A stretch of 64,000 nt of DNA from a virus. The notes beneath the pieces are model-generated. The model had not been told where the DNA came from, made no database searches, and saw only the letters and a program-made list of their open reading frames with translations. Shown here one piece after another: positions 1 to 64,000 of the stretch; positions within the stretch are counted from its first letter, which is position 1, and each line of letters opens with the position of its first letter. The translations under genes were made by a program, and so were the position numbers. The stretch is taken from positions 1 through 64,000 of IMG/VR virus record IMGVR_UViG_3300029448_000019; one strand, 5' to 3'.

Positions 1-112
1 ACTTGCGGATAGAAAAAAAATTAGAGATAAAGTTATTGCTATAGAAGCAGAAGTTGCAGCACTTACAACTGTTGAATCAATATTAAAATATACTTATAAC
101 TTTAACGATTAA
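1..112 (+). CDS. C-terminal end of an upstream gene (probable fibre protein), partial
   Basis: Only the last 36 codons are in the window, reading from base 2 and ending in TAA at 110-112. The tail is rich in Ala, Glu, Ile and Val (KVIAIEAEVAAL), which looks helical or coiled-coil, and it ends in YNFND. Its stop overlaps the next start as TAATG, so it is probably translationally coupled to the LamG adhesin. From its position before an adhesin it is probably a fibre or fibre-associated protein; the visible part is too short to name. Confidence 0.6.
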   Translation, partial: LADRKKIRDKVIAIEAEVAALTTVESILKYTYNFND

Positions 113-3100
113 TGTTAGGTAAAAAAATTATTAACACCGGTAGCGTAGCTTGTACTACAGACACTACGCAAATATTAGATGGAGGTACAACTCAATCTAC
201 AGCTCTATATAGATTTGAAGACAACGCTAATGATACTGCATCTAGTACAGGTAAGTTTAATAAAGGTGGTATATTTAATGGGACCAGTAGTAGAATAAAT
301 CTATCTAATAACCCAATAAATGGTTTATCTAGTGTATCTTTTAGCTTTTGGTTAAAACCATCAGATATAGCGAGGAATCAATATGTATTATCATTTATTA
401 ATAGTGTTGGGGGTTGGAATGGATTAGGTGTAAGAATAAGTACCTCAGGAAAAATTCAATTAGTCCGTGCTAATAATGGAGCTGTTACTTCTACTGAAAA
501 TAGTACAACATCTTTATCTTTAAATGTTTGGCAGCATATTGCATTTACAGTTCAACAAAGTAGTACGGTAATTTATATAAATGGAAGCGAAGATGGAACT
601 TTTTCAAACACACCATTTACAACAAACAATACAGGTTCGTTTGATATAGGTATGAACGAATATTCCCCGGGTGTAACACAAGCTTATACAGACGGCTCTA
701 TTGACCAAGTAAGAATATTTAATAAAGTAATATCAGCTTCAGAAGTTACAACTCTTTATAACGAAACTACAACTACAGTTAATACTTTACAAGTTTTAGG
801 TGATACTAGTTGTGTTGCAGCATATACTTTTGAAGGAAATGCAAATGATTTATCTACAAACTATAATGGAACAGCATCAAATGTAATATATGATTATAAC
901 GGTACTGCATCTAATGTAACTTATGCAACAGGCAAGTTTGATAAAGCTGCGGTATTTAATGGGAGTAGTAGTTATATAAGCGCTGATAACCCTAATTCCG
1001 GGGGTGGTGCAAGAAGTTTTTCAGCTTGGATTAAAACTACCTCAACTGGTTTTCAAAGTATAATAACTAATGGGGGGGCGAGTCACGCTAGTGGTTTAAA
1101 TATGTTTGTTTATAATAATAAATTATATTCTACTTCAGGTAAAGGCAATGGAGAAAATTATGGGCCTACATCATCCGCAGATGTAAATACAGGAGACTGG
1201 GTTCATTGTGCACTTACAATGAGTGGAACTGCGATTGGTTCAACATTAAAAACTTATGTTAATGGAACTTTAGATGGTACTCACACTACAACCATATTAA
1301 TTACTGATACATATGATGCTTTTAGAATAGGAGGAAGATATGTAAACGGGTCATATGTGGCAGCATGGTTTAACGGGAGTATTGACCAAGTAAGAATTTT
1401 CAACAAAGCATTAAGCCCGGGTGAAATAAATAGTCTTTATAATGAAACTACAACTACAGCAGCACTAGGTACTATATCTAATCCATCTACTGTAGCATAT
1501 TATAAAATGCAAGATGCTACAGATGAAACTGGTTCTTATAATGGTACAGCTACAAATGTAGATTTTAATGTTCAAGGTAAATATGGTTTTGCTGGAAAAT
1601 TTAATGGTAGTAGTAGTAAAATAGAAGTTTCTAATCAAGTTATTCCTAATGGTGCTACATCAATTTCTTTTTGGTATAATCCTCAAGGCAGTACAGGTAC
1701 TGAATATATTTTAGGACAAGGAGTAGCTACTGCAAGTAAAGGACCAACAGTGTATTGGCATAGTCAATCGTTTGGTGCTTTAGTAGCTAAGGGTACTTCG
1801 TCTTTAGCAGGTTCAGCTACGGGTTCTACAACTTATTCTACGACTGCTTTTCATCACGTTGTTTTTACTTGGGATGGTACTTCAAATTCAAATGCATTCA
1901 AAGTTTATGTAAATGGGTCTTTACTTGTACAAGGAACATCTGACACTTCAAGTTCATCTATTGGATCTTATACCAATTTTGCTATTGGCGGATTAAATGG
2001 TAGTACTTTTGCAGAAGGTAGAATAGATCAAGTTAGGATATTTAATAAAGTAATTAGTGCGGATGAAGTCACAAAACTTTATAATGAAATACAATGTGCT
2101 GATACTATAACTACACCTGAGAACTATTTTAATACGGTATTATATACAGGTAATGCTACTTCTAGATCTATAACCACAACTTTTCAACCGGATTTTGTTT
2201 GGCTTAAAAGCAGAGGTTCTAATAGGAATCATAGGGTATTTGATTCAGTAAGAGGAGCAACTAAAGGATTATACAGTGATTTAGCTAATGCGGAATATAC
2301 AGAAAACTCATTAACAGCCTTTAATGCAAATGGGTTTACACTTGGGACCGCAGGCAATCAAAATGTTTCAAGTGAAGATTATGTATCATGGAACTGGAAA
2401 GCACCTTTAGCTAATTTATCAACTGCCTTTAATGGTAGTAGTAGCAAAATAGTTTTACCAACTTTATCAAGTGATTTTGTAGGTGCAAATTCAAGAAGTG
2501 TATCTGCTTGGGTAAAAATTACCTCAACACCTTCAGGAAGTTTATGTATATTTAACTCAGGAAATGCTGCAACATTACAGTCATTTGGCTACTTTGTCGG
2601 AACTTCAAAGGAAATAATTATAAGTTATTACAATAAAAACTGGGTAACAAGTGAAACTATTAGTTTAGGCAATTGGAATCATATTGTTTTTACTTATAAT
2701 GGTGGTGCAGTAGAAACTTCATCTAATTCTAAAGTATATATTAATGGAACACTTGCAACTTTAGGAAGTGCTACAGGCTCTGCTACAGGAAGTGCAAACA
2801 CCTCTAACGCAAATCACGCTATCGGTGTCTATAATGCAACATCACAATATTTTTTTAATGGGAGTATAGGCCAAGTAAGAATATTTAATGATGTATTAAC
2901 TACGAGTGAAATATCTGACCTATACGCAGAACCAGCAGCTAGTAATAATACATTAAATTATCCTGCAGGCGCAGGCTGTGTTGCATCTTATCCACTACAA
3001 ACAAATGCAGTAGATTTAAGCGGTAATTACAGTGGGACGGATAGTAATGTAACATTTAGTCAGCCAGGTTATTTAACTGGTAATACTGATGGTACAATAG

Positions 3101-4737
3101 CAAGTTCAGTAGCTGCTAATGCAGAAGCTGGATTTTCAATAGTATCTTATACGGGCACAAGCACAATAGGCGATACTATTGGACACGGATTAGGTACACC
3201 AGATTTAATTATTGTTAAAAATCGTGATAATTCTTCTGCAAGTTGGGCAGTTTGGTCAAGTACCTTTTCAGCAGCAAGTGAAACCTTATTTTTAGATTTA
3301 ACAAGCCCTTCTAATCAATATATAAATAGATTTGGCACAGTTAATTCTACCACATTTCAAGCAGGAAGTAGTGGCGGTACAGAAGTTAACGCAAGTGGTA
3401 ATAAATTTGTAGCATATATCTTTAAAAGCGTAGCAGGTTATCAACGTATAGGTTCTTATGTTGGGAATGGTTCAACTAATGGCCCTTCCGTTTATACAGG
3501 GTTTGAACCTGCTTGGATAATGATTAAAAGAACAGACGCAGCAGGCGCGTGGAATATATTTGATAATAAAAGAAATTCTACTAATCCAAGAAATTCAATT
3601 TTACAAGCTGACAAATCTGATCAAGAATATACAAATACTAATTATAATATTAATTTTTACGCAAATGGTTTTCAATTTTTAAATAGTACTGCTGATTGGA
3701 ATGCTTCTAATGGCAAATATATATTTATGGCTATAGCCGCAAATCCAGACACTACAGCACCAACTGAAGCTAATAGTTTTAAAACTAAAATATTTTCTGC
3801 TAATAACAGTTCTCAATCTATAACAGGTTTAGGTTTTAAACCAGATTTTGTATGGACTAAATCAAGAACTAATGCTTATAATCATTCTATATATGATTCA
3901 ATAAGAGGTGTAAATAAGTTAATTCAGGCTAACACAACTAATGTACAAAGTTCTTTAAGTAATGCTTTTAATTCTTTTGATTCAGATGGGTTTACATTAG
4001 GAAGCGGAGATAACTCAAATTCTGGTTCTGGTAATTCTGTAGCTTGGGCGTGGAAAGGCTTAGACCACGATAGAAACTTATCATCTATAAATACAGACGG
4101 GAGTATCCCAAGTATAGTCAGTGCAAATCCTGCCGCTGGATTTAGTATTGTTTCGCTGGATAAACCAAATACCAATACCGATACATACGGACACGGATTA
4201 TCATCTGTACCTGAAATGATAATTTTAAAAAGAACTGCAAGTTCTGATGATTGGCACGTTTATCATAAAGATTTAGGTAATACAGTAAGAATAAGTTTAA
4301 ATTCAAATGCTGCAAAAGTAACAGGCACAGGTGTATGGGCATCTACTACACCAACTGCTAGTTTATTTACATTACAAAATCAAACTGGTGGAGCACATAT
4401 TGCTTATTGTTTCCACAGCGTAGCAGGATATAGTAAAGTAGCATATTATACTGGGACGGGTAGTGCCTTTAATGTAACCTTAGGGTTTACTCCTGGCTGG
4501 GTGCTTATTAAAAGAGCTGATGGAGTTGGAAGTTGGACTATTTTTGATAATCAAAGATCTAATGGGTTTGGACTTAGCCCTGACGATAATTATGGAAGTG
4601 CTTCGGGTGGTTATGATTACTCTAGTATAATACAATTATCAGGAACTGGAGCTGCAGGAAAAATAGAACATCTAGGTGCATCTGCTACACTTAATACCGC
4701 TGGGAATAAATATATTTATTTAGCATTTTCAGCATAA
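112..4737 (+). CDS. Large multidomain tail adhesin with four LamG-like domains
   Basis: 1541 aa. Four concanavalin/LamG-like jelly-roll domains can be recognised by recurring strands: FNGTSS or FNGSSS near each start, a W-H-x(3)-T core (WQHIAFT, WVHCALT, FHHVVFT, WNHIVFT), YVNG or YING, and an exit motif of the type IDQVRIFNKVIS followed by LYNE. The exits lie near residues 200-225, 425-450, 645-665 and 920-945. The last third holds other repeats, including two copies beginning with AGFSIVSY or AGFSIVSL and containing FEPAWIMIKR or FTPGWVLIKR, plus FxPDFVW(L/T)KSR units near residues 690 and 1245. LamG domains usually bind glycans, so this is likely a receptor-binding fibre or spike. There is no transmembrane segment. 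The start overlaps the previous stop. The binding target is unknown. Confidence 0.8.
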   Translation: MLGKKIINTGSVACTTDTTQILDGGTTQSTALYRFEDNANDTASSTGKFNKGGIFNGTSSRINLSNNPINGLSSVSFSFWLKPSDIARNQYVLSFINSVGGWNGLGVRISTSGKIQLVRANNGAVTSTENSTTSLSLNVWQHIAFTVQQSSTVIYINGSEDGTFSNTPFTTNNTGSFDIGMNEYSPGVTQAYTDGSIDQVRIFNKVISASEVTTLYNETTTTVNTLQVLGDTSCVAAYTFEGNANDLSTNYNGTASNVIYDYNGTASNVTYATGKFDKAAVFNGSSSYISADNPNSGGGARSFSAWIKTTSTGFQSIITNGGASHASGLNMFVYNNKLYSTSGKGNGENYGPTSSADVNTGDWVHCALTMSGTAIGSTLKTYVNGTLDGTHTTTILITDTYDAFRIGGRYVNGSYVAAWFNGSIDQVRIFNKALSPGEINSLYNETTTTAALGTISNPSTVAYYKMQDATDETGSYNGTATNVDFNVQGKYGFAGKFNGSSSKIEVSNQVIPNGATSISFWYNPQGSTGTEYILGQGVATASKGPTVYWHSQSFGALVAKGTSSLAGSATGSTTYSTTAFHHVVFTWDGTSNSNAFKVYVNGSLLVQGTSDTSSSSIGSYTNFAIGGLNGSTFAEGRIDQVRIFNKVISADEVTKLYNEIQCADTITTPENYFNTVLYTGNATSRSITTTFQPDFVWLKSRGSNRNHRVFDSVRGATKGLYSDLANAEYTENSLTAFNANGFTLGTAGNQNVSSEDYVSWNWKAPLANLSTAFNGSSSKIVLPTLSSDFVGANSRSVSAWVKITSTPSGSLCIFNSGNAATLQSFGYFVGTSKEIIISYYNKNWVTSETISLGNWNHIVFTYNGGAVETSSNSKVYINGTLATLGSATGSATGSANTSNANHAIGVYNATSQYFFNGSIGQVRIFNDVLTTSEISDLYAEPAASNNTLNYPAGAGCVASYPLQTNAVDLSGNYSGTDSNVTFSQPGYLTGNTDGTIASSVAANAEAGFSIVSYTGTSTIGDTIGHGLGTPDLIIVKNRDNSSASWAVWSSTFSAASETLFLDLTSPSNQYINRFGTVNSTTFQAGSSGGTEVNASGNKFVAYIFKSVAGYQRIGSYVGNGSTNGPSVYTGFEPAWIMIKRTDAAGAWNIFDNKRNSTNPRNSILQADKSDQEYTNTNYNINFYANGFQFLNSTADWNASNGKYIFMAIAANPDTTAPTEANSFKTKIFSANNSSQSITGLGFKPDFVWTKSRTNAYNHSIYDSIRGVNKLIQANTTNVQSSLSNAFNSFDSDGFTLGSGDNSNSGSGNSVAWAWKGLDHDRNLSSINTDGSIPSIVSANPAAGFSIVSLDKPNTNTDTYGHGLSSVPEMIILKRTASSDDWHVYHKDLGNTVRISLNSNAAKVTGTGVWASTTPTASLFTLQNQTGGAHIAYCFHSVAGYSKVAYYTGTGSAFNVTLGFTPGWVLIKRADGVGSWTIFDNQRSNGFGLSPDDNYGSASGGYDYSSIIQLSGTGAAGKIEHLGASATLNTAGNKYIYLAFSA

Positions 4738-4750
4738 AATTTAATTTAAT

Positions 4751-5164
4751 ATGGCAAAAAAACGTTTTAAAGATACAGGCGTTGGGAAATTCTTATTAGA
4801 AAAAATACCCAACGTCGTTGGTGCAATTGCGGGTGATACACCTGTAGGTTCTGTAATACAAGCTATTATAGGAGGTTCTGATATGTCAGAAGCTGATAAA
4901 AAAATTGCACTTAAAAAATTAGATATTGAAAGAGCTGAAATAGATGGTACAACAAGACGCTGGGTGGCAGATGCGACTTCGGGTTCATGGCTTGCGGCAA
5001 ATGTTCGTCCTTTAACTTTAGTTTTTTTAACAGTAAGTTACGTAGCCGGCTGGTATATGGGCTACCCTTTAGATTCTATAACCGGTCTTCTTACAATAGT
5101 AATTGGAGGTTATTTCGGATCGCGCGGAGTAGAAAAAGTATTTGGAAACAGTAAACATAAATAA
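4751..5164 (+). CDS. Holin-like membrane protein
   Basis: 137 aa. The first half is a soluble helical region; after SWLAANVRPLTL come two hydrophobic segments, about residues 83-100 and 110-125, and a short basic tail. The NVRPLT turn before the membrane part and the TGLL..IGGYFGSRG end resemble the three-helix holin family found in gene-transfer agents and many marine phages. Its role would be to permeabilise the inner membrane and release the endolysin. It lies two genes before an M15 peptidase, which supports a lysis cassette, and its stop overlaps the next start (TAATG). The family assignment is by pattern only. Confidence 0.65.
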   Translation: MAKKRFKDTGVGKFLLEKIPNVVGAIAGDTPVGSVIQAIIGGSDMSEADKKIALKKLDIERAEIDGTTRRWVADATSGSWLAANVRPLTLVFLTVSYVAGWYMGYPLDSITGLLTIVIGGYFGSRGVEKVFGNSKHK

Positions 5165-5310
5165 TGAGTGATTTAAAAATTTACGGAATATCCGTAAGCG
5201 GAATAACATTTTCTTTTCTGCCGGACATAAACCCAATACTACAAACCGTAGTATTAGTTTTAACTATCGTTTATACTATTATAGGTATAACACAGAAATT
5301 AAAAAAATAA
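5164..5310 (+). CDS. Small single-pass membrane protein in the lysis cassette
   Basis: 48 aa, starting at the ATG that overlaps the preceding TAA. One hydrophobic segment runs from about residue 22 to 44 (ILQTVVLVLTIVYTIIGI) and is followed by a TQKLKK tail. Its position between a holin-like protein and an endolysin suggests an accessory holin, antiholin or spanin-like part, but no specific family is recognised. Confidence 0.55.
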   Translation: MSDLKIYGISVSGITFSFLPDINPILQTVVLVLTIVYTIIGITQKLKK

Positions 5311-5311
5311 A

Positions 5312-5656
5312 ATGAAATATTTTAATAAATCTGAATTTAGTAATTTTGATATGATGGATGAAAAGCTTTTATCTATGTTAGATGAAATGCGAGAAATTTA
5401 TGGTTATCCTATTAAAATTACATCGAGCTATAGAAGCCCTGAACACCCAATAGAAGCAGCAAAAAAACAGCCCGGTGAACACTCATACGGCGCGGCAGTT
5501 GATATTGTAAGCGACAGTGGTGGTAAAACATTTAGATTAGTTAAAGCTGCTATTGAAGTAGGTTTTACTAGAATAGGTATTAGTAGAAAAAAAGGATTTA
5601 TACATTTAGGAATTGGTTATCCAAATGCTCCTGAAAAAACAATTTGGACATATTAA
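5312..5656 (+). CDS. M15-family D-Ala-D-Ala peptidase (endolysin)
   Basis: 114 aa, a minimal single-domain zinc peptidase. The zinc ligands of the M15 family are visible as H57 and D64 in GEHSYGAAVDI and H98 in FIHLGIG, with the substrate-pocket motif SYRSPEHP near residues 39-46. Members hydrolyse peptide cross-links in peptidoglycan. The fold and length match the phage M15_3/M15_4 type. There is no signal peptide, so export would depend on the upstream holin-like gene. Confidence 0.85.
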   Translation: MKYFNKSEFSNFDMMDEKLLSMLDEMREIYGYPIKITSSYRSPEHPIEAAKKQPGEHSYGAAVDIVSDSGGKTFRLVKAAIEVGFTRIGISRKKGFIHLGIGYPNAPEKTIWTY

Positions 5657-5666
5657 TAAAAATTTA

Positions 5667-5885
5667 ATGAAATTAATTAGAAAAATATCTATTGGCCAAG
5701 ATTACAAGAATGAAGCAATGCATTATTCTGTAGGTCAAGAGGTTTATGGTGGACATACAATATGTGATATATTACAAGAAGAAAATTGCTATAAAATATT
5801 TATTAAAAAAAATGACGAGATATTGCCTTGGAAGCATTTTAATAATAATATGGCTATTTCAGTAGAGTATAATTTAGATTATTAA
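5667..5885 (+). CDS. Small protein of unknown function
   Basis: 72 aa if started at the ATG at 5667; the frame is open further upstream, but a longer form would overlap the endolysin gene. The sequence is mixed charged and aromatic without membrane segments (GQEVYGGHTICDILQEENC, then ILPWKHFNNN) and could be a small beta-rich domain. Not recognised. Confidence 0.5.
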   Translation: MKLIRKISIGQDYKNEAMHYSVGQEVYGGHTICDILQEENCYKIFIKKNDEILPWKHFNNNMAISVEYNLDY

Positions 5886-5886
5886 A

Positions 5887-6465
5887 TTGCACTCAGTATA
5901 CAATTATATCATTCAGTGTGATAATAGGTACAATAACTCTACAAAAATAGAAGACAAGGAATTAATCTTAAATACTGAAATTACAGAAAGAGATTATCAA
6001 TTTGTTAATAGAACAGGTATTATAATAGCAACGCCTTTGCTTATAAAAACGCCAGCAAAAAAGGGTGATAAAGTTATTTTGCATCATAATGTATTTAGAA
6101 GATGGTACGATATAAGAGGTATTGAAAAAAATTCATCTGCGTTCATAAATGAAAATGAATACATAGTATCACCAGAAGAAGTATTCGCTTACAAAAGAAG
6201 AAGTAAATGGAATTGTTTTGATAACTTTTGTTTTGTTAAGCCAATAACTGAAGAATCAAAATGGGACGGTTTAAAAGAAAAAGAATTGCAAGGAGTACTT
6301 GTGTATAGCAATAAGTATTTAAAAGGTTTAGGGCTATCCGAAGGCGACCTGGTAGGGTTTAAACCTAATTCTGAATACGAGTTTAATATAGATGGCCAAA
6401 AACTGTACAGAATTTTATCAAATTATATAAGCATAAACTATGGCGAGAAAACAAAGAATTATTGA
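5887..6465 (+). CDS. Double GroES-fold protein (co-chaperonin-like)
   Basis: 192 aa from a TTG start; there is no usable ATG in the first domain. Two consecutive GroES-like beta-barrels can be read. The first spans about residues 4-105: VYNYIIQCD, then GIIIATP, KKGDKVILHHNVF and EYIVSPEEVFAYK, which parallel the GroES pattern of GxVxAVG, VKVGDKVLF and YLIMxExDILA. The second spans about 112-190: FCFVKPI, QGVLVYS, LSEGDLVGFKPNSEYEFNIDGQKLYRI. It sits immediately before the packaging genes and overlaps the next start by 26 bases. A canonical GroEL/GroES pair is encoded at 52793-54621, so this is an additional co-chaperonin-fold protein, perhaps acting in capsid folding. The fold call is by motif and no partner is proven. 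Confidence 0.6.
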   Translation: MHSVYNYIIQCDNRYNNSTKIEDKELILNTEITERDYQFVNRTGIIIATPLLIKTPAKKGDKVILHHNVFRRWYDIRGIEKNSSAFINENEYIVSPEEVFAYKRRSKWNCFDNFCFVKPITEESKWDGLKEKELQGVLVYSNKYLKGLGLSEGDLVGFKPNSEYEFNIDGQKLYRILSNYISINYGEKTKNY

Positions 6466-6682
6466 TGCTGCTGAAAAAGCTTTAGTAGAACTTGAAAAAG
6501 TTATTAGACAAGAAATAAATTTACAAGAATTAGATCCTGAAAAAGCTAAAATAGCAGCACAAGCAAAATGGGTTGCAATTGATGACTCATTAAAGATTGT
6601 AGAAAAAATTGAACAATTATCTGAAGATAAACAAGAAAAAAAATCTGAAAAGTTTTTAGGTGTAGAAGATAGAATTAAATAA
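6440..6682 (+). CDS. Putative small terminase subunit
   Basis: 80 aa, highly charged and helical throughout (AAEKALVELEKVI, then AKWVAIDDSLKIVEKIEQL), as in an oligomerising coiled coil. It directly precedes TerL and its stop overlaps the TerL start. Function is inferred from position; no helix-turn-helix is evident and it is shorter than most TerS proteins. Confidence 0.4.
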   Translation: MARKQRIIDAAEKALVELEKVIRQEINLQELDPEKAKIAAQAKWVAIDDSLKIVEKIEQLSEDKQEKKSEKFLGVEDRIK

Positions 6683-8916
6683 TGTATAAACAAAATTTAT
6701 ATTCAATTCATACAGACCATTTAGACGATAAAAAAGTAAAAAATAAAAACAAACATAAAAAATACAATTACGGATATAATGAGGATTTAGATTGTGTAGT
6801 AATAAGTAAAGACGGTACTATAGGTGACATATATGAAATTCAAGGCCTAAAGATAGCAATACCTAAAACTCCTAATAAAGTATACGGATCTGAAATTCAA
6901 AAAGAAGATCAAGTATTTACACAAAGGGAAAGGCCTGAATCTTTAAATAGAATAAAAAGTATATATGATTTCAAACTCAATAAAGAAAATGTTAAAGAAA
7001 AATATTATAAGTATATTAACGAAGAGTTTGATCGCCGTAATGATGGTTACTGGTTTATGTGTAACGGCACAAAAACCTACCTTACAGGATCGCACTATAT
7101 GTATCTTAATTGGACAAAAATTGATGTGGGTGCACCCGACTTTAGACAAGCAAACAAAATATTCTTTTATTTTTGGGAAGCATGCAAAGCAGACCCTAGA
7201 TGTTATGGAATGTGCTATCTCAAAAACAGACGGTCTGGTTTTTCCTTCATGGCAAGCTCAGAAGCGGTTAACATTGCAACGACTACTAAAGATTCAAGAT
7301 TTGGTGTGTTGTCAAAAACAGGGGCAGATGCTAAAAAAATGTTTACTGATAAGATTGTACCAATATCCACAAATTACCCGTTCTTTTTCAAGCCAATACA
7401 AGATGGGATGGAAAGACCAAAAACAGAAATCTCTTATAAAGTACCATCAAGAAAGCTTACAAGGAATTCACTTAAAAGCACAGACACAGAAGAGGTTGAA
7501 ATTGGGAAAGGGCTTGACACTACTATTGACTGGAAAAACACCGGGGACAACTCCTATGATGGAGAAAAACTTAAACTCTTGGTACATGATGAATCAGGGA
7601 AGTGGGAGCGTCCGGATAATATTTTAAATAACTGGAGAGTAACTAAAACATGCTTGCGATTAGGTTCAAAAATTGTAGGTAAGTGTATGATGGGATCAAC
7701 GTCTAACGCTTTGAATAAAGGTGGAGATAATTTTAAAAAACTTTACTATGACTCAGACGTTACAAAAAGAAATCGCAATGGTCAGACTTCAAGCGGATTA
7801 TATGCTTTGTTCTTACCTATGGAATGGGGCTACGAAGGATTTATTGACAAGTATGGCTATCCTGTCTTCAACAGCCCACAGAAAGCGGTTGAAGGAATTG
7901 ATGGTGAAAAAATATACACAGGAGTTATTGAGCATTGGGAAAACGAGGTTGAAGGTTTAAAAAATGATTCAGATAGTTTAAATGAATATTATAGACAATT
8001 TCCTCGTTCAGAAAAACACGCTTTTAGAGATGAAACATTAAATTCATTATTTAATCTTACTAAGATATATGAGCAAATAGATTTTAATGAAGAGATGACA
8101 TTTAAAGGCCACGTTATACAGGGCAATTTTAGTTGGGAAAAAGGTATTAAAGATTCAAAAGCAATTTGGGTACCACAAAAAAAAGGCAGATTTAAATTAA
8201 GCTGGATTCCACCTAAGCATTTACAAAACAATATAATAGAAAAAAATGGTATAAAATATCCTGGTAATGATGGATTAGGTGCTTTTGGTTGTGACTCATA
8301 TGACATATCAGGAACAGTAGGGGGTGGTGGTTCAAATGGAGCACTGCATGGATTAACTACTTTTTCAATGGTTAGTGATGTACCTATTAATAAGTTTTTT
8401 TTAGAATACGTTGCAAGACCTCAAACCGCTGAAATATTTTTTGAAGATGTTTTAATGGCGTGTTCGTTTTATGGAATGCCAATATTGGCTGAAAATAATA
8501 AACCAAGACTTTTATATTATTTTAAAAGAAGAGGCTATAGAGGATTTTCAATGAACCGCCCTGATAAATTAAAAGGTAATTTATCTAAAACAGAACTTGA
8601 ATTAGGTGGTATACCTAATACATCTGAAGACATAAAACAAGCTCATGCTGCGGCTATAGAGTCATACATAGAAGAATATGTTGGCAAAAAAGAAAATAAC
8701 CATGGTAATATGTATTTTCAAAGAACACTTGAAGATTGGGCAAAATTTGATATATTAAAAAGAACTGCATTTGATGCATCTATTAGCAGCGGATTAGCAA
8801 TAATGGCATGCAGAAAACATATGTATAGACCAGCAATGGAAAAACAAACAAAAAAATTAGATTTTTCTTTTTCTAAATATAAGAATGAGGGATTAAGAAG
8901 CGAATTAATTAAATAA
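6682..8916 (+). CDS. terL: Terminase large subunit
   Basis: 744 aa. It packages DNA into the prohead using ATP and cuts the concatemer. The N-terminal ATPase contains KNRRSGFS near residues 178-185 at the Walker A position and LLVHDESGKW near 296-306, whose Asp-Glu pair fits Walker B plus the catalytic Glu. MMGSTSNALNKGG near 337-349 resembles the coupling motif. The C-terminal RNase H-like nuclease begins at FGCDSYD near residue 534. The P-loop lacks the usual GKS/T, although divergent P-loops occur in phage terminases. The order TerS-like, TerL, portal supports the call. Confidence 0.85.
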   Translation: MYKQNLYSIHTDHLDDKKVKNKNKHKKYNYGYNEDLDCVVISKDGTIGDIYEIQGLKIAIPKTPNKVYGSEIQKEDQVFTQRERPESLNRIKSIYDFKLNKENVKEKYYKYINEEFDRRNDGYWFMCNGTKTYLTGSHYMYLNWTKIDVGAPDFRQANKIFFYFWEACKADPRCYGMCYLKNRRSGFSFMASSEAVNIATTTKDSRFGVLSKTGADAKKMFTDKIVPISTNYPFFFKPIQDGMERPKTEISYKVPSRKLTRNSLKSTDTEEVEIGKGLDTTIDWKNTGDNSYDGEKLKLLVHDESGKWERPDNILNNWRVTKTCLRLGSKIVGKCMMGSTSNALNKGGDNFKKLYYDSDVTKRNRNGQTSSGLYALFLPMEWGYEGFIDKYGYPVFNSPQKAVEGIDGEKIYTGVIEHWENEVEGLKNDSDSLNEYYRQFPRSEKHAFRDETLNSLFNLTKIYEQIDFNEEMTFKGHVIQGNFSWEKGIKDSKAIWVPQKKGRFKLSWIPPKHLQNNIIEKNGIKYPGNDGLGAFGCDSYDISGTVGGGGSNGALHGLTTFSMVSDVPINKFFLEYVARPQTAEIFFEDVLMACSFYGMPILAENNKPRLLYYFKRRGYRGFSMNRPDKLKGNLSKTELELGGIPNTSEDIKQAHAAAIESYIEEYVGKKENNHGNMYFQRTLEDWAKFDILKRTAFDASISSGLAIMACRKHMYRPAMEKQTKKLDFSFSKYKNEGLRSELIK

Positions 8917-8918
8917 AT

Positions 8919-11324
8919 ATGGCAAAAACTACAGGGCAAGTTGCACAGTTTCCAAGCCAAGCTGTATCAGACTCAGAAAAAAAAACATCTGAGTATGGTT
9001 TAAAAGTGGCCAGGGCAATAGAACAAGACTGGTTTAATAAAGACCGAGGTAACGGCAGGTATTTCCAAGCTAGAGATGAATATCATAGATTACGACTTTA
9101 TGCTAGAGGAGAACAATCAATAAGAAAATATAAAGATGAATTTGCTATAAACGGTGATTTATCTTATTTAAATCTTGATTGGAAACCTGTACCTATCATT
9201 CCTAAGTTTGTTGATATAGTTGTTAATGGAATGCAAGACAGGCTTTTTTCAATAAAAGCTTTTGCACAAGATACTATAGCTACCGGCAAAAGAACAAAAT
9301 TTGTTGAAAATATACAAAGAGATTTAGCCGCTAAAGAAATATTAACTCAAATAGAAGCAGAGCTTGGCGTTAATGCTAGAAATATTCCAGAATCTGAATT
9401 ACCAGCTAATACAGAAGAATTAGAACTTTACATGCAATTAAATTATAAACAAGGAATTGAAATTGCACAAGAACAAGCTATTGATAATATATTTTTAAGA
9501 AATAAATATAATGAATTAAAAAGAAGATTAGATTATGATTTAGCTGTATTAGGAATATCTGCAGCAAAACATACATTTAATAATACAGATGGTATTGTTT
9601 TAGATTACGTTGATCCCGCTAATTTAGTTTGGTCTTATACTGAAGATCCTAATTTTCAAGATTGTTATTATTTTGGAGAGGTTAAAAAAATAAAAGTTAA
9701 TGAATTAAAAAAACAATTTCCTAATTTAGATAATGAAGAAATATATGAATTAACTAAAAAAGGCTCTAATTATACATCTTATAATGATATAAGTGATTAT
9801 AATAATAACTATGAAGATGACTATAATACTTTAACTGTATTATATTTTAATTGGAAAACATGGGAAAACGATGTATATAAAATAAAAGAAACTTCTTCCG
9901 GTGCAAGCAAAGCTATTGAAAAAAATGATTCTTTTGACCCACCTAAAGATAAAAGAACTAGATTTCAAAAAGTTGCGCAGACTAGAGAAGTAGTATATGA
10001 AGGTGTATTTATTTTGGGGACAGACATTATTTTAAAATGGGAGAAAGCAACTAATATGATTCGACCACAGTCTAATACTAATAAGGTTGTGATGAATTAT
10101 ATTGTAAGTGCTCCAAGATTATATAAGGGCAATGTAACCTCTCTTGTTTCAAAAATGACTCCTTATGCAGATTTAATTCAATTAACACATTTAAAATTAC
10201 AGCAAGCTATTCAAAGAATGACGCCTTCTGGTGTATATATTGATGCAGACGGTTTAGCTGAAATAGATCTTGGTAATGGTACAAGTTATAACCCACAAGA
10301 AGCTTTAAATATGTATTTTCAAACAGGATCTATTATTGGTAGATCATTAACTGTTGATGGAGATCCTAATCAGGGTAAAGTTCCTATACAAGAATTACCC
10401 GGAGGTGGTGGTAATCAAATACAAGTTTTAATAGCAGCATATAACCAGTATCTACAAATGATACGGGATATTACCGGATTAAACGAAGCAAGAGACGGCT
10501 CTGATCCAGATCCAAAAGCATTAGTGGGAGTACAAAAATTAGCGGCTGCAAATAGTAATACTGCAACAAGACATATATTACACAGTAGCATGTATGTTAC
10601 TTTATCATTAGCTGAAGCAATTTCTTTAAGGTTTAAAGATGTTTTAAATTATCATCCTCAGAAAAAAGCATTTATATCAGCGTTAGGTAAATTTACTGTA
10701 GGTTCTTTAGAAGAATTAAAAGAACTGCATATGCATGATTTTGGTATATTTTTAGAGCTTGAACCTGACGTAGAAGAAAAATCATTATTGGAAGCTAATA
10801 TACAAGGAGCATTGGCACAAAATAGTATATTTTTAGAAGATGCAATTGATATTAGAGCAATTAATAATACAAAATTAGCTAATCAATTATTAAAGTTTAG
10901 AAGAATTAAAAAAGATGCGACTGATCAACAAAAATCACAAGCTGCATCCGTAGCACAAGCAGAAGCTCAGGGACAAGCACAAATACAAATTGAACAAGCT
11001 AAAGCTCAAGCTGAACAAATAAAAACAGATTCTAAAATACAAGTATCAAATGCTGAAAATGAATTTGATATTAAAAAATTAGAAGTTGAGGCAAGAACTA
11101 AAAGAGAATTAATGCAATTTGAGTATGATCTTAATGTACAATTAAAAGCATTAGAATTACAAGCACAAAAAGAATTAGTTGAAAAACAAAATGCTACTAA
11201 AGAAAAAATAGCTGTTTCAAAAATAACCGGTCCGCCGGCAACAGAAAAACCTAAAAAATCTTTTGAATCTAAAGGAAACGATGTATTAGGTGGGTTTGAT
11301 TTATCAAGATTTGAACCTAAGTAA
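8919..11324 (+). CDS. Portal protein
   Basis: 801 aa, long for a portal but consistent with podovirus-like portals. The N-terminal part contains the conserved region ending KPVPIIPKFVDIVVNGMQDRLF (residues about 88-109). A wing/stem region contains PRLYKGNVTSLVSKMTPYADLIQ, and LPGGGGNQIQ followed by a helical stretch ending TGLNEARDGSDPDPKALVG resembles the crown-proximal loop of other portals. The last 140 residues are an Ala/Gln/Glu-rich coiled coil. The portal forms the dodecameric DNA channel at the head vertex. It lies three bases downstream of TerL. Confidence 0.8.
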   Translation: MAKTTGQVAQFPSQAVSDSEKKTSEYGLKVARAIEQDWFNKDRGNGRYFQARDEYHRLRLYARGEQSIRKYKDEFAINGDLSYLNLDWKPVPIIPKFVDIVVNGMQDRLFSIKAFAQDTIATGKRTKFVENIQRDLAAKEILTQIEAELGVNARNIPESELPANTEELELYMQLNYKQGIEIAQEQAIDNIFLRNKYNELKRRLDYDLAVLGISAAKHTFNNTDGIVLDYVDPANLVWSYTEDPNFQDCYYFGEVKKIKVNELKKQFPNLDNEEIYELTKKGSNYTSYNDISDYNNNYEDDYNTLTVLYFNWKTWENDVYKIKETSSGASKAIEKNDSFDPPKDKRTRFQKVAQTREVVYEGVFILGTDIILKWEKATNMIRPQSNTNKVVMNYIVSAPRLYKGNVTSLVSKMTPYADLIQLTHLKLQQAIQRMTPSGVYIDADGLAEIDLGNGTSYNPQEALNMYFQTGSIIGRSLTVDGDPNQGKVPIQELPGGGGNQIQVLIAAYNQYLQMIRDITGLNEARDGSDPDPKALVGVQKLAAANSNTATRHILHSSMYVTLSLAEAISLRFKDVLNYHPQKKAFISALGKFTVGSLEELKELHMHDFGIFLELEPDVEEKSLLEANIQGALAQNSIFLEDAIDIRAINNTKLANQLLKFRRIKKDATDQQKSQAASVAQAEAQGQAQIQIEQAKAQAEQIKTDSKIQVSNAENEFDIKKLEVEARTKRELMQFEYDLNVQLKALELQAQKELVEKQNATKEKIAVSKITGPPATEKPKKSFESKGNDVLGGFDLSRFEPK

Positions 11325-11353
11325 ACAATAGTTTAATTATTTTATTATATATT

Positions 11354-12643
11354 ATGGAAGAACAAGTACAAGTTAAAGCGGTTGAAGACAAACAAGAAAC
11401 TTCACCCCAAGAAAAAGAAGCGGCTGTTTTAGAAACAGCTGTAAAGGAAGGAGAAGTAAGCCCTGATTATGGTTTGCAACCTGATGGTGTTTACAAAGTA
11501 AATTTAGATAAACCACAAAAACCAAAAGAGGATGCCGTTCAAAAGCAAAGCACAAATGAGGTATCTGTACGCGACGGATCCGAAACTAGCGAAAAGGTTC
11601 AAGAAGAAAACAAAGAAAAGCTTGAAGAACCTACCGGAAAAAATAAACAAGAAAAAGAAAATACGAGTAACAAAGAAGAACCGGAGGAAGAAATAGAATC
11701 GCCTTTAGAACTTGTTACAGATGAAAAAAATACAGCTGACGAGGCACAAGTAGATACAGATACTAAAGAACCCGAGCTCGTACAAGAACAAAAAGAAATA
11801 TTACCGGAAGCTAAAACACAAGAGCTTCCAGAAAATGTAGACAACCTTATAAAGTTTATGGAAGAAACCGGTGGCAGTCTTGAAGATTATGTTAATCTTA
11901 ATAGAGACTTTTCATCAATGGATAACGTATCTCTTTTAAGAGAATATTATAAGTCTACAAAACCTCATCTTGATTCTGACGATTTAAATTTTTTAATGAA
12001 TAAAAATTTTTCATATGATGAAGAAACAGATGAACCAACAGATATAAAAGCTAAAAAATTAGCTTTTAAAGAAGAACTTTATAACGCTCAAAAGCATTTT
12101 GACAATTCTAAGAAACAATATTATGCGGATCTTAAGTTAAGAAAGCAAGAAAATATTGATCCTAAGTATGTTAAGGCTATGGAGTATTATAACATTAAGC
12201 AACAAGAACAAGAAGATTGGTCAAAGCAACAAAAAACATTTTTAGATCGAACAGAAAAAGTTTTCAATAAAGATTTCAAAGGTTTTGATTTTCAGGTTGG
12301 TGAAAACAAATATCGATTTAAAATAGATAATACAGAAAATGTAAAAAAATACCAGTCAGATTTGAAAAACTTCATTAATGAATATATTGCTGAAGATGGA
12401 ACTTTAGGTAATGCTAATGATTATCATAAAGCATTATTTGCAGGACGAAATGCCGATAAAATAGCTAATCACTTCTATGAGCAAGGCCGTGCCGACGCTA
12501 TAAAAGAAGCTGCTAAAAAAGCTAATAATATTGACATGACTCCTCGAACAGATAATTCTGTAGTTACTACATCTTCAGGCGATAAAATTAGAGTTGTTTC
12601 AGGTAATTCTTCGGATAAGTTGCGCATTAAATTTAAACAATAA
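11354..12643 (+). CDS. Putative scaffolding or head-assembly protein
   Basis: 429 aa. The first 160 residues are extremely acidic and low-complexity (Glu, Lys, Gln, Asp, Pro), followed by a helical domain from about 165 to 330 with VDNLIKFMEETGGSLEDYVNLNR, and a short basic C-terminus ending in IKFKQ. Location between portal and major capsid, high charge and predicted disorder match phage scaffolding proteins, which often bind capsid through a basic C-terminal segment. No protease motif is seen. The call rests on synteny and composition. Confidence 0.6.
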   Translation: MEEQVQVKAVEDKQETSPQEKEAAVLETAVKEGEVSPDYGLQPDGVYKVNLDKPQKPKEDAVQKQSTNEVSVRDGSETSEKVQEENKEKLEEPTGKNKQEKENTSNKEEPEEEIESPLELVTDEKNTADEAQVDTDTKEPELVQEQKEILPEAKTQELPENVDNLIKFMEETGGSLEDYVNLNRDFSSMDNVSLLREYYKSTKPHLDSDDLNFLMNKNFSYDEETDEPTDIKAKKLAFKEELYNAQKHFDNSKKQYYADLKLRKQENIDPKYVKAMEYYNIKQQEQEDWSKQQKTFLDRTEKVFNKDFKGFDFQVGENKYRFKIDNTENVKKYQSDLKNFINEYIAEDGTLGNANDYHKALFAGRNADKIANHFYEQGRADAIKEAAKKANNIDMTPRTDNSVVTTSSGDKIRVVSGNSSDKLRIKFKQ

Positions 12644-12666
12644 TAACAACTTAAAAATTTTAAAAT

Positions 12667-14202
12667 ATGGCTTTTACAAGTGGTGTTCCCGCTGCCTTAC
12701 AACCAACTCAAACTAAGGCACTATATTCAGGGAACTATATCGATTTCACTGATTCAAGTTTTAATCAGTGGGCTCAACAATTTTTACCAGATGTATACGA
12801 GCAAGAAGTTGAAAGATATGGAAACAGATCTATCGGTTCTTTCTTACGTATGGTATCTGCGGAGATGCCTTCTACTTCAGATCAAATTATTTGGACTGAG
12901 CAAGGTAGATTGCACACAAGATATGCAAATATCGTTTATTTAAGTAATTCTGGAACTATGCCTACTAGTGGTACAACTCCAGGAACTGCTTCTGCAGTAA
13001 CTACAGGTGGTAGTGTTGGAAACTTTTTTGTACCAACAGCTCAACCAACTAGCTTAGGCGTTACTTCACAGGGTACAACAGCTGTTAACTTTAGAAAAGG
13101 TCAAACAGTTATGATTCAAGCTCAAACAAGCGCAACATCTGCAATTGGAGGAACTGGTGCTATGATTAAAGGTATTGTTACTAATGTTAGTGGACAATAT
13201 TTTCAAGTCAAAGCTTATGGTGGTGTTCCTGCTATCACAAATGCACAAAGATTTACTGCACTTGCTTATGGTTCTGAATTTGCAAAAGGATCTTCTAACT
13301 TTACTGAAAAATTAGATCCTAGCTATGCTACATTTAAAAACAGTCCTGTAATTTTAAAAGAGCACTATTCTATTAGTGGTTCTGATACTGCACAGATTGG
13401 CTGGATTGAAGTTACTTCTGAAAATGGAGCTAGCGGATATTTATGGTACTTAAAATCTGAACACGAAAATAGATTACGTTGGGAAGATTATATGGAAATG
13501 ACTATGGTTGAAGGTGTTAAACAATTAAACACTGGTGCAACTTTAGATTTTTATGATTCTTCACTTACAGCAACTGCTAGAGGTACTGAAGGTTTCTTTG
13601 AAGCTATTGAAGCAAGAGGAAATGTATATTCAGGCTTTGGTGCACAAGCTGGTGGTGGTGGTGGTGCCTTAACTGATTTTGATGCTGTTTTAACTCAGCT
13701 AGACAAGCAAGGTGCTATTGAAGAAAACATGCTTTTCTTAGATAGAAATCTTTCTTTAGAAATTGACGATATTCTTGCACAACAAAATGGTGGATATTCT
13801 GGAGGTACATCTTTTGGAGTATTTAACAACAGCGAGGATATGGCATTAACTTTAGGATTTTCTGGATACAGAAGAGGTTCTTATGACTTCTATAAAACTG
13901 ACTGGAAATACTTAAATGACTTTTCTACAAGAGGAGGTTTTGGTGATGTTGAAGGTGTATTAGTGCCTGCTGGTACTTCTACGGTTTATGACCAAGTTCT
14001 TGGTTCAAACATCAAAAGACCATTTTTACACATTAGATATAGAGCTTCTGAGACTGAAAATAGAAAAAATAAGTCTTGGGTTACTGGATCTGTTGGTGGA
14101 CCATCAAGTTCTCCAATTGACGAAATGAGAATGCACTATTTATCTGAAAGATGTTTAATCGTTCAGGGTGCAAACAATTTTGTATTATTCAAAGACGCTT
14201 AA
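12667..14202 (+). CDS. Major capsid protein
   Basis: 511 aa, in the standard place after the portal and scaffold-like genes. It has features of HK97-fold capsid proteins of podovirus-like phages: an N-terminal arm, ENRLRWEDYMEMTMVEGVK (start of the long spine-like helix region), a Gly-rich loop near residue 330 (FGAQAGGGGGALTDFD), and a beta-rich end with RRGSYDFYKTDWKYLNDF. Codon choice uses more C-ending codons than neighbouring genes, as expected for high expression. A strong hairpin terminator lies 14 bases after the stop. Confidence 0.75.
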   Translation: MAFTSGVPAALQPTQTKALYSGNYIDFTDSSFNQWAQQFLPDVYEQEVERYGNRSIGSFLRMVSAEMPSTSDQIIWTEQGRLHTRYANIVYLSNSGTMPTSGTTPGTASAVTTGGSVGNFFVPTAQPTSLGVTSQGTTAVNFRKGQTVMIQAQTSATSAIGGTGAMIKGIVTNVSGQYFQVKAYGGVPAITNAQRFTALAYGSEFAKGSSNFTEKLDPSYATFKNSPVILKEHYSISGSDTAQIGWIEVTSENGASGYLWYLKSEHENRLRWEDYMEMTMVEGVKQLNTGATLDFYDSSLTATARGTEGFFEAIEARGNVYSGFGAQAGGGGGALTDFDAVLTQLDKQGAIEENMLFLDRNLSLEIDDILAQQNGGYSGGTSFGVFNNSEDMALTLGFSGYRRGSYDFYKTDWKYLNDFSTRGGFGDVEGVLVPAGTSTVYDQVLGSNIKRPFLHIRYRASETENRKNKSWVTGSVGGPSSSPIDEMRMHYLSERCLIVQGANNFVLFKDA

Positions 14203-14216
14203 TATTTATATAAGTT

Positions 14217-14242
14217 TTACCCCCGTGTTTTATCGGGGGTAA
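14217..14242 (+). terminator. Hairpin terminator after the capsid gene
   Basis: Perfect 9-bp inverted repeat TTACCCCCG / CGGGGGTAA around an 8-base loop, followed by TTCTTATTAATCTTATT. The GC-rich stem is striking in this AT-rich genome. It probably stops or attenuates transcription leaving the capsid gene. Confidence 0.85.
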
Positions 14243-14269
14243 TTCTTATTAATCTTATTATATTATATT

Positions 14270-15037
14270 ATGGAAACAAAAACTAAAATGCCAAAAATTG
14301 AAAAAAATTGGCAAATAAAAGACAGAACATATATTCTAGCAAGTGGAAGATCTCCTCTTAGCTGGACTATACAATCTAAACACACTCAAAGAAAACCTTT
14401 ATTATGGTTTGATGAAGAATCAGGCGAGCAAAGAGAACTAAGATATGCAAGTAATCAAAAATCATTATTTGTAGATGAACAAAAAGGCAATGCAACTCTT
14501 GCACATATAGTTTTTTTAGATGGTGTTTTAGAAGTGCCTAGACAACAACAATCTTTACAAAAACTTTTATCATTATATCATCCAAAAGCTGGAGAGTTAT
14601 GGGAAGAAGTTGATGAAGAAGTAATTGCAAAAGACGAAGTTGATAATATAGAATTTGAATTAGAAGCATTAAATCTAGTAAGAACATTAGATATAGAACA
14701 CTTAGAAGCAATAATGAGAACAGAATTGGGATCTACTGTAGCTACATTGTCTTCTAAAGAATTAAAAAGAGATGCTTATAATTTTGCAAAAAGTGATCCT
14801 CAACTTTTTATTGAATTATCAAAAGATGAAGATATAAAATTAAGAAATTTAGCAAATAGAGCGGTTGAAGTTGGTATATTACAATTAACCGATGACAACA
14901 CAGTATTTAAATTTGCTAACGGTAAAAAAGTAATGACAATTCCTTTTGACCAACATCCATATGCTGCTTTAGCACAGTATTTTAAAACAGATGAAGGTGT
15001 TGATTTAATGAAATCTATTACAAAAAAATTATCGTAA
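14270..15037 (+). CDS. Unknown virion-region protein bracketed by terminators
   Basis: 255 aa. N-terminal beta-rich stretch (NWQIKDRTYILASGRSPLSWTIQSK) followed by an acidic helical region (residues 120-200) and a short compact end. No enzyme motif or membrane segment is visible. It follows the capsid gene and is flanked by two hairpin terminators, so its level may be set apart from both neighbours. A head decoration, completion or assembly protein is possible, but the family is not recognised. Confidence 0.6.
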   Translation: METKTKMPKIEKNWQIKDRTYILASGRSPLSWTIQSKHTQRKPLLWFDEESGEQRELRYASNQKSLFVDEQKGNATLAHIVFLDGVLEVPRQQQSLQKLLSLYHPKAGELWEEVDEEVIAKDEVDNIEFELEALNLVRTLDIEHLEAIMRTELGSTVATLSSKELKRDAYNFAKSDPQLFIELSKDEDIKLRNLANRAVEVGILQLTDDNTVFKFANGKKVMTIPFDQHPYAALAQYFKTDEGVDLMKSITKKLS

Positions 15038-15044
15038 TATAAAT

Positions 15045-15073
15045 GATATAGGGCAAGAAATTAGCCCTATATC
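15045..15073 (+). terminator. Hairpin terminator before the neck genes
   Basis: Perfect 10-bp inverted repeat GATATAGGGC / GCCCTATATC with a 9-base loop, followed by AACTAATTTAAAATT. It starts seven bases after the stop of the 255-aa gene. The downstream run is not a pure T-tract, so efficiency is uncertain; attenuation of readthrough is likely. Confidence 0.7.
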
Positions 15074-15094
15074 AACTAATTTAAAATTAAAATA

Positions 15095-15868
15095 ATGGCT
15101 ATAAATATAAATGACGTTTATCAGACCGTTTTAGTTATAACTAATAAAGACAATAGAGGCTATATAACTCCTGAAGAGTTTAATAGATTAGCCGATCAAG
15201 CTCAAAATGAAATATTTGAAAGCTATTTTGCTAGAGAGTCTGGATATGAGCTTAATGCAAATTTACAAAGTGATTTTGCCGATCCAGTATTAAATACATC
15301 AGAAAAAATAAATGTATTTTATGCTAATGTTAGTTTAACTAAATCAGGTAATATATTTCAATTTCCTACAAACTTTTATAGATTAGGGGTTGTAAATGTA
15401 AGCAACACAGTAGACTCTGTAACAAAGATAAGCACAGCGGATTATGTTTCTCATGAAGAAGCTCGCTATATAAATTTATCTCCATTAACTTCTCCAGTTT
15501 CAACTCAACCAGTCTTTACTTTAGTAGGAGAAACCGGTATTAGATTATATCCAAATACCATTACTTCAGATGTTGATATTGATTATATAAAAACACCTGA
15601 AAAACCAAAATGGGGTTATTTAATGCCAACAGCTTCACAAATAGCAGCAGGTGTTCCAAATGAACCTATATATGATACTACTGTTTTTGACCCAGCTACA
15701 GATGATTATAATGCAACTGCAAAATCGTATAATTTTAGGTTGCATCCTTCTGAAAAGCATGCATTGGTAGCAAAAATACTTTCTTATGCAGGTGTTGTTA
15801 TAAAACAACCTGATGTATCTGGTTTTGGACAAGGAAAAGATCAACAACTTCAAGCAACTGAACAATAA
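15095..15868 (+). CDS. Neck/head-completion (ring-like) protein
   Basis: 257 aa. The start (DVYQTVLVITNKDNRGYITPEEFNRLADQAQNEIFE) is a motif I associate with neck or ring proteins in podovirus-like and crAss-like phages of Bacteroidota; it is followed by a beta-rich middle and a helical end. Its stop overlaps the start of the next neck gene. Position after the capsid genes and before the tail nozzle fits a head-tail connector role. Family recall is qualitative. Confidence 0.55.
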   Translation: MAININDVYQTVLVITNKDNRGYITPEEFNRLADQAQNEIFESYFARESGYELNANLQSDFADPVLNTSEKINVFYANVSLTKSGNIFQFPTNFYRLGVVNVSNTVDSVTKISTADYVSHEEARYINLSPLTSPVSTQPVFTLVGETGIRLYPNTITSDVDIDYIKTPEKPKWGYLMPTASQIAAGVPNEPIYDTTVFDPATDDYNATAKSYNFRLHPSEKHALVAKILSYAGVVIKQPDVSGFGQGKDQQLQATEQ

Positions 15869-16791
15869 TGGCAATATCAAGAAGACCTTTAGACGTAGAT
15901 AATTATTCCGCTTTAGACGGAGGCACGGGATTAGCAATACCAGGATATTATAGTAGAGTTAATCTTAATGATATAATAAACAATTTTATTATTGCTTATA
16001 TAGGTGATGGTAAAATATTATCAAAAGTGCCTAGATATGAAGTGGCCTTTTGGGCACAAAGATCTGTACAAGAATTTAGTTATGATATTTTACATGCTGA
16101 AAAAACTATTGAAGTAGAACTTAATAGTACGTTACAAATGTCATTGCCTTCTGATTATGTTAATTATGTAAATATATCTTTTTTAGATAGCTTTGGAAAT
16201 TTAAAAACAATACAACCAAGTAGAGCTACTAAAGCTACAAAAGCTGTTACACAAGATGAAGATTATAAATATTTATATGATAATGATGGCCGTGTAATTT
16301 TTAAAGAAACATCTGATACATTAGAACGTTTTCAAAGTACCGATAGAGTGTTAACCGCAGAAGAAGCTGCTGATTATTATAATGGGTATTATGATAACGA
16401 CGATTACAGCTACTTTGGAAGAAGATATGGTAGTGAGCCAGAAAGACAAAATTTTAATGGCAGCTATGTACTTGATTTAGAAGCTGGTAAAATATTTTTT
16501 GATTCTTCATTTAAGCAAGGAAGTATAATAATACTAAGATATATATCAGATGGTATTGGAGATAATAATGACTTTGATAACGTACTTATACCTAAATTAG
16601 CTGAAGATGCAGTTTATGCAAATATATTATATAATTTAGCTAAGCTTAGAAGTGCAAGTGCGGGCGCTTCAGCTTTATTTAAAAAAGAAGCAGGAGCTAA
16701 AATGCGTAATGCAAAAATACGTCTTTCTAATATGAAAACTGAAGAAATGGCGCAAGTATTAAGAGGTAAATCTAAGTGGATTAAACATTAA
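15868..16791 (+). CDS. Tail tubular/neck adaptor protein
   Basis: 307 aa. Contains LNDIINNFIIAYIGDGKILSKVPRYEVAFWAQRSVQEFSYDIL near residues 33-75, a helix pair typical of gp11-like tail-tubular adaptors, then a beta domain (MSLPSDYVNYVNISFLD, KIFFDSSFKQGSIIILRY) and a C-terminal helix with LIPKLAEDAVYANILYNLAKLR. It would join the portal to the nozzle. The stop lies three bases before the nozzle gene. Confidence 0.6.
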   Translation: MAISRRPLDVDNYSALDGGTGLAIPGYYSRVNLNDIINNFIIAYIGDGKILSKVPRYEVAFWAQRSVQEFSYDILHAEKTIEVELNSTLQMSLPSDYVNYVNISFLDSFGNLKTIQPSRATKATKAVTQDEDYKYLYDNDGRVIFKETSDTLERFQSTDRVLTAEEAADYYNGYYDNDDYSYFGRRYGSEPERQNFNGSYVLDLEAGKIFFDSSFKQGSIIILRYISDGIGDNNDFDNVLIPKLAEDAVYANILYNLAKLRSASAGASALFKKEAGAKMRNAKIRLSNMKTEEMAQVLRGKSKWIKH

Positions 16792-16794
16792 AAT

Positions 16795-19700
16795 ATGCCA
16801 GAAATTAAAAGGCTATTCAATGCAAGCCGAATGAATCGAGACGTTGACGATAGACTTGTTCAACCTGGAGAATACCGTGAGGCTTTAAATATAAACGTAA
16901 GCAAATCAGAGGGCTCTGATATGGGTGCTGTTGAAAATCTTTTAGGTAATAAAGAAATAGTATCTACATCTATAAGTGGGGCTAAAGTTATTGGTAGTTT
17001 AAGAGATAACGGTAACGAAAAAATATATTATTTTATTACTAATAATGATAGTTATGATCATTCAAACAGCTCTAATAAAAATCATCAAATTATAGAATAT
17101 GATCAAAAAGCTAATAAATCTATAGTTTTAGTAAATGAAAATACATTAAATTTTCATACAGAATTTCCTATTACAGGTGTTAATCTTGTTGATACATTAT
17201 TATTTTTTACAGACGATAGAAATCCTCCAAGAAAAATAAATGTAGATACTGCAAGAAATGAAGAAGGCCATTATAATATTAGTGCAGGTGTTGATAATCT
17301 TATGTCTGTAGCTAAATTTTCTCCATATGAAGCTGCTGAAATATTAGCATTATCAAATACAGATGAAACTGGTGCGGTAATTACATCTAATTTTTTAGAA
17401 AATAAACTTGTAAGATTTTCATATCGTTATCAATTTGAAGATGGAGAATATAGTGTATTAGCACCTTTTACACCTATATGCTTTTCAAGATTAGGGAATA
17501 CTGATACAATTAATACAAGTTCAATATCAGATTTTGGAGAAATTGAAACATTTGTAAATGCAGTTAAATCTGTGCAGTTAGCAGTATCAACACCAACAGG
17601 TTATGGTATTACTGGTGTAGAATTAATATATAAGGAAACAGGTTCATCAACTTTATATGTTGTTGAAGAAAAAACAATTACTACGGAGGCATCTGTAAAC
17701 TTTTTTTATAAATCACAAGATCCTTTTAAAACATTACCTGGTGACCAATTAACAAGGGTTTCTGATGCAGTACCTAAAAAAGCTAAATCACAAGAGTTAG
17801 CCGGAGGGAGACTTGTATATGGTAATTTTTTACAAAACTTTGATATACCAGATATATCATTTAGTGTTACAAGAACAGGAGAAACTTCTGCTAGATATGC
17901 TACATTAGATACATCTATGTCTGTTAAGTCTAGAAGAACATATCAAGTTGGTATTGTATTAGCTGATAAATTTGGAAGACAATCACCCGTAATATTATCA
18001 TCAACAGGTAATGATACAGTATTTGTAGATGCCGCAACTGGCGAATCTAATAGTACTAGTGTATTTAATGCTTTAAGAATATCTTTTTCTGCCGCGGCTG
18101 TAGCTTCTTTAAAAGCACTTGATTGGGCTTATTCATACAAAATAGTTGTAAAGCAAAGGGAACAAGAATATTATAATTGGATTTCTGCTCTTACTGGAGG
18201 TAATGTAATTGCAAGGCTTGGAGATAGCATAAACAAAATACCAAGAGATCAAACAGCTGTAATACCTCCTAGTACAAGTGCTTCAATATCTCCTTGTAAT
18301 GTTTCTGTTTATCCTAAAGTATTAAATGGGGTTAATCAAACAACTTCTAGTTTAACAAAAATACAATCAATTAATAACCCTGCAGGTACAGCTAATGTAC
18401 CTACTGTTACAGACTCAGGATCTGCTATAACATCTGGTGTTTCAGTATATGAAACAGAGCCAGTAGAATCAGATTTGGATATTTTCTTTGAAACATCTAC
18501 AGGTGGTTTAATATCAGTTTTAAATAACGCAGGGGCAACTATTGATATTAGATTTTTTAATTGTTATTTATTAAACTTTACATCGGGTACACATATAGAA
18601 ATTAATAGGTTAAGAGCTGGTTTTAATGAAAAAGCTTTTGATGTAGGTGTTAGAGCTTATATTGTAAAAGAAAATTTTGCCGAAGAAAGAAGGTTTAATA
18701 CTCTCATACATTCAAGTGGTTTATTTAATTCAAGAACTAATGTTAATTATATAAACCAATTTAATGAGGCAGAAGGTGGATTAACTATATCATTAGATCC
18801 TCAAGATGGCTCTGTTCAAAAACTTTATGCTGATGATACTCAAATAGTTGTTTTCCAAGAAGATAAATTGTCTAGATCACCTATAAATAAAGATTTTATA
18901 TATTCTGCTGAAGGTGGTGCGGTCCCTGTAACTAGTAATACACAATTTTTAGGAACTATAGCACCTTATGCTGGAGATTTTGGAATATCAAAAAATCCTG
19001 AATCTTTTGCGACATATGGATATGCAAGATATTTTACTGATAAAAATAGAGGTTCAGTATTAAGATTATCACAAAATGGAATTGTAGATATATCAAACTC
19101 CGGGATGAGTGATTTTTTCAGAGATGCATTATCTCACGCTACACAAGTTATAGGTTCTTATGATGAATATCATGGGTTATATAATTTAACTATTATAGGA
19201 GATTGCTACGACAGTGAAACAGATACTAACATAGCTACTGCATCAGATGGATATTTTACTGTTTCATTTGACGAAAATGCTAAAGGTTGGACAAGTTTTA
19301 AATCTTTTAAACAAGAAAGTGGCTTAACATTAAATAATAAATATTATACATTTAATTCAGGTAAATTATATGAGCATAACTCAGAAGATGTAAATAGAAA
19401 TAGTTTTTATGGTGCTGCTTCTGCTGATTCTTATATAGAACCTATATTAAATGATGGGCCTTCACTTGTTAAAACATTTAATAATATAAGTTATGAAGGA
19501 ACATCTGGTTGGGAATTAGATTTTTTAAGAACTGATTTATCAGATATTGGTGTAGTACCTACTAATGCAAATTGTTTTGATATTTCATTACAAATTTTAA
19601 GAGCTAATACAACTGTAGGCGCAAATACTTTAATAACAGGAGAAAGAGTAGCGAGAGCTAAACAAGGAGAAACAATTACATGGGCCGTATTTGTAGAACC

Positions 19701-21228
19701 AAAAAATGCTGATTTTAAATTTAATGCAGCGTCAGATGTTACTTTAACATATTCAGGTTCTCAAACTGTTAACATAACAAACCCAACTGCTATTGTTGAT
19801 GGTAAGCTGGTATTTAATATAAGCTATACTGTTGGCACATCAAATCAAACTATTGAATTAGCTGTTGGTGGTACAGGTGCTTCATTAGCATTTACTGTAG
19901 CACTTCTTAGTATAAGTGTAGGTGATTCTGTTTCAGATGCAGCGGTAAGCCCAACTCTTGTTGAATTAGCAGCGGGTGCAACATCACAAGATATAATAGT
20001 TGCTCCTGTGAATACACATTTTATAAATCCTTATAATATTGCTGTAGGAACAAGTTCATTAAATTCTTTAAATACAGGAGCTATAACAGGAACAGAAACA
20101 ATACCTGTTAAAGTTGTTGCTTATAGTGCTGGCAATAAATATACATTAGACGGTATAAGACAAGATAATATTGCGCTTACTATAGGTAAAACTTATATAT
20201 TTGATCAAAGTGATAGTAGTAATAGCGGACATCCTTTGAGATTTAGTACTACACCAAATGGTACTCATGGGGGTGGAACAGAATATACAACAGGTGTTAC
20301 AACAACAAGTAATCAAACACAAATAGTTGTTAGTGGTACAACACCCAGTCCATTGTATTATTATTGTAGTAGCCATAGTGGTATGGGAGGTAATATTATT
20401 ACAACATCTTTACCTTATACAAGACAGACAAATCAGATAACTTATAATGTACCGGTTACAATGCCTTCTGCTGCTACTAATGAAAACATGACATTTTCAG
20501 GAAGTGGTACTACATTATATACTTTAACTTGGGCAACTCCTTCTGTAGGTACATTAACAGTACCCTCAGGAAATTCAGTTGGTAGTGCTTATACAATAAG
20601 CCCTTATGTTGCTGAAAGCCAGCGTACTGCAACACTTAGAAAAGATGTTACAGGCACAACAAAAGTAATGTTACCTAGTTCTTATGCGGTTGCTTATAAT
20701 ACAGAAGATACTGCTATAACGGAAATAACAACTTTTACAAGCGCATATACACAAGATTATTATCAAGCATCAATTGTATTACCTAAAATATATGAAAACA
20801 CGACTGCTACTGCTACTATAACAGGCTCAGGTGAAGTAACAGCAGCTATGGGAACTATTTCACCAACAACTTATTCATTTACTAATGGTATATCATCCCC
20901 TAATGCAAATGTAGTTATAGGAGATGTATCTAGCGAAAAGGCTAATATTGTTATAAAGGTAATACCAACAGATACTGGAGATGGTGCAGATTGGTTATAT
21001 TTAGCAGCAGCTACAACACAAGGAACAGCAGTTGATCCTACATCTAGTGCTGTTTTATTAGTTGATCCAGATGATATTACTATATACGGCGGTAACTATC
21101 CTTTTACAATTAATGTAGCAAATAATACTTCGGGTAGTTTAAGATCTGCTGCTGTTGTAATTGAAAAATACAATACAAGAGTTACAGGTGTAAGTTCGCA
21201 AACATTAACTATAAATCAAAGTGCATAA
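16795..21228 (+). CDS. Tail nozzle/stabilisation protein with C-terminal cupredoxin-like domain
   Basis: 1477 aa. The N-terminus (MNRDVDDRLVQPGEYREALNINVS, near residues 13-36) and the beta-propeller-like body up to about residue 900 resemble nozzle or stabilisation proteins of podovirus-like phages (functional analogue of T7 gp12). From about 930 onward come Ig-like beta domains. Residues about 1105-1203 form a cupredoxin-like unit with putative copper ligands H1146 in GHPLRFS and C1191, H1194 and M1197 in YYYCSSHSGMGG. Further beta repeats follow to the end. The body would form the end of the DNA conduit; the extension is probably surface-exposed. A homologous cupredoxin-like unit occurs in the gene at 62209. 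Confidence 0.65.
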   Translation: MPEIKRLFNASRMNRDVDDRLVQPGEYREALNINVSKSEGSDMGAVENLLGNKEIVSTSISGAKVIGSLRDNGNEKIYYFITNNDSYDHSNSSNKNHQIIEYDQKANKSIVLVNENTLNFHTEFPITGVNLVDTLLFFTDDRNPPRKINVDTARNEEGHYNISAGVDNLMSVAKFSPYEAAEILALSNTDETGAVITSNFLENKLVRFSYRYQFEDGEYSVLAPFTPICFSRLGNTDTINTSSISDFGEIETFVNAVKSVQLAVSTPTGYGITGVELIYKETGSSTLYVVEEKTITTEASVNFFYKSQDPFKTLPGDQLTRVSDAVPKKAKSQELAGGRLVYGNFLQNFDIPDISFSVTRTGETSARYATLDTSMSVKSRRTYQVGIVLADKFGRQSPVILSSTGNDTVFVDAATGESNSTSVFNALRISFSAAAVASLKALDWAYSYKIVVKQREQEYYNWISALTGGNVIARLGDSINKIPRDQTAVIPPSTSASISPCNVSVYPKVLNGVNQTTSSLTKIQSINNPAGTANVPTVTDSGSAITSGVSVYETEPVESDLDIFFETSTGGLISVLNNAGATIDIRFFNCYLLNFTSGTHIEINRLRAGFNEKAFDVGVRAYIVKENFAEERRFNTLIHSSGLFNSRTNVNYINQFNEAEGGLTISLDPQDGSVQKLYADDTQIVVFQEDKLSRSPINKDFIYSAEGGAVPVTSNTQFLGTIAPYAGDFGISKNPESFATYGYARYFTDKNRGSVLRLSQNGIVDISNSGMSDFFRDALSHATQVIGSYDEYHGLYNLTIIGDCYDSETDTNIATASDGYFTVSFDENAKGWTSFKSFKQESGLTLNNKYYTFNSGKLYEHNSEDVNRNSFYGAASADSYIEPILNDGPSLVKTFNNISYEGTSGWELDFLRTDLSDIGVVPTNANCFDISLQILRANTTVGANTLITGERVARAKQGETITWAVFVEPKNADFKFNAASDVTLTYSGSQTVNITNPTAIVDGKLVFNISYTVGTSNQTIELAVGGTGASLAFTVALLSISVGDSVSDAAVSPTLVELAAGATSQDIIVAPVNTHFINPYNIAVGTSSLNSLNTGAITGTETIPVKVVAYSAGNKYTLDGIRQDNIALTIGKTYIFDQSDSSNSGHPLRFSTTPNGTHGGGTEYTTGVTTTSNQTQIVVSGTTPSPLYYYCSSHSGMGGNIITTSLPYTRQTNQITYNVPVTMPSAATNENMTFSGSGTTLYTLTWATPSVGTLTVPSGNSVGSAYTISPYVAESQRTATLRKDVTGTTKVMLPSSYAVAYNTEDTAITEITTFTSAYTQDYYQASIVLPKIYENTTATATITGSGEVTAAMGTISPTTYSFTNGISSPNANVVIGDVSSEKANIVIKVIPTDTGDGADWLYLAAATTQGTAVDPTSSAVLLVDPDDITIYGGNYPFTINVANNTSGSLRSAAVVIEKYNTRVTGVSSQTLTINQSA

Positions 21229-21467
21229 TGAGTACAATAATAACATTTCCGTTTCAAGAAAAAGAAGGCAAATATTTTGCACCAATAGTATCACAACAAA
21301 ATACATATAAAGTAACTGGTGGTGCTGTTGTTGCCGATGCTAATAAACTTGTTTCTGGTGTTAAAGGCGTTTTTATGAAAGTAAGAATTAAACTTACTGG
21401 AGTAAATGCACAAACAAAAAAAGAACTGTTTGCTGTTAATTCAGAAGCAGTTAATTCATCAAATTAA
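21228..21467 (+). CDS. Small virion-region protein, unknown
   Basis: 79 aa, starting at the ATG that overlaps the nozzle stop (TAATG). Beta-rich composition (ITFPFQEKEGKYFAPIVS, GVFMKVRIKLTGVN) with no membrane segment. Tight coupling to the nozzle gene suggests a small structural or assembly partner. Not recognised. Confidence 0.5.
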   Translation: MSTIITFPFQEKEGKYFAPIVSQQNTYKVTGGAVVADANKLVSGVKGVFMKVRIKLTGVNAQTKKELFAVNSEAVNSSN

Positions 21468-21472
21468 ATTAT

Positions 21473-21910
21473 ATGAAATTACAAGTACGAAAATTACAAG
21501 AATCCGATTGGGATTTTTTGCCATCATGGTGGAAAGCTTATAAACAAGAAGCTATACCGCGTGATTTTCTTCCAGGTGCTTTTCAAATAGGCAATGAAGA
21601 AAAAAAAAGAGAAGGTTTAGGTGGCTTTATGGTGTGCAAAGGGGATGACCCTATTGCAGCTATGTGGCTATGGATGACAAATAGTAAGACTGCAATTCCA
21701 GCTGTAGTGGTTAGCGATAAAACGTATAAAGACACAGACAGAAGTGATGCATTGCAACTCTTAGTAGACTTTACAACAGATTTTGCTGAAGAATTAGGAT
21801 ATAAATATTCTTTTGCATGGGCAAAACCTGGTGTATTATTAGATAAATATAAAAAGGCCGAGTATTATGTAGATGAAACTCCGTCTTATGAATTAATAAT
21901 GAGATACTAA
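21473..21910 (+). CDS. GNAT-like acetyltransferase fold protein
   Basis: 145 aa. N-terminal LQVRKLQESDWDFLPSWW, a central strand GGFMVCKGDDPIAAMWLW, then AIPAVVVSDKTYKDTDRSDALQLLVDFTTDFAEELGYKYSFAW and a final strand pair. This is the strand-helix order of GNAT proteins, and similar proteins sit among virion genes in many podoviruses. The acetyl-CoA loop (R/Q-x-x-G-x-G/A) is not clear, so catalytic activity is doubtful. Its stop overlaps the next start (TAATG). Confidence 0.5.
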   Translation: MKLQVRKLQESDWDFLPSWWKAYKQEAIPRDFLPGAFQIGNEEKKREGLGGFMVCKGDDPIAAMWLWMTNSKTAIPAVVVSDKTYKDTDRSDALQLLVDFTTDFAEELGYKYSFAWAKPGVLLDKYKKAEYYVDETPSYELIMRY

Positions 21911-23004
21911 TGGGAAGTATAGTAAAAGGTGTTAGCTCTTTATTTGGGGGCAGAAAAAGAAGACGAGAGCAAAGAAGAGCTGGTGCTGCTCTTAACACAG
22001 AGCAAAAAAAAATGGACCGGTTTAAATTTACTAATGTGTACGAAGGTATGCAAGGTCCTGAATATTCTGCATATGAAGCAGCACAAGCTGAAGCAGGACA
22101 ACTAGGAGAAGCGGCACAAGCTGAACTTGCAGATCTAGGACAAGCACAAGGATATGATGCACAAGGATATGATGCTGCTCAAACGAATGTTGCTGGCCTT
22201 ATGAGAGGTGCTGATACAGGCCTTACAAATACAATGCGTAACTTGCAAGTGTCAACTGCCGCTTCTGATATGGCTGCTTCTGATGCTGATCAAGCATTAG
22301 CTGCTTCACAAGACCTCGCTGCTCAAGCGGGCACAGGTGCCGGTGGGGCTACAGCTTTAGCTGCCGCCGCAGCAAAATCAAAATCTGGTATTAGAGCAGA
22401 TATAGATAAACAAGTAAAACAAAATGAAATGCTAAGAGCACAAGGTGAATCTGAGCTACAAAGATCTCAACTTGCACAAGGTAATTTAGCATCACAATTT
22501 GATTTAGGACAACAACAATTTAATGTTGGTGCTCAAAATGAGGCTAGCCAATTTACTGCAGATGCTCAAAATCAAGCTGCTAGATTTGGTGCGCAAGCTA
22601 ATAATCAGTTTGCTTTAACAGAATTTGGTGCTGCTAATCAAATGAATCAATTTAATGTTGGCACACAAAATCAGTTTGCCACAAGAAATATGGATGCTCA
22701 AAACCAATTTGCAATGTCTAATATGGGTGCTCAAAATCAAGCCTTAATGAATCAAGCTAATGTAAGTAATCAACAAGCGGATAGAGCTTTTGATATCGAT
22801 AAGATGAACAGAGACTTTAAATTGCAACAACAAAATTTTGAATACCAAAAACTTCAAAATAAAACAGATAGGGCACTTGCTAGAAAACAAGCTGCTGACC
22901 AAGCAAGAGCACAGGCTAAATCAGATCTTATAGGAGGTATAGCAGGAATTGCCGACGCAGCTACTGCTGCATTTGGGGGACCTGCTGCAATATTAGGAAA
23001 ATAA
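21910..23004 (+). CDS. Internal virion (ejection) protein with Gln/Asn/Ala repeats
   Basis: 364 aa. A basic N-terminus (GGRKRRREQRRAG), an Ala/Gly/Gln-rich middle and, at about residues 195-285, degenerate repeats of the type GAQNQFA, FNVGAQNE, FTADAQNQ and RNMDAQNQF, roughly 11 residues apart. The C-terminus has a Gly/Ala-rich hydrophobic segment (LIGGIAGIADAATAAFGG). Composition and position parallel T7 gp14-type ejection proteins, which leave the capsid and insert in the host envelope. Inferred from composition and context. Confidence 0.6.
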   Translation: MGSIVKGVSSLFGGRKRRREQRRAGAALNTEQKKMDRFKFTNVYEGMQGPEYSAYEAAQAEAGQLGEAAQAELADLGQAQGYDAQGYDAAQTNVAGLMRGADTGLTNTMRNLQVSTAASDMAASDADQALAASQDLAAQAGTGAGGATALAAAAAKSKSGIRADIDKQVKQNEMLRAQGESELQRSQLAQGNLASQFDLGQQQFNVGAQNEASQFTADAQNQAARFGAQANNQFALTEFGAANQMNQFNVGTQNQFATRNMDAQNQFAMSNMGAQNQALMNQANVSNQQADRAFDIDKMNRDFKLQQQNFEYQKLQNKTDRALARKQAADQARAQAKSDLIGGIAGIADAATAAFGGPAAILGK

Positions 23005-23012
23005 AGAATAAT

Positions 23013-24602
23013 ATGGCACAAATAGATTATAGTAGATCAGGAACCGGAGAATATGCAAAATATAAAGATGCATATAAATATGCTCCAGGCAGTGCTGCTG
23101 CCCAACAAATGGTTGGCAATAGTATTGATTCAGCTTTTGCAGAAGGTAGATTAAAAAGACAAGAAGCAAGAAAAAGAAAAGAGCTTGAACTTAAAGAAAA
23201 TATTTACAATTATAGAATTGGTAAAGAAATGGCCAAAGATATGGATGATCTCCGTATCATGGGTGATACTTCTTCACAAGACTTTAATAATGTATTACAA
23301 AGTGGCAGCAGACAAATTGCTGACTATGCTGGATATTTAAGAAATGAATTAAAAAGAACTGGTGATTATAATGCTTATGCTGAAGGCATGGGTAAGTTAA
23401 AAGGCGAAGTAACGCAAATGGCTGGTTTAAAAAATAGTTTTAATGTAATTGCTGAAGCATATGAAAACGGTACGGCTAACAACACTTTATCCGCATATAA
23501 CTCCGCAGATCTTTTAGCGAACATAGAACATATGGTCGGCGGTGGTGGAGGCGGTTCTTTTGGTAGAGTTGACGGCCAACAAGTATGGCAAGGTGTAAAT
23601 GCTAATGGTAATCCTTATACTATAGCTACATCACAATTTGAAAATTTAGCTAAAAAATTACAGAAAAAAGATGATATTGATTCTATGTTAGACTCCGCTG
23701 TTAAAGTAAACAGAACGCCTGAAGGAAATATTTTATCTTTTAATCAACCGCCTGTAGGTTCTGATGGAACAAAAGGCAAATCTGCTCAAGATTTAGCTTT
23801 AATGGAATTAGAAACTTTACTAGCTAAAACTCCTGGTAATAAGGATAGAAAAGCTGCAGCTATTTTAGTAGATCATTTTGGTGATACAAGAGAGCTTGCA
23901 GATGCTAGATTTGATCCTGCTAATAATTCAGGTAATCCTGATGGCCCTGATGGTTATGAGTACCTACAAGCAAAGTGGCTTGAAAGAGCCGAGTCAAAGT
24001 ATGGTGTAAACCAAAAAGCTGTCCAAGATTACTGGCATAAAGCTGAAGATCAAAAATACCAGCATAGAGAAGAAAAAGCTCAAGAGTTACAGCTTGCAAG
24101 ACAGCAAGAAGAAACCAATAGAGTATTAAATGATAAAAGTACAGCTGCTATTTGGAATACTGAAATTAAACCCGAAGGTAAAGACATGAATGATTATTTA
24201 GGTTTAATTGATAGATTTAAAATGGACTTAAATAGAATTGGTTTAACAGGGCAAGAGCTTGTGTTTGATGATGATACTACAGGTATTTTACCAGATGATA
24301 GTGGAAAATTAAAACAAGTAATTATTGAAAAGGGTGAGCCTAGAGGTATAAGAATACAAAATCCTATAAATCCTGCGGGTATGCCTGTATTTGTTCCGTT
24401 TAATGCTAATCCTCAAGAAATACAAGAAGCTATTAGACAAGCAAATGGCATGCGCGTAGGTAACTATGCTACTGGCAGAAGATACCAATCAGGTCCTAAA
24501 AAAGGACAAATGATACCTAGTAGATATACTTCAGAAACAGCAGGTTTTAGCGGTTTTGATACAGCAAGAACAGGCAGAAATAACCAATATAATTCTCAAT
24601 AA
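23013..24602 (+). CDS. Internal virion protein, unknown family
   Basis: 529 aa, mostly helical and charged, with a Gly-rich loop (MVGGGGGGSFGRVDGQQVWQ) near residues 171-190 and a long Lys/Glu/Gln-rich helix around residues 345-375. It lies between the repeat-rich ejection protein and the 2214-aa ejection protein, which is where T7-like phages place their middle core protein (gp15). No enzyme motif is visible. Confidence 0.55.
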   Translation: MAQIDYSRSGTGEYAKYKDAYKYAPGSAAAQQMVGNSIDSAFAEGRLKRQEARKRKELELKENIYNYRIGKEMAKDMDDLRIMGDTSSQDFNNVLQSGSRQIADYAGYLRNELKRTGDYNAYAEGMGKLKGEVTQMAGLKNSFNVIAEAYENGTANNTLSAYNSADLLANIEHMVGGGGGGSFGRVDGQQVWQGVNANGNPYTIATSQFENLAKKLQKKDDIDSMLDSAVKVNRTPEGNILSFNQPPVGSDGTKGKSAQDLALMELETLLAKTPGNKDRKAAAILVDHFGDTRELADARFDPANNSGNPDGPDGYEYLQAKWLERAESKYGVNQKAVQDYWHKAEDQKYQHREEKAQELQLARQQEETNRVLNDKSTAAIWNTEIKPEGKDMNDYLGLIDRFKMDLNRIGLTGQELVFDDDTTGILPDDSGKLKQVIIEKGEPRGIRIQNPINPAGMPVFVPFNANPQEIQEAIRQANGMRVGNYATGRRYQSGPKKGQMIPSRYTSETAGFSGFDTARTGRNNQYNSQ

Positions 24603-24608
24603 ATTAAT

Positions 24609-27600
24609 ATGATTAAAGTATATATTGTTGATGGTGTAGAATACAATGTTTCACCAGATAGAGAAGAACAGTTTTTAAAAGATTTTCCAGGCGCTCAATT
24701 AGTAGAAGAAGAAAATGTGGAAAAGACAGAACCTGTTGCGGAGACGACTGCACCTGCAGCGGGGAGAATAGACCCGACAAGTACCCTAAGTACGGGATCG
24801 CAGTTGGAAGATGGTTCTTTGGGTTCACAAGATCCAGCTAAAGGTGTTTTTGAACAAATATTTGGTAAAGATATTGAAAGACAAGAAACCTACGAAGAAC
24901 GGGAAGCTAGACAAGAATTAGAATTACAAAATAAAAGACAGCAAGTTCTTAACGAAAGGGGTATTGATCCTAATACAGGTAACCCAAAAGAGTTATCTTC
25001 TGGTGAAAAAATGCTTAATAGCTTTGGAAATATGGTTGATCAAATTCAACAATTTATACCAAATCTTGTAATTTCAAGTAATAAATTTTATAGAACTATT
25101 TTTGGTGATGAGGCGGTAGACGCTTTCGTTGCAAATAAAAGTATTCCTGAATTTTTTAAAGAAGGCCTGTCTGAAGAAGATTTAGATGAAGCTATACAAC
25201 AACAGCAATTACAAGAAGCCGAAATGAAAGAAACCGGTCAAATTGTAGAAGGTTTTAAAGAAGGCGATATTGGAGAGATTGCTGCAGGAATTGTTAATGG
25301 TGTTACTTCTATAGGTTCTTCTTTAGCAATAAATTATGTAACCGGAGGAGGTGGCTTAATACCTGACATGATTGGTAGATCTTATATAAATTATAATGAT
25401 GCACTAGCTAAAGAAAAAGATAAAACATTATCTGATTTAATTAAAGATAAAGAAGATGGTGTTTTAGTGCCTGCTACTATTGGCACAATATCTGGTATAT
25501 TAGAAAGATTACCATTAAAGGGTGCAAATAAAGCTGCAATGAATTTTGCTGTTAAAGCTGGTGTAAATAAAACTTTATCTTCTGTTCTTATTTCTGGTAG
25601 TCAAGAGGGTATTACAGAGCTTACTCAAACTGGTTTAGAAGCTGTAAATGAAGCTGCGGCAAAGGGGGAAGATAAATCAGAAGCTTTTTTTAATGCTATA
25701 GGAAGTCAAGAAGGACTAGAATCTTTTTTACAAGGGTTTGTAGGAGGAGGAGTAATTGGTGGAAAAACTAGGAATATTCTTGCCGATAAAAAAGATCTTT
25801 TAAAAGCATCTTCTGTTTTAAAATCTAAAGAAATTTCAGACGACATAGATAAAAATTTAAATGAATTAGCAGAATTAAGAGAGCAAGAAAAACTTTCAAA
25901 AGACAAACAAGTTAAAAATAGCATTAGGAAACAAATAAAAGAAAAAGAAAATATTATTAGGGATGCTCAATTAGAACATAATAAGATTCTTAATAATATG
26001 ACTGAAACTGAAATATATGATGCTTCAAAAATTTCAGATGATATAAATAAAATAAATAATGATATTGACAATATAAATGCTAAGTTTGATAACGGATTAA
26101 TTAGTGAGTCAGAAAGAGATCTTGTATTAGAAGGTCTTGAATTAGATTTTCAAAAAAACCAAGATAAGCTTTTAAAAATAAAAGAAGATTCTATAATAAG
26201 AGCTGACGAAAAAATTGAAAAGCAAACTCAAACAGTTAAGGACGACGCTGCTAAATTAAGAAAAGAAGGCGTAAAAATTGAAGTTAAAGAATTTGAAAAT
26301 ACTAAAGAAACTGAAGAATATATATTATCTAAGGATAAAAGAAAAACAAAAAAATCTAAAATAATAGCTGAGTCTGCAGATGGTACAATATACCAAAATG
26401 CTGATGGCTCTCAAGAAATAATAATTAATAAAGAAGTTGCAAGAAAAACTGGGGCTGTTAATGTTGCGGCGCATGAATTTTTGCATGGAGTATTATATAA
26501 AACATTAAAAGATAATCCTGATACAGCTATAAATTTAGGCCAGGCTTTAGCAAAAGAAATAAATAAAATAGATATTTCAAAAGTAAAAAATTCTACTTTT
26601 CTTAGAAGATTACAATTATACAAAGATAAACCAGCTGAAACTAGAGCAGAAGAAGTTATTGCTTTGTTTGCTGATGCCGTAGCTACTGGTGATATTAAAT
26701 ATAATGAAAATGTATTTACTAAACTTGGTAATGTTATAAGAAGAATATTAGAAAGATTTGGTGTTAAAAAGAAATTTGATACCGGAAAAGATGTATTTAA
26801 TTTTATAAAAGATTATAATGCTGATATTTCAAGAGGTGGTGTTAGACAATCTATAATACAAGGAGCTAAAGAAGGTTTTAAAGGAAAATTAGTTACTGAA
26901 CCAACAGGACAAAGTACTGCTACAGAAAAAGAATCTAGATCAAATATAAATAGCCTTTTAGAATCTTATAAGGGCAATAAGCGTACAATGATTGAGCAAG
27001 GGTTTACTAAAACTCCCGCGGGTGAAGAAACGTTTATTCCGTTTGAATCTGAATTTGGGCAGTCTATAGGAGGATTAGTTGAAAGCATAACTAAAAGAAT
27101 ATATGATCCTATTCCTGAAGATTTGAAAAAAGGACAAACAAGAGCCGAATTTAGAAATGATTTAGTTTCTGAAGCGGCTACTGTTATTGATAGAGAATAT
27201 GATGCTTCAAAACAAGATTTAGGCACATTTATTACTAATAGACTTAATTTAAGGGCTAATAGAATACAAAAAGATTTAGGTGTTAAGCAAAATATTGAAG
27301 CGGATGTTACTGAAGCAAAAAACATAACTACTGAGGCTGTAACTCCTGAAGTACAACAGATTAAAAAAATAGCTGAAAGATTAGGCGTGTCTGATAATAT
27401 TATTGATAAAGCAAAAAAAGCTTTAGATATAGCTATTTTAAATGCGCAAAATAAATTAAAAGGTACAGAAAAATTATCAGGTAAAAAAAGAATAGCAATA
27501 AGAGATAAAGCAATTAATAGTATTATTGATGGTAAGTTATATAGAGATATACAAAATGAATTTGGAAGGAATACAAGCACCTCTAAATCCTTTACAGACT

Positions 27601-30600
27601 ATCTTAATAATAACTTTGAAGCTCTAAGAGATGCTGCTTTAAAACATATTAATTTTCAGAAGGGCACCGGTGCTGCTTTAAACTGGAATACTAAAGCGCC
27701 TAGCAAGCAAGAGTTTATAGATTATTATCTTGCTGAAGGTGAAAAAAAATCTACGCGTTCTGATAGAAAAAGAAAGCTGGCTAAAGCTGTGGGGCTTGAA
27801 ATGTCAGAACAAACAAGAAAAGATTATATAGAAAATAATCCTGTTGAAGCTGAAAAATTTACTAAAGAAACAGGTATACCTTTAGCGTCGCTAAGTTTTG
27901 TTAATGAGTTTGTTCAAGAAAATAATATTCCTGATAAAGAAACTTATGATTTAAATTTATCTTTAGATGAAAAAACTTTTAAAGAAAATTTAGCTAAATA
28001 TATTAAAGATATACAAGAAATTATTAATTTATATAACAGTGGTAAATTAATTAATAAGTCTATGGTCCAAGGGTTTTTTACAGCTCAAAAGCCAAAAGAC
28101 GGAACGCCTGAAGGGAAACTTTTTAATTATGCAAAAGAAGAGCTTAAAAAAATAAAATATGGTAAAGGTGATGAAGAAATTGAAGGTATAAGTTTATATA
28201 GTAAAGAAAAGGTTTCAAATTTTATTAAAAGAGCCTTTACTGCTATAGGGGAAGGTGATGTTAAAGGTACTGATAGAATTCTTAGTATTTTTAAAAAAGA
28301 TGCTTTTAAAGATTTAATAAGAGCTTACAATATAAGAAATTCTCAACAAGGACTACAGTTTTGGACAAAAGCAAATGAAATATTCCAAGATCCTGAAAAT
28401 AAAAGATTAGCAACTGCATTTGCTTATTTGACTAGCAGCTCTTTTGAAGAAAGATCACATCCACATAGTGTTATGGCGGAATTTACTTTTATTGAAAAAG
28501 GAATAAAAGGGCAAAAAACTATTATCGAACATGCTGTTCCTTCTAATTATGCTGCAAAAATATTATCTAATGCTTTATTTGATAGCCCTGAAAGTTTTTT
28601 AAAAACTTTTAAAAATGTAAAAAGCCAGTATAAACAAGGTATTCTTAAAAAATCTACTGATAAAATTATTAATCAGTTTTCAAAACTTGATATGCCTGAT
28701 GTGGACGGTAGAGCTTATGATATAAATAAAGATTCTTATATTGTAAGATATACTTCTGCTATTCCTGACATTAAAGATCAATTAATATGGATTGCCGGTG
28801 GTACTAACGACTTTGATGTAAAAACTCCTGCAGAACAAAATAAACTATCAAAAAGTTTAAGTACAGACTTTAATAGAATATTAGAAGAAGTTAAAGGTGT
28901 GCCAACAAGAGAAAGATTTTCTGAAGCAAGAGCAAGTATACTAGGGAAAAAGAAAAATCCGTTTAAATTCTTTGTGCCTTATTCTGCAGAAGATTATATG
29001 GGTCTTATATATCCAACTCTTGGTAAAGGCAAAATTGGTGATAAAAATTTAGAATGGTATAAAAAAAATATTATAAACCCGTATGCTAAAGGTATACGTG
29101 ATTTTGAATCCGATAAACAGTTAGCATTGAAATCATGGGAAGAATTAAAAGCTCAAATTAAAAATACTCCTGCTAAGTTAAATAAAGAAGCTATAAATGA
29201 TTTTACTAATGAAAACGCTATTAGAATATATTTATGGGCAAAGCAAGGTGTTGATTTTAATGATATAGGTCTTAGTAAAAAAGAAGTTGCTGCTATAAAT
29301 AGGTATGTTAAAAGTAAACCTGAATTAAAAGATTTTGCAACTCAAATACAATCATTAACACCTGATGGTTACCCAGAACCTACTGGCACTGATTGGCTTG
29401 GGGGTACTATAACAACTGATTTAGTTAACTATACTAATACTGTTTCAAGAGCAAAGTATCTTAAAGAATGGCAAAATAATGTTGACATTGTGTATAGCAA
29501 AGATAACATGAATAAGCTAAAAGCTATTTATGGTGAAAACTATTCTGATGCATTACAAGACATGCTTTATAGAATGAAAACCGGTAGGAATAGACCATCT
29601 GGCGGTAATAAATTAACTAATCAATATTTAAACTGGGTTAATGATTCTGTAGGTACTATAATGTTTTTTAACATGCGTTCTGCTATGTTACAGACTATCT
29701 CATCTGTAAACTATTTAAACTGGACAGACAACAACCCTATAAATGTTGCTAAAACTGCAGCAAACCAAAAACAATTTTGGTCTGACTTTTCAGAAATATT
29801 TAATTCAGACTTTTTAAAATCAAGAAGATCAGGGTTAAAAACAGATGTAAATGCAGATGAAATTGCTAGAAGTGCGGAAACATCTAAAAATAAATTTAGA
29901 GCTGGACTTTCGGCTTTACTTAAAAAAGGATTTTTACCTACACAAATGGCAGATAGTTTTGCAATATCATTTGGTGGTGCATCGTTTTATAGAAATAGAA
30001 TTAACACATATTTAAAGCAGGGGCTTAATGAAAAAGCTGCTAAAGAAAAAGCATTTTTAGATTTTAAAGAAATTACTGAAGAATCACAACAATCGTCAAG
30101 GCCTGATAGAGTATCTATGCAGCAAGCAAGCCCATTAGGGCGCGTTATATTAGCTTTTGCTAATACACCTATGCAATATACTAGATTGACTAAAAAAGCT
30201 GCTTTAGATTTGATTAATAATCGTGGTGATTGGAAAACAAATCTTTCTAAACTTGCATATTATGGGGCTGTTCAAAATATAATTTTTACAGCTTTACAAA
30301 GTGCAATGTTTGCAATGTTATTTTCTGATACTGATGACGATGAAGAAAAAGAAAAAATCGGTCGTATTGGTAATGGTATAGCGGACACCTTACTTAGAGG
30401 ATCCGGTGTTGCAGGTGCAGCAGTGGCTACCGCTAAAAATATGGTTTTAGAAGCAATAAGACAATATGAAAGTGGTAGACCTAATTATGAAAAAGTTGCT
30501 AATCAAATAACTACATTGTCACCACCTATAAATTCTAAATTAAGAAAATTACAATCAGCAGGTAGAGCATTTACTTTTAAGCAGAATCTTGAAAAAATAC

Positions 30601-31253
30601 GCGAAGAAGGCCCGTTATCAATAGATAATCCTGCATATATGGCAGCAGCAGAAGTATTATCTGCAACAGCTAATATACCTCTCGATAGAGCTTTACGTAA
30701 ATTAGAAAATTTAAGGGCATCTGTTGATAGTGATACTGAAATGTGGCAACGTATATCTTTAATGTTAGGCTATAGTAAATGGGATGTTGGTATTATTCAA
30801 GAAGAAAGAAAACAAAAAAATATTGACAACGGGTTAAGAAGATATTTTGAAAAGCAATCTAAAATAAGACCAAATAAAAAAAGAAAAGATCCGGCGTCAA
30901 CTCTTGGAGGCTCTACTAGACGTAGCTCTAAATCAAGAGATAAAGCTTCAACACTTAATAAAGGTTTACCAAATGGTGTTTTAGGTAGAGCAAATAATGA
31001 TGGCACTATTGAAATAAAATCTGGTTTACCTAAAGCAAAAGAAAAAAAAGTTATTGCTCATGAAAAGCAACACATGCGTGATATGAAAGCTGGTAAATTA
31101 AATTATGATGATAATTTTGTTTATTGGAATAGCAGTAAATACAAACGAACAAACGATAATAAAATAGTTTATAATGGCAAAAAATTTCCTGAAGGGCATT
31201 CTAAATTACCATGGGAAGCGGTTGCTAATAAAGCAGAAAGAAAAGTAAGTTAA
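24609..31253 (+). CDS. Very large internal virion (ejection) protein with two HExxH motifs
   Basis: 2214 aa. It starts with a short beta unit (YIVDGVEYNVSPDREEQFLKDFPGA without the last residues), has a hydrophobic Gly/Ile stretch near residues 220-255, then a coiled coil at about 390-560. A gluzincin-like site lies at residues 622-626 (HEFLH, with AETRAEEV about 60 residues on as candidate third ligand). A long helical body follows, containing LAFANTPMQYTRLTKKAALDLIN near 1850 and a hydrophobic stretch ending ALQSAMFAMLF near 1905. A second HExxH (HEKQH) lies at 2151-2155, followed by WEAVANKAE at the end. Size and place match the giant core proteins injected by podoviruses. The proteases may process virion or host envelope proteins; activity is inferred. 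Confidence 0.65.
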   Translation: MIKVYIVDGVEYNVSPDREEQFLKDFPGAQLVEEENVEKTEPVAETTAPAAGRIDPTSTLSTGSQLEDGSLGSQDPAKGVFEQIFGKDIERQETYEEREARQELELQNKRQQVLNERGIDPNTGNPKELSSGEKMLNSFGNMVDQIQQFIPNLVISSNKFYRTIFGDEAVDAFVANKSIPEFFKEGLSEEDLDEAIQQQQLQEAEMKETGQIVEGFKEGDIGEIAAGIVNGVTSIGSSLAINYVTGGGGLIPDMIGRSYINYNDALAKEKDKTLSDLIKDKEDGVLVPATIGTISGILERLPLKGANKAAMNFAVKAGVNKTLSSVLISGSQEGITELTQTGLEAVNEAAAKGEDKSEAFFNAIGSQEGLESFLQGFVGGGVIGGKTRNILADKKDLLKASSVLKSKEISDDIDKNLNELAELREQEKLSKDKQVKNSIRKQIKEKENIIRDAQLEHNKILNNMTETEIYDASKISDDINKINNDIDNINAKFDNGLISESERDLVLEGLELDFQKNQDKLLKIKEDSIIRADEKIEKQTQTVKDDAAKLRKEGVKIEVKEFENTKETEEYILSKDKRKTKKSKIIAESADGTIYQNADGSQEIIINKEVARKTGAVNVAAHEFLHGVLYKTLKDNPDTAINLGQALAKEINKIDISKVKNSTFLRRLQLYKDKPAETRAEEVIALFADAVATGDIKYNENVFTKLGNVIRRILERFGVKKKFDTGKDVFNFIKDYNADISRGGVRQSIIQGAKEGFKGKLVTEPTGQSTATEKESRSNINSLLESYKGNKRTMIEQGFTKTPAGEETFIPFESEFGQSIGGLVESITKRIYDPIPEDLKKGQTRAEFRNDLVSEAATVIDREYDASKQDLGTFITNRLNLRANRIQKDLGVKQNIEADVTEAKNITTEAVTPEVQQIKKIAERLGVSDNIIDKAKKALDIAILNAQNKLKGTEKLSGKKRIAIRDKAINSIIDGKLYRDIQNEFGRNTSTSKSFTDYLNNNFEALRDAALKHINFQKGTGAALNWNTKAPSKQEFIDYYLAEGEKKSTRSDRKRKLAKAVGLEMSEQTRKDYIENNPVEAEKFTKETGIPLASLSFVNEFVQENNIPDKETYDLNLSLDEKTFKENLAKYIKDIQEIINLYNSGKLINKSMVQGFFTAQKPKDGTPEGKLFNYAKEELKKIKYGKGDEEIEGISLYSKEKVSNFIKRAFTAIGEGDVKGTDRILSIFKKDAFKDLIRAYNIRNSQQGLQFWTKANEIFQDPENKRLATAFAYLTSSSFEERSHPHSVMAEFTFIEKGIKGQKTIIEHAVPSNYAAKILSNALFDSPESFLKTFKNVKSQYKQGILKKSTDKIINQFSKLDMPDVDGRAYDINKDSYIVRYTSAIPDIKDQLIWIAGGTNDFDVKTPAEQNKLSKSLSTDFNRILEEVKGVPTRERFSEARASILGKKKNPFKFFVPYSAEDYMGLIYPTLGKGKIGDKNLEWYKKNIINPYAKGIRDFESDKQLALKSWEELKAQIKNTPAKLNKEAINDFTNENAIRIYLWAKQGVDFNDIGLSKKEVAAINRYVKSKPELKDFATQIQSLTPDGYPEPTGTDWLGGTITTDLVNYTNTVSRAKYLKEWQNNVDIVYSKDNMNKLKAIYGENYSDALQDMLYRMKTGRNRPSGGNKLTNQYLNWVNDSVGTIMFFNMRSAMLQTISSVNYLNWTDNNPINVAKTAANQKQFWSDFSEIFNSDFLKSRRSGLKTDVNADEIARSAETSKNKFRAGLSALLKKGFLPTQMADSFAISFGGASFYRNRINTYLKQGLNEKAAKEKAFLDFKEITEESQQSSRPDRVSMQQASPLGRVILAFANTPMQYTRLTKKAALDLINNRGDWKTNLSKLAYYGAVQNIIFTALQSAMFAMLFSDTDDDEEKEKIGRIGNGIADTLLRGSGVAGAAVATAKNMVLEAIRQYESGRPNYEKVANQITTLSPPINSKLRKLQSAGRAFTFKQNLEKIREEGPLSIDNPAYMAAAEVLSATANIPLDRALRKLENLRASVDSDTEMWQRISLMLGYSKWDVGIIQEERKQKNIDNGLRRYFEKQSKIRPNKKRKDPASTLGGSTRRSSKSRDKASTLNKGLPNGVLGRANNDGTIEIKSGLPKAKEKKVIAHEKQHMRDMKAGKLNYDDNFVYWNSSKYKRTNDNKIVYNGKKFPEGHSKLPWEAVANKAERKVS

Positions 31254-31271
31254 TTTTTAAAATAAATAATT

Positions 31272-32357
31272 ATGGCAAGAGTTAGTGCTAGTGAAAGAAG
31301 AAAAGCTAGAAATAAAAGATTATCAAGGGTGCCTATTGGGGGAGGCCAAGGTAATAGAATAGGGAAAAAAAGGAGAGAGAAAGCTGCGGCGGCTAAAAAA
31401 GCAGCAGCTGAAAAAGCAGCGGCTAAAAAGGCGGCTGATTTAGCTAAAAATTTTGCAAAAAATCCTGCAGGAACTACAGTTGAATCACAACTTAAATATT
31501 TTTCTGATCCAGAAAATAGAAAAAAAGTAGCGGATGCGGTAAGTTTAATGACAGGTAAAAAATCTTCTAAGCCTACATCTAGTGGCGGAGGAGGTACAGC
31601 TAGTAGTGGGGGAGGGACGGCCCCTAAAAATAACAAAGGAAAAATAACAAAAATTAATGGTGCACAAGTTGATTATAAAAAAATCTTTAGTGATTATGCA
31701 AATGCAGAAGCGCGACAAGAAAAAAGTAAAAAAGATGCACAAGCTAAAGTAGATGCACTTTCTAATAAAAAAGAAGCTGCTACTAAACCTGAATCTTTAA
31801 CTGCTGCTGATAAAAGAAGAAGAAGAAGAGAGAATAGAGTATCAGAAAGAAGAATGCTAAGAGGTATTAGAAAAGATGATAAAAGTGTAACTGATTATAC
31901 ACAAGGAGAATTAAATGCATTTAAACAAGCAGAAATAGATAAAATTAAAAAAAGAAGAACTGGTAGAAACCAATATCTTAGAAACTTTGCGACTCAATTA
32001 GCAAGAGGAGAACAAGCTAGGCGACCCGGTGAAAAATATGAAGGGAATTATAAAGAGGGTGATAATTTTGGACAAAAAGGTGGTTCAAAAGAAAATGTAG
32101 CTGAAACAGCACAAACTGAAGAAACTGTAGCACAAAATAAAGAAAAATTAAATACACAATCTAATACAAATGATTTTACTAATACTTTTTTAGGGTCAAC
32201 AAATTTTGCACAAAAAGAGTTTAATATAGGTCCAGAATTTGATCCTTTAAATATTAATACTAATTTAACTTCTAGCTTTAATAAAGGTATTGCAACAGAA
32301 GACTCTACACCTCAGTCTGCAATGAGAAAGTTATATAATAAAAAAAGGGGCTTTTAA
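31272..32357 (+). CDS. Lys/Ala-rich virion-region protein, unknown
   Basis: 361 aa, strongly basic and low-complexity. Residues 1-70 are Arg/Lys/Ala-rich (KAAAAKKAAAEKAAAKKAA), residues about 95-120 are Gly/Ser/Thr-rich, and RRRRENRVSERRMLRG lies near 180. The C-terminal 80 residues are more polar and acidic. It is the last gene of the plus structural block. A DNA-binding internal protein or a fibre-associated linker is possible; no family recognised. Confidence 0.5.
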   Translation: MARVSASERRKARNKRLSRVPIGGGQGNRIGKKRREKAAAAKKAAAEKAAAKKAADLAKNFAKNPAGTTVESQLKYFSDPENRKKVADAVSLMTGKKSSKPTSSGGGGTASSGGGTAPKNNKGKITKINGAQVDYKKIFSDYANAEARQEKSKKDAQAKVDALSNKKEAATKPESLTAADKRRRRRENRVSERRMLRGIRKDDKSVTDYTQGELNAFKQAEIDKIKKRRTGRNQYLRNFATQLARGEQARRPGEKYEGNYKEGDNFGQKGGSKENVAETAQTEETVAQNKEKLNTQSNTNDFTNTFLGSTNFAQKEFNIGPEFDPLNINTNLTSSFNKGIATEDSTPQSAMRKLYNKKRGF

Positions 32358-32367
32358 CGGCCCCCTT
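32340..32367. terminator. Terminator between converging structural and replication blocks
   Basis: The stretch between the converging genes contains AAGGGGC..GCCCCCTT. Read on the minus strand, the stem GGGGC/GCCCC is followed by a run of seven Ts (32346 back to 32340), a good intrinsic terminator for the leftward operon. In the plus direction the following bases TTATATTT make a weaker stop. It overlaps the last codons of the 361-aa plus gene. Confidence 0.75.
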
Positions 32368-32371
32368 ATAT

Positions 32372-32572
32372 TTAAAATATTAATCCTATTAGTATACCTG
32401 CTATAGGCCCTAATATTGCCCATGCTTCTAAAAACTTAATTCTTTTAAGTTCTTTAGCAGAGAAAACATTATCAGAAGTATCAAGAATAGCATCACCTGC
32501 TTTTTTTTTTAATTGTTCTTCTAACTCTTTAATCTTTGCTTTAGCATCTGAAAAAGTAAATCTTTTTGCCAT
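32372..32572 (-). CDS. Small membrane-anchored coiled-coil protein
   Basis: 66 aa. The N-terminal half is a charged coiled coil (DAKAKIKELEEQLKKKAGD) and the C-terminus is a single hydrophobic helix (LEAWAILGPIAGILIGLIF). It is the last gene of the leftward operon, after nrdA. Function unknown; a cytoplasmic coiled coil tethered to the membrane is the simplest reading. Confidence 0.55.
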   Translation of the reverse strand: MAKRFTFSDAKAKIKELEEQLKKKAGDAILDTSDNVFSAKELKRIKFLEAWAILGPIAGILIGLIF

Positions 32573-32587
32573 AATATTGAATTTAAA

Positions 32588-34330
32588 TTAACCATCGCAG
32601 CTTAAACAGTTGGGATCCATAGCTGCTGCGGCTATATCTCCCCTCAGCACGGATTCAGTCCTCATATAATAAAGAGTTTTGATTCCGCGCTTCCATGCTT
32701 CAACATGCACCTGATTAATCCATCTGGGGGTTGCCTCGGATGGAAATGCCAGGTTAAGTGAAACAGATTGATCTATGTAATCCTGCCGTATACCGGCTTG
32801 CCTTACAAGTTCAAGTTGATTTATTTCTTTAAAAGTTTTAAATACATTTTTTATTGGTTCTCCTTCTTCTTGGTTTAATCGTCCTCTTTCATCGTAAAAC
32901 CATCCATCGAGTTCTTTAAGTCCTTGAACGGATCCCCCATCTTCCAAAATTTTGTCCCAAGTTTCTTTATAGTCAATACCAATCTTTCTAAGTGCTTTTT
33001 TAAGTTCATTATTTTTTCTTATAAATGTTCCCTTAGCTGATTGTTCTGTAAATACATTTGCAGCCCATGGTTCAATGCCAGCTGATGTATTCCCTGCTAA
33101 CTTACTATTAGATACGGTAGGTGCTACTGCTCTTAAATGAGTATTACGCATACCAGTACCCACACACCACAAGGGCTCACCATATGTTTCTGCAAGGGCT
33201 CTTGAAGCACGTTCAGTTTCAATTTTTATTTTTGAAAATATTTCTCGCGTTTTGAATTGTGCTAATAAACCTTCGAAAGATATTCCGCTCTTTTGCAACA
33301 GGCTGTGCCACCCAAGGACACCAAGTCCAAGAGCCCTGCCTTTCTCCGCACTGCGAACAGAGCATTCGAACCCCTTCATATTCTTTGCCCTCTGAATAAA
33401 TTCTTCGAGCACACCGTCCAGGAACCAGGTTGCGTCGTATATTAAATTCGTATTCTTCCATTCATTATATTTATCTAGATTTACAGATGACAAACAGCAA
33501 ACAAAACTGTGTGACTCATCTGTATGTAATACAATTTCACTACATATGTTAGTCATATGTACCTTTAAACTGTTTTTCTTATATGCTTCTGGATTGTTTT
33601 TGTTTGTATTTCCTTTAAACAAGATATATGGTTCTCCAGTTGCTTTACGTTTTTGGATGAGTTTGGACCACTTATTCCTTGCGTCTGGATTTCCTTGTTC
33701 AAGTTTTCGCATAAACTTATCGCCAACGACAGCACACTGATGTAAGTTAAGAGATTGCCTGTTGACATCACCTTTGGGTTCTCTAATTTCCAACCATTCG
33801 AGGAAGTCATTGTGTTCAATATTGATATTAACGCTAGCAGCTCCTCTTCTAACTGAACCTTGATTGGTTGCGAGTATAGTTGAGTCGTAGACTTTGCAAA
33901 AAGGGACAACGCCGTCTGATGTTCCATTACCTGTAATTTTAGATCCGGCAGGTCTAATCATATTAACTCCAATGCCAACTCCCCCACCGTGTTTTGCAAG
34001 CAGCATCATTTCTAAATTCTTATTACCTATTTCCATTATACTATCTCCTACATCAATACCAAAACAACTTATTGGTAAACCTCTATCGGTTCCTGTATTA
34101 GACAGCACAGGTGAAGCTAAGCAAAGCCAACCTTTCCATATATAATCAAAAAACTTATCAGCCATTTCAGGTTTATAAAGTCTTTTAGCTACAGTCTTAG
34201 CAACTCTAGTATAAGCATCGCGAGGAGATTCCCCATTAACAAGATAACCTCCTGATATAGTTTTTTTATAAACATCAGTATCTCCCCATGCGGGATAGTC
34301 TTGACCTTTTACCCATTCATTATTCCACAT
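32588..34330 (-). CDS. nrdA: Ribonucleotide reductase class I, large (alpha) subunit
   Basis: 580 aa, clearly shorter than cellular NrdA (about 750 aa) because it starts directly at the catalytic barrel and has no N-terminal ATP-cone. Active-site residues are visible: C89 in LPISCF, N261-x-C263-x-E265 in TNICSEI, and a Cys at 278/279 in FVCCLSSVNL for the disulfide pair. Two adjacent tyrosines in IKTLYYMRTES would carry the radical. The tail ends in CLSCDG, the CxxC that is re-reduced by thioredoxin or glutaredoxin. It reduces ribonucleotides for phage DNA synthesis together with the beta subunit encoded upstream in the same operon. Loss of the ATP-cone would remove dATP feedback, which is common in phage enzymes. 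Confidence 0.93.
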   Translation of the reverse strand: MWNNEWVKGQDYPAWGDTDVYKKTISGGYLVNGESPRDAYTRVAKTVAKRLYKPEMADKFFDYIWKGWLCLASPVLSNTGTDRGLPISCFGIDVGDSIMEIGNKNLEMMLLAKHGGGVGIGVNMIRPAGSKITGNGTSDGVVPFCKVYDSTILATNQGSVRRGAASVNINIEHNDFLEWLEIREPKGDVNRQSLNLHQCAVVGDKFMRKLEQGNPDARNKWSKLIQKRKATGEPYILFKGNTNKNNPEAYKKNSLKVHMTNICSEIVLHTDESHSFVCCLSSVNLDKYNEWKNTNLIYDATWFLDGVLEEFIQRAKNMKGFECSVRSAEKGRALGLGVLGWHSLLQKSGISFEGLLAQFKTREIFSKIKIETERASRALAETYGEPLWCVGTGMRNTHLRAVAPTVSNSKLAGNTSAGIEPWAANVFTEQSAKGTFIRKNNELKKALRKIGIDYKETWDKILEDGGSVQGLKELDGWFYDERGRLNQEEGEPIKNVFKTFKEINQLELVRQAGIRQDYIDQSVSLNLAFPSEATPRWINQVHVEAWKRGIKTLYYMRTESVLRGDIAAAAMDPNCLSCDG

Positions 34331-34331
34331 A

Positions 34332-34703
34332 CTATAATAATATATATATTATATAACCTATTACTAAGTTAATATTTATTATAACTAAGTTCCATTGTTT
34401 TGCAATCCATACCTGAGGAGTTAACAACAATCCTCCAAGTATATATGTTATAGCACCTATATTGCCATAATTTAATATGTAAGGTGATAACATTATAAAA
34501 GCAGAACCCATATATCCTAGTCTATTTGATAATCTTTCTTTTGCTGTTAATCTTCTATCGTGTACTAATAATCTTATAAAAGATGTTTTCCAGCGGAACT
34601 CACACCTAGCACATGTTTTTTTACCTTCATGCTTAAAGTGTTTGTTTCCTTTATTTTTTTTGCAAACATTGCAAATTCTTTTTAGTTGCTTACCTTCTGC
34701 CAT
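34332..34703 (-). CDS. Zinc-ribbon membrane protein, unknown
   Basis: 123 aa from the ATG at 34703; an ATG further upstream at 34733 would lengthen the overlap with the preceding gene. The N-terminus has four cysteines in CNVCKKNKGN and CARC, a zinc-ribbon pattern, followed by a basic segment and two or three hydrophobic helices (about residues 60-120). It lies between the secreted protein gene and nrdA. Function not recognised. Confidence 0.5.
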   Translation of the reverse strand: MAEGKQLKRICNVCKKNKGNKHFKHEGKKTCARCEFRWKTSFIRLLVHDRRLTAKERLSNRLGYMGSAFIMLSPYILNYGNIGAITYILGGLLLTPQVWIAKQWNLVIININLVIGYIIYILL

Positions 34704-35011
34704 AACCATGCTTGTTGCGATCTTGGTCTGCATACAACCATAGTTTCATTACCTATATAATAACAAAGGTTGTAGCTGTCTACTGTATCTTTTCTTACAA
34801 TACGTAATTCTTTATTAACATACTCTATTGTTCCCGTTGATACGGTTATTTTTTTTCTTGTACCAACCTCTACAGTAAATCTGTTAAAAGTATCATTTTC
34901 AAATATCTTAACAAACTCTCCTTCATCATTATACCATAGTCCGTATATTTCATTGCTTTGGGCATATGATGCTGCACTAAATAATAATAATAATAATAAT
35001 AATTTTTTCAT
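34682..35011 (-). CDS. Secreted small protein with signal peptide
   Basis: 109 aa. A clear Sec signal peptide (MKKLLLLLLLFSAASYAQ) ends in the YAQ cut region typical of Bacteroidota. The mature part is beta-rich (YGLWYNDEGEFVKIFEND without the last residues, then RKKITVSTGTIEYVNKELRI) and holds two cysteines about 13 residues apart. The pattern of a GxWY start and repeating strands recalls small lipocalin-like or host secreted domains, but I cannot assign it. It is exported to the periplasm while the phage replicates, so it may act on the envelope or against superinfection. That role is inferred. Confidence 0.6.
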   Translation of the reverse strand: MKKLLLLLLLFSAASYAQSNEIYGLWYNDEGEFVKIFENDTFNRFTVEVGTRKKITVSTGTIEYVNKELRIVRKDTVDSYNLCYYIGNETMVVCRPRSQQAWLWQKVSN

Positions 35012-35021
35012 TTTATTTTTT

Positions 35022-35174
35022 TTACCACGGTGTTATTCTATATCCAAAAGGATTAAATATTAAGTTTAATACCCAAAATATAAATATAAAAATAAGTATT
35101 TCAATTAAAAGTTGCAGCCATAAAGGTTGCTTTAATTTCCACTGTCTAAATTTATTTTTACTTATTTTTTTCAT
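35022..35174 (-). CDS. Small single-pass membrane protein
   Basis: 50 aa. A basic start (KKISKNKFRQWKLKQPLW) is followed by one hydrophobic helix (LLIEILIFIFIFWVLNLIF) and a short tail. It follows nrdB by two bases and precedes the secreted protein gene. Unknown function. Confidence 0.5.
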   Translation of the reverse strand: MKKISKNKFRQWKLKQPLWLQLLIEILIFIFIFWVLNLIFNPFGYRITPW

Positions 35175-35176
35175 AA

Positions 35177-36145
35177 CTACCAAATATCTTCAAAATCTTC
35201 TCCTTCGTTAGCCTTCGAGTAATCAGTAGGCCTAACAGCAAAAAAATCAGTATGAGTGTGCCCCCCGGTAAGATGGTAGAACCAGTCAAGATTGCTTGCT
35301 GCGATTTCGTCAAATTCAAAGTGCTCCCGTTGGTTGCTGTAACCGAGCTCAACAATTTTTTCGTTAAGCCTTTTTCTAATAAATTGCTTGAGATCGTAGG
35401 CTTTGAGGTTTTCAATGTCTCCAAGCTCAAACATTTTGTCAATATATTTTTCTTCTGCACCAAGCATTGCTGTGGCTGCTTTAATAACATCATTATAACA
35501 ATCATTTTGTAAGTTAGGAATTTCGTCACACATATGTCTAAAGAGTTGACATCCCATTTTAGAATGTAACGATTCATCACGTACAGACCATTTCATTTGT
35601 TGTCCAATGCCCTTAAGCAAGTTTCTAAGCTGAAAAGAATAAAGCACAGCAAAAGCGGAATATAAAGATACTCCCTCAGCAAATGCGCTAAAGATGGCCA
35701 ATGATCTTCCAATTCCCACAGAATCAGAACCGTCATAGGCAACAAGGTTTTCAAATCGCTCTGCAGTAGCAGGTTCATGCAAAAATGCTTCAAAGTTTTC
35801 AAGTCCTAATGTTTCGTTTAAATAGCTGTAAGCAACAGCGTGAATTGTTTCTTGTGATCCAAACATCATAGCCATTTGTTGTATTTCATGTTTAGGAAAC
35901 CAACCCACAACTTTTTGTGTCCAATAATCTGATACTGCACATTCTGTTTGTGCAAATCCTAATAATATATTTCCTACTAAGTTTTTTTCAGATTTAGTAA
36001 GTTTTTCATTCCAATCTTTAATATCACCTTGCATTGGTATTTCTGTATGCAACCAAAATGCTTGTGCTTGTTTCAGCCAACCATCTGTGTAATATTCAGG
36101 ATATTCAAATGGCTTATACGGTATCCTTTGTTTGAATAGACTCAT
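35177..36145 (-). CDS. nrdB: Ribonucleotide reductase class I, small (beta) subunit
   Basis: 322 aa. It houses the di-metal centre and stable radical used by the alpha subunit. Metal ligands fit E68, E99, H102, E157, E191 and H194, with the radical Tyr at Y106 (ETIHAVAYSY). Spacing between ligands equals that of E. coli NrdB (31 and 34 residues), except that the first ligand is Glu instead of the usual Asp. The C-terminus EGEDFEDIW is acidic and would dock in the large subunit. It lies in the same leftward operon as nrdA, three genes away. Confidence 0.93.
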   Translation of the reverse strand: MSLFKQRIPYKPFEYPEYYTDGWLKQAQAFWLHTEIPMQGDIKDWNEKLTKSEKNLVGNILLGFAQTECAVSDYWTQKVVGWFPKHEIQQMAMMFGSQETIHAVAYSYLNETLGLENFEAFLHEPATAERFENLVAYDGSDSVGIGRSLAIFSAFAEGVSLYSAFAVLYSFQLRNLLKGIGQQMKWSVRDESLHSKMGCQLFRHMCDEIPNLQNDCYNDVIKAATAMLGAEEKYIDKMFELGDIENLKAYDLKQFIRKRLNEKIVELGYSNQREHFEFDEIAASNLDWFYHLTGGHTHTDFFAVRPTDYSKANEGEDFEDIW

Positions 36146-36335
36146 CTTTTTTCTTTTTATATTGTTCTTTTAATTCTTCTAAAGCCTTATCGTAATCAGG
36201 TAATTTTTTTACTAATTCCATTGTACCAATACTTAAATCTTTAAGATTAGTCATTTCATTAATTACCCTTGTTAAAGCACTTCCTAACGCTTCAACTTTA
36301 TTTTGCATTTCTAATAGTTTACTTTCCTTCATCAA
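36114..36335 (-). CDS. Small coiled-coil protein upstream of nrdB
   Basis: 73 aa, charged and helical (EMQNKVEALGSALTRVINEM, then ALEELKEQYKKKKDE). It overlaps the nrdB start by 32 bases, implying coupled translation. No known family. Confidence 0.5.
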   Translation of the reverse strand: MMKESKLLEMQNKVEALGSALTRVINEMTNLKDLSIGTMELVKKLPDYDKALEELKEQYKKKKDESIQTKDTV

Positions 36336-36534
36336 AATAAATTTTTAGTGCTTCAATTCTATCGTCAGCATCAACTAACATTTGCAAAGCTTGTTCTGCA
36401 TTTTTATAAAAATCATCTGTTGAATGATCTCCTATACCAGCAGCTTTTTCACTTAACAAATCTAAGCTGAGCATTGCTTTTGATTTATCTGCTTTTGCAG
36501 ATTTTAATAACATATCATATAATTTTGAGTACAT
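36319..36534 (-). CDS. Small helical protein, unknown
   Basis: 71 aa, fully helical and acidic at the end (AEQALQMLVDADDRIEALKI). It overlaps both neighbours by short stretches in a compact leftward array. Not recognised. Confidence 0.5.
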   Translation of the reverse strand: MYSKLYDMLLKSAKADKSKAMLSLDLLSEKAAGIGDHSTDDFYKNAEQALQMLVDADDRIEALKIYFDEGK

Positions 36535-36676
36535 CTTTACTTAATATTATAGGACTTGCGTCCTTGTTGTATTTAACTGTAATAAATTTTTCTTGTTCTT
36601 TTATAATAACAGGTTTATTTTTAAACATTCTAGGATAATGTTTTCTAATATATTCTTCTAATGCTTCTTCATTCAT
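36515..36676 (-). CDS. Very small protein, unknown
   Basis: 53 aa with ATG at 36676 and TGA at 36515. It contains EEALEEYIRKHYPRMFKNKP and PVIIKEQEKFITVKYN. It overlaps the next gene start by 20 bases and the previous gene end by eight bases, as in the rest of the operon. Real gene status rests on this packing. Confidence 0.4.
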   Translation of the reverse strand: MNEEALEEYIRKHYPRMFKNKPVIIKEQEKFITVKYNKDASPIILSKDVLKII

Positions 36677-36812
36677 AATGTATTGTTAAACATAATTCTA
36701 TAAATGGTAAATAAAAAACATGTTCTGTAAATTTTTCTTCTTGGTAACTTCTTATTCCTATAAGAACACCAGGATATAATCCTGCACTAAGTTCCCAACC
36801 TGTACTTTTCAT
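36669..36812 (-). CDS. Very small protein, unknown
   Basis: 47 aa with ATG at 36812. It contains WELSAGLYPGVLIGIRSYQEE and FYLPFIELCLTIHYE, a pattern of short strands seen in small phage proteins of unknown role. No membrane helix. Supported by its close packing with neighbours. Confidence 0.4.
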   Translation of the reverse strand: MKSTGWELSAGLYPGVLIGIRSYQEEKFTEHVFYLPFIELCLTIHYE

Positions 36813-36856
36813 CTAAATAATATTTTAACATTTTCATGTGCCAATTTATTCGCTCT

Positions 36857-36979
36857 TTATAATGATCCTTCAGACTGAATTCCATATCTTCTATGCAGCC
36901 TAATAATTTCTCCATACTTTATAATTTTTTTATTAAGAAGCTCTTTAATTTCTCTTTGTAAGAGCCTTCTATTATACAT
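36857..36979 (-). CDS. Small basic helical protein, unknown
   Basis: 40 aa when started at the ATG that overlaps the nuclease stop as TAATG (36979), the coupling used through this operon. The frame stays open up to an ATG at 37090, which would give 77 aa but overlap the nuclease gene by 112 bases. The sequence is basic and helical (LLQREIKELLNKKIIKYGEIIRL without the last residues). Unknown function. Confidence 0.35.
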   Translation of the reverse strand: MYNRRLLQREIKELLNKKIIKYGEIIRLHRRYGIQSEGSL

Positions 36980-37440
36980 TAATCTTGATTTCTTTTTCTC
37001 TGCTGCTTTATCAAATCCACTGTCCTGTCCACTTCTTTCTGATTTTGCGGTTTGTAAAGTGTCTTTCCAATATTGTTTTTCGTGAGCCATAATTTAAATA
37101 ATTTCCATCTTATAGGAAAAGACTCATTGGCTCTTCCTTTACATTCTATTATATAGTCTTTACCAACAAAATCAGGTGTATATTTTATACCTAATATTTT
37201 TTTTTGGCCTCTATCAACATATTCACCTTTACCATTAGCTTGTTTTTCATATGATATATTATTAAAATTAAAGCCTTTTATAAGTTGAAACACTTCGTTT
37301 TCGTAACCTTCAAATAACTTTGCTTTTTTTAAAGCCATATAGGTATATCTTTCAAGACCAGATGCAAATTTAATTCCATCATAAGATATTTTTTTTGCTT
37401 GTACTGGGCCTTTCTTTTTAGATCTTCTTTTTAATCTCAT
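36979..37440 (-). CDS. PD-(D/E)XK endonuclease, Holliday-junction resolvase-like
   Basis: 153 aa, starting at the ATG that overlaps the preceding TGA (ATGA). A Lys/Arg-rich start leads to KISYDGIKFASGLERYTYM, then the core PD-(D/E)XK motif YTPDF followed by YIIECKG, and a helix with FPIRWKLFKLWL. The Glu in the first helix (SGLERY), the D of PDF and the E-x-K of ECKG are the expected metal-site residues. This pattern is close to T7 endonuclease I-like proteins and DUF1064-type phage nucleases, which resolve branched DNA before packaging. Confidence 0.7.
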   Translation of the reverse strand: MRLKRRSKKKGPVQAKKISYDGIKFASGLERYTYMALKKAKLFEGYENEVFQLIKGFNFNNISYEKQANGKGEYVDRGQKKILGIKYTPDFVGKDYIIECKGRANESFPIRWKLFKLWLTKNNIGKTLYKPQNQKEVDRTVDLIKQQRKRNQD

Positions 37441-37715
37441 GTGGTATCTTGTGTCCAATAATTAGATTCAGGATAACGACTTATACTTTTTGAATCACGT
37501 ATATAACATTCTTCAACTTCATCTTGTAATACAGATCTGGCTTTTTCAATATAGTTAACAGCATCCATAAGTTCTTCTTGTAAATGATTAAGCCATGTAT
37601 CAAGTGTTTGTTCATCTTTATCTAAACCAACACCGTATTTTTTATAACCAGCTTCAGAACGTTTTAAAATCTTTTCAATTACACTTCCTATTATTTTATC
37701 TTTTCTAGCGCTCAT
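37437..37715 (-). CDS. Small MazG-like / all-alpha NTP-pyrophosphatase-related protein
   Basis: 92 aa. Contains RSEAGYKKYGVGLDKDEQTLDTWLNHLQEELMDAVNYIEKA, a motif found in many phages next to nucleotide-metabolism genes. The EEL..D arrangement (HLQEELMDAVNY) resembles helix 2 of all-alpha NTP pyrophosphatases, though the protein looks too short for a full active site. It lies directly downstream of the MazG gene. Confidence 0.5.
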   Translation of the reverse strand: MSARKDKIIGSVIEKILKRSEAGYKKYGVGLDKDEQTLDTWLNHLQEELMDAVNYIEKARSVLQDEVEECYIRDSKSISRYPESNYWTQDTT

Positions 37716-37717
37716 AT

Positions 37718-38488
37718 TTAATTTTTTATAAATGTTCCATTAATCATTTTACCTTTTCTATCACGTATTTCATTATAAGCATGTTCAATACACTCCTCAA
37801 TTGCAAACCCTTCTAAAGCAGCTAAATTAGTAAGCACAACAATCATATCACCAATAGCATCTTTTATTTCATCTTTATTTTTTTTTAGTAAGCCTTCAGC
37901 AAGTTCACCTGCTTCTTCCATTAATTTTATATATTGAGTTTTACTATCACCTTTTTCTATAATACCTCTTTCATTAGCCCAGTTGCGTATATTATCAAAA
38001 TTATCTTTTGATTCATATTTTTGGAATGCTCCCGCTTCGGACATTGCTTTATTGTATGTATAGCAAGTTGACGGGCCATACTGGCTTTGATTAACGTTAC
38101 TCAACACCCAATCAATTTTATCTTGTGAGTCTAATATAAATTTACCATAAGATGTTTCAATTTCCATATCAGCTAAAAAACTTGCATTAATATTTTTAGT
38201 GGATATTTTATATGTTGTTGTTGCTTCGGATGAACTGTGTTTACTCATATTTTTTTTAAATAAATCTTTATATAATTTTAAGTCTTCTTTGTATCCTAAA
38301 TCTTTTTGTAAAAGTTTTTCAGCTTTTGAAGCCTCACCTATATCATCTGTTTCATATAAAATTTCATATTCACCCGGTTTAAAACCTTGCTCTTGTTCAA
38401 CACGCTTTTTAATGTTTGTTGTACAACCAATCTTTTTGCCAAGGATATGATATATTTTATACTTACCTTTTTTAATAGTTGTTTCCAT
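37718..38488 (-). CDS. Fusion of GIY-YIG-like domain and MazG nucleotide pyrophosphohydrolase
   Basis: 256 aa. The first 75 residues resemble a GIY-YIG unit: KYKIYHILGKKIGCTTNIKKRV matches the GIY...YIG-x-T-x-N-x-x-x-R pattern in degenerate form, followed by EASKAEKLLQKDL carrying the conserved Glu. Residues about 165-250 are an all-alpha MazG domain: LMEEAGELAEGL (E191, E192, E195), then DEIKDAIGDMIVVL with D214. MazG enzymes hydrolyse NTPs or dNTPs to monophosphates and pyrophosphate, and phage versions tune nucleotide pools or alarmones. The middle segment (80-165) is not assigned. Nuclease activity of the first domain is uncertain because the GIY and YIG tyrosines are altered. Confidence 0.65.
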   Translation of the reverse strand: METTIKKGKYKIYHILGKKIGCTTNIKKRVEQEQGFKPGEYEILYETDDIGEASKAEKLLQKDLGYKEDLKLYKDLFKKNMSKHSSSEATTTYKISTKNINASFLADMEIETSYGKFILDSQDKIDWVLSNVNQSQYGPSTCYTYNKAMSEAGAFQKYESKDNFDNIRNWANERGIIEKGDSKTQYIKLMEEAGELAEGLLKKNKDEIKDAIGDMIVVLTNLAALEGFAIEECIEHAYNEIRDRKGKMINGTFIKN

Positions 38489-38798
38489 ATAAATTTATTA
38501 AATAGTATTCGTTATCTTGCCCTTTAATAATAGCCTTACCTATTTTTTCTTGAAAAATATTTAAGTCAATATTAAAATTATTTTCTCTATATAGATCATA
38601 ATTATAAACAGCATCATAATCCGATGGTGCATCTATTACATCTTCTACTGTTACTTCAGATACATTGTACAAAAAATCAACACTTTTTCCTACAATTTCA
38701 TATTCATTTCCATTTACAAACAATGTTTCTCTACTAAATGTTTGTTGCATTTGGCCATAACTTAATAATGGCAATAATAATAATAATATTTTTTTCAT
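38472..38798 (-). CDS. Secreted small protein with signal peptide
   Basis: 108 aa. A short Sec signal (MKKILLLLLPLLSYGQ) is followed by a polar, Asn/Asp/Tyr-rich mature part (DYDAVYNYDLYRENNFNIDL) with no cysteine. It lies between thymidylate synthase and the MazG fusion. It would be exported during infection. Role unknown; unrelated by eye to the other secreted proteins here. Confidence 0.5.
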   Translation of the reverse strand: MKKILLLLLPLLSYGQMQQTFSRETLFVNGNEYEIVGKSVDFLYNVSEVTVEDVIDAPSDYDAVYNYDLYRENNFNIDLNIFQEKIGKAIIKGQDNEYYLINLYGNNY

Positions 38799-38800
38799 AA

Positions 38801-39625
38801 TTATGTATTTAATTTTGCTTTAATTGGTGGGTGTGGATCATATCCTGAAATATGCACCATACTTTTTATTGGTATTCTTAAAAATCCTCCAGCTCCTTCA
38901 ATAATATTAAGTCCAAAATCGACGCTAACAGAAGGAAGTTTGCGGAAATTACGGGATAGCTGTTGTTCCACTTGATTGTAGTGATTACTGTAAATATGAC
39001 AATCACCAAGGGAAGCAATGAGCCTACCGGGCGTATAATCTGTTCCTTTACAAAGCATAAGTAATAATAAACCATACATTGCAATATCATAAGGAAGCCC
39101 AAGAAAAATATCAACTGATCGCTGTTGCCAACATAAATCCATTTTTCCATCATTTATATATATTTGAAAGCCGTAATGGCAAGGAGGTAACACCATATCA
39201 TCCATATCATTGGGATTCCATAAGCTTGCCATAATGCGCCTTGAGCTCGGTTCTTGTTTAATTTTGATGAGTATATTTTTAAGTTGATCAACACCATTAA
39301 AGTTCCGAAGCTGGTGCCCATAAACAGGGCCAAGCGTGCCATCAGTCCTATTTGATCTATTATAATCAGCATCCCAATAAGTAACACCATTGTCACGTAG
39401 ATACTTAAGATCAGTACGCCCTTGTAATATCCATAATAATTCCGTAACTGCATGATCAAAATATATTTTTTTAGTTGTTAATAATGGAAAACCAAGCGCC
39501 ATATCATGATATAACATTCTTCCAAATACAGATTTAGTTCCCGTATTTGTTCTATCTGGCTTAAATGTTCCTCCATAAAATGTACCTGATAATAATCCTC
39601 TATACTCTTCTTGTATGCTTATCAT
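38801..39625 (-). CDS. thyA: Thymidylate synthase
   Basis: 274 aa, usual length for the folate-dependent ThyA (about 264). Catalytic Cys is C149 in LPPCHYGFQ; phosphate-binding arginines are in SSRR (127-130), and the QRSVDIFLGLPYDIAMYG and GDCHIYSNH motifs are intact. It methylates dUMP to dTMP with methylene-tetrahydrofolate. With nrdA/nrdB and mazG it builds phage dTTP. No dihydrofolate reductase is seen in the window, so the host must recycle folate. Its start overlaps the preceding gene by 26 bases. Confidence 0.95.
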   Translation of the reverse strand: MISIQEEYRGLLSGTFYGGTFKPDRTNTGTKSVFGRMLYHDMALGFPLLTTKKIYFDHAVTELLWILQGRTDLKYLRDNGVTYWDADYNRSNRTDGTLGPVYGHQLRNFNGVDQLKNILIKIKQEPSSRRIMASLWNPNDMDDMVLPPCHYGFQIYINDGKMDLCWQQRSVDIFLGLPYDIAMYGLLLLMLCKGTDYTPGRLIASLGDCHIYSNHYNQVEQQLSRNFRKLPSVSVDFGLNIIEGAGGFLRIPIKSMVHISGYDPHPPIKAKLNT

Positions 39626-39893
39626 AGTAATATTTACACATTAAATAATATTCTTTCCATATACTTTTTCTATCATATACATTAGGTGAAACATAACCTT
39701 TTTCTCCTTTTTTATATGGTCCTAATCTTACTTCTATATGCCAGTTATTAGGATCTTTATAAATACCCATTGGTGATATTCTTATATCATTTTTAACACA
39801 ATAATTATACCACTTTAATTCATTTTCATTTGCAAGATACTGCGGTAATGAATAATTATCTCTTTTTTTTCTACTTTTTAATCCACTTCCCAT
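39600..39893 (-). CDS. Small basic protein, unknown
   Basis: 97 aa, basic and aromatic-rich. Contains SPMGIYKDPNNWHIEVRLGPYKKGEKGYVS without membrane segments. It sits between the primase-helicase and thyA with short overlaps on both sides. A nucleic-acid-binding role is possible from charge only. Confidence 0.5.
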   Translation of the reverse strand: MGSGLKSRKKRDNYSLPQYLANENELKWYNYCVKNDIRISPMGIYKDPNNWHIEVRLGPYKKGEKGYVSPNVYDRKSIWKEYYLMCKYYYDKHTRRV

Positions 39894-41587
39894 GGCATAA
39901 TGTTGTTTGTTACATCTACAATAGGTATATAGTTACCACTTATATGATCCCATTTAAAATGAGCTTCAGCTTGATTCTCTCCTAAATTTTGAAATTTAAC
40001 TTTTAAAACTTTTACTTTAACAGTTTTCTTTTCATAATTGCGGTGTACTAATAACCCATGATAACTTGCATCATACCATTCTCCTCCACCTTTAATATTA
40101 TACATGTTAGGTTCATCTAAAGTGCCATCATCTTTTTTATACATTTTAGTAGGGTGTGCAACAACTATAACAAGCACGTCGTATTTTTTAGCAAAAGCTT
40201 CTATACGAGTTAAATACTCCATTGTAGCATCAGGTATACTCATAGCTGCAGCTCCATTCATTTTAACTTTATTGTAAGGGTCTATAACCAAACACTTTAT
40301 ACCTTTTCTTTTAACAAGCTGTGCTCCTTTACTTAATACAGAATCTAAATCATATCTTTCATTTTCAATAAAAAAGAAATTATCATTTATAACATTTGAT
40401 ACTTCTTCCCATTTAGTTGTATTAATATCTTCTTTAGTTGGCATCCAATCACCAATTTTACGCATTAATTTATGTGCATGTAAAAATGTAGGTTTATTTT
40501 CAGGCGATGCAAATGCTGTTTTCCAACCATACTTTAATTGGTATCCCACCACCATTCTATCAACAAAATCAGACTTACCAGAACTAGGCACACCTGTAAC
40601 GGTAATAAACTGCCCTGTGTAAGTACTGAATATGCTATCAAAGTTATCAAGACCGATTTGATACCCCGGTTTAAAACCTTCTTCAATAAATTCTTGTAAT
40701 TCATCATCTACATCTTTTAATGTTAAAACGTTTTCAATAGGTACTGCACTAGCGTTTTTAATAACATCAGAGAGCATATTCCTGCTGTTATGTATGAGAA
40801 ATTCATTAGCGTCTTTGTAAACTCCGAAATCACACGTATAGCATGCTTCTGCTCCGAGTCTCCGAATAAGTTCTTGCTTAAGATTTTCTCCTGCCTCATC
40901 TTGATCAACTGCGAGTATGATTTTTTCTTTGTTTTCGAAATAATCAATGCAATTGTCAAGGTACTCAAGATTGTTATTACTAACTGTAGCTCCGTTTGGT
41001 ACGGATATAACAGAAGATATACCAGCTTCAACAAAAGATAAAGCATCCATCTCACCTTCCACAATAACCATATAGTCATGGCCAACAGTGGAATCAATAT
41101 TATAAAATATCTTTTCTGCTCCTTTAACAAGTTTAAAATTTTTCTTACCATCTCTATACTTTATGTTAATTAGTTCATTATTAATAAAGTAATTGAATTG
41201 TATTGTATTTTCTTCTTTACCTGTTTGAGGCATAAATTCTTTACCCTCTGTAATTTTCATTTTTACAAGAGTGTTATTAGAAATACCTCTACCCTCAAAC
41301 CATTTAATAACTTTATTACTTAATAATGGATTGGCTATTTGTTTTGGTTTATTATAAACCTTATCATTACCACCTTTACGCTTAAATGTATGTAATTGAA
41401 ATACTTCATTACAATTCATACACGTTCCGAGCCCGCGTTCCCAATCGTACATTGCACATTTTGCTTTGCGATTTTCTGGTTTTCTATTAGAAGAACAAAG
41501 AGGGCATACACCCTCTTTCTTCCCAACAATCAAATCGTATTGATTGAACTTATCAATCTGAAAACCGTTTATCTCGGTTGTATTCAT
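39878..41587 (-). CDS. T7-gp4-like DNA primase-helicase
   Basis: 569 aa, bifunctional. N-terminal zinc-binding domain: C28-P-L-C31 and C56-M-N-C59. TOPRIM primase core: VIVEGEMDALS (E178) and ILAVDQDEAGEN (D228, D230). C-terminal RecA-like helicase: Walker A GVPSSGKS (332-339), Walker B CLVIDPYNK (residues about 432-440), and VIVVAHPTK plus NIKGGGEWYDASYHGLLVHR for the H-motif and Arg-finger region. Length and domain order equal T7 gp4 (566 aa). It unwinds DNA and makes lagging-strand primers. No phage DNA polymerase is visible in this window; it may lie outside it or be supplied by the host. Confidence 0.92.
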   Translation of the reverse strand: MNTTEINGFQIDKFNQYDLIVGKKEGVCPLCSSNRKPENRKAKCAMYDWERGLGTCMNCNEVFQLHTFKRKGGNDKVYNKPKQIANPLLSNKVIKWFEGRGISNNTLVKMKITEGKEFMPQTGKEENTIQFNYFINNELINIKYRDGKKNFKLVKGAEKIFYNIDSTVGHDYMVIVEGEMDALSFVEAGISSVISVPNGATVSNNNLEYLDNCIDYFENKEKIILAVDQDEAGENLKQELIRRLGAEACYTCDFGVYKDANEFLIHNSRNMLSDVIKNASAVPIENVLTLKDVDDELQEFIEEGFKPGYQIGLDNFDSIFSTYTGQFITVTGVPSSGKSDFVDRMVVGYQLKYGWKTAFASPENKPTFLHAHKLMRKIGDWMPTKEDINTTKWEEVSNVINDNFFFIENERYDLDSVLSKGAQLVKRKGIKCLVIDPYNKVKMNGAAAMSIPDATMEYLTRIEAFAKKYDVLVIVVAHPTKMYKKDDGTLDEPNMYNIKGGGEWYDASYHGLLVHRNYEKKTVKVKVLKVKFQNLGENQAEAHFKWDHISGNYIPIVDVTNNIMPWEVD

Positions 41588-41589
41588 AT

Positions 41590-41901
41590 TTAAAATGGTA
41601 AATCTGGTTCCTGAGCTATTGATTGTAATACTTCAACGTTTGACTGTTGTGGTTTATCTGCTGTTGAAACATTTTCTCCATCAGTCCACACAACTTTTAC
41701 GTTACCTAAATAACTTTTAGCTTCTTTAGCCTCACGCTGCTCTTTGGTTTGTTCAGTCATAATATAACCTGAATCACCATATTCACCAACCTCGTTGTTT
41801 ATAACAACGGTAACGGGATAATACTTTCCTTTCTTACCCTCGTAAATTTTAGATTTATCTAACTTAGATAAATTAATATTTCCGGATATAATACTTGCCA
41901 T
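41590..41901 (-). CDS. Single-stranded DNA-binding protein-like
   Basis: 103 aa. A short OB-fold-like beta part (ISGNINLSKLDKSKIYEGKKG, then YYPVTVVINNEVGEYGDSGYIM) is followed by a disordered linker and the tail QEPDLPF, which matches the acidic-Pro-Phe tail that SSBs use to recruit partner enzymes. It lies directly upstream of the primase-helicase with only two bases between. It is shorter than host SSB (about 150-180 aa). Confidence 0.65.
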   Translation of the reverse strand: MASIISGNINLSKLDKSKIYEGKKGKYYPVTVVINNEVGEYGDSGYIMTEQTKEQREAKEAKSYLGNVKVVWTDGENVSTADKPQQSNVEVLQSIAQEPDLPF

Positions 41902-42068
41902 TAGTATGTAGCTATTTGATTAAACATTCTTCTTAACTGATCTTTATTAGCACCAGTTGCTCTCCTCAGGTTATCTACTGCTTTCACATGTGTGTGATTA
42001 GAATAGAAATTTCCTGTACTGGTTGTAACACCAGTTACGTCACAAGTCATTTTTTTTGTTCTTGGCAT
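41901..42068 (-). CDS. Small protein, unknown
   Basis: 55 aa, start at 42068, stop overlapping the next start as TAATG. Contains MTCDVTGVTTSTGNFYSNH followed by a helix with VDNLRRATGANKDQLRRMF. The first part resembles a short beta-hairpin; no metal-binding set is complete. Conserved packing between the exonuclease and SSB genes. Confidence 0.5.
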   Translation of the reverse strand: MPRTKKMTCDVTGVTTSTGNFYSNHTHVKAVDNLRRATGANKDQLRRMFNQIATY

Positions 42069-42084
42069 AATAATTAAATTTAAA

Positions 42085-42816
42085 TTAAAGAGTTTTATTT
42101 ATATAGTATTGGCTTAAATCCATACCATCACCTGCAAAAAATTCATTATATGATTGTACAGCTTTAGCCACTTTATTTTGTCCTGATTGCAAAAACTCCT
42201 CACTACAATCGAACAAACCTAATTGATGTGTATTTTTATCTACAACAACAAATACAAGTTCATAACCAAACATTTTAGAATATATATAAGCTTGGCTATC
42301 ATAATTAAATTTATAAGCCGAGCTATGAAAAGAATTTATGTTACTAGTAGTTTTTAAATCTACCAAAAGCTGATTTGTATGATTTATTATATCAGCTTTA
42401 CCTTTCCATAATAACCCTTCTAAATCAATTATTCCGGGTTTTTCATATTCTATATTGCCTTCTTGTATAAGGTCTTTAAATAAATCTACACTCAATACTT
42501 TTTCTCTCATAAGTTGTATTTCATCTGCTTCTTTTTCTAACAAACAAATATCTCCTTCTGACAGTTCTTTATACATTTTAGTATTTCTACTTGATGATTC
42601 TATTATTTTATATTTATCTAACTTGTTAGGTTCCAATATACAAGTATGAAAATAACCTCCAATCACTAGTGCCGGACTGGGTTTTAACGGCTTTTTAAAC
42701 TCAAGAGGATTGTAAAGTAATGAACTAATATCACTATTTGATAAAAACTTTTTACCAAAATCACCATAATATTGTTCATCATCTCTGAGCTTTTCAATTA
42801 TTTCAGTTTTATCCAC
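42085..42816 (-). CDS. PD-(D/E)XK exonuclease (RecE/Cas4-like)
   Basis: 243 aa. The nuclease core is clear: H57 in GGYFHTCILEP, D142 in WKGKADII, D153-x-K155 in LLVDLKTT, and Q175-x-Y177 in YDSQAYIY. This order (H, D, DxK, QxxxY) matches the RecE/AddB/Cas4-like family. No cluster-forming cysteines are present, so it is RecE- rather than Cas4-type. It is encoded next to an ERF annealing protein, as in phage exonuclease/annealase pairs used in recombination and end repair. Confidence 0.8.
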   Translation of the reverse strand: MDKTEIIEKLRDDEQYYGDFGKKFLSNSDISSLLYNPLEFKKPLKPSPALVIGGYFHTCILEPNKLDKYKIIESSSRNTKMYKELSEGDICLLEKEADEIQLMREKVLSVDLFKDLIQEGNIEYEKPGIIDLEGLLWKGKADIINHTNQLLVDLKTTSNINSFHSSAYKFNYDSQAYIYSKMFGYELVFVVVDKNTHQLGLFDCSEEFLQSGQNKVAKAVQSYNEFFAGDGMDLSQYYINKTL

Positions 42817-43405
42817 TGACTAATTCAGCTCTTGCTTCTTTAGTTATTGTATATTTTTCTTCTAATGTTTTCATCATACCACCATTAGATAAAAACTTTC
42901 TAGCCTGATCTATATTCTTGTTGTCTATAACAGGTTTAGCAGAACTTTTACCTTTTGGTATTTCATTAAATTGTAATTTTTGTTTAATAGGCTGTTTGTC
43001 ATGTGTATTACTTCCGTCTGCATCAACAGTATCATCAATTAATAATAAATTACCTAAAGCATATTTTTTACCATACGATGATGCGCTACCAAATCTTTGT
43101 GGCATTTGTTGGCCTTTAGCATTAAGATCAACACCAACTATTGCGGTAGCATCAATAAAGTCATCTGACTCATTATCTACTATTGTAGCAGTTGAATGTA
43201 TGATAGGAAAATCAACGCCCATTACAGTTAAATTTTCTTTTACTGTAAAATGTACATTATATTTTTTATTATAAGGTTTTAATGCCTCTAATATATCTTC
43301 AGCTGATCTGAAGTTATACTTTCCAAATGAATTATATCTTGATTTTTTAGATTTAAATTCATTCTGTATCGTACTCAGTTTTTCTTTTAAGTTCATTAGA
43401 TTCAA
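42809..43405 (-). CDS. erf: ERF-family single-strand annealing protein
   Basis: 198 aa. The ERF signature is present: KYNFRSAEDILEALKPYNKKY, an HSTATIVD strand, then QQMPQRFGSASSYGKKYALGNLLLIDD, ending in DTVDAD. ERF proteins anneal complementary single strands, working here with the neighbouring exonuclease whose gene overlaps it by eight bases. The last 50 residues are a basic, partly helical tail. An in-frame ATG lies three codons inside the start. Confidence 0.85.
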   Translation of the reverse strand: MNLMNLKEKLSTIQNEFKSKKSRYNSFGKYNFRSAEDILEALKPYNKKYNVHFTVKENLTVMGVDFPIIHSTATIVDNESDDFIDATAIVGVDLNAKGQQMPQRFGSASSYGKKYALGNLLLIDDTVDADGSNTHDKQPIKQKLQFNEIPKGKSSAKPVIDNKNIDQARKFLSNGGMMKTLEEKYTITKEARAELVSG

Positions 43406-43505
43406 TTATTTTATAATTAACATAAATTCCATTTCTATAATAAGTAATAATACCATCACCTATTACGTATTCTGTGTTTTCATCTATACTATCACGTTCT
43501 TTCAT
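43359..43505 (-). CDS. Very small protein overlapping the erf start, uncertain
   Basis: 48 aa with ATG at 43505. Contains NTEYVIGDGIITYYRNGIYV, a plausible beta-hairpin. It overlaps erf by 47 bases, and the GTGATAGTA box of a promoter-like element lies inside its first codons, so a transcript from that promoter would lack its start. It could be expressed only from readthrough or may not be a gene. Confidence 0.3.
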   Translation of the reverse strand: MKERDSIDENTEYVIGDGIITYYRNGIYVNYKIIESNELKRKTEYDTE

Positions 43506-43521
43506 ATTTTGTAACGTACTT
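43487..43521 (-). promoter_or_regulatory. Phage promoter-like element, copy A
   Basis: Read on the minus strand: AAGTACGTTAC, 15 bases, GTGATAGTA. The right half deviates by one base from the other copies. The upstream gene stop at 43520 abuts it, and it points at erf, the exonuclease and the replication genes. Confidence 0.55.
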
Positions 43522-43855
43522 ACTTAAGTAAATCGTAGATAATACCTTTCTTTTTAAATAATCTACGATGCTTAATATCATGTGTCTTACCAAATATGGT
43601 GAATGCATCATTGTTTGATTCAACGTTTTTATAAATTTTTTTTTCAGTATTAACATTTTTACCTGATAATCTGTCTGTTTTAATAGCAATATATTTAGAG
43701 CCGGACACGGCTTTAACATGACTTGCAGTATAATTAGGGTTTTTAAAATTAAGATTTTGATCCTTATGAGAGGATTCAGAATTATCTCTTCTTATATATT
43801 GCATCTCATCTATAATAGACGGTACTAATTGATATTTAGTTTTAAATTTATTCAT
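43520..43855 (-). CDS. Basic protein, unknown
   Basis: 111 aa from ATG at 43855; the frame continues upstream into the sigma-like gene, but that extension looks like out-of-frame sequence of its neighbour. Lys/Asn-rich with KAVSGSKYIAIKTDRLSGKN and a basic end (GKTHDIKHRRLFKKKG). No family recognised; nucleic-acid binding is possible. Its stop abuts promoter-like copy A. Confidence 0.45.
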   Translation of the reverse strand: MNKFKTKYQLVPSIIDEMQYIRRDNSESSHKDQNLNFKNPNYTASHVKAVSGSKYIAIKTDRLSGKNVNTEKKIYKNVESNNDAFTIFGKTHDIKHRRLFKKKGIIYDLLK

Positions 43856-43898
43856 AAAGTACATAATAATTATAGTGCAAAATATAATATTTGGGACA

Positions 43899-44681
43899 TT
43901 AATCACGATAAATTTGTAAATGTTTTTCTGCAAAGTTATGGACTTCTGATGAACTGCGTATATCGTGTATAGCAACGAAATGTGCTAACTCTTTGAGTGC
44001 CTGCATGTTATTTTTTATTTTTATTAATAATCTTTGTTTTTGTTTTTTTACATTTTCCATTGGCATACTAAAAAATTTTGCTATCTCTGCTATCTTCTTA
44101 GGTTTGGAATAAATATCATCAATACCATATAACATCTTTAACATTAAATGATATTTAGGTAAATGCTTTCTGGCCCATTCATTTATATACTCACTTAATA
44201 TTTCATAATCATATTCATATATTTCTTCTTCAACCATATTAATTATATCAGTATCAAACCATTGAGGAAACAAAGCTGTAATATAACCAAATCCTCCGGA
44301 TATTCTTTTCTTTTCTTTATTATCCCATATACCTTTAACAGGTAGATTAACACCGTCTGCATCTTTTTTAATACGATCTCTTACAATACCCGTAATACTT
44401 TTTTTAAGATATTTAGATAAAGCTTTTTGTTTATCAACTTTATTTTTTATATCATTTATAATAGGCCATTTAATATTACGCCATGATATAAGTAAAGCCA
44501 AATAACCTTCCTGAGTTAAATCATTAAGGTCTAGTACACCAATTGCATTGTATTCTTTAGAAAAACTATTAGCAATATTAGATGCCATTTTATAATATTC
44601 AATAGGTATTTCATGTTGAGGTAAATGCAATGCAGTGTCCTGCATATTTAAAGAATATATTTTTTTATTAAAATTTTTCAT
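43899..44681 (-). CDS. Divergent sigma-70-like RNA polymerase sigma factor
   Basis: 260 aa. Region 2-like motif: DLNDLTQEGYLALLISW (about residues 51-67), matching the DLxQEGxxALxxA core-binding helix. LSKYLKKSITGIVRDRIKKDADGVNLPVKG (about 88-117) parallels the transition from region 2.4 to 3. Region 4-like helix-turn-helix: KPKKIAEIAKFFSMPMENVKKQKQRLLIKI near residues 194-223. The spacing is as in short sigma factors, but region 2.3 aromatic residues are poorly conserved. It would direct host RNA polymerase to phage promoters, perhaps later genes or the repeated element found here. Homology is clear by eye but distant. Confidence 0.65.
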   Translation of the reverse strand: MKNFNKKIYSLNMQDTALHLPQHEIPIEYYKMASNIANSFSKEYNAIGVLDLNDLTQEGYLALLISWRNIKWPIINDIKNKVDKQKALSKYLKKSITGIVRDRIKKDADGVNLPVKGIWDNKEKKRISGGFGYITALFPQWFDTDIINMVEEEIYEYDYEILSEYINEWARKHLPKYHLMLKMLYGIDDIYSKPKKIAEIAKFFSMPMENVKKQKQRLLIKIKNNMQALKELAHFVAIHDIRSSSEVHNFAEKHLQIYRD

Positions 44682-44782
44682 TTACGTTTTTTTCTAAAAG
44701 GCTTTTGTATTTCCTTTATTTTATCACGTATTTTAAAAATGTTATTCCTTATTAAATGTTTATATATCTGTAACCTGCTCAT
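44678..44782 (-). CDS. Tiny basic protein coupled to the sigma-like gene
   Basis: 34 aa (LQIYKHLIRNNIFKIRDKIK then KPFRKKRK), overlapping the sigma-like start as ATGA. It is strongly basic. It may be a small regulator or a leader peptide; not recognised. Confidence 0.35.
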   Translation of the reverse strand: MSRLQIYKHLIRNNIFKIRDKIKEIQKPFRKKRK

Positions 44783-44928
44783 AACCAATTAATTATAATA
44801 TTTATTGATATTAATATATTTGTAATGATAGCCTGCATTATTAATAATGTACGTACAAAGGCAACAGAGTCTGCATTATCTGTTGCTTTTTCTCCTAAAG
44901 CTTTAGCCCATATCCTCCAATACTTCAT
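44779..44928 (-). CDS. Small membrane protein of a common phage type
   Basis: 49 aa. The start KYWRIWAKALGEKATDNADSVAFVRT is a pattern I associate with small phage proteins, followed by a hydrophobic helix (LLIMQAIITNILISINIII). Its ends overlap both neighbours by four bases (ATGA). The function of this type is unknown to me. Confidence 0.55.
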   Translation of the reverse strand: MKYWRIWAKALGEKATDNADSVAFVRTLLIMQAIITNILISINIIINWL

Positions 44929-45086
44929 ATAACATCATTCATATTGCATTCATCAAACCATTCCCATTCCGTATATAGAGGAAATTGAGCTAAAAGTTTG
45001 TTTATAATATCTTCTTGTACATGCAAAGATACATCGGTATTTATTAAATATACCTCGTTTTGTATAACAATTTTACCTAAGCTCAT
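44925..45086 (-). CDS. Small acidic protein, unknown
   Basis: 53 aa; contains GKIVIQNEVYLINTDVSLHV and an aromatic, acidic end (LYTEWEWFDECNMNDV). ATGA overlaps with both neighbours support translation. No family recognised. Confidence 0.45.
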   Translation of the reverse strand: MSLGKIVIQNEVYLINTDVSLHVQEDIINKLLAQFPLYTEWEWFDECNMNDVI

Positions 45087-45301
45087 GCAAAGTTATATTG
45101 TTTTTTAATTTTATGATTAAAGAATTTGCCAATAGATTCACTGTATTTCATAGAAATAAATGTATCTGATGGTACTTTAAAATACATATATTCTTTACCA
45201 TAATTAAACTTAACTGTTAATGTGTTAAGGTCATAATCATATACCATATGATTTATTGCTTGCGAATCGACTTCTAATTTTTCTGTAATATATTTTCTCA
45301 T
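45083..45301 (-). CDS. KTSC-domain protein
   Basis: 72 aa. The body matches the KTSC domain, named from lysyl-tRNA synthetase C-termini: SQAINHMVYDYDLNTLTVKF, then GKEYMYFKVPSDTFISMKYSESIGKFFN without the last residues. Stand-alone KTSC proteins are common in phages and are thought to bind RNA or nucleic acid. No other domain is present. Confidence 0.7.
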   Translation of the reverse strand: MRKYITEKLEVDSQAINHMVYDYDLNTLTVKFNYGKEYMYFKVPSDTFISMKYSESIGKFFNHKIKKQYNFA

Positions 45302-45305
45302 AATT

Positions 45306-45644
45306 TTAATTTATTAATTTTAATTTAACATTTTTCCATTTACCATATTTCATTTCTTTATTAACTAAGAAATCAATACGCATATCCCAGCGTTTATTCA
45401 TTCTATCTTGCACCTGCCATTCGCCATCCATATCAGCACCAGCACCTTCAACTAATACACAAGCACCAAACGTAAAGCCAAGTGCTTCTAAATCGCGCGA
45501 AACAGCTATCCATCTGTGTTTTGCAGGATTTATACTATCTATAACTTGATTAGATGCAGTTATAAATGGTGTTGAGTCTGTTTGTTTAGGATCAGCATGA
45601 TATATTGTGGCTGTTACTAAAATTGTGTATAGCAATATTTTCAT
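45306..45644 (-). CDS. Secreted 3D/double-psi-barrel domain protein
   Basis: 112 aa. A short hydrophobic leader (MKILLYTILVT) is followed by ATIYHADPKQTDSTPFITAS, then RWIAVSRDLEALGFTFGACV and GEWQVQDRMNKRWDMRIDFLV. This is the strand and Asp pattern of the 3D domain/RlpA double-psi beta-barrel (TA-x-Y start, IAVSRDL, D near VQDRMN and D in RIDF). Related domains act on peptidoglycan. Its presence among replication genes rather than lysis genes is unusual; it may remodel the wall or block later phages. Confidence 0.6.
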   Translation of the reverse strand: MKILLYTILVTATIYHADPKQTDSTPFITASNQVIDSINPAKHRWIAVSRDLEALGFTFGACVLVEGAGADMDGEWQVQDRMNKRWDMRIDFLVNKEMKYGKWKNVKLKLIN

Positions 45645-45931
45645 AATTTATCTATTTCTTTTTTTATTTTTTCGTATATTTCTTTAAGCTCAACTAATAA
45701 TTCATACTTTTCATCTTCTAATAACTCTTGCCATTTTTCATCAAGCTGTTGTAATTGAGCAAGTAATATATCTTTTTTACTTACATGCTTAACATTACCA
45801 AATATGTCAATTGAATGATGAAATTCTTCAGGTGTTGCTGCTTGGTATCTTTCAGCTATTCGCTTATCAAACTCATCCATAATTTTTTGAGTTATAAGTT
45901 CTGCTAATTGTTCCAATTGATCTTGTGTCAT
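45641..45931 (-). CDS. Acidic coiled-coil protein, unknown
   Basis: 96 aa, Glu/Lys/Gln/Leu-rich helices (DQLEQLAELITQKIMDEF; LLAQLQQLDEKWQELL) with a short non-helical middle (HSIDIFGNVKHV). It may oligomerise. It overlaps the 3D-domain gene by four bases. Confidence 0.5.
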   Translation of the reverse strand: MTQDQLEQLAELITQKIMDEFDKRIAERYQAATPEEFHHSIDIFGNVKHVSKKDILLAQLQQLDEKWQELLEDEKYELLVELKEIYEKIKKEIDKL

Positions 45932-46185
45932 ATTGTTGTAAGTTTTTCGGCCATATAAACAGAATATGGTGTACCAAATCCGTGATCAATTAATTTAGCT
46001 ATTTTATTCCACACCCTTAAATCTCGTATAGAACCTTTAACACTAATATAATGTAGTTCAGGGTATCTTTGATTGTGTCTTGTTCTAAATTCATTTCTTA
46101 ATTGTAATCTATAATGTGCAATTTTAGCAATAAGCATAGATTCAATACGACCATCAATATATTCGTTATCAAACTTGTTTTTCAT
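45928..46185 (-). CDS. Small basic protein, unknown
   Basis: 85 aa with RIESMLIAKIAHYRLQLRNEF, followed by KGSIRDLRVWNKIAKLIDHGFGTPYSV without membrane segments. The second half could be a helix-hairpin. Overlaps both neighbours. Confidence 0.45.
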   Translation of the reverse strand: MKNKFDNEYIDGRIESMLIAKIAHYRLQLRNEFRTRHNQRYPELHYISVKGSIRDLRVWNKIAKLIDHGFGTPYSVYMAEKLTTI

Positions 46186-46318
46186 ATTGTAAATTTTTAA
46201 TATAATTTTCAGCTAATGTTTTATTATCAAAATCCTCATAGCCACCCCTAAGTCCTTTATTATCAGACCATAACACACGAAATTGATTATTAATTGTTTG
46301 TTTTATTTTAGTCTTCAT
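46169..46318 (-). CDS. Very small protein, unknown
   Basis: 49 aa from ATG at 46318; an ATG at 46384 is in frame but would overlap the upstream gene more. Contains INNQFRVLWSDNKGLRGGY followed by a helix with NKTLAENYIKNLQ. No family recognised. Confidence 0.4.
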   Translation of the reverse strand: MKTKIKQTINNQFRVLWSDNKGLRGGYEDFDNKTLAENYIKNLQYEKQV

Positions 46319-46637
46319 CTTCGTCAATATTATAATTATCTTCAAGCCATTCTTTAATCTCGTCTTCAGGCAATCTTTCTTCAAGATCAGCTATATATAC
46401 TATTGCACCACCGTTTTTTGATACTTCATCTAATCTATATAAAATATCTTCAGCGCTTGGTTCATAATAATATACATCATTTTCCCAATCAATATTACTA
46501 GGATCGTTTGTCATAACATATATATCATAGTTATCAGCTGTATAATATGTGCTTACTTCTAAGTCATACGCACTTAATTTATAATCTTGCTCAATTGTAA
46601 TATTAAGTTTTTCTTCTAATAATTTGTAATAATTCAT
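46308..46637 (-). CDS. Highly acidic small protein (possible DNA mimic or inhibitor)
   Basis: 109 aa, very rich in Asp, Glu and Tyr (YYEPSAEDILYRLDEV; DEIKEWLEDNYNIDEDED). Phage acidic proteins of this size are often inhibitors or DNA mimics, but there is no specific match. It overlaps the next gene by 11 bases. Confidence 0.45.
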   Translation of the reverse strand: MNYYKLLEEKLNITIEQDYKLSAYDLEVSTYYTADNYDIYVMTNDPSNIDWENDVYYYEPSAEDILYRLDEVSKNGGAIVYIADLEERLPEDEIKEWLEDNYNIDEDED

Positions 46638-46672
46638 TTGTTTTTAATTTAAAATTAATATGTGTATAGCAA

Positions 46673-46900
46673 TTATGCTTCTACTGTTTCAGCTTCAACA
46701 TTTATATTATCTACTTTGTTAATATTTTCATATACTTTAATAGTTAAGTATTTAATAATGTCATCAGCTTCAAAGCCGTCTTTTAATAGTTGAGGAATTA
46801 TTTTATCAAATGCATATCTTATTTGCCATTCAGCATCTGATACTGTTTCAACTCTGTCAATTAATGTTTTAATTTCTAAGTAATCTTGTAAGTTTTTCAT
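46673..46900 (-). CDS. Small acidic protein, unknown
   Basis: 75 aa, helical and acidic (DYLEIKTLIDRVETV; FDKIIPQLLKDGFEADDIIKYL). It begins 18 bases downstream of promoter-like copy B, with no gene between, so it is probably the first gene of that transcript. Confidence 0.5.
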   Translation of the reverse strand: MKNLQDYLEIKTLIDRVETVSDAEWQIRYAFDKIIPQLLKDGFEADDIIKYLTIKVYENINKVDNINVEAETVEA

Positions 46901-46917
46901 TTTATTTTATTTTATTA

Positions 46918-46952
46918 TATTATCACTATTAGTTTTGTTTTGTAACGTACTT
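46918..46952 (-). promoter_or_regulatory. Phage promoter-like element, copy B
   Basis: Minus strand: AAGTACGTTAC, 15 bases, GTGATAATA. It overlaps the last codons of the DnaA-like gene and reads toward the 75-aa acidic protein. Confidence 0.65.
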
Positions 46953-47414
46953 CTTATCATTTATTATATCATTAAGTTTTGTTCTTAACGTATTAGAATA
47001 TTTATATTCCATTTGTTCAAGCTTACTAATACATTCTTTAGTATAATTATAAAGCTTTTTGTTTTGTAATAATTTAACTCTATATTTATTTCTATAAAAT
47101 TTATCAGGGTCATAGCTTTTAACTTCTAATGATATTTTAGTTTTTATATGATCTTTTATATTTAAATAAACATCAAACAATTCTTTTTCCCAAAAGTTAT
47201 CGATTATATTATTAAATATTTTAAGGCCATGTAATACAGTAGCATGATCTTTATTAACATGCTTTCCAATTGCATCTAATGATTCACTTGTAAAATCTTT
47301 ACAAAGTTTATAATATATACTTCTTATATAAACAATTTCTCGTTTACGTGATTCTACATCTATAAAAGTATTAAATGCACTCTCCACTGCTTCTTTAATT
47401 ATTTTACTATTCAT
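46929..47414 (-). CDS. Stand-alone DnaA domain-IV-like DNA-binding protein
   Basis: 161 aa. Residues about 22-70 match the DNA-binding domain of replication initiator DnaA: an Arg/Lys start (ESRKREIVYIRSIYYKL), SLDAIGKHVNKDHATVLHG, with DHATVLHG (56-63) corresponding to the DHTTVLHA signature that reads the DnaA box. The AAA+ ATPase, domain I and domain II are absent. The rest is a basic helical region. It may bind phage or host origin-like sites, as initiator, repressor or host-replication inhibitor. A promoter-like element covers its last codons. Confidence 0.7.
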   Translation of the reverse strand: MNSKIIKEAVESAFNTFIDVESRKREIVYIRSIYYKLCKDFTSESLDAIGKHVNKDHATVLHGLKIFNNIIDNFWEKELFDVYLNIKDHIKTKISLEVKSYDPDKFYRNKYRVKLLQNKKLYNYTKECISKLEQMEYKYSNTLRTKLNDIINDKKYVTKQN

Positions 47415-47562
47415 TTTCTTTCCACCATTTTATATTATCTTCAGGACGATATTCACTTTCGTTCCTTTTATGTTTTTTACCTTCGCTTGCTCTAGGAATT
47501 CTAAAGCCTACAACTGGGTTGATACCTAGATCCCACCAATTATCTGGTAATTTTTTTGTCAT
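47407..47562 (-). CDS. Small polar protein, unknown
   Basis: 51 aa with PDNWWDLGINPVVGFRIPRA and a charged second half ending in IKWWKENE. Overlaps the DnaA-like gene by eight bases. The WWDLG and FRIPR pieces look like a short folded motif. Not recognised. Confidence 0.4.
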   Translation of the reverse strand: MTKKLPDNWWDLGINPVVGFRIPRASEGKKHKRNESEYRPEDNIKWWKENE

Positions 47563-47747
47563 AATGTTTCTTTTAATTTTTTAATTAATTTATATTTAAT
47601 ATCTGATATTGTTTCATTAAAATAATCGTCTTCTAATTCTTCAATGTCAGTTCCGTCTATTTCCCACAATATCATGCGGTCAATACCTACATTTACAACT
47701 TTAACTAAGTTGTTTGCAATTTCATCTAAGTCACTTGTTTTGTTCAT
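47559..47747 (-). CDS. Small acidic protein, unknown
   Basis: 62 aa, helical ends and a central WEIDGTDIEELEDDYFNETI. Four-base overlaps with both neighbours. Not recognised. Confidence 0.45.
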   Translation of the reverse strand: MNKTSDLDEIANNLVKVVNVGIDRMILWEIDGTDIEELEDDYFNETISDIKYKLIKKLKETL

Positions 47748-47941
47748 ACGATTTCAAGGTTAAGTTCTTGCGCTACATAGTTAATGTGCTTAGAAGTTGT
47801 TGGGCTTGATGTCATACCATATACATTCCATTTAAGTTTGTATAATTTGCCATCTTTAATTTCAGCAACATGAGTATCATATGAATATATGTCGTTGCCA
47901 ATTTGTTTTAAGTTTACTTTATATTTGTCAAATGTTTTCAT
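47744..47941 (-). CDS. Small conserved-type phage protein (DUF8033-like)
   Basis: 65 aa. IYSYDTHVAEIKDGKLYKL followed by TTSKHINYVAQELNLEIV is a pattern I have seen in many phage small proteins (YSYxTxVAxI then TTSKHINYVA), which I associate with DUF8033. The function of this type is unknown. Confidence 0.55.
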   Translation of the reverse strand: MKTFDKYKVNLKQIGNDIYSYDTHVAEIKDGKLYKLKWNVYGMTSSPTTSKHINYVAQELNLEIV

Positions 47942-47947
47942 GTTATT

Positions 47948-48097
47948 TTATTTTATGTTAAAACATATTTTATTATATATTTTTATTAATTCTTCTATTT
48001 GTTTTGTTGATTTTACATTACGATTTTTTTCATCAATTAAAAAGTTTTCAAGTGATACTAGAATAATTAAATTTTGGTTGTGTGTTAATTTTTTCAT
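47948..48097 (-). CDS. Very small protein, unknown
   Basis: 49 aa, Asn/Lys/Ile-rich and helical (NLIILVSLENFLIDEKN; KQIEELIKIYNKI). One base separates it from the upstream gene. Not recognised. Confidence 0.4.
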   Translation of the reverse strand: MKKLTHNQNLIILVSLENFLIDEKNRNVKSTKQIEELIKIYNKICFNIK

Positions 48098-48098
48098 T

Positions 48099-48272
48099 TT
48101 ATTTATATTCTTGTATTAATTTATTTATATCTTTTAAGTTTGAAAAATGATAATGGTATATAACTTCTTTTTTATAGTTAAATACTGTAAAATCATACAT
48201 TTTAAATTTTGGTGAATAATATATTTGAAATGATGTTTGTGATTTTGGTTTGTTGTTAAAGTATTTATTCAT
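48099..48272 (-). CDS. Very small basic protein, unknown
   Basis: 57 aa, Lys/Tyr/Phe-rich (TSFQIYYSPKFKMYDFTVF then a helix), start 16 bases downstream of promoter-like copy C with no gene between. It probably leads that transcript. Confidence 0.4.
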   Translation of the reverse strand: MNKYFNNKPKSQTSFQIYYSPKFKMYDFTVFNYKKEVIYHYHFSNLKDINKLIQEYK

Positions 48273-48287
48273 GTTGTTATTTTAATA

Positions 48288-48322
48288 TATTATCACATTA
48301 TAATTTAATTTGTAACGTACTT
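48288..48322 (-). promoter_or_regulatory. Phage promoter-like element, copy C
   Basis: Minus strand: AAGTACGTTAC, 15 bases, GTGATAATA. It sits in the gap between the genes ending at 48321 and starting at 48272. Confidence 0.7.
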
Positions 48323-48488
48323 ATCCTATTAATTCTAATTGTTTTTTAATTTGTTTTAAAGCTTTGTGACTTGCTTTTGCATTTTGCCAAATGGCATAAT
48401 CTGGGCCGAATGTTTCTAGTAAATGTATAGCAACTTTTGCCGTTAATAACATTTTATTTGCTTCTTTACTTGTTATTTCTTTTGTCAT
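48321..48488 (-). CDS. Small helical protein, unknown
   Basis: 55 aa, helical (KEANKMLLTAKVAIHLLETF; WQNAKASHKALKQIKKQ). Its stop abuts promoter-like copy C. It overlaps the next upstream gene by 23 bases. Confidence 0.45.
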   Translation of the reverse strand: MTKEITSKEANKMLLTAKVAIHLLETFGPDYAIWQNAKASHKALKQIKKQLELIG

Positions 48489-48645
48489 ATCTTTTATTTT
48501 TTTTATCGTCTAAATACATTTTATAATCTTGTAGAACTAAAGCAAATTCTTTGTTTAAATCTTTTAAATCATAATCAAATGATGAGGTTTTCATCCAGTG
48601 TGCGATAGATTCTAATGTTTCGATTGCTGTTTCTTTATGTGTCAT
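48466..48645 (-). CDS. Small protein, unknown
   Basis: 59 aa, helical with KETAIETLESIAHWMKTSSF and a basic end (DDKKNKRYDKRN). No family recognised. Confidence 0.45.
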   Translation of the reverse strand: MTHKETAIETLESIAHWMKTSSFDYDLKDLNKEFALVLQDYKMYLDDKKNKRYDKRNNK

Positions 48646-48646
48646 A

Positions 48647-48844
48647 TTATTTATTTAGGTTTTGAAATCTATAATGTTTTATTGTATTTAAACTTGCTTT
48701 AGTAAATTGATCTACACGCTTTTTATATTGTTTATCTAAGCAATATTTTTTTATTGCTCTAGATTTAGTACATTCACCATACTTTTTTTCAAATTCTTCA
48801 ATTTGTTTTAACTTATCATTAATCATTTGCTTTGTTAATTTCAT
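48647..48844 (-). CDS. Small basic protein, unknown
   Basis: 65 aa, Lys-rich helices (KQMINDKLKQIEEFEKKYG; YCLDKQYKKRVDQFTKAS). A nucleic-acid-binding role is possible from charge. Confidence 0.45.
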   Translation of the reverse strand: MKLTKQMINDKLKQIEEFEKKYGECTKSRAIKKYCLDKQYKKRVDQFTKASLNTIKHYRFQNLNK

Positions 48845-49026
48845 AATTTTATATTATTTACTGATTCTTTTATTCTATTTAATTCATTTTCAAAATATGA
48901 TTTGATTGGTTTTGATTCAAAATGATCGGAATATAATTTTAAGTTTGATACAATACCTTCTATTCTTCCAAGCATTTTTGCATTTTCCATATTTATTTCT
49001 AATCTTTCTATATAATCTTTATTCAT
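48841..49026 (-). CDS. Small helical protein, unknown
   Basis: 61 aa, helical (RLEINMENAKMLGRIEGIV; IKSYFENELNRIKESV), ATGA overlap with the downstream gene. Not recognised. Confidence 0.45.
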   Translation of the reverse strand: MNKDYIERLEINMENAKMLGRIEGIVSNLKLYSDHFESKPIKSYFENELNRIKESVNNIKL

Positions 49027-49186
49027 AATTATTCATATTTAATATTTCATCTGTTTTATTTACTATTATATTTCTTATATGTTCTCTGTGTCTATAGTCT
49101 AAACTATCAAATCCGTCACAGTCAAATGTATTTTTACTTAATTCATGTAATAATACTCCAAGTTCAAGGTAAAATCTTTTTGTCAT
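49019..49186 (-). CDS. Small protein, unknown
   Basis: 55 aa, FYLELGVLLHELSKNTFDCD then a basic middle (YRHREHIRNIIVNK). Its start lies 27 bases downstream of promoter-like copy D, so it probably leads that transcript. Confidence 0.45.
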   Translation of the reverse strand: MTKRFYLELGVLLHELSKNTFDCDGFDSLDYRHREHIRNIIVNKTDEILNMNNYE

Positions 49187-49212
49187 TTTATTATATTTTA
49201 TTTATTTTATTA

Positions 49213-49247
49213 TATTATCACTTTAATATTTATTTTGTGACGTACTT
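49213..49247 (-). promoter_or_regulatory. Phage promoter-like element, copy D
   Basis: Minus strand: AAGTACGTCAC, 15 bases, GTGATAATA. It lies in a 73-base intergenic gap. Confidence 0.7.
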
Positions 49248-49259
49248 ATTTTTTTATTA

Positions 49260-49481
49260 TTATAAATTATTTAATATAGTTTCAGTTATATTTTTTTTGT
49301 TTATAAAAGAAAAACCTTTTAAATTAAATTCTATTATATTTGGATTTTTGTGATAAAATTTAAAGTTTAATAAATCTGTTAATTTAAATCCAATATAATT
49401 TGATTTTAACAGGGTTAATTTTTTATGTGAAATTGTTTTAGATTTATAATGATTTGTTGATAAGTTTTTTAAATTTGACAT
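49260..49481 (-). CDS. Small basic protein, unknown
   Basis: 73 aa, Lys/Asn/Ile-rich (NLSTNHYKSKTISHKKLTLLK; FKLTDLLNFKFYHKNPNIIE). It starts 28 bases downstream of promoter-like copy E and ends 13 bases before copy D, a single-gene unit. Base composition is extremely AT-rich, so some doubt remains. Confidence 0.4.
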   Translation of the reverse strand: MSNLKNLSTNHYKSKTISHKKLTLLKSNYIGFKLTDLLNFKFYHKNPNIIEFNLKGFSFINKKNITETILNNL

Positions 49482-49508
49482 TTTATATATTTTTATTAGT
49501 TACATTTA

Positions 49509-49543
49509 TATTATCACTTTTATTTTTATTTTGTGACGTACTT
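49509..49543 (-). promoter_or_regulatory. Phage promoter-like element, copy E
   Basis: Minus strand: AAGTACGTCAC, 15 bases, GTGATAATA, followed by TATAAATGTAACTA, a downstream stretch shared with copy F. Confidence 0.7.
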
Positions 49544-49545
49544 TT

Positions 49546-49722
49546 TTATTTATTTAATTTTATAATTTCATTTTCACAAATTTCTATTTCATTTTTTATT
49601 TTATTAATATGTTCTATTTTATTAGTGTTTTTAAATTTATTAAATTGTTTTAACATTTCTTTTTTTCTAGAATTATAAAATTTTATTTTATTTTCTTTTG
49701 TAAATGTATTTGGAAATCTCAT
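49546..49722 (-). CDS. Small basic protein, first gene of the leftward block
   Basis: 58 aa, Lys/Asn/Ile-rich helix (KENKIKFYNSRKKEMLKQF; KIKNEIEICENEIIKL). It starts 29 bases downstream of promoter-like copy F and would be among the first genes expressed. Not recognised. Confidence 0.4.
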   Translation of the reverse strand: MRFPNTFTKENKIKFYNSRKKEMLKQFNKFKNTNKIEHINKIKNEIEICENEIIKLNK

Positions 49723-49750
49723 ATTTATTATTTTTAATTAGTTACATTTA

Positions 49751-49785
49751 TATTATCACATTATAATAGGATTTGTAACGTACTT
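49751..49785 (-). promoter_or_regulatory. Phage promoter-like element, copy F
   Basis: Minus strand: AAGTACGTTAC, 15 bases, GTGATAATA, followed by TATAAATGTAACTA. It lies upstream of all recognisable leftward genes. Confidence 0.7.
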
Positions 49786-50062
49786 TATATAAATTATTAA
49801 ATATTCAATACAAAATGTCCCTTTTTAATAATATTGCACTATAATATAATATATACTATTAATAATTTAATAAAGTAGTAACTTCATTGAATATATGATA
49901 ATAATTAATATTATATAAATTAAGTACTAAGATTCATTAATGTAAAATTATTATATATACAGTAATAGTGTTGAATCTTTGAACATATCACAACAATAGT
50001 GTTAAAATATTGATAATATGACAGTATTTTTCCCCTAACTCTAATAATAATGCAATGTACTG

Positions 50063-50093
50063 ACTATCAACACATTAAGTTTGCGACGTACTT
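50063..50093 (-). promoter_or_regulatory. Variant promoter-like element, copy G
   Basis: Minus strand: AAGTACGTCGC followed by a shorter spacer and TTGATAGTC. The left box is well conserved, but the gap is three bases shorter than in copies A-F, so activity is less certain. Confidence 0.4.
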
Positions 50094-50101
50094 TGCTATA
50101 C

Positions 50102-50159
50102 ATGACAAAACGGAAAATCCGCTGCATTATATTCGGTAAAATGTACGTTTTATTGTCAT
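50102..50159. repeat. Imperfect inverted repeat in the divergent region
   Basis: ATGACAAAACG at 50102-50112 mirrors CGTTTTATTGTCAT at 50146-50159 with three extra bases in the right arm. The intervening 33 bases contain a small CGGA/TCCG hairpin beginning at the end of the left arm. It could be a protein-binding operator or part of an origin. Confidence 0.4.
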
Positions 50160-50204
50160 ATGTGCGGGCCTTTTTATATTGGTTTTCCTAAAACGCTGAT
50201 ACTC

Positions 50205-50237
50205 AATACGTTACGTGTAATACAAAACCTATATATA
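50205..50237 (+). promoter_or_regulatory. Possible rightward promoter
   Basis: AATACGTTAC resembles the left box of the leftward promoters, and TATATA lies 17 bases after CGTTAC, the same spacing as CGTTAC to GATAAT in copies B, C and F. It precedes the ATG at 50262 by about 24 bases. Only one copy, weak second box. Confidence 0.3.
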
Positions 50238-50261
50238 TCTAACCAATTTGAATCAAATACA

Positions 50262-50432
50262 ATGAGTAAAGACTATACCCACATTAAAGCCAATGGTATC
50301 CGAAACGAGCTAAAAGAGATACGTAAGGCTGTGGACAAACTAACTGCTGCTATGATTGAGATACATCTAGCACAAACAAACACACAAGATGAAACAGATA
50401 ATACTAAGTTGTGCACTTGCAATTCTGACTAG
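50262..50432 (+). CDS. Small helical protein, unknown
   Basis: 56 aa from ATG at 50262; an in-frame ATG at 50160 would run through the promoter region and is unlikely. Contains YTHIKANGIRNELKEIRKAVDKLTAAMIEI, a probable helix pair or coiled coil, and a polar tail. First rightward gene. Confidence 0.5.
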   Translation: MSKDYTHIKANGIRNELKEIRKAVDKLTAAMIEIHLAQTNTQDETDNTKLCTCNSD

Positions 50433-50595
50433 TTGTGCAACATCGAAGAAAACGACGTATGAAATAAAATACGAAGAGTTTAAAGATATAACTAAGGACG
50501 TGTGCGACACAAACCCAGTTGAGGTTACCCTAGCACAGCACTTATATAATGAACTAAAACAATATAAAAGAAATGAACGCAAGCTTTTTAACTAA
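50389..50595 (+). CDS. Small predicted lipoprotein
   Basis: 68 aa. MKQIILSCALAILTSCATSKK is a lipoprotein signal with lipobox LTSC, so the mature protein would start at Cys16 and be about 53 aa. The rest is charged and helical. It overlaps the preceding gene by 44 bases in another frame. It might be an outer-membrane spanin subunit or a superinfection-exclusion lipoprotein; neither is proven. Confidence 0.55.
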   Translation: MKQIILSCALAILTSCATSKKTTYEIKYEEFKDITKDVCDTNPVEVTLAQHLYNELKQYKRNERKLFN

Positions 50596-50722
50596 GCATT
50601 CACCTTTAACTAAGAAGGATGCGTGCTATCACAAGGCTAAAGCCAAATACGATGTATTCCCCTCTGCTTATGCATCGGGATATATTGCTAAGTGCCGTAA
50701 GCGCGGCGGTAAAATGAAATAA
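50573..50722 (+). CDS. Small basic protein with FPSAYASG motif
   Basis: 49 aa. KKDACYHKAKAKYDVFPSAY followed by ASGYIAKCRKRGGKMK is a pattern I recall in many phages and some giant viruses (FPSAYASG..xKCR). Two Cys and many Lys/Arg suggest DNA or RNA binding. It is the first of a run of such proteins. Confidence 0.55.
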   Translation: MNASFLTKHSPLTKKDACYHKAKAKYDVFPSAYASGYIAKCRKRGGKMK

Positions 50723-50743
50723 TAACTATTAAATAATAAAGAT

Positions 50744-50866
50744 ATGCCAGGTACTAAGAAAATGGGAATGTATAAAAAACATAAGACTGCTAAGGGAATG
50801 CCTAAGAAAAAAGGGATGACTAAGAAAAAAGGTATGCCAAAAATGCACGGTAAAAAGAAAAAATAA
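50744..50866 (+). CDS. Lys/Met/Gly-repeat basic peptide
   Basis: 40 aa, nearly half Lys, with KGMPKKKGMTKKKGMP repeats and no acidic residue. Its stop overlaps the next start as TAATG. It probably binds nucleic acid and might help DNA condensation. Confidence 0.45.
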   Translation: MPGTKKMGMYKKHKTAKGMPKKKGMTKKKGMPKMHGKKKK

Positions 50867-51402
50867 TGAGAAATTCACTACAAGAAAGAAAAAAAAGAAA
50901 CAAAGCTTCTATTTCTGCGGCAAACGCAAATAATATAAATGCAAGAAAAAGAAAGATGCGAGGTATTTCAACCCCCGAAGATAAAGCAAACGAAAAAGCC
51001 AGTGCTTCGGCAGGCATGAAACCGGCTGAAATAGAAAAAAAAGAAGATAATACTTTACAAAAGTCTATGTTATATAAAATGGATTCAATGGCATATAAGA
51101 TGGAAGATTCTTCTCCTATAGTAAAACATTCAGGTATAGGGCCTGCAAATTTAGGTGGCCCGGGTATGAAATCTCACGTGCATGCATGCGGCACTCCTAA
51201 AAAATCTAGTGGTTTAAATGACGGGCACTCACCTATGGAATTTAATGATAAGCTAGAAAAAGCTGTAGACGACGGTAAAATTACTGGAGAATTTGCGGAA
51301 GCAGTTAAAGGAGGCATGCCTAAAATGGAAGCAGGTTCAATAACTATGAAACCTGAATCTGATGTTGAAAAATACAGAAAGCTAGATATTAAAGAATCTT
51401 AA
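50866..51402 (+). CDS. Basic, partly disordered protein, unknown
   Basis: 178 aa. A Lys/Arg-rich N-terminal third (LQERKKRNKASISAANAN) is followed by a Gly/Pro/His segment (GIGPANLGGPGMKSHVHACG, which has His-x-His-x-Cys) and an acidic-basic end with DDGKITGEFAEAVKGG. It may be a virion DNA-associated protein by context. Not recognised. Confidence 0.5.
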   Translation: MRNSLQERKKRNKASISAANANNINARKRKMRGISTPEDKANEKASASAGMKPAEIEKKEDNTLQKSMLYKMDSMAYKMEDSSPIVKHSGIGPANLGGPGMKSHVHACGTPKKSSGLNDGHSPMEFNDKLEKAVDDGKITGEFAEAVKGGMPKMEAGSITMKPESDVEKYRKLDIKES

Positions 51403-51404
51403 TA

Positions 51405-51572
51405 ATGGCAGATAAGAAAGTTAAAGCACCTGCCGGGTACCATTGGATGAAAAAGGGAGCGGGGTATAAATTAATGAAGCATGCGGGTAAATTTGTAAAA
51501 CACCCCGGGGCTTCTTTATATGCTTCTTTCGGAATTCAAACAGCACACAAGCGTGGCAGTAAGAAAAACTAA
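51405..51572 (+). CDS. Small basic protein with HWMKKG...YKLM motif
   Basis: 55 aa. APAGYHWMKKGAGYKLMKHAGKF then a basic end (IQTAHKRGSKKN). I recall such small basic proteins next to similar genes in other marine phages. Function unknown; charge suggests nucleic-acid binding. Confidence 0.45.
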   Translation: MADKKVKAPAGYHWMKKGAGYKLMKHAGKFVKHPGASLYASFGIQTAHKRGSKKN

Positions 51573-51849
51573 AAAAGGATTAGCACTTAAACGTTGGTTT
51601 AAAGAAAAGTGGACCGACGAAAAAGGTAATGTTTGCGGTTCACGTAAAAATAAAAATACTAAAAAATGCAGGCCCTCAAAAAGAGTGTCCGGCAAAACAG
51701 TAAAAACTTGGAGTGAGATGTCCTCCTCTGAAAAGCGAAAAGCAGTAGCTGAGAAAAAAAGAGTAGGAATGGGAAGAAAGACTTCTCAGATAAGAAGAAA
51801 AACTACTAAAGCAAAAAAAAATGTTACTTCCAAAAAACGGCGTGGCTAA
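51553..51849 (+). CDS. Arg/Lys-rich protein, DUF5872-like
   Basis: 98 aa from GTG at 51553; an ATG at 51520 in the same frame would add 11 residues and overlap the previous gene more, and the choice is open. LKRWFKEKWTDEKGNVCGS, KCRPSKRVS and AEKKRVGMGRKTSQIRRKTT match a protein type I associate with DUF5872, found in large viruses and phages. Very basic with two Cys. Likely a DNA-binding or packaging protein. Confidence 0.5.
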   Translation: MAVRKTKKGLALKRWFKEKWTDEKGNVCGSRKNKNTKKCRPSKRVSGKTVKTWSEMSSSEKRKAVAEKKRVGMGRKTSQIRRKTTKAKKNVTSKKRRG

Positions 51850-52243
51850 AGAATTAAGATCTTATGCAGGATCATTATTTGTGTTTCTATTTGTAATAGG
51901 AATAATAATTACTTTATTACAGTACCCAGTGTTGGATGCAAATAAAGAAGTAGTTATGATGTTAATCGGAACAATTGCGGCATCAATTCCTGTAATAATA
52001 TCGAGCATCACTGGAACCAAGCCAGACGATATAAATGCACTCAAAGGTGATATTGAAAAGAAACAATTAACAATAGACCATTTAAATAAAGCTAAAGACG
52101 ATTTAGAAAAAATGGTTATTGATTTGCAAAGAGAAATGTTAAAAAATCAAGATGATGTTATGGATAAAATAATCCTTAAAGCGGCCATGGATTTTGATGA
52201 CATACAATATGCAAAAAAAAGAATAAAAGGACTAGATGACTAA
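51821..52243 (+). CDS. Membrane protein with long coiled coil
   Basis: 140 aa. Two hydrophobic helices (about residues 19-36, FVFLFVIGIIITLL, and 45-63, MMLIGTIAASIPVIISSI) precede a coiled coil from about 70 to 130 (KKQLTIDHLNKAKDDLEKMV). It overlaps its neighbours slightly. A membrane-anchored coiled coil could act as an inner-membrane spanin or as a holin regulator, but topology is unclear. Confidence 0.45.
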   Translation: MLLPKNGVAKELRSYAGSLFVFLFVIGIIITLLQYPVLDANKEVVMMLIGTIAASIPVIISSITGTKPDDINALKGDIEKKQLTIDHLNKAKDDLEKMVIDLQREMLKNQDDVMDKIILKAAMDFDDIQYAKKRIKGLDD

Positions 52244-52463
52244 ATTATCGTTTAAAGCAAGAGCAGCTAAGGCTAAAAGAGATCTAGCTTATGCAAATTC
52301 TCCTGATAGGAAGAAAAAGCGAGCAGACAGCCAAAAAAGAAGAAGAGCTGCTAAAAAAGCTGGACGTAATTTAAAAGGTAAAGACTATGATCATAAAGAC
52401 GGTAAGTTTAAAACAGTAAAAGCAAACCGTGGTAATGATGGAAAAGGAACTAAAAAAGAATAA
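52236..52463 (+). CDS. Arg/Lys-rich protein with DYDHKDG motif
   Basis: 75 aa, extremely basic (RADSQKRRRAAKKAGRNLKG), then DYDHKDGKFKTVKANRGNDG, a pattern I recall in phage small basic proteins. It probably contacts DNA. It overlaps the previous gene by eight bases. Confidence 0.5.
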   Translation: MTKLSFKARAAKAKRDLAYANSPDRKKKRADSQKRRRAAKKAGRNLKGKDYDHKDGKFKTVKANRGNDGKGTKKE

Positions 52464-52464
52464 T

Positions 52465-52764
52465 ATGCCAATCAAAAGAAAAAAGCCACCTGCTCCCTCA
52501 AAGAAAAAATCTTTAGGCTATTATGCTAAAGTAAATAAAAAAGGAGGAACTGGTAAAAAAGCCGGCGGCGGTATGACCGCTAAAGGGGTTGCCAAATATA
52601 GAAAAGACAACCCGGGCAGTAAACTTAAAACTGCAGTTACCACACCTCCATCAAAATTAAAAAAAGGCAGCAAAGCTGCAAAGAGAAGAAAATCTTTTTG
52701 TGCACGTTCTAAAAGCTGGACTTCGGAAAGAGGTAGAGCAGCAAGGCGTAAATGGAATTGCTAA
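52465..52764 (+). CDS. Arg/Lys-rich protein with KAAKRRKSFCAR motif, DUF6321-like
   Basis: 99 aa from ATG at 52465. Contains GGGMTAKGVAKYRKDNPGSK, then KKGSKAAKRRKSFCARSKSW and an end with RGRAARRKWNC. I associate this pattern with DUF6321, a virus protein of unknown function. Two cysteines at conserved-looking positions and a high positive charge suggest a DNA-binding or packaging role. Confidence 0.5.
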   Translation: MPIKRKKPPAPSKKKSLGYYAKVNKKGGTGKKAGGGMTAKGVAKYRKDNPGSKLKTAVTTPPSKLKKGSKAAKRRKSFCARSKSWTSERGRAARRKWNC

Positions 52765-52792
52765 AATAAAAAATTAAATTAAATCAAATTAA

Positions 52793-54370
52793 ATGTCACA
52801 ATTCGGTAAAACAAAGCTAGTAAAGAAAATGCACTTTGATAAGAGTGCAAAAGATAAATTATTTAGCGGTATAAATAAAATAGCTGATGCTGTTGGATCA
52901 ACACTCGGTGCCAGTGGTAAAACTGTTATCATAGAAAATGATTACGGAGACCCACATATTACAAAAGATGGAGTTACTGTTGCCAATAGTATACTCCTTC
53001 AAGATCCTCTTGAAAATCTTGCGGTCTCTATGATGAAACAAGCGGCGCAAAAAACCGCTTCAGTAGCCGGAGACGGCACAACAACATCTATAGTGCTTAC
53101 AAAAGCTATTATAGATTCTTATTATAAACTAAAAGGAGATGATTTTTCTTTTAGAGATATTAAATTAGGTATTAATAAGTTTGCTAAAGAAGTTATAAAA
53201 CACATAACTAATAAGGCAGTACCTGTAGATGCTAAAATGCTGCACGACGTTTCAATTATTTCAGCAAATAATGACATTGAACTAGGTGGCATGATTGCTG
53301 GCGCTTTTGAAAGTGCTGGCGATAACGGTATTGTTACAATGGAAACATCTCCCAATAACGATACATACATAGAAAATGTAAACGGTACTAAGATTGGAAG
53401 TACCTGTAAAGCTCCACACTTTTATACTAATAAAGAAAAAGAGCTTTGTGAATTAGAAAATCCTCTCATCTTCATGAGTGCTTCTGACATTCCTAATGTT
53501 AGAAAAATTCAAGACATACTGGAGTTTGCTATTAAGTCCAATAGAGCAATACTCCTTATTGCACCTTTAGAAACACAGCCGCTTACAGCGCTTGCTATGA
53601 ATAAAGTAAAGGGCAATATTAAGGTCAATGTGATCGACCCTCCTAGTTTTGGACTTAAAAGAAAAGACGTACTGGAGGATCTAGCATTGCTTGTCGGGGC
53701 TAAGGTATTTGATGAGAGCCTGGGTGATTCTATTGATGCAATCACCCCTGACATGTTAGGTTCGGTAGATAAAGCCGTTTCAGATAAGGAAGGTACAGTA
53801 CTTGTAGTTTCAGAAAAAAGTAAAGAAGTACAAGAACGTATCGAGTATTTAAAAACTGCTCTTGCTAAAGAAGATCATTCTGTAATGACTAAGCATTTAA
53901 CAGATAGAATAGCCCTTTTAAGTGGTGGTGTTTCTGTTATTATGGTTGGTGCTGCTACAGAAGTTGAACTTAAAGAAAAGCAAGACAGAGTAGATGATGC
54001 AATCCATGCTGTAAGAGCTGCTAAAAAAGAAGGTATACTGCCAGGTGGCGGTACTGCTCTAGCGCACGCTGCTGTTATAGATTGGGAAATGAAATTAAAT
54101 GCAGGCGAATTAAAAGGCATAGACATATTAAAAAATGCACTTGCTGCTCCATTTACCAAAATACTCACAAATGCAGGCTTAGACCCTAAAACTACATTAC
54201 ATAGTTGGGGTGAAGGCATAGATGTTACTTGCGGCTGTAGAAAAAAGTTTTTAGAAATAGGTATTATAGACCCACTTCTTGTAACTAAAACAGCTCTTCA
54301 AAATGCAATATCTGTTGCAACTACTATATTATCAACTGATTGTGTAATTTCAAATGTAAGAGAAGAATGA
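52793..54370 (+). CDS. groL: GroEL-type chaperonin
   Basis: 525 aa, full-length group I chaperonin. ATP-site residues include GDGTTT (93-98) and GILPGGGTAL near residue 415. The equatorial end IIDPLLVTKTALQNAISVATTIL without the last residues matches bacterial GroEL, but the protein lacks the Gly-Gly-Met tail. The apical domain is recognisable but divergent (residues about 190-370). Phage chaperonins fold phage structural proteins. It is in one unit with groES, overlapping it by four bases. Origin by transfer from a host is likely, followed by long divergence. Confidence 0.92.
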   Translation: MSQFGKTKLVKKMHFDKSAKDKLFSGINKIADAVGSTLGASGKTVIIENDYGDPHITKDGVTVANSILLQDPLENLAVSMMKQAAQKTASVAGDGTTTSIVLTKAIIDSYYKLKGDDFSFRDIKLGINKFAKEVIKHITNKAVPVDAKMLHDVSIISANNDIELGGMIAGAFESAGDNGIVTMETSPNNDTYIENVNGTKIGSTCKAPHFYTNKEKELCELENPLIFMSASDIPNVRKIQDILEFAIKSNRAILLIAPLETQPLTALAMNKVKGNIKVNVIDPPSFGLKRKDVLEDLALLVGAKVFDESLGDSIDAITPDMLGSVDKAVSDKEGTVLVVSEKSKEVQERIEYLKTALAKEDHSVMTKHLTDRIALLSGGVSVIMVGAATEVELKEKQDRVDDAIHAVRAAKKEGILPGGGTALAHAAVIDWEMKLNAGELKGIDILKNALAAPFTKILTNAGLDPKTTLHSWGEGIDVTCGCRKKFLEIGIIDPLLVTKTALQNAISVATTILSTDCVISNVREE

Positions 54371-54621
54371 AAGCAATTGGAAGTTATATAATAGTAGAAG
54401 AAATATTAGAAAATATTGTAAAAACAGATGGGGGTCTTGAACTTGCTGAAAAGCATAGAGATGACACAAGATATAGAAAAGCTATTGTTATTTCATCTGG
54501 GCCCGATATTATAAAAGAAAACGCACAAATAATATTTGATCGCGTAGCAGGGCATGACATTCAGTATCAAGACGTTACTTATAAAGTAATTACAATAAAA
54601 GATGTAATAGCTGTATTGTAA
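54367..54621 (+). CDS. groS: GroES-type co-chaperonin
   Basis: 84 aa, starting at the ATG that overlaps the GroEL stop (ATGA). N-terminal strand IGSYIIVEEI, a mobile loop with TDGGLEL, then RKAIVISSG and TYKVITIKDVIAVL, matching the GroES order. It is shorter than bacterial GroES (about 95 aa). It closes the GroEL ring; together they probably fold capsid or tail proteins. A second, double-domain GroES-fold protein is at 5887. Confidence 0.85.
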   Translation: MKAIGSYIIVEEILENIVKTDGGLELAEKHRDDTRYRKAIVISSGPDIIKENAQIIFDRVAGHDIQYQDVTYKVITIKDVIAVL

Positions 54622-55067
54622 TGGACCGCTCTGATTTTATAGAAAGAGGCGAAATTAAAGTAGACTTTTTAAAAAACTACAGATTAGTTTCCAGGTGGGC
54701 ATGTAAAAATAATGCTCTTTCTATTTCGGATTTAGAATTATTGTTTTATTTAGATCCTATAAAATACTTTACAATAGAAGATTTTAAAAACGGTACTATA
54801 TATTATTCGTGGGATAAAACAAGATTTTATAGATTACAAAAAGATGAATGGATTAATAAAGTTCATACTGGGGTAGGAAGATTAGGCGACCACAATAAAT
54901 ATAAAGTAAGTTATAAAGGTAAAATGCTTATTAACAGAATATATAAAATGTTAATAGGTGAAGAGTTAATACCTGAGTCATCAAAAAGAAATACGATATT
55001 AAAAAGGAAAAGCTATATAGATAAAGTATATAGCCAAGCTATTAAAAAATTTAACAAACAAAAATAA
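54621..55067 (+). CDS. Winged-helix-like protein, possible regulator
   Basis: 148 aa, starts at the ATG that overlaps the groES stop. LVSRWACKNNALSISDLELLFYL, then TIEDFKNG, RLQKDEWINKV, KYKVSYKGKMLINRIYKML; these helices and a beta-wing segment fit a MarR-like winged helix. The C-terminus is very basic. It may regulate late genes; not proven. Confidence 0.5.
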   Translation: MDRSDFIERGEIKVDFLKNYRLVSRWACKNNALSISDLELLFYLDPIKYFTIEDFKNGTIYYSWDKTRFYRLQKDEWINKVHTGVGRLGDHNKYKVSYKGKMLINRIYKMLIGEELIPESSKRNTILKRKSYIDKVYSQAIKKFNKQK

Positions 55068-55073
55068 AAACAA

Positions 55074-55430
55074 ATGGCAATATTAACAGTTACACCAACA
55101 GTAAGTTCTACAACAGGAGAAGTAACTTATACTGCATCTGACCCAGGCAATGGTGATATAATAACAGGTGTTGTTTTAAGAGACTTTATGTCTAACGGAC
55201 CTACCAAAAAAGCTGACGGCACATATGAAACTGATGTAGCTAAATTAGTATACGATGTAAAAGTAAGACCTAATAGCGTTACTGCAGTTATGACAATAAC
55301 TAAATCGGGTGCAGATTACCCTATAATCATGTTAAAAGCTCCTGAAGGATTACAGCAAGAATACAAATGGGCTACTAGTGACGTTATTAAAGTTAACGCT
55401 GTAGTTGCTGCACTTATAACTAACGGATAA
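55074..55430 (+). CDS. Small beta-rich structural-type protein
   Basis: 118 aa, Thr/Val/Ala-rich beta strands (ILTVTPTVSSTTGEVTYT; YDVKVRPNSVTAVMTITK), no enzyme motif. Placed at the beginning of the fibre series. Possibly a decoration or fibre accessory protein. Confidence 0.5.
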   Translation: MAILTVTPTVSSTTGEVTYTASDPGNGDIITGVVLRDFMSNGPTKKADGTYETDVAKLVYDVKVRPNSVTAVMTITKSGADYPIIMLKAPEGLQQEYKWATSDVIKVNAVVAALITNG

Positions 55431-55440
55431 AATAAATAAA

Positions 55441-55584
55441 ATGAAAAAGAAAAAAATACATCTTTATGACGTTTTACCGGGCGTAAGCATTAATACAGCA
55501 CCCGGTGATGAAAAAAAAGCAATGCAGCCTATAACTAAAAGAACTAAAGACGCTGCTAAAGGAACTTTATTAAAAAATAAATAA
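55441..55584 (+). CDS. Very small basic protein, unknown
   Basis: 47 aa, Lys-rich (KKKKIHLYDVLPGVSINTAP; KAMQPITKRTKDAAKGTLL). Its stop overlaps the next start (TAATG). Not recognised. Confidence 0.45.
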   Translation: MKKKKIHLYDVLPGVSINTAPGDEKKAMQPITKRTKDAAKGTLLKNK

Positions 55585-57701
55585 TGGCAAGAATTGGTTC
55601 ATATACAATAGATTCTACAATTGAAGGATCTGATAAACTTTTAGGAACTGATGCAAGCTCAAATTCTGCATTAGCTACTAAAAATTATACTATAAATGAC
55701 TTAAAGGCCTTTATAAATGGTGACCAAACAACGGCCGCTATACCTGATGTAGTGCCTTTAGGTTTTGCACTCTCTGTAAATAGAGAAGGTACGGCATTTG
55801 AAAAAGCACAGGTTAGAACACTTGCAGGATCTGTATTAACTAATGTCGTTTTAAAAAGTAGCACCGTAAATACGGGTGCAGATATTTATTTAAACACGCT
55901 TGGCACAGGCCAAGTTTTTTTAATTATACGTGATTATAATGACGGTGCTTTTGGTGTTGATTTTGATTTCCAAGCATTTGCAGATAATTCAGCAACATTT
56001 ACAGGAGTACTTGGAGGTGTTACTTATACAGGTACTGTAACATCATTTAATCCAGGTACACTTACAAGTGATAGCCCGGCGGCAAATGACAGCAAGTATG
56101 TAACATCAGGCAGCAATAAATATACTGAATGGTGTTTTAATGTAACGCTCGGCTCTGGAGAAACATATACAGGTGGCCAAGTAGCATTTACATCATTTAC
56201 GTTTTTAACGGGAGCACAACAAGTTGAAACTCAAATAGTTGGTAGTTTAAAAATAACGCGTAATTTAACACTTGAAGGAGATGTTGTAATAGGTACAGAT
56301 TCTCCTGATACAGATCCTCAATCACTTACAGTACATGGGCCTATAAAAATTAAAGATACTGAAGGAAGTATTGAATTTGGTGATACAGATCCAAATGTTA
56401 CTTTAACTACAGACGGTACTAATTTAAATATAGGTGGCAATGGTACAAATGTAATATCTAATAATACCAGATTTACACAAGACATTGTAAGAGATACAGA
56501 TACAACTGCTAATAATGGTAGAACAGTAATAGGACAAAACTCAGTTACTGCTATAAATACAGATGGCACAAGATCTGTGCTTTCTTCAACAGGTGTACAA
56601 TTACAGGATTCTTCTGGTAATGCTTTAGCACAACAACAAGTATCTGGTAATGTATCAGTTGGTAGTTTATCAAATCAAGGTAATTTAACTGCTATAAAAA
56701 TAGACGGTAACTATTATAGTTTACCAGAATTATCATCAGGTGTTGCAGAAGCAATACCGGGTCTTACTGAAACACTAGCAGGGCCTACGGGTAATATATC
56801 AATGGGTAGATTATTTTATGGAACTCAAAACGCAGCTGGAGCATTATTCCAGGCTGTAACTTCACCGGCCACACTTACAGGTGCACAAGCAATTTCTACA
56901 GGTGCAACTTCTATAACAATAGTAAGTGCTAACAGAACAAATTTTGCAAGTATACATTCTAATATACCATCAGGACAAAAGTTATATTTTGTAGAAAGCA
57001 CGTATTCAACGGCATTTCCCTCAGCAGGAGGCCAAATACTTGATCAGTCAGTAAATATATATTTAGTAGTTGCTTATGATACTACTACATTTACTCTTAC
57101 TTTTGGTAGACAAGGTTATGGTACTATGAATCTTCATACAAGTACATTTAATGTAGATTCTGAAACATTTAAATTAAGTACTATACCTAATGCTGCAAAA
57201 AATAATTTTTTACAATATGACACAGCTACTAAAGCTGTATCACATTCAGCCCTTAACATATTAGCATCTGCAAATGGTGCGACTTATGATTTTGGTGGTA
57301 ATAACGATGTTGCTGTAGCTTCTATAAATTTTGATAATTTACAAATTACAGCACCTGCTAATGGGCAAGTTATACTCAAACAAGGATATGCTTACGGTGG
57401 TGCTATAACTACAAACACAACTGTAGAAAACTTTAAGCACTATATATTAGATGCAATATCTGCTGATAGAACAGTAAGTTTACCAGTAGGTGCCGCGGGG
57501 AGTAGCATAAGATTTACAAACATGTCATCACTTAATTCAACTGGTGGATATGCAGCTTCATCTTATGTATGGACAGTAAACCCAAATGGGTCAGAAAAAA
57601 TAATGAGATCTACATCACTTGTACTTGATGAATCAACAGCTTCATTTGAACTGTTTTATTCAGATGCTACTAATGGTTGGATCGTAAACGGAATAAGCTA
57701 A
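55584..57701 (+). CDS. Tail fibre/appendage protein
   Basis: 705 aa. The N-terminus (YTIDSTIEGSDKLLGTDASS) shares a GxDKLxGTD module with the protein at 60526, probably an attachment or trimer cap. The body is Thr/Gly/Ser/Asn-rich beta, with repeats of the type ITRNLTLEGDVVIGTDSP and IKIKDTEGSIEFGDTDPN that recall beta-solenoid fibre shafts; the end carries DRTVSLPVGAAGSSIRFTN, a type of strand unit also seen in the following gene and at 62209. No chaperone or peptidase motif. Confidence 0.7.
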   Translation: MARIGSYTIDSTIEGSDKLLGTDASSNSALATKNYTINDLKAFINGDQTTAAIPDVVPLGFALSVNREGTAFEKAQVRTLAGSVLTNVVLKSSTVNTGADIYLNTLGTGQVFLIIRDYNDGAFGVDFDFQAFADNSATFTGVLGGVTYTGTVTSFNPGTLTSDSPAANDSKYVTSGSNKYTEWCFNVTLGSGETYTGGQVAFTSFTFLTGAQQVETQIVGSLKITRNLTLEGDVVIGTDSPDTDPQSLTVHGPIKIKDTEGSIEFGDTDPNVTLTTDGTNLNIGGNGTNVISNNTRFTQDIVRDTDTTANNGRTVIGQNSVTAINTDGTRSVLSSTGVQLQDSSGNALAQQQVSGNVSVGSLSNQGNLTAIKIDGNYYSLPELSSGVAEAIPGLTETLAGPTGNISMGRLFYGTQNAAGALFQAVTSPATLTGAQAISTGATSITIVSANRTNFASIHSNIPSGQKLYFVESTYSTAFPSAGGQILDQSVNIYLVVAYDTTTFTLTFGRQGYGTMNLHTSTFNVDSETFKLSTIPNAAKNNFLQYDTATKAVSHSALNILASANGATYDFGGNNDVAVASINFDNLQITAPANGQVILKQGYAYGGAITTNTTVENFKHYILDAISADRTVSLPVGAAGSSIRFTNMSSLNSTGGYAASSYVWTVNPNGSEKIMRSTSLVLDESTASFELFYSDATNGWIVNGIS

Positions 57702-58015
57702 TGGGACTAACAATAGATTTACCAAGTGCTGGACTTTTAGGAATTACAAATGCATCCGGTGCTGTAATAACAGGAACTGCTAATTTAGCTATTAACTCAG
57801 TTAATGCTTTATCAGGTAGTGGTACTTATACAGTGACTTTACCAACAACTAGTTTACAAGCGGGCCATGAAGTCGTGCTTAAAAGAACAGGTACTGCTAC
57901 AGTGACTATTGCTAGTACTACTATAGAGGGTTCAAGTCAATCAATAACAATAAACAGTAATCAACCAGTTAGATGTATATATGTAAATAGTACATTTGGT
58001 TGGATAATAACATAA
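57701..58015 (+). CDS. Small fibre-associated protein
   Basis: 104 aa, ATG at 57701 overlapping the previous stop. Beta-rich; GTYTVTLPTTSLQAGHEVVLK and TVTIASTTIEGSSQSITI resemble the last domain of the preceding fibre. Perhaps a separate tip or cap subunit. Confidence 0.55.
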   Translation: MGLTIDLPSAGLLGITNASGAVITGTANLAINSVNALSGSGTYTVTLPTTSLQAGHEVVLKRTGTATVTIASTTIEGSSQSITINSNQPVRCIYVNSTFGWIIT

Positions 58016-58019
58016 TATT

Positions 58020-58181
58020 ATGCCAGACATCTCAACATTTTATCCACAAACAATACAAACGGCTATTTCTGTAGATGATCAAAATCAAACAGCTAATGCG
58101 TTAGTGTGGACAGGAACAGTTTCACAATATGCAGCTCTAGGGTCTAAAGATGCTAATACACTTTATTTTGTAATACCATAA
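58020..58181 (+). CDS. Very small fibre-associated protein
   Basis: 53 aa. DISTFYPQTIQTAISVDDQN followed by VWTGTVSQYAALGSKDANTL and FVIP; the WxGTxxQYAAL motif resembles the WRGTQAQYDLL motif of the 129-aa protein at 59262, so both may be short structural connectors or tips. Confidence 0.5.
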   Translation: MPDISTFYPQTIQTAISVDDQNQTANALVWTGTVSQYAALGSKDANTLYFVIP

Positions 58182-58185
58182 TATT

Positions 58186-59247
58186 ATGCCATTATATAAA
58201 GGAAGTACTCAAATTTCCGGAGGACGTTTATATAAATCAACAACTAATATTAGTTATGGTTACAAGGGCACTGATGCTTTTTTTGTAAATAATGCTACTG
58301 TTGATTTTTTAGTAATTGCCGGAGGTGGCGGCGGTGGATCATCTAACTCTACAGGTTATATTTTTTCTGGTGGTGGTGGTGCTGGTGGCTATCGTTCAAG
58401 TTGGAATAATGAACCTTCCGGAGGTAATGGTGCTTCTGAAAATTCATTAACAATTACACCCTCAACAAACCTTACGGTGACTGTAGGAGAAGGCGGTGTT
58501 AATGGTGCAGATGCCTTTAAAGGTGCTAATGGACAAGATTCTGTTTTTCATACTATAACCTCTATAGGTGGTGGTGGTGGTGGTTCTAGTTCTGTATATG
58601 CTAGTACTTCATCTAATTTATTAAAGTTAAATGGACAAGCCGGAGGATCTGGTGGTGGTAATGGTTGTACACAGCCTGAATCAGGTACTATTTACGCTGG
58701 TACATTAGGAGCGGGGACAGCTAATCAAGGAATTATTGGGAGCTACGGGACCGCACCTTCCTATCAAAATGGAGGAACTGGTGGTGGTGGAGGTGGTGCA
58801 GGAGGACCTGGACCTACTCAAACCGTAACAAATGGTGTTGTACGCAACGGAGGCCCGGGTGTGGCGTCAACAATAACCGGAACATCTGTTATTCGTGCCG
58901 GTGGTGGCGGTGGTGGCGGATATAATACAGTTTATAATGGTGCTGGAGGAGGGTTTGGTGGATCTGGAGGTGGTGGTAATGGCGCTTCTGGTTATCAAGC
59001 TGCTGGAACTGCCCAAACAAATGCCCAATCTGGAACTGTAAATACAGGTGGTGGTGCTGGAGGATCAGGTAGATATGTTTCAAACATTACAGGAATAAAT
59101 GGAGGTTCTGGTATTGTAATTTTACGTTATGAAAGCAACTTAACTATATCTAATCCCGGAGGAGGATTAACTTTTTCAACAGCTACTGTAGGATCAGATA
59201 AAGTAACACAATTTACTCAAGGAACAGGTACTATACAGTTTGGATAA
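58186..59247 (+). CDS. Gly-rich tail adhesin
   Basis: 353 aa. After an N-terminal YKGSTQISGGRLYKSTTNIS, the strand VDFLVIAGGGGGGSS leads into a body with many Gly runs (GGGGAGGYRS; GGGGGAGGPGP; GGGGGGGYN), ending in GSGIVILRYES. This is the glycine-rich, polyglycine-helix type of adhesin also seen in gp38-like tips and other phage fibres. Such domains usually bind the host surface and evolve quickly. Confidence 0.7.
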   Translation: MPLYKGSTQISGGRLYKSTTNISYGYKGTDAFFVNNATVDFLVIAGGGGGGSSNSTGYIFSGGGGAGGYRSSWNNEPSGGNGASENSLTITPSTNLTVTVGEGGVNGADAFKGANGQDSVFHTITSIGGGGGGSSSVYASTSSNLLKLNGQAGGSGGGNGCTQPESGTIYAGTLGAGTANQGIIGSYGTAPSYQNGGTGGGGGGAGGPGPTQTVTNGVVRNGGPGVASTITGTSVIRAGGGGGGGYNTVYNGAGGGFGGSGGGGNGASGYQAAGTAQTNAQSGTVNTGGGAGGSGRYVSNITGINGGSGIVILRYESNLTISNPGGGLTFSTATVGSDKVTQFTQGTGTIQFG

Positions 59248-59261
59248 AAAAAAAATAAAAA

Positions 59262-59651
59262 ATGGCAAATTTAACAGAAATAATAGGTGGTCAACCCTTT
59301 GAATTAGGTTCGACCGGAAACAAAAAAAATAACCTACTAGAATTTTGGAGAGGCACACAAGCACAGTATGATCTTTTAAAAAGAACAGGAGGTGCTGCAT
59401 CGGCATCATCAGGTGCTAGCTCTATTGCATTTACAAGTCTTAATTCTGTAGCTACAGGCTGGAGTATTGGTGACGTAGTTTATGTTACTGGTTCATCTAA
59501 TAATACAACTAGGTCTAAAGGAACGATAGCCGCAGTACCATCAAATACTGCACTTACTATAACAATGGATTCTGCATATACAAATACAGATACTACAGGG
59601 TATCAAATAGATAAGTATGATCCTAAAACATTATATATAATAGCTACTTAA
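59262..59651 (+). CDS. Small tail/fibre protein
   Basis: 129 aa. EIIGGQPFELGSTGNKKNNL, then FWRGTQAQYDLLKRTGGAAS and beta strands with WSIGDVVYVTGSSN. The W/Y-x-GTQAQYD motif is frequent in small phage tail proteins. Role probably structural. Confidence 0.55.
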   Translation: MANLTEIIGGQPFELGSTGNKKNNLLEFWRGTQAQYDLLKRTGGAASASSGASSIAFTSLNSVATGWSIGDVVYVTGSSNNTTRSKGTIAAVPSNTALTITMDSAYTNTDTTGYQIDKYDPKTLYIIAT

Positions 59652-59652
59652 T

Positions 59653-60522
59653 ATGCCAACTAATCTAGGACACGAAGCAATAACCGCAAAGCTGGGGCAT
59701 GCAGATCCAAGTATGTATTTAGGACATGAGCAAATATATCCTAATACCACAACTGTGACTTCTTTTGCTTTTGCAGATACTTCAACTGTATCTAATGCAG
59801 GCGCAACTAGAGTATTAAATATTGGTGGTGATGTAGGTTCTACATTTAATTTAACAGGAGCAAATGGTGCTGGTTCACTGGGAGCTCAGTCATTAAGTTC
59901 TGCAAGCCAAGCTTTTAATATTTCAATAGGCAGTAATAATAGTTATGGTGCTGCTGGAAGATCTCCAAGTGTTACAATATCTCCTACAGGGAATACTACA
60001 TTAGCAGGGGGAGTACCTACATCTAGAACTTTAACGCAGGCTGCTGGCCCCGCGGTACAAACTGTATATATTAATGCCGGTTTAACTGCTGCAGTTCTTG
60101 TAAATAATACAACTACAGTAAATGGCCAATTAAGATGGGCACAAGGTGCTAAATTTAGAATAACACTTGTTATAAGTGCTTCTAATTTTCCATGGGCTGC
60201 TTTATCTAACTACGCATCTTTTGTGCTTTACCATGATTCTTTTGGAGGCTCAGGAAGTGGGACTGTAACATTGAGTAATTTTTCTCAGCCATTTACTTCT
60301 ACTAATAATAATAATAGTAAATATTGGCGACCATATCCTACTTCTCCAAGTGGTAATATTCCTACTGGAAATTATCAATATGATATGGAAATAACCAACA
60401 ATATTAATCCTACATATGTAAGATTTTCTGCGTATGCAATACCGTCTGCTGGATACCAATTTTTTGGTCTTGGTGCAGGTGTGTTATCTCATTTTGCAGG
60501 TTATCAATCATATTACCCATAA
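59653..60522 (+). CDS. Fibre-region beta-rich protein
   Basis: 289 aa, Ser/Thr/Asn/Gly-rich and beta-rich. N-terminus has a duplicated LGHEAI.. / LGHADP.. / LGHEQIYP unit. The C-terminal half (PWAALSNYASFVLYHDSFGG; RFSAYAIPSAGYQFFGLG) could be a receptor-binding domain. Not assigned to a family. Confidence 0.55.
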   Translation: MPTNLGHEAITAKLGHADPSMYLGHEQIYPNTTTVTSFAFADTSTVSNAGATRVLNIGGDVGSTFNLTGANGAGSLGAQSLSSASQAFNISIGSNNSYGAAGRSPSVTISPTGNTTLAGGVPTSRTLTQAAGPAVQTVYINAGLTAAVLVNNTTTVNGQLRWAQGAKFRITLVISASNFPWAALSNYASFVLYHDSFGGSGSGTVTLSNFSQPFTSTNNNNSKYWRPYPTSPSGNIPTGNYQYDMEITNNINPTYVRFSAYAIPSAGYQFFGLGAGVLSHFAGYQSYYP

Positions 60523-60525
60523 TAA

Positions 60526-61245
60526 ATGTCAAGAATACAACAACTTCCATTAGATACCACTATCACTGGTGGCGATAAACTAGTAGGAACAGATGTTGGT
60601 AGCAATAATGCTAGTAAATCATATCAGATTGAAACTATTGCGGCATTTTTTGCACAAACAGGTGGTGCAGATCCTCTTAGAGCTGGATTACAATATAATT
60701 ATGCAGGTAAATATGTAAACAATACATTAGCATCTGGTGAATTTAGATATCAAGTAGATTCTAGTGCACCTTCTGCTTTTGGATGGGCACATATAACCGG
60801 TATTGCAGTTAGCAGATATAATAGAAATTTAGTTGATATAAATCCTGTAATAGGATTATTTACAAATCAATTAATTAGAATTACAGATGTAGATACATCC
60901 AGTAATACAAGCTATGCAATATATGAAGTTAGTGCTAAAACAGATTTAACAAATGCATATTTATTATCTTTAACACATAGAGGAAGTGCCGGTGATCCAG
61001 TTGGTGGTGTAACGTGTATAGCACCGTCGGGATTTTCAAATGATACTACAGATACAACATTTATATTCACTCAAGGCTCGGCAAGTAATACTTGGACAAT
61101 AAATCATAACTTAGATAAATTTCCTAGTGTAACCGTAGTAGATGATTCAAACAACATAGTTGTAGGAGCCGTAACATATAACAACACAAATCAGATCGTA
61201 ATAACCTTTACCTCATCTATAACAGGTAAAGCTTACTTAAACTAA
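60526..61245 (+). CDS. Fibre protein sharing the GDKLVGTD N-terminal module
   Basis: 239 aa. The start LPLDTTITGGDKLVGTDVGS is clearly related to the 705-aa fibre at 55584. A beta-rich end has FIFTQGSASNTWTINHNLDK and VTVVDDSNNIVVGAVTYN, a unit common at fibre C-termini. Both proteins may attach to the same baseplate or nozzle site. Confidence 0.6.
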   Translation: MSRIQQLPLDTTITGGDKLVGTDVGSNNASKSYQIETIAAFFAQTGGADPLRAGLQYNYAGKYVNNTLASGEFRYQVDSSAPSAFGWAHITGIAVSRYNRNLVDINPVIGLFTNQLIRITDVDTSSNTSYAIYEVSAKTDLTNAYLLSLTHRGSAGDPVGGVTCIAPSGFSNDTTDTTFIFTQGSASNTWTINHNLDKFPSVTVVDDSNNIVVGAVTYNNTNQIVITFTSSITGKAYLN

Positions 61246-61251
61246 AAAAAA

Positions 61252-62205
61252 ATGGCAATAAAATATTTAAACAATCTCGATCTAAATAAAAATCAGTTAC
61301 AACAGGCTGTAATACAGACTGCATCTTCGGATCCGTCTTCACCTGTTGCAGGCCAAATATATTATAATACTACAGATAACGTTATTAAGTTTTATAATGG
61401 TACTGCATTTGTAAGTGCTGGTGGAGATTTAACAGCTGTAACCAGTGCAACAACAGGGCAACTTACTATAGCTAATGGAACCGGTCCAATACCGGCATTA
61501 ACAGTTGTAACAGGTGCTGTGGCAAATGCAGGAACAGCTCTTGCTACAGGAGATCAAATATATGATTTTGTAACTACAGGTATTAACGCAAGAATACAAA
61601 ATGTTACAGATCCTACTGGCGCACAAGATGCTGCAACTAAAGCATATGTAGATACTGTTGCAACAGGTTTATTAGAATACAAAGGTGCGTATAATGCGTC
61701 AACTAATTCACCTGCATTAACAGGAGGTTCTAACATTGCTAGTGATAAAGGAGATACATATACTGTAACTGCTGATGGTAGTTTTTTAGGAGAACAAGTT
61801 AGAGTTGGTGATTTAATTATAGTTGAAGTAGCAATAGCAGCTGCATCAACTCCTGCGCTTGCTAGCTTTACAATTGTACAATCTAATGTTGATTTAGCAA
61901 CTGCAGCAGCAACATCTGGAGCTACTGTAAAAGGTATTTCAGGTTATGATTCAAATAACTTTTCTGTAGCGAGTGGTTTTGTATCACTTAAAAGATTTTC
62001 AGCCAATATAGGTGATGGATCTAATACTTCGTATACAGTAAACCATGCACTTGGGTCTAGAGATGTAATTGTACAGTTATATGATAATTCATCTTATGAT
62101 ACTGTTATAGCAGACGTTGTAAGAACAGATACAAATAATGTAACTATTGCATTTACAGTGGCACCATCCACAAATGATATAAGAGTACTTATACAAAAAA
62201 TTTAA
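61252..62205 (+). CDS. Tail fibre protein
   Basis: 317 aa. N-terminus with LNNLDLNKNQLQQAVIQTAS, then PVAGQIYYNTTDNVIKFYNG, an often-seen fibre shaft motif, followed by a central region with TDPTGAQDAATKAYVDTVAT (a collar-like repeat) and a C-terminal strand unit (NTSYTVNHALGSRDVIVQLY). It matches proteins that form distal parts of phage fibres. Confidence 0.65.
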   Translation: MAIKYLNNLDLNKNQLQQAVIQTASSDPSSPVAGQIYYNTTDNVIKFYNGTAFVSAGGDLTAVTSATTGQLTIANGTGPIPALTVVTGAVANAGTALATGDQIYDFVTTGINARIQNVTDPTGAQDAATKAYVDTVATGLLEYKGAYNASTNSPALTGGSNIASDKGDTYTVTADGSFLGEQVRVGDLIIVEVAIAAASTPALASFTIVQSNVDLATAAATSGATVKGISGYDSNNFSVASGFVSLKRFSANIGDGSNTSYTVNHALGSRDVIVQLYDNSSYDTVIADVVRTDTNNVTIAFTVAPSTNDIRVLIQKI

Positions 62206-62208
62206 TAC

Positions 62209-64000
62209 ATGGGTCTAAAATTTAAGTCGCCATTAGAGCTTTCCGGTCATCGGGCAATAGCACATACTGATGCTGCTCAGACTCTTGTAGTTAAAGTTGT
62301 AACTAAAACTACTGCACATCCAGAATATGGTAATGGCAGTACTTCAGGTTATACTATAGATGGTGTTGAAGGAGCATACTTAGAATTTACACCTGGCAAT
62401 ACATACAAGTTTGATCAAGCAGATAGTTCTAATGCTACTCATCCTCTCAGGTTTTATGAAGATGCTGCAAAAACAACTGCTTATACAACAGGCGTAACAA
62501 CAAATGGTACTCCTGGAAGTTCAGGTGCATACACACAAATTATACCTACAACAGCTACACCCCCTATACTATTTTATCAGTGTAGTGCTCATTCACTTAT
62601 GGGTAGCTATGTTAAATTTGGTACGGGTACTGTTGGTGATACATATTCTATAGATGTTACACAAGATGGCAATAATGTAGATTTAAAATTAGATGCCGCC
62701 AACGGTACAGATTCTACAGTACAACTTACTGCAGGCACGAATGTAACACTTACCAGGAATGATGCACAACAAGTTACTATTGCTGCTTCAGGCGGTGGTA
62801 TAACAGTACAAGAAGAAGGATCTTCATTATCAACTGCTGCAACAACATTGAATTTTACAGGTGCGGCTGTTACTGCTTCAGGTTCAGGAGCTACTAAAAC
62901 AATTGATGTAACAGGTGGTGCTATAACAGTACAAGAAGAAGGCAGTTCACTTTCTACAGCAGCTACAACTTTAAACTTCACAGGAGACGCTGTTACGGCT
63001 TCTGGAAGTGGTGCTGTTAAAACTATTAATGTAACAGGGGGCAGTAGTGGCGGTACTGTTACAATTGAAAAAAATGTATATACAGGTGATGGCTCAGATG
63101 TTACATTCGATACAACTACAGCTATTGCTAATGAAAACAATGTCCAAGTATATATAGACGGTGTTTATCAATCTAAAGATAATTATACAACAAGTGGTAG
63201 TACTGTAACAATGTCTACTGCTCCTGGTAATAGTACATCTGTAGAGCTTATACACATGGTATCTACATCAGGGGTTATTGCAAGAGATAGTTTTACCGGT
63301 AACGGCTCAACTACAGCATATGTACTTACTATGTCAATTAGTAATGAAAATGCTACACAAGTATATTTAGATGGCGTATATCAAAGTAAAAGTAATTATT
63401 CAACTTCTGGCAGTACATTAACGTTCTCCACCGCTCCACCGAACGGTACTGCTATAGAAGTTGTTCATATAAAAGCAGTTAACACTTCATCTTTAAATCA
63501 AAATAACTTTACTGGTAATGGCTCTACAACAGCATTTACATTATCACAAACAATTGATGATGAGGTTAAAACCTTTGTATTCATACAGGGTGTTTATCAG
63601 GAAAAATCAACTTATAGTATATCAGGTACAACACTGACATTTACTACAGCGCCTCAAAATGGTTATACTATTGAGGTTATGGCCTTTAGTACTATAACAA
63701 TTGGTAATCAAGGAGTAACTTCTGTTAATGGTTTAACTGGTGCAGTAACATTAGAAACAGGTACTGACTGGCAATCAACAATACAAACGTCAAATTTTAC
63801 AGCAGCTGCAGGTAAAGGATATTTTGTTGATACTTCGTCAAATACTGTAACAGTCAGTTTACCAGCTGGAGGTGTTGGAGATGAAATACATTTTGTAGAT
63901 TATGCAAGTACGTTTGATACAAATGAAATTATATTTGATGCAAATGGTAGCGAAAAAATACAAGGAAGAAGCACTAATGCTAAAACTACAATTGAAAATG
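62209..64000 (+). CDS. Large fibre protein with N-terminal cupredoxin-like domain, partial
   Basis: At least 597 aa, open at the window end. Residues about 30-137 form a cupredoxin-like unit with ligands H78 (THPLRF) and C125, H128, M131 (YQCSAHSLMGS), homologous to the unit in the nozzle gene at 16795. Next come two near-identical repeats ITVQEEGSSLSTAATTLNFT (about 62797-62916 and 62923-63039), then about four copies of a 65-residue unit with Y-T/F-GDGS, then VQVYIDGVYQSKDNY and STAP (residues about 290-490). The end has VSLPAGGVGDEIHFVD. No stop in the window. Confidence 0.7.
   Translation, partial: MGLKFKSPLELSGHRAIAHTDAAQTLVVKVVTKTTAHPEYGNGSTSGYTIDGVEGAYLEFTPGNTYKFDQADSSNATHPLRFYEDAAKTTAYTTGVTTNGTPGSSGAYTQIIPTTATPPILFYQCSAHSLMGSYVKFGTGTVGDTYSIDVTQDGNNVDLKLDAANGTDSTVQLTAGTNVTLTRNDAQQVTIAASGGGITVQEEGSSLSTAATTLNFTGAAVTASGSGATKTIDVTGGAITVQEEGSSLSTAATTLNFTGDAVTASGSGAVKTINVTGGSSGGTVTIEKNVYTGDGSDVTFDTTTAIANENNVQVYIDGVYQSKDNYTTSGSTVTMSTAPGNSTSVELIHMVSTSGVIARDSFTGNGSTTAYVLTMSISNENATQVYLDGVYQSKSNYSTSGSTLTFSTAPPNGTAIEVVHIKAVNTSSLNQNNFTGNGSTTAFTLSQTIDDEVKTFVFIQGVYQEKSTYSISGTTLTFTTAPQNGYTIEVMAFSTITIGNQGVTSVNGLTGAVTLETGTDWQSTIQTSNFTAAAGKGYFVDTSSNTVTVSLPAGGVGDEIHFVDYASTFDTNEIIFDANGSEKIQGRSTNAKTTIEN

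What the first reader, a model, noticed from the sequence alone, without database searches (positions are those of the whole stretch)
43487..49785. A family of at least six 35-bp promoter-like elements driving the leftward block
Copies A-F (43487, 46918, 48288, 49213, 49509, 49751) share AAGTACGTYAC, exactly 15 bp, then GTGATAATA when read on the minus strand (copy A has GTGATAGTA). CGTYAC and GATAAT are thus 17 bp apart, the spacing of a -35/-10 promoter. The spacer bases differ, so it is the boxes that are conserved. All lie at gene ends or gaps and point into the genes. The -10 resembles sigma-70 (TATAAT), not the usual Bacteroidota TAnnTTTG. Four copies lie in the first 1.5 kb of the block, as expected for strong early promoters or for binding sites of a phage regulator.
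Basis: partly seen in the sequence, partly recalled or inferred. Interest (0 to 1): 0.75.

Follow-up and report, generated by a model that had tools for sequence, protein, structure and literature searches.

The report
Conserved early promoters of marine flavophages
A repeated two-part DNA signal, always with exactly 15 bases between its halves, sits in front of the early genes of an uncultured group of ocean viruses that infect Flavobacteria-type bacteria; it is very probably their early promoter, and it pairs with a second, late promoter type that changes together with the virus's own sigma factor.

Summary
Six copies exist, all on the minus strand (0.07 expected), and no further full copy was found in the 68-kb record. 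The same element occurs about 90 times in some 35 related viral records, on one strand per record, with the spacer always exactly 15 bp. Start codons usually follow 16-29 bp after the right box. "Promoter-like, driving the leftward block" is therefore well supported, though untested by RNA. Two reader details fail. The DnaA-like protein has no homologue in relatives. The window's sigma-like protein (43899-44681) very probably reads a different element, class II, found here: one site heads the rightward block 30 bp from copy F, and one lies at the sigma stop codon. Class II has two versions that follow the sigma clade (10/10 and 14/14 loci), while class I is unchanged. In two other genomes the class I left box switched in all copies while class II stayed. 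Relatives lacking class I show the host box TAHHTTTG upstream of genes; the class I clade does not. So class I appears to replace host-type early promoters. Its reader is unknown: host RNA polymerase, perhaps with a helper, is most likely.

The parts
43487..43521 (-). Class I element, copy A (GTGATAGTA variant); overlaps the 5' end of ORF 43359-43505, upstream of the Erf-like gene 42809-43396
   Evidence: counterpart in L083 with the ATG also inside the spacer; ORF translated
46918..46952 (-). Class I element, copy B, 18 bp before the start of ORF 46673-46900
48288..48322 (-). Class I element, copy C, 16 bp before the start of ORF 48099-48272
49213..49247 (-). Class I element, copy D, before ORF 49019-49186
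   Evidence: ORF translated
49509..49543 (-). Class I element, copy E, before ORF 49260-49481
   Evidence: ORF, conserved in relatives
49751..49785 (-). Class I element, copy F, first of the leftward block, before ORF 49546-49722
49815..49845 (+). Class IIa element ATGTCCC-N10-TATTGCACTATAAT, head-to-head with copy F, pointing into the rightward block; inferred late promoter read by the phage sigma factor
   Evidence: same place in G001, G003, G004, G006, G007, G037, G040
43869..43899 (-). Second class IIa element ATGTCCC-N10-TTTTGCACTATAAT, overlapping the stop codon of the sigma gene; precedes a gene whose ATG is at 43864 or 43855
   Evidence: a class II element stands at this place in all 24 sigma loci examined
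43899..44681 (-). Phage sigma-70-family factor (regions 2 and 4), inferred reader of class II
   Evidence: PHROG 351 E 2.8e-7; Sigma70_r4 and Sigma70_r2 in clade members; profile hit to SigA, E 4.5e-9; low-confidence model (pLDDT 71.5) whose best weak Foldseek matches are sigma chains

Best explanation
The six elements (class I) are the early promoters of an uncultured marine flavophage clade distantly related to crAss-like phages. Each is a rigid two-box promoter, RTACGTYACAAA-N12-GTGATAATATAA, that starts transcripts about 6-12 bases after GTGATAATA, just before the next gene. Because the genome shows no RNA polymerase of its own and no enrichment of host-type promoters, class I is most likely read at the onset of infection by host RNA polymerase, with the right box as the -10 region and the left box contacted by a second determinant (a host alternative sigma or activator, or a phage protein). 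The leftward transcripts include the phage sigma-factor gene. That sigma then directs host core polymerase to class II promoters: one fires the rightward structural block and one fires the gene behind sigma. Shown by sequence: the elements, their strictness, strand, position, conservation, and the co-variation of class II with sigma.
For: Six copies against 0.07 expected. About 90 distinct copies in some 35 records, one strand per record. In anchored scans that left the gap free, 80 of 97 left-box sites have a perfect right box at gap 15, and 86 of 99 right-box sites have the left box with at most one mismatch at gap 15. In most of 83 usable sites the first ATG opening an ORF falls at positions 49-62 of the element (right box 25-33), peaking at 57-60. 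Class I upstream of genes: 23 sense, 0 antisense. Copies that overlap coding sequence keep the DNA motif, even when the left box switches. RNA folding of the element is only marginally below shuffles (mean z -0.4). Host box TAHHTTTG: 52 against 5-12 for permuted boxes in relatives lacking class I, 20 against 9-23 in the class I clade. Sigma to class II: clade A 10/10 followed by class IIa, clade B 14/14 by class IIb, while primase, RNR and TerL stay about 75-88% identical between the clades and sigma drops to about 30%. Seven genomes searched whole show two class II sites at syntenic places.
Against: No transcript data exist for any of these phages. The class I boxes do not match the known Flavobacterium sigma-A consensus (TAHHTTTG, PMC6847099), so recognition by host polymerase is by elimination. 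Such strict conservation and spacing is more typical of promoters read by a dedicated phage factor. In G037 and G040 all class I left boxes changed together, which also suggests a specific, possibly phage-encoded, left-box reader. A virion-delivered factor of unknown fold cannot be excluded. Some copies overlap ORFs whose ATG lies upstream of the right box. No candidate left-box reader emerged from the phyletic table.
Confidence: 0.6

Rival explanations
1. Class I elements are promoters read by a phage-encoded factor (a sigma, activator or polymerase component not recognised by sequence) that enters with the virion, so the phage does not depend on host promoter specificity even at the start.
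For: Near-invariant boxes and fixed spacing; coordinated left-box switch in G037 and G040; no enrichment of host-type boxes in the clade; several large structural or possible ejected proteins without function.
Against: No RNA-polymerase motif (DxDGD) or family match in the large proteins scanned; no protein with a phyletic pattern matching class I and its switched form.
Confidence: 0.25
2. The window's own sigma factor reads class I; class I would then be a middle promoter class.
For: The sigma gene lies in the same block, downstream of copies B-F, which would allow positive feedback.
Against: Class I is identical in genomes whose sigma is only about 30% identical, and its left box changed in genomes whose sigma and class II did not. 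Class II, not class I, tracks the sigma clade in 24 of 24 loci.
Confidence: 0.05
3. Class I is a binding site for a regulator (operator or stoperator) or an RNA-level element rather than a promoter.
For: The relative MW202828 carries a different repeated early-block element, a 16-bp perfect palindrome, so early genes of this wider group can carry operator-like repeats. Some copies overlap coding sequence.
Against: The element is asymmetric, always in one orientation, at a fairly constant distance before start codons, with -35/-10-like spacing. RNA structure is negligible. No other promoter class was found in the early block upstream of the sigma gene.
Confidence: 0.08
4. Coincidental repeats in an A+T-rich genome.
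For: None beyond base composition.
Against: 0.07 expected; reversed-pattern controls gave one match each, against 28, about 70 and 11 real ones; conserved across many independently assembled records.
Confidence: 0.005

Closest known systems
phiEco32 and 7-11 phages (PMC8948821): host sigma-70 early promoters plus a phage sigma factor for middle/late promoters
   Same: A phage sigma factor of which distant versions read different promoter sequences placed at corresponding genome positions; early genes depend on host polymerase; oppositely directed gene blocks.
   Different: There the early promoters are read by the host sigma-70 holoenzyme; here class I looks unlike the host consensus and is almost invariant. 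Class II is two-box in both sigma clades and always stands at the sigma stop codon. The phages and hosts are unrelated.
Bacteroidota sigma-A promoters (TTTG / TAnnTTTG; PMC6847099, PMC9723704)
   Same: AT-rich -10 region; short leaders; no Shine-Dalgarno sequence expected. TATAAnTG in class I shares T-12, A-11, T-6 and G-5 in many copies if aligned that way.
   Different: Class I lacks T-8 and T-7, lacks a -33 TTTG, has strong extra boxes and a fixed 15-bp spacing.
crAss-like phages with virion RNA polymerase
   Same: The window has a crAss-type muzzle protein, and its terminase has homologues in Cellulophaga phages of this wider group.
   Different: No virion RNA polymerase was recognised here; early transcription appears to rest on class I promoters instead.
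T7-type conserved phage promoters (own knowledge)
   Same: Near-identical copies in front of phage genes, rigid geometry.
   Different: No single-subunit RNA polymerase was found in the proteins scanned; two separated boxes rather than one continuous 23-bp site.

Membership tests
Phage promoter family (any reader) | Recurrent, one-directional, at gene starts | tested here: met
Phage promoter family (any reader) | Transcript starts downstream of the element | not testable with these tools
   No RNA data for these uncultured phages
Sigma-70-type -35/-10 promoter | Two boxes separated by about 15-19 bp, AT-rich downstream box | tested here: met
   15 bp between RTACGTYAC and GTGATAATA, fixed in about 90 copies
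Host Bacteroidota sigma-A promoter | TAnnTTTG -7 box with -33 TTTG | tested here: not met
   Class I logo; host box not enriched in this clade but enriched in relatives
phiEco32/7-11-like sigma-factor switch | Phage-encoded sigma-70-family protein | tested here: met
   weak structural support
phiEco32/7-11-like sigma-factor switch | Late promoters specific for that sigma | tested here: inconclusive
   Class II co-varies perfectly with sigma clade, but sites within a clade are related and recognition was not assayed
phiEco32/7-11-like sigma-factor switch | Early genes transcribed by the host holoenzyme | not testable with these tools
   Needs in vitro transcription or host reporter assays
crAss-like virion RNA polymerase system | Virion RNA polymerase with DxDGD catalytic motif | tested here: not met
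   no motif or family match in the large proteins scanned
DnaA-type binding sites | Cognate DnaA-domain protein present wherever the sites are | tested here: not met
   The DnaA_C-like protein is found only in the window genome

The most novel reading that the evidence does not exclude
A phage clade that has given up host-consensus promoters: its genes run from a near-invariant early promoter read by an unrecognised, virion-delivered specificity factor, then from late promoters whose sequence is exchanged as a module together with the cognate sigma factor.
Probability: 0.2. Interest if true: 0.85.

Novelty: new variant of a known kind. Interest (0 to 1): 0.6.

Why it matters
Early promoters of phages of Bacteroidota are little known, and the host consensus differs strongly from that of E. 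coli. This clade gives a compact, testable transcription programme (class I early, sigma, class II late), a natural series of sigma factors with their probable promoters that could serve as orthogonal sigma/promoter pairs, and motifs that mark early and late blocks in uncultured marine phage contigs.

Tried and rejected
RNA hairpin or processing element: folding of the element is only marginally below shuffles. Iteron or DnaA-box reading: asymmetric, one orientation, and the DnaA-like protein is not conserved. Palindromic operator: arms match at only 3-4 of 12 positions by eye. Virion RNA polymerase: none recognised. Host regulon: a scan of 84,980 bacterial and archaeal species found only three contigs; two of them carry marker genes of this phage clade. 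Class I in cultured phages: no convincing match, and neither sigma has a homologue in 50,697 phage records. Phyletic search for a left-box reader: no candidate. De novo gapped-motif search in elemo, Panino, phi38:1 and phi13:2 gave no class I-like family; the reversed control in that script was uninformative. GCTATAC-type 9-mers are over-represented but lie mostly in coding sequence and show no promoter pattern. Literature search for the motifs found nothing relevant.

Full report
OBSERVATION. Shuffled sequence gives 0.07 matches on average. The record is a 68,154-base viral contig. A weight matrix built from relatives finds these six (scores 39.5-50.1) and nothing else above 12.7. Copies B-F end 16-29 bp before a minus-strand start codon; copy A lies over the first codons of a 48-aa ORF. 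The statement that only the boxes are conserved needs correction: AAA follows the left box, and TATAA, often nTG, continues the right box.

CONSERVATION. A scan of IMG/VR with the exact pattern gave 7 further contigs and a slightly relaxed one gave 35 stretches. Searching whole records, matches lie on one strand per record; the reversed-pattern control gave one match in each of the two searches. Pooled copies number about 90 distinct sequences; two of the records (L069/L090) hold an identical match that looks like coding sequence and is probably chance, and were set aside in later counts. Because that pattern fixes the boxes, I anchored on one box and left the gap free: 80 of 97 left-box sites have a perfect right box at exactly 15 bp, and 86 of 99 right-box sites have the left box with at most one mismatch at exactly 15 bp. 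The first ATG that opens an ORF falls mostly at positions 49-62, with a peak at 57-60, where the right box is 25-33. Class I is absent from the relatives elemo, Panino and MW202828, and no convincing match exists in the phage collection.

WHAT THE PHAGE IS. The terminase is 62% identical to MW202828 and 46% to Flavobacterium elemo phages, with homologues in Cellulophaga, Maribacter and Tenacibaculum phages. A crAss-type muzzle protein is present. The leftward block carries ribonucleotide reductase, thymidylate synthase, primase-helicase, Erf, an exonuclease and a sigma-like protein; the rightward block carries GroEL and structural genes. A Flavobacteriia host is inferred. No RNA polymerase was recognised in the large proteins scanned; the smaller ones were not all scanned.

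THE SIGMA FACTOR AND A SECOND PROMOTER CLASS. The 260-aa protein at 43899-44681 belongs to the sigma-70 family by profile. The predicted structure is of modest confidence (pLDDT 71.5), and its best Foldseek matches are sigma chains but with weak E-values. A second element, ATGTCCC-N10-TWTTGCACTATAAT (class IIa), occurs twice in the window genome: at 49815 (+), 30 bp from copy F and pointing right, and at 43899 (-), overlapping the sigma stop codon. In relatives with a sigma only about 30% identical (clade B), both places hold a different element, TATAC-N10-TTTTATGTAATATATATTATA (class IIb). Wider searches gave 10 clade A loci, all with IIa behind sigma, and 14 clade B loci, all with IIb. The Fisher value (5e-7) ignores shared ancestry and overstates the case, since loci within a clade are related. 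The two sigma families are homologous. Of the genomes searched whole that have a sigma gene, G000, G002, G003, G005, G009, G037 and G040 each show two class II sites at the two syntenic places; the pattern missed the second site of G030, which one search shows in diverged form at L118, and only the sigma-side site was found in G024. Portal and capsid genes also separate the two clades, while primase and RNR do not, so the late module and its sigma seem to have been exchanged together.

DOUBLE DISSOCIATION. Class I is the same in both sigma clades. Conversely, G037 and G040 (clade A sigma, class IIa) have the left box GTACACWACAAA in all 4-5 copies, with the right box and spacing unchanged. So class I and class II vary independently, which argues against the window's sigma as reader of class I. 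The DnaA-like protein is ruled out by its absence from relatives.

RELATION TO HOST PROMOTERS. The Flavobacterium consensus is TAHHTTTG with a weak -33 element (PMC6847099; PMC9723704). Upstream of genes it is enriched in relatives lacking class I (52 against 5-12 for permuted boxes) but not in the class I clade (20 against 9-23). Gene calls were simple longest-ORF calls, and genomes within each group are related, so this is indicative. It suggests that class I took over the role of host-type promoters.

MECHANISM. The best reading is an early promoter (class I), then sigma, then a late promoter (class II). Early timing rests on gene content, position at the head of the replication block, and the absence of any other promoter class at the head of that block. 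Host polymerase, perhaps helped at the left box, is favoured because something must act before phage proteins are made; a virion-delivered factor is the main rival. The nearest precedent is the phiEco32/7-11 group, in which distant phage sigma factors read different promoters at similar genome positions (PMC8948821). I found no report of these motifs.

Noticed in passing
MW202828 (L096/L101), 43747-51770 plus one at 55156: A 16-bp perfect palindrome GTGTCGTTAACGACAC occurs 14 times, many copies just before start codons of the early block; possibly an operator family. Other copies lie inside genes.
   Followed up: partly
L066:1967, L089:2502, L077:5289, L093:7288, L070:8052, L078:8694, L091:10320: In some relatives class I elements are followed by a conserved, apparently non-coding leader (..GAGTTTTATAAAA..TTGCCTC..), possibly a small RNA.
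   Followed up: no
window 50060-50093 (-): A look-alike AAGTACGTCGCAAA...TTGATAGT with a 12-bp spacer, conserved in G006 at 47825, in a conserved non-coding region between the two blocks.
   Followed up: partly
whole clade, e.g. window 45634 (-), 46671 (-): The 8-mer CTATACAC/GTGTATAG is over-represented (32 against 12 expected), mostly in coding sequence and in different frames.
   Followed up: no
window 24609-31253 (+): A 2214-aa protein at the end of the structural block has an HEFLH metallopeptidase-like motif and no family match; perhaps an ejected protein.
   Followed up: no
window 46929-47414 (-): A protein with a DnaA C-terminal DNA-binding domain (Pfam E 3.8e-12), not found in the relatives examined.
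   Followed up: partly
L093, L094 (MED657, labelled Rickettsiales), L095 (labelled Flavobacteriales): Bacterial MAG contigs bearing class I; L093 carries this clade's GroEL, and L094 carries its sigma, Erf and primase-helicase, so these look like misbinned phage contigs. L095 gave no match to the genes tested.
   Followed up: partly
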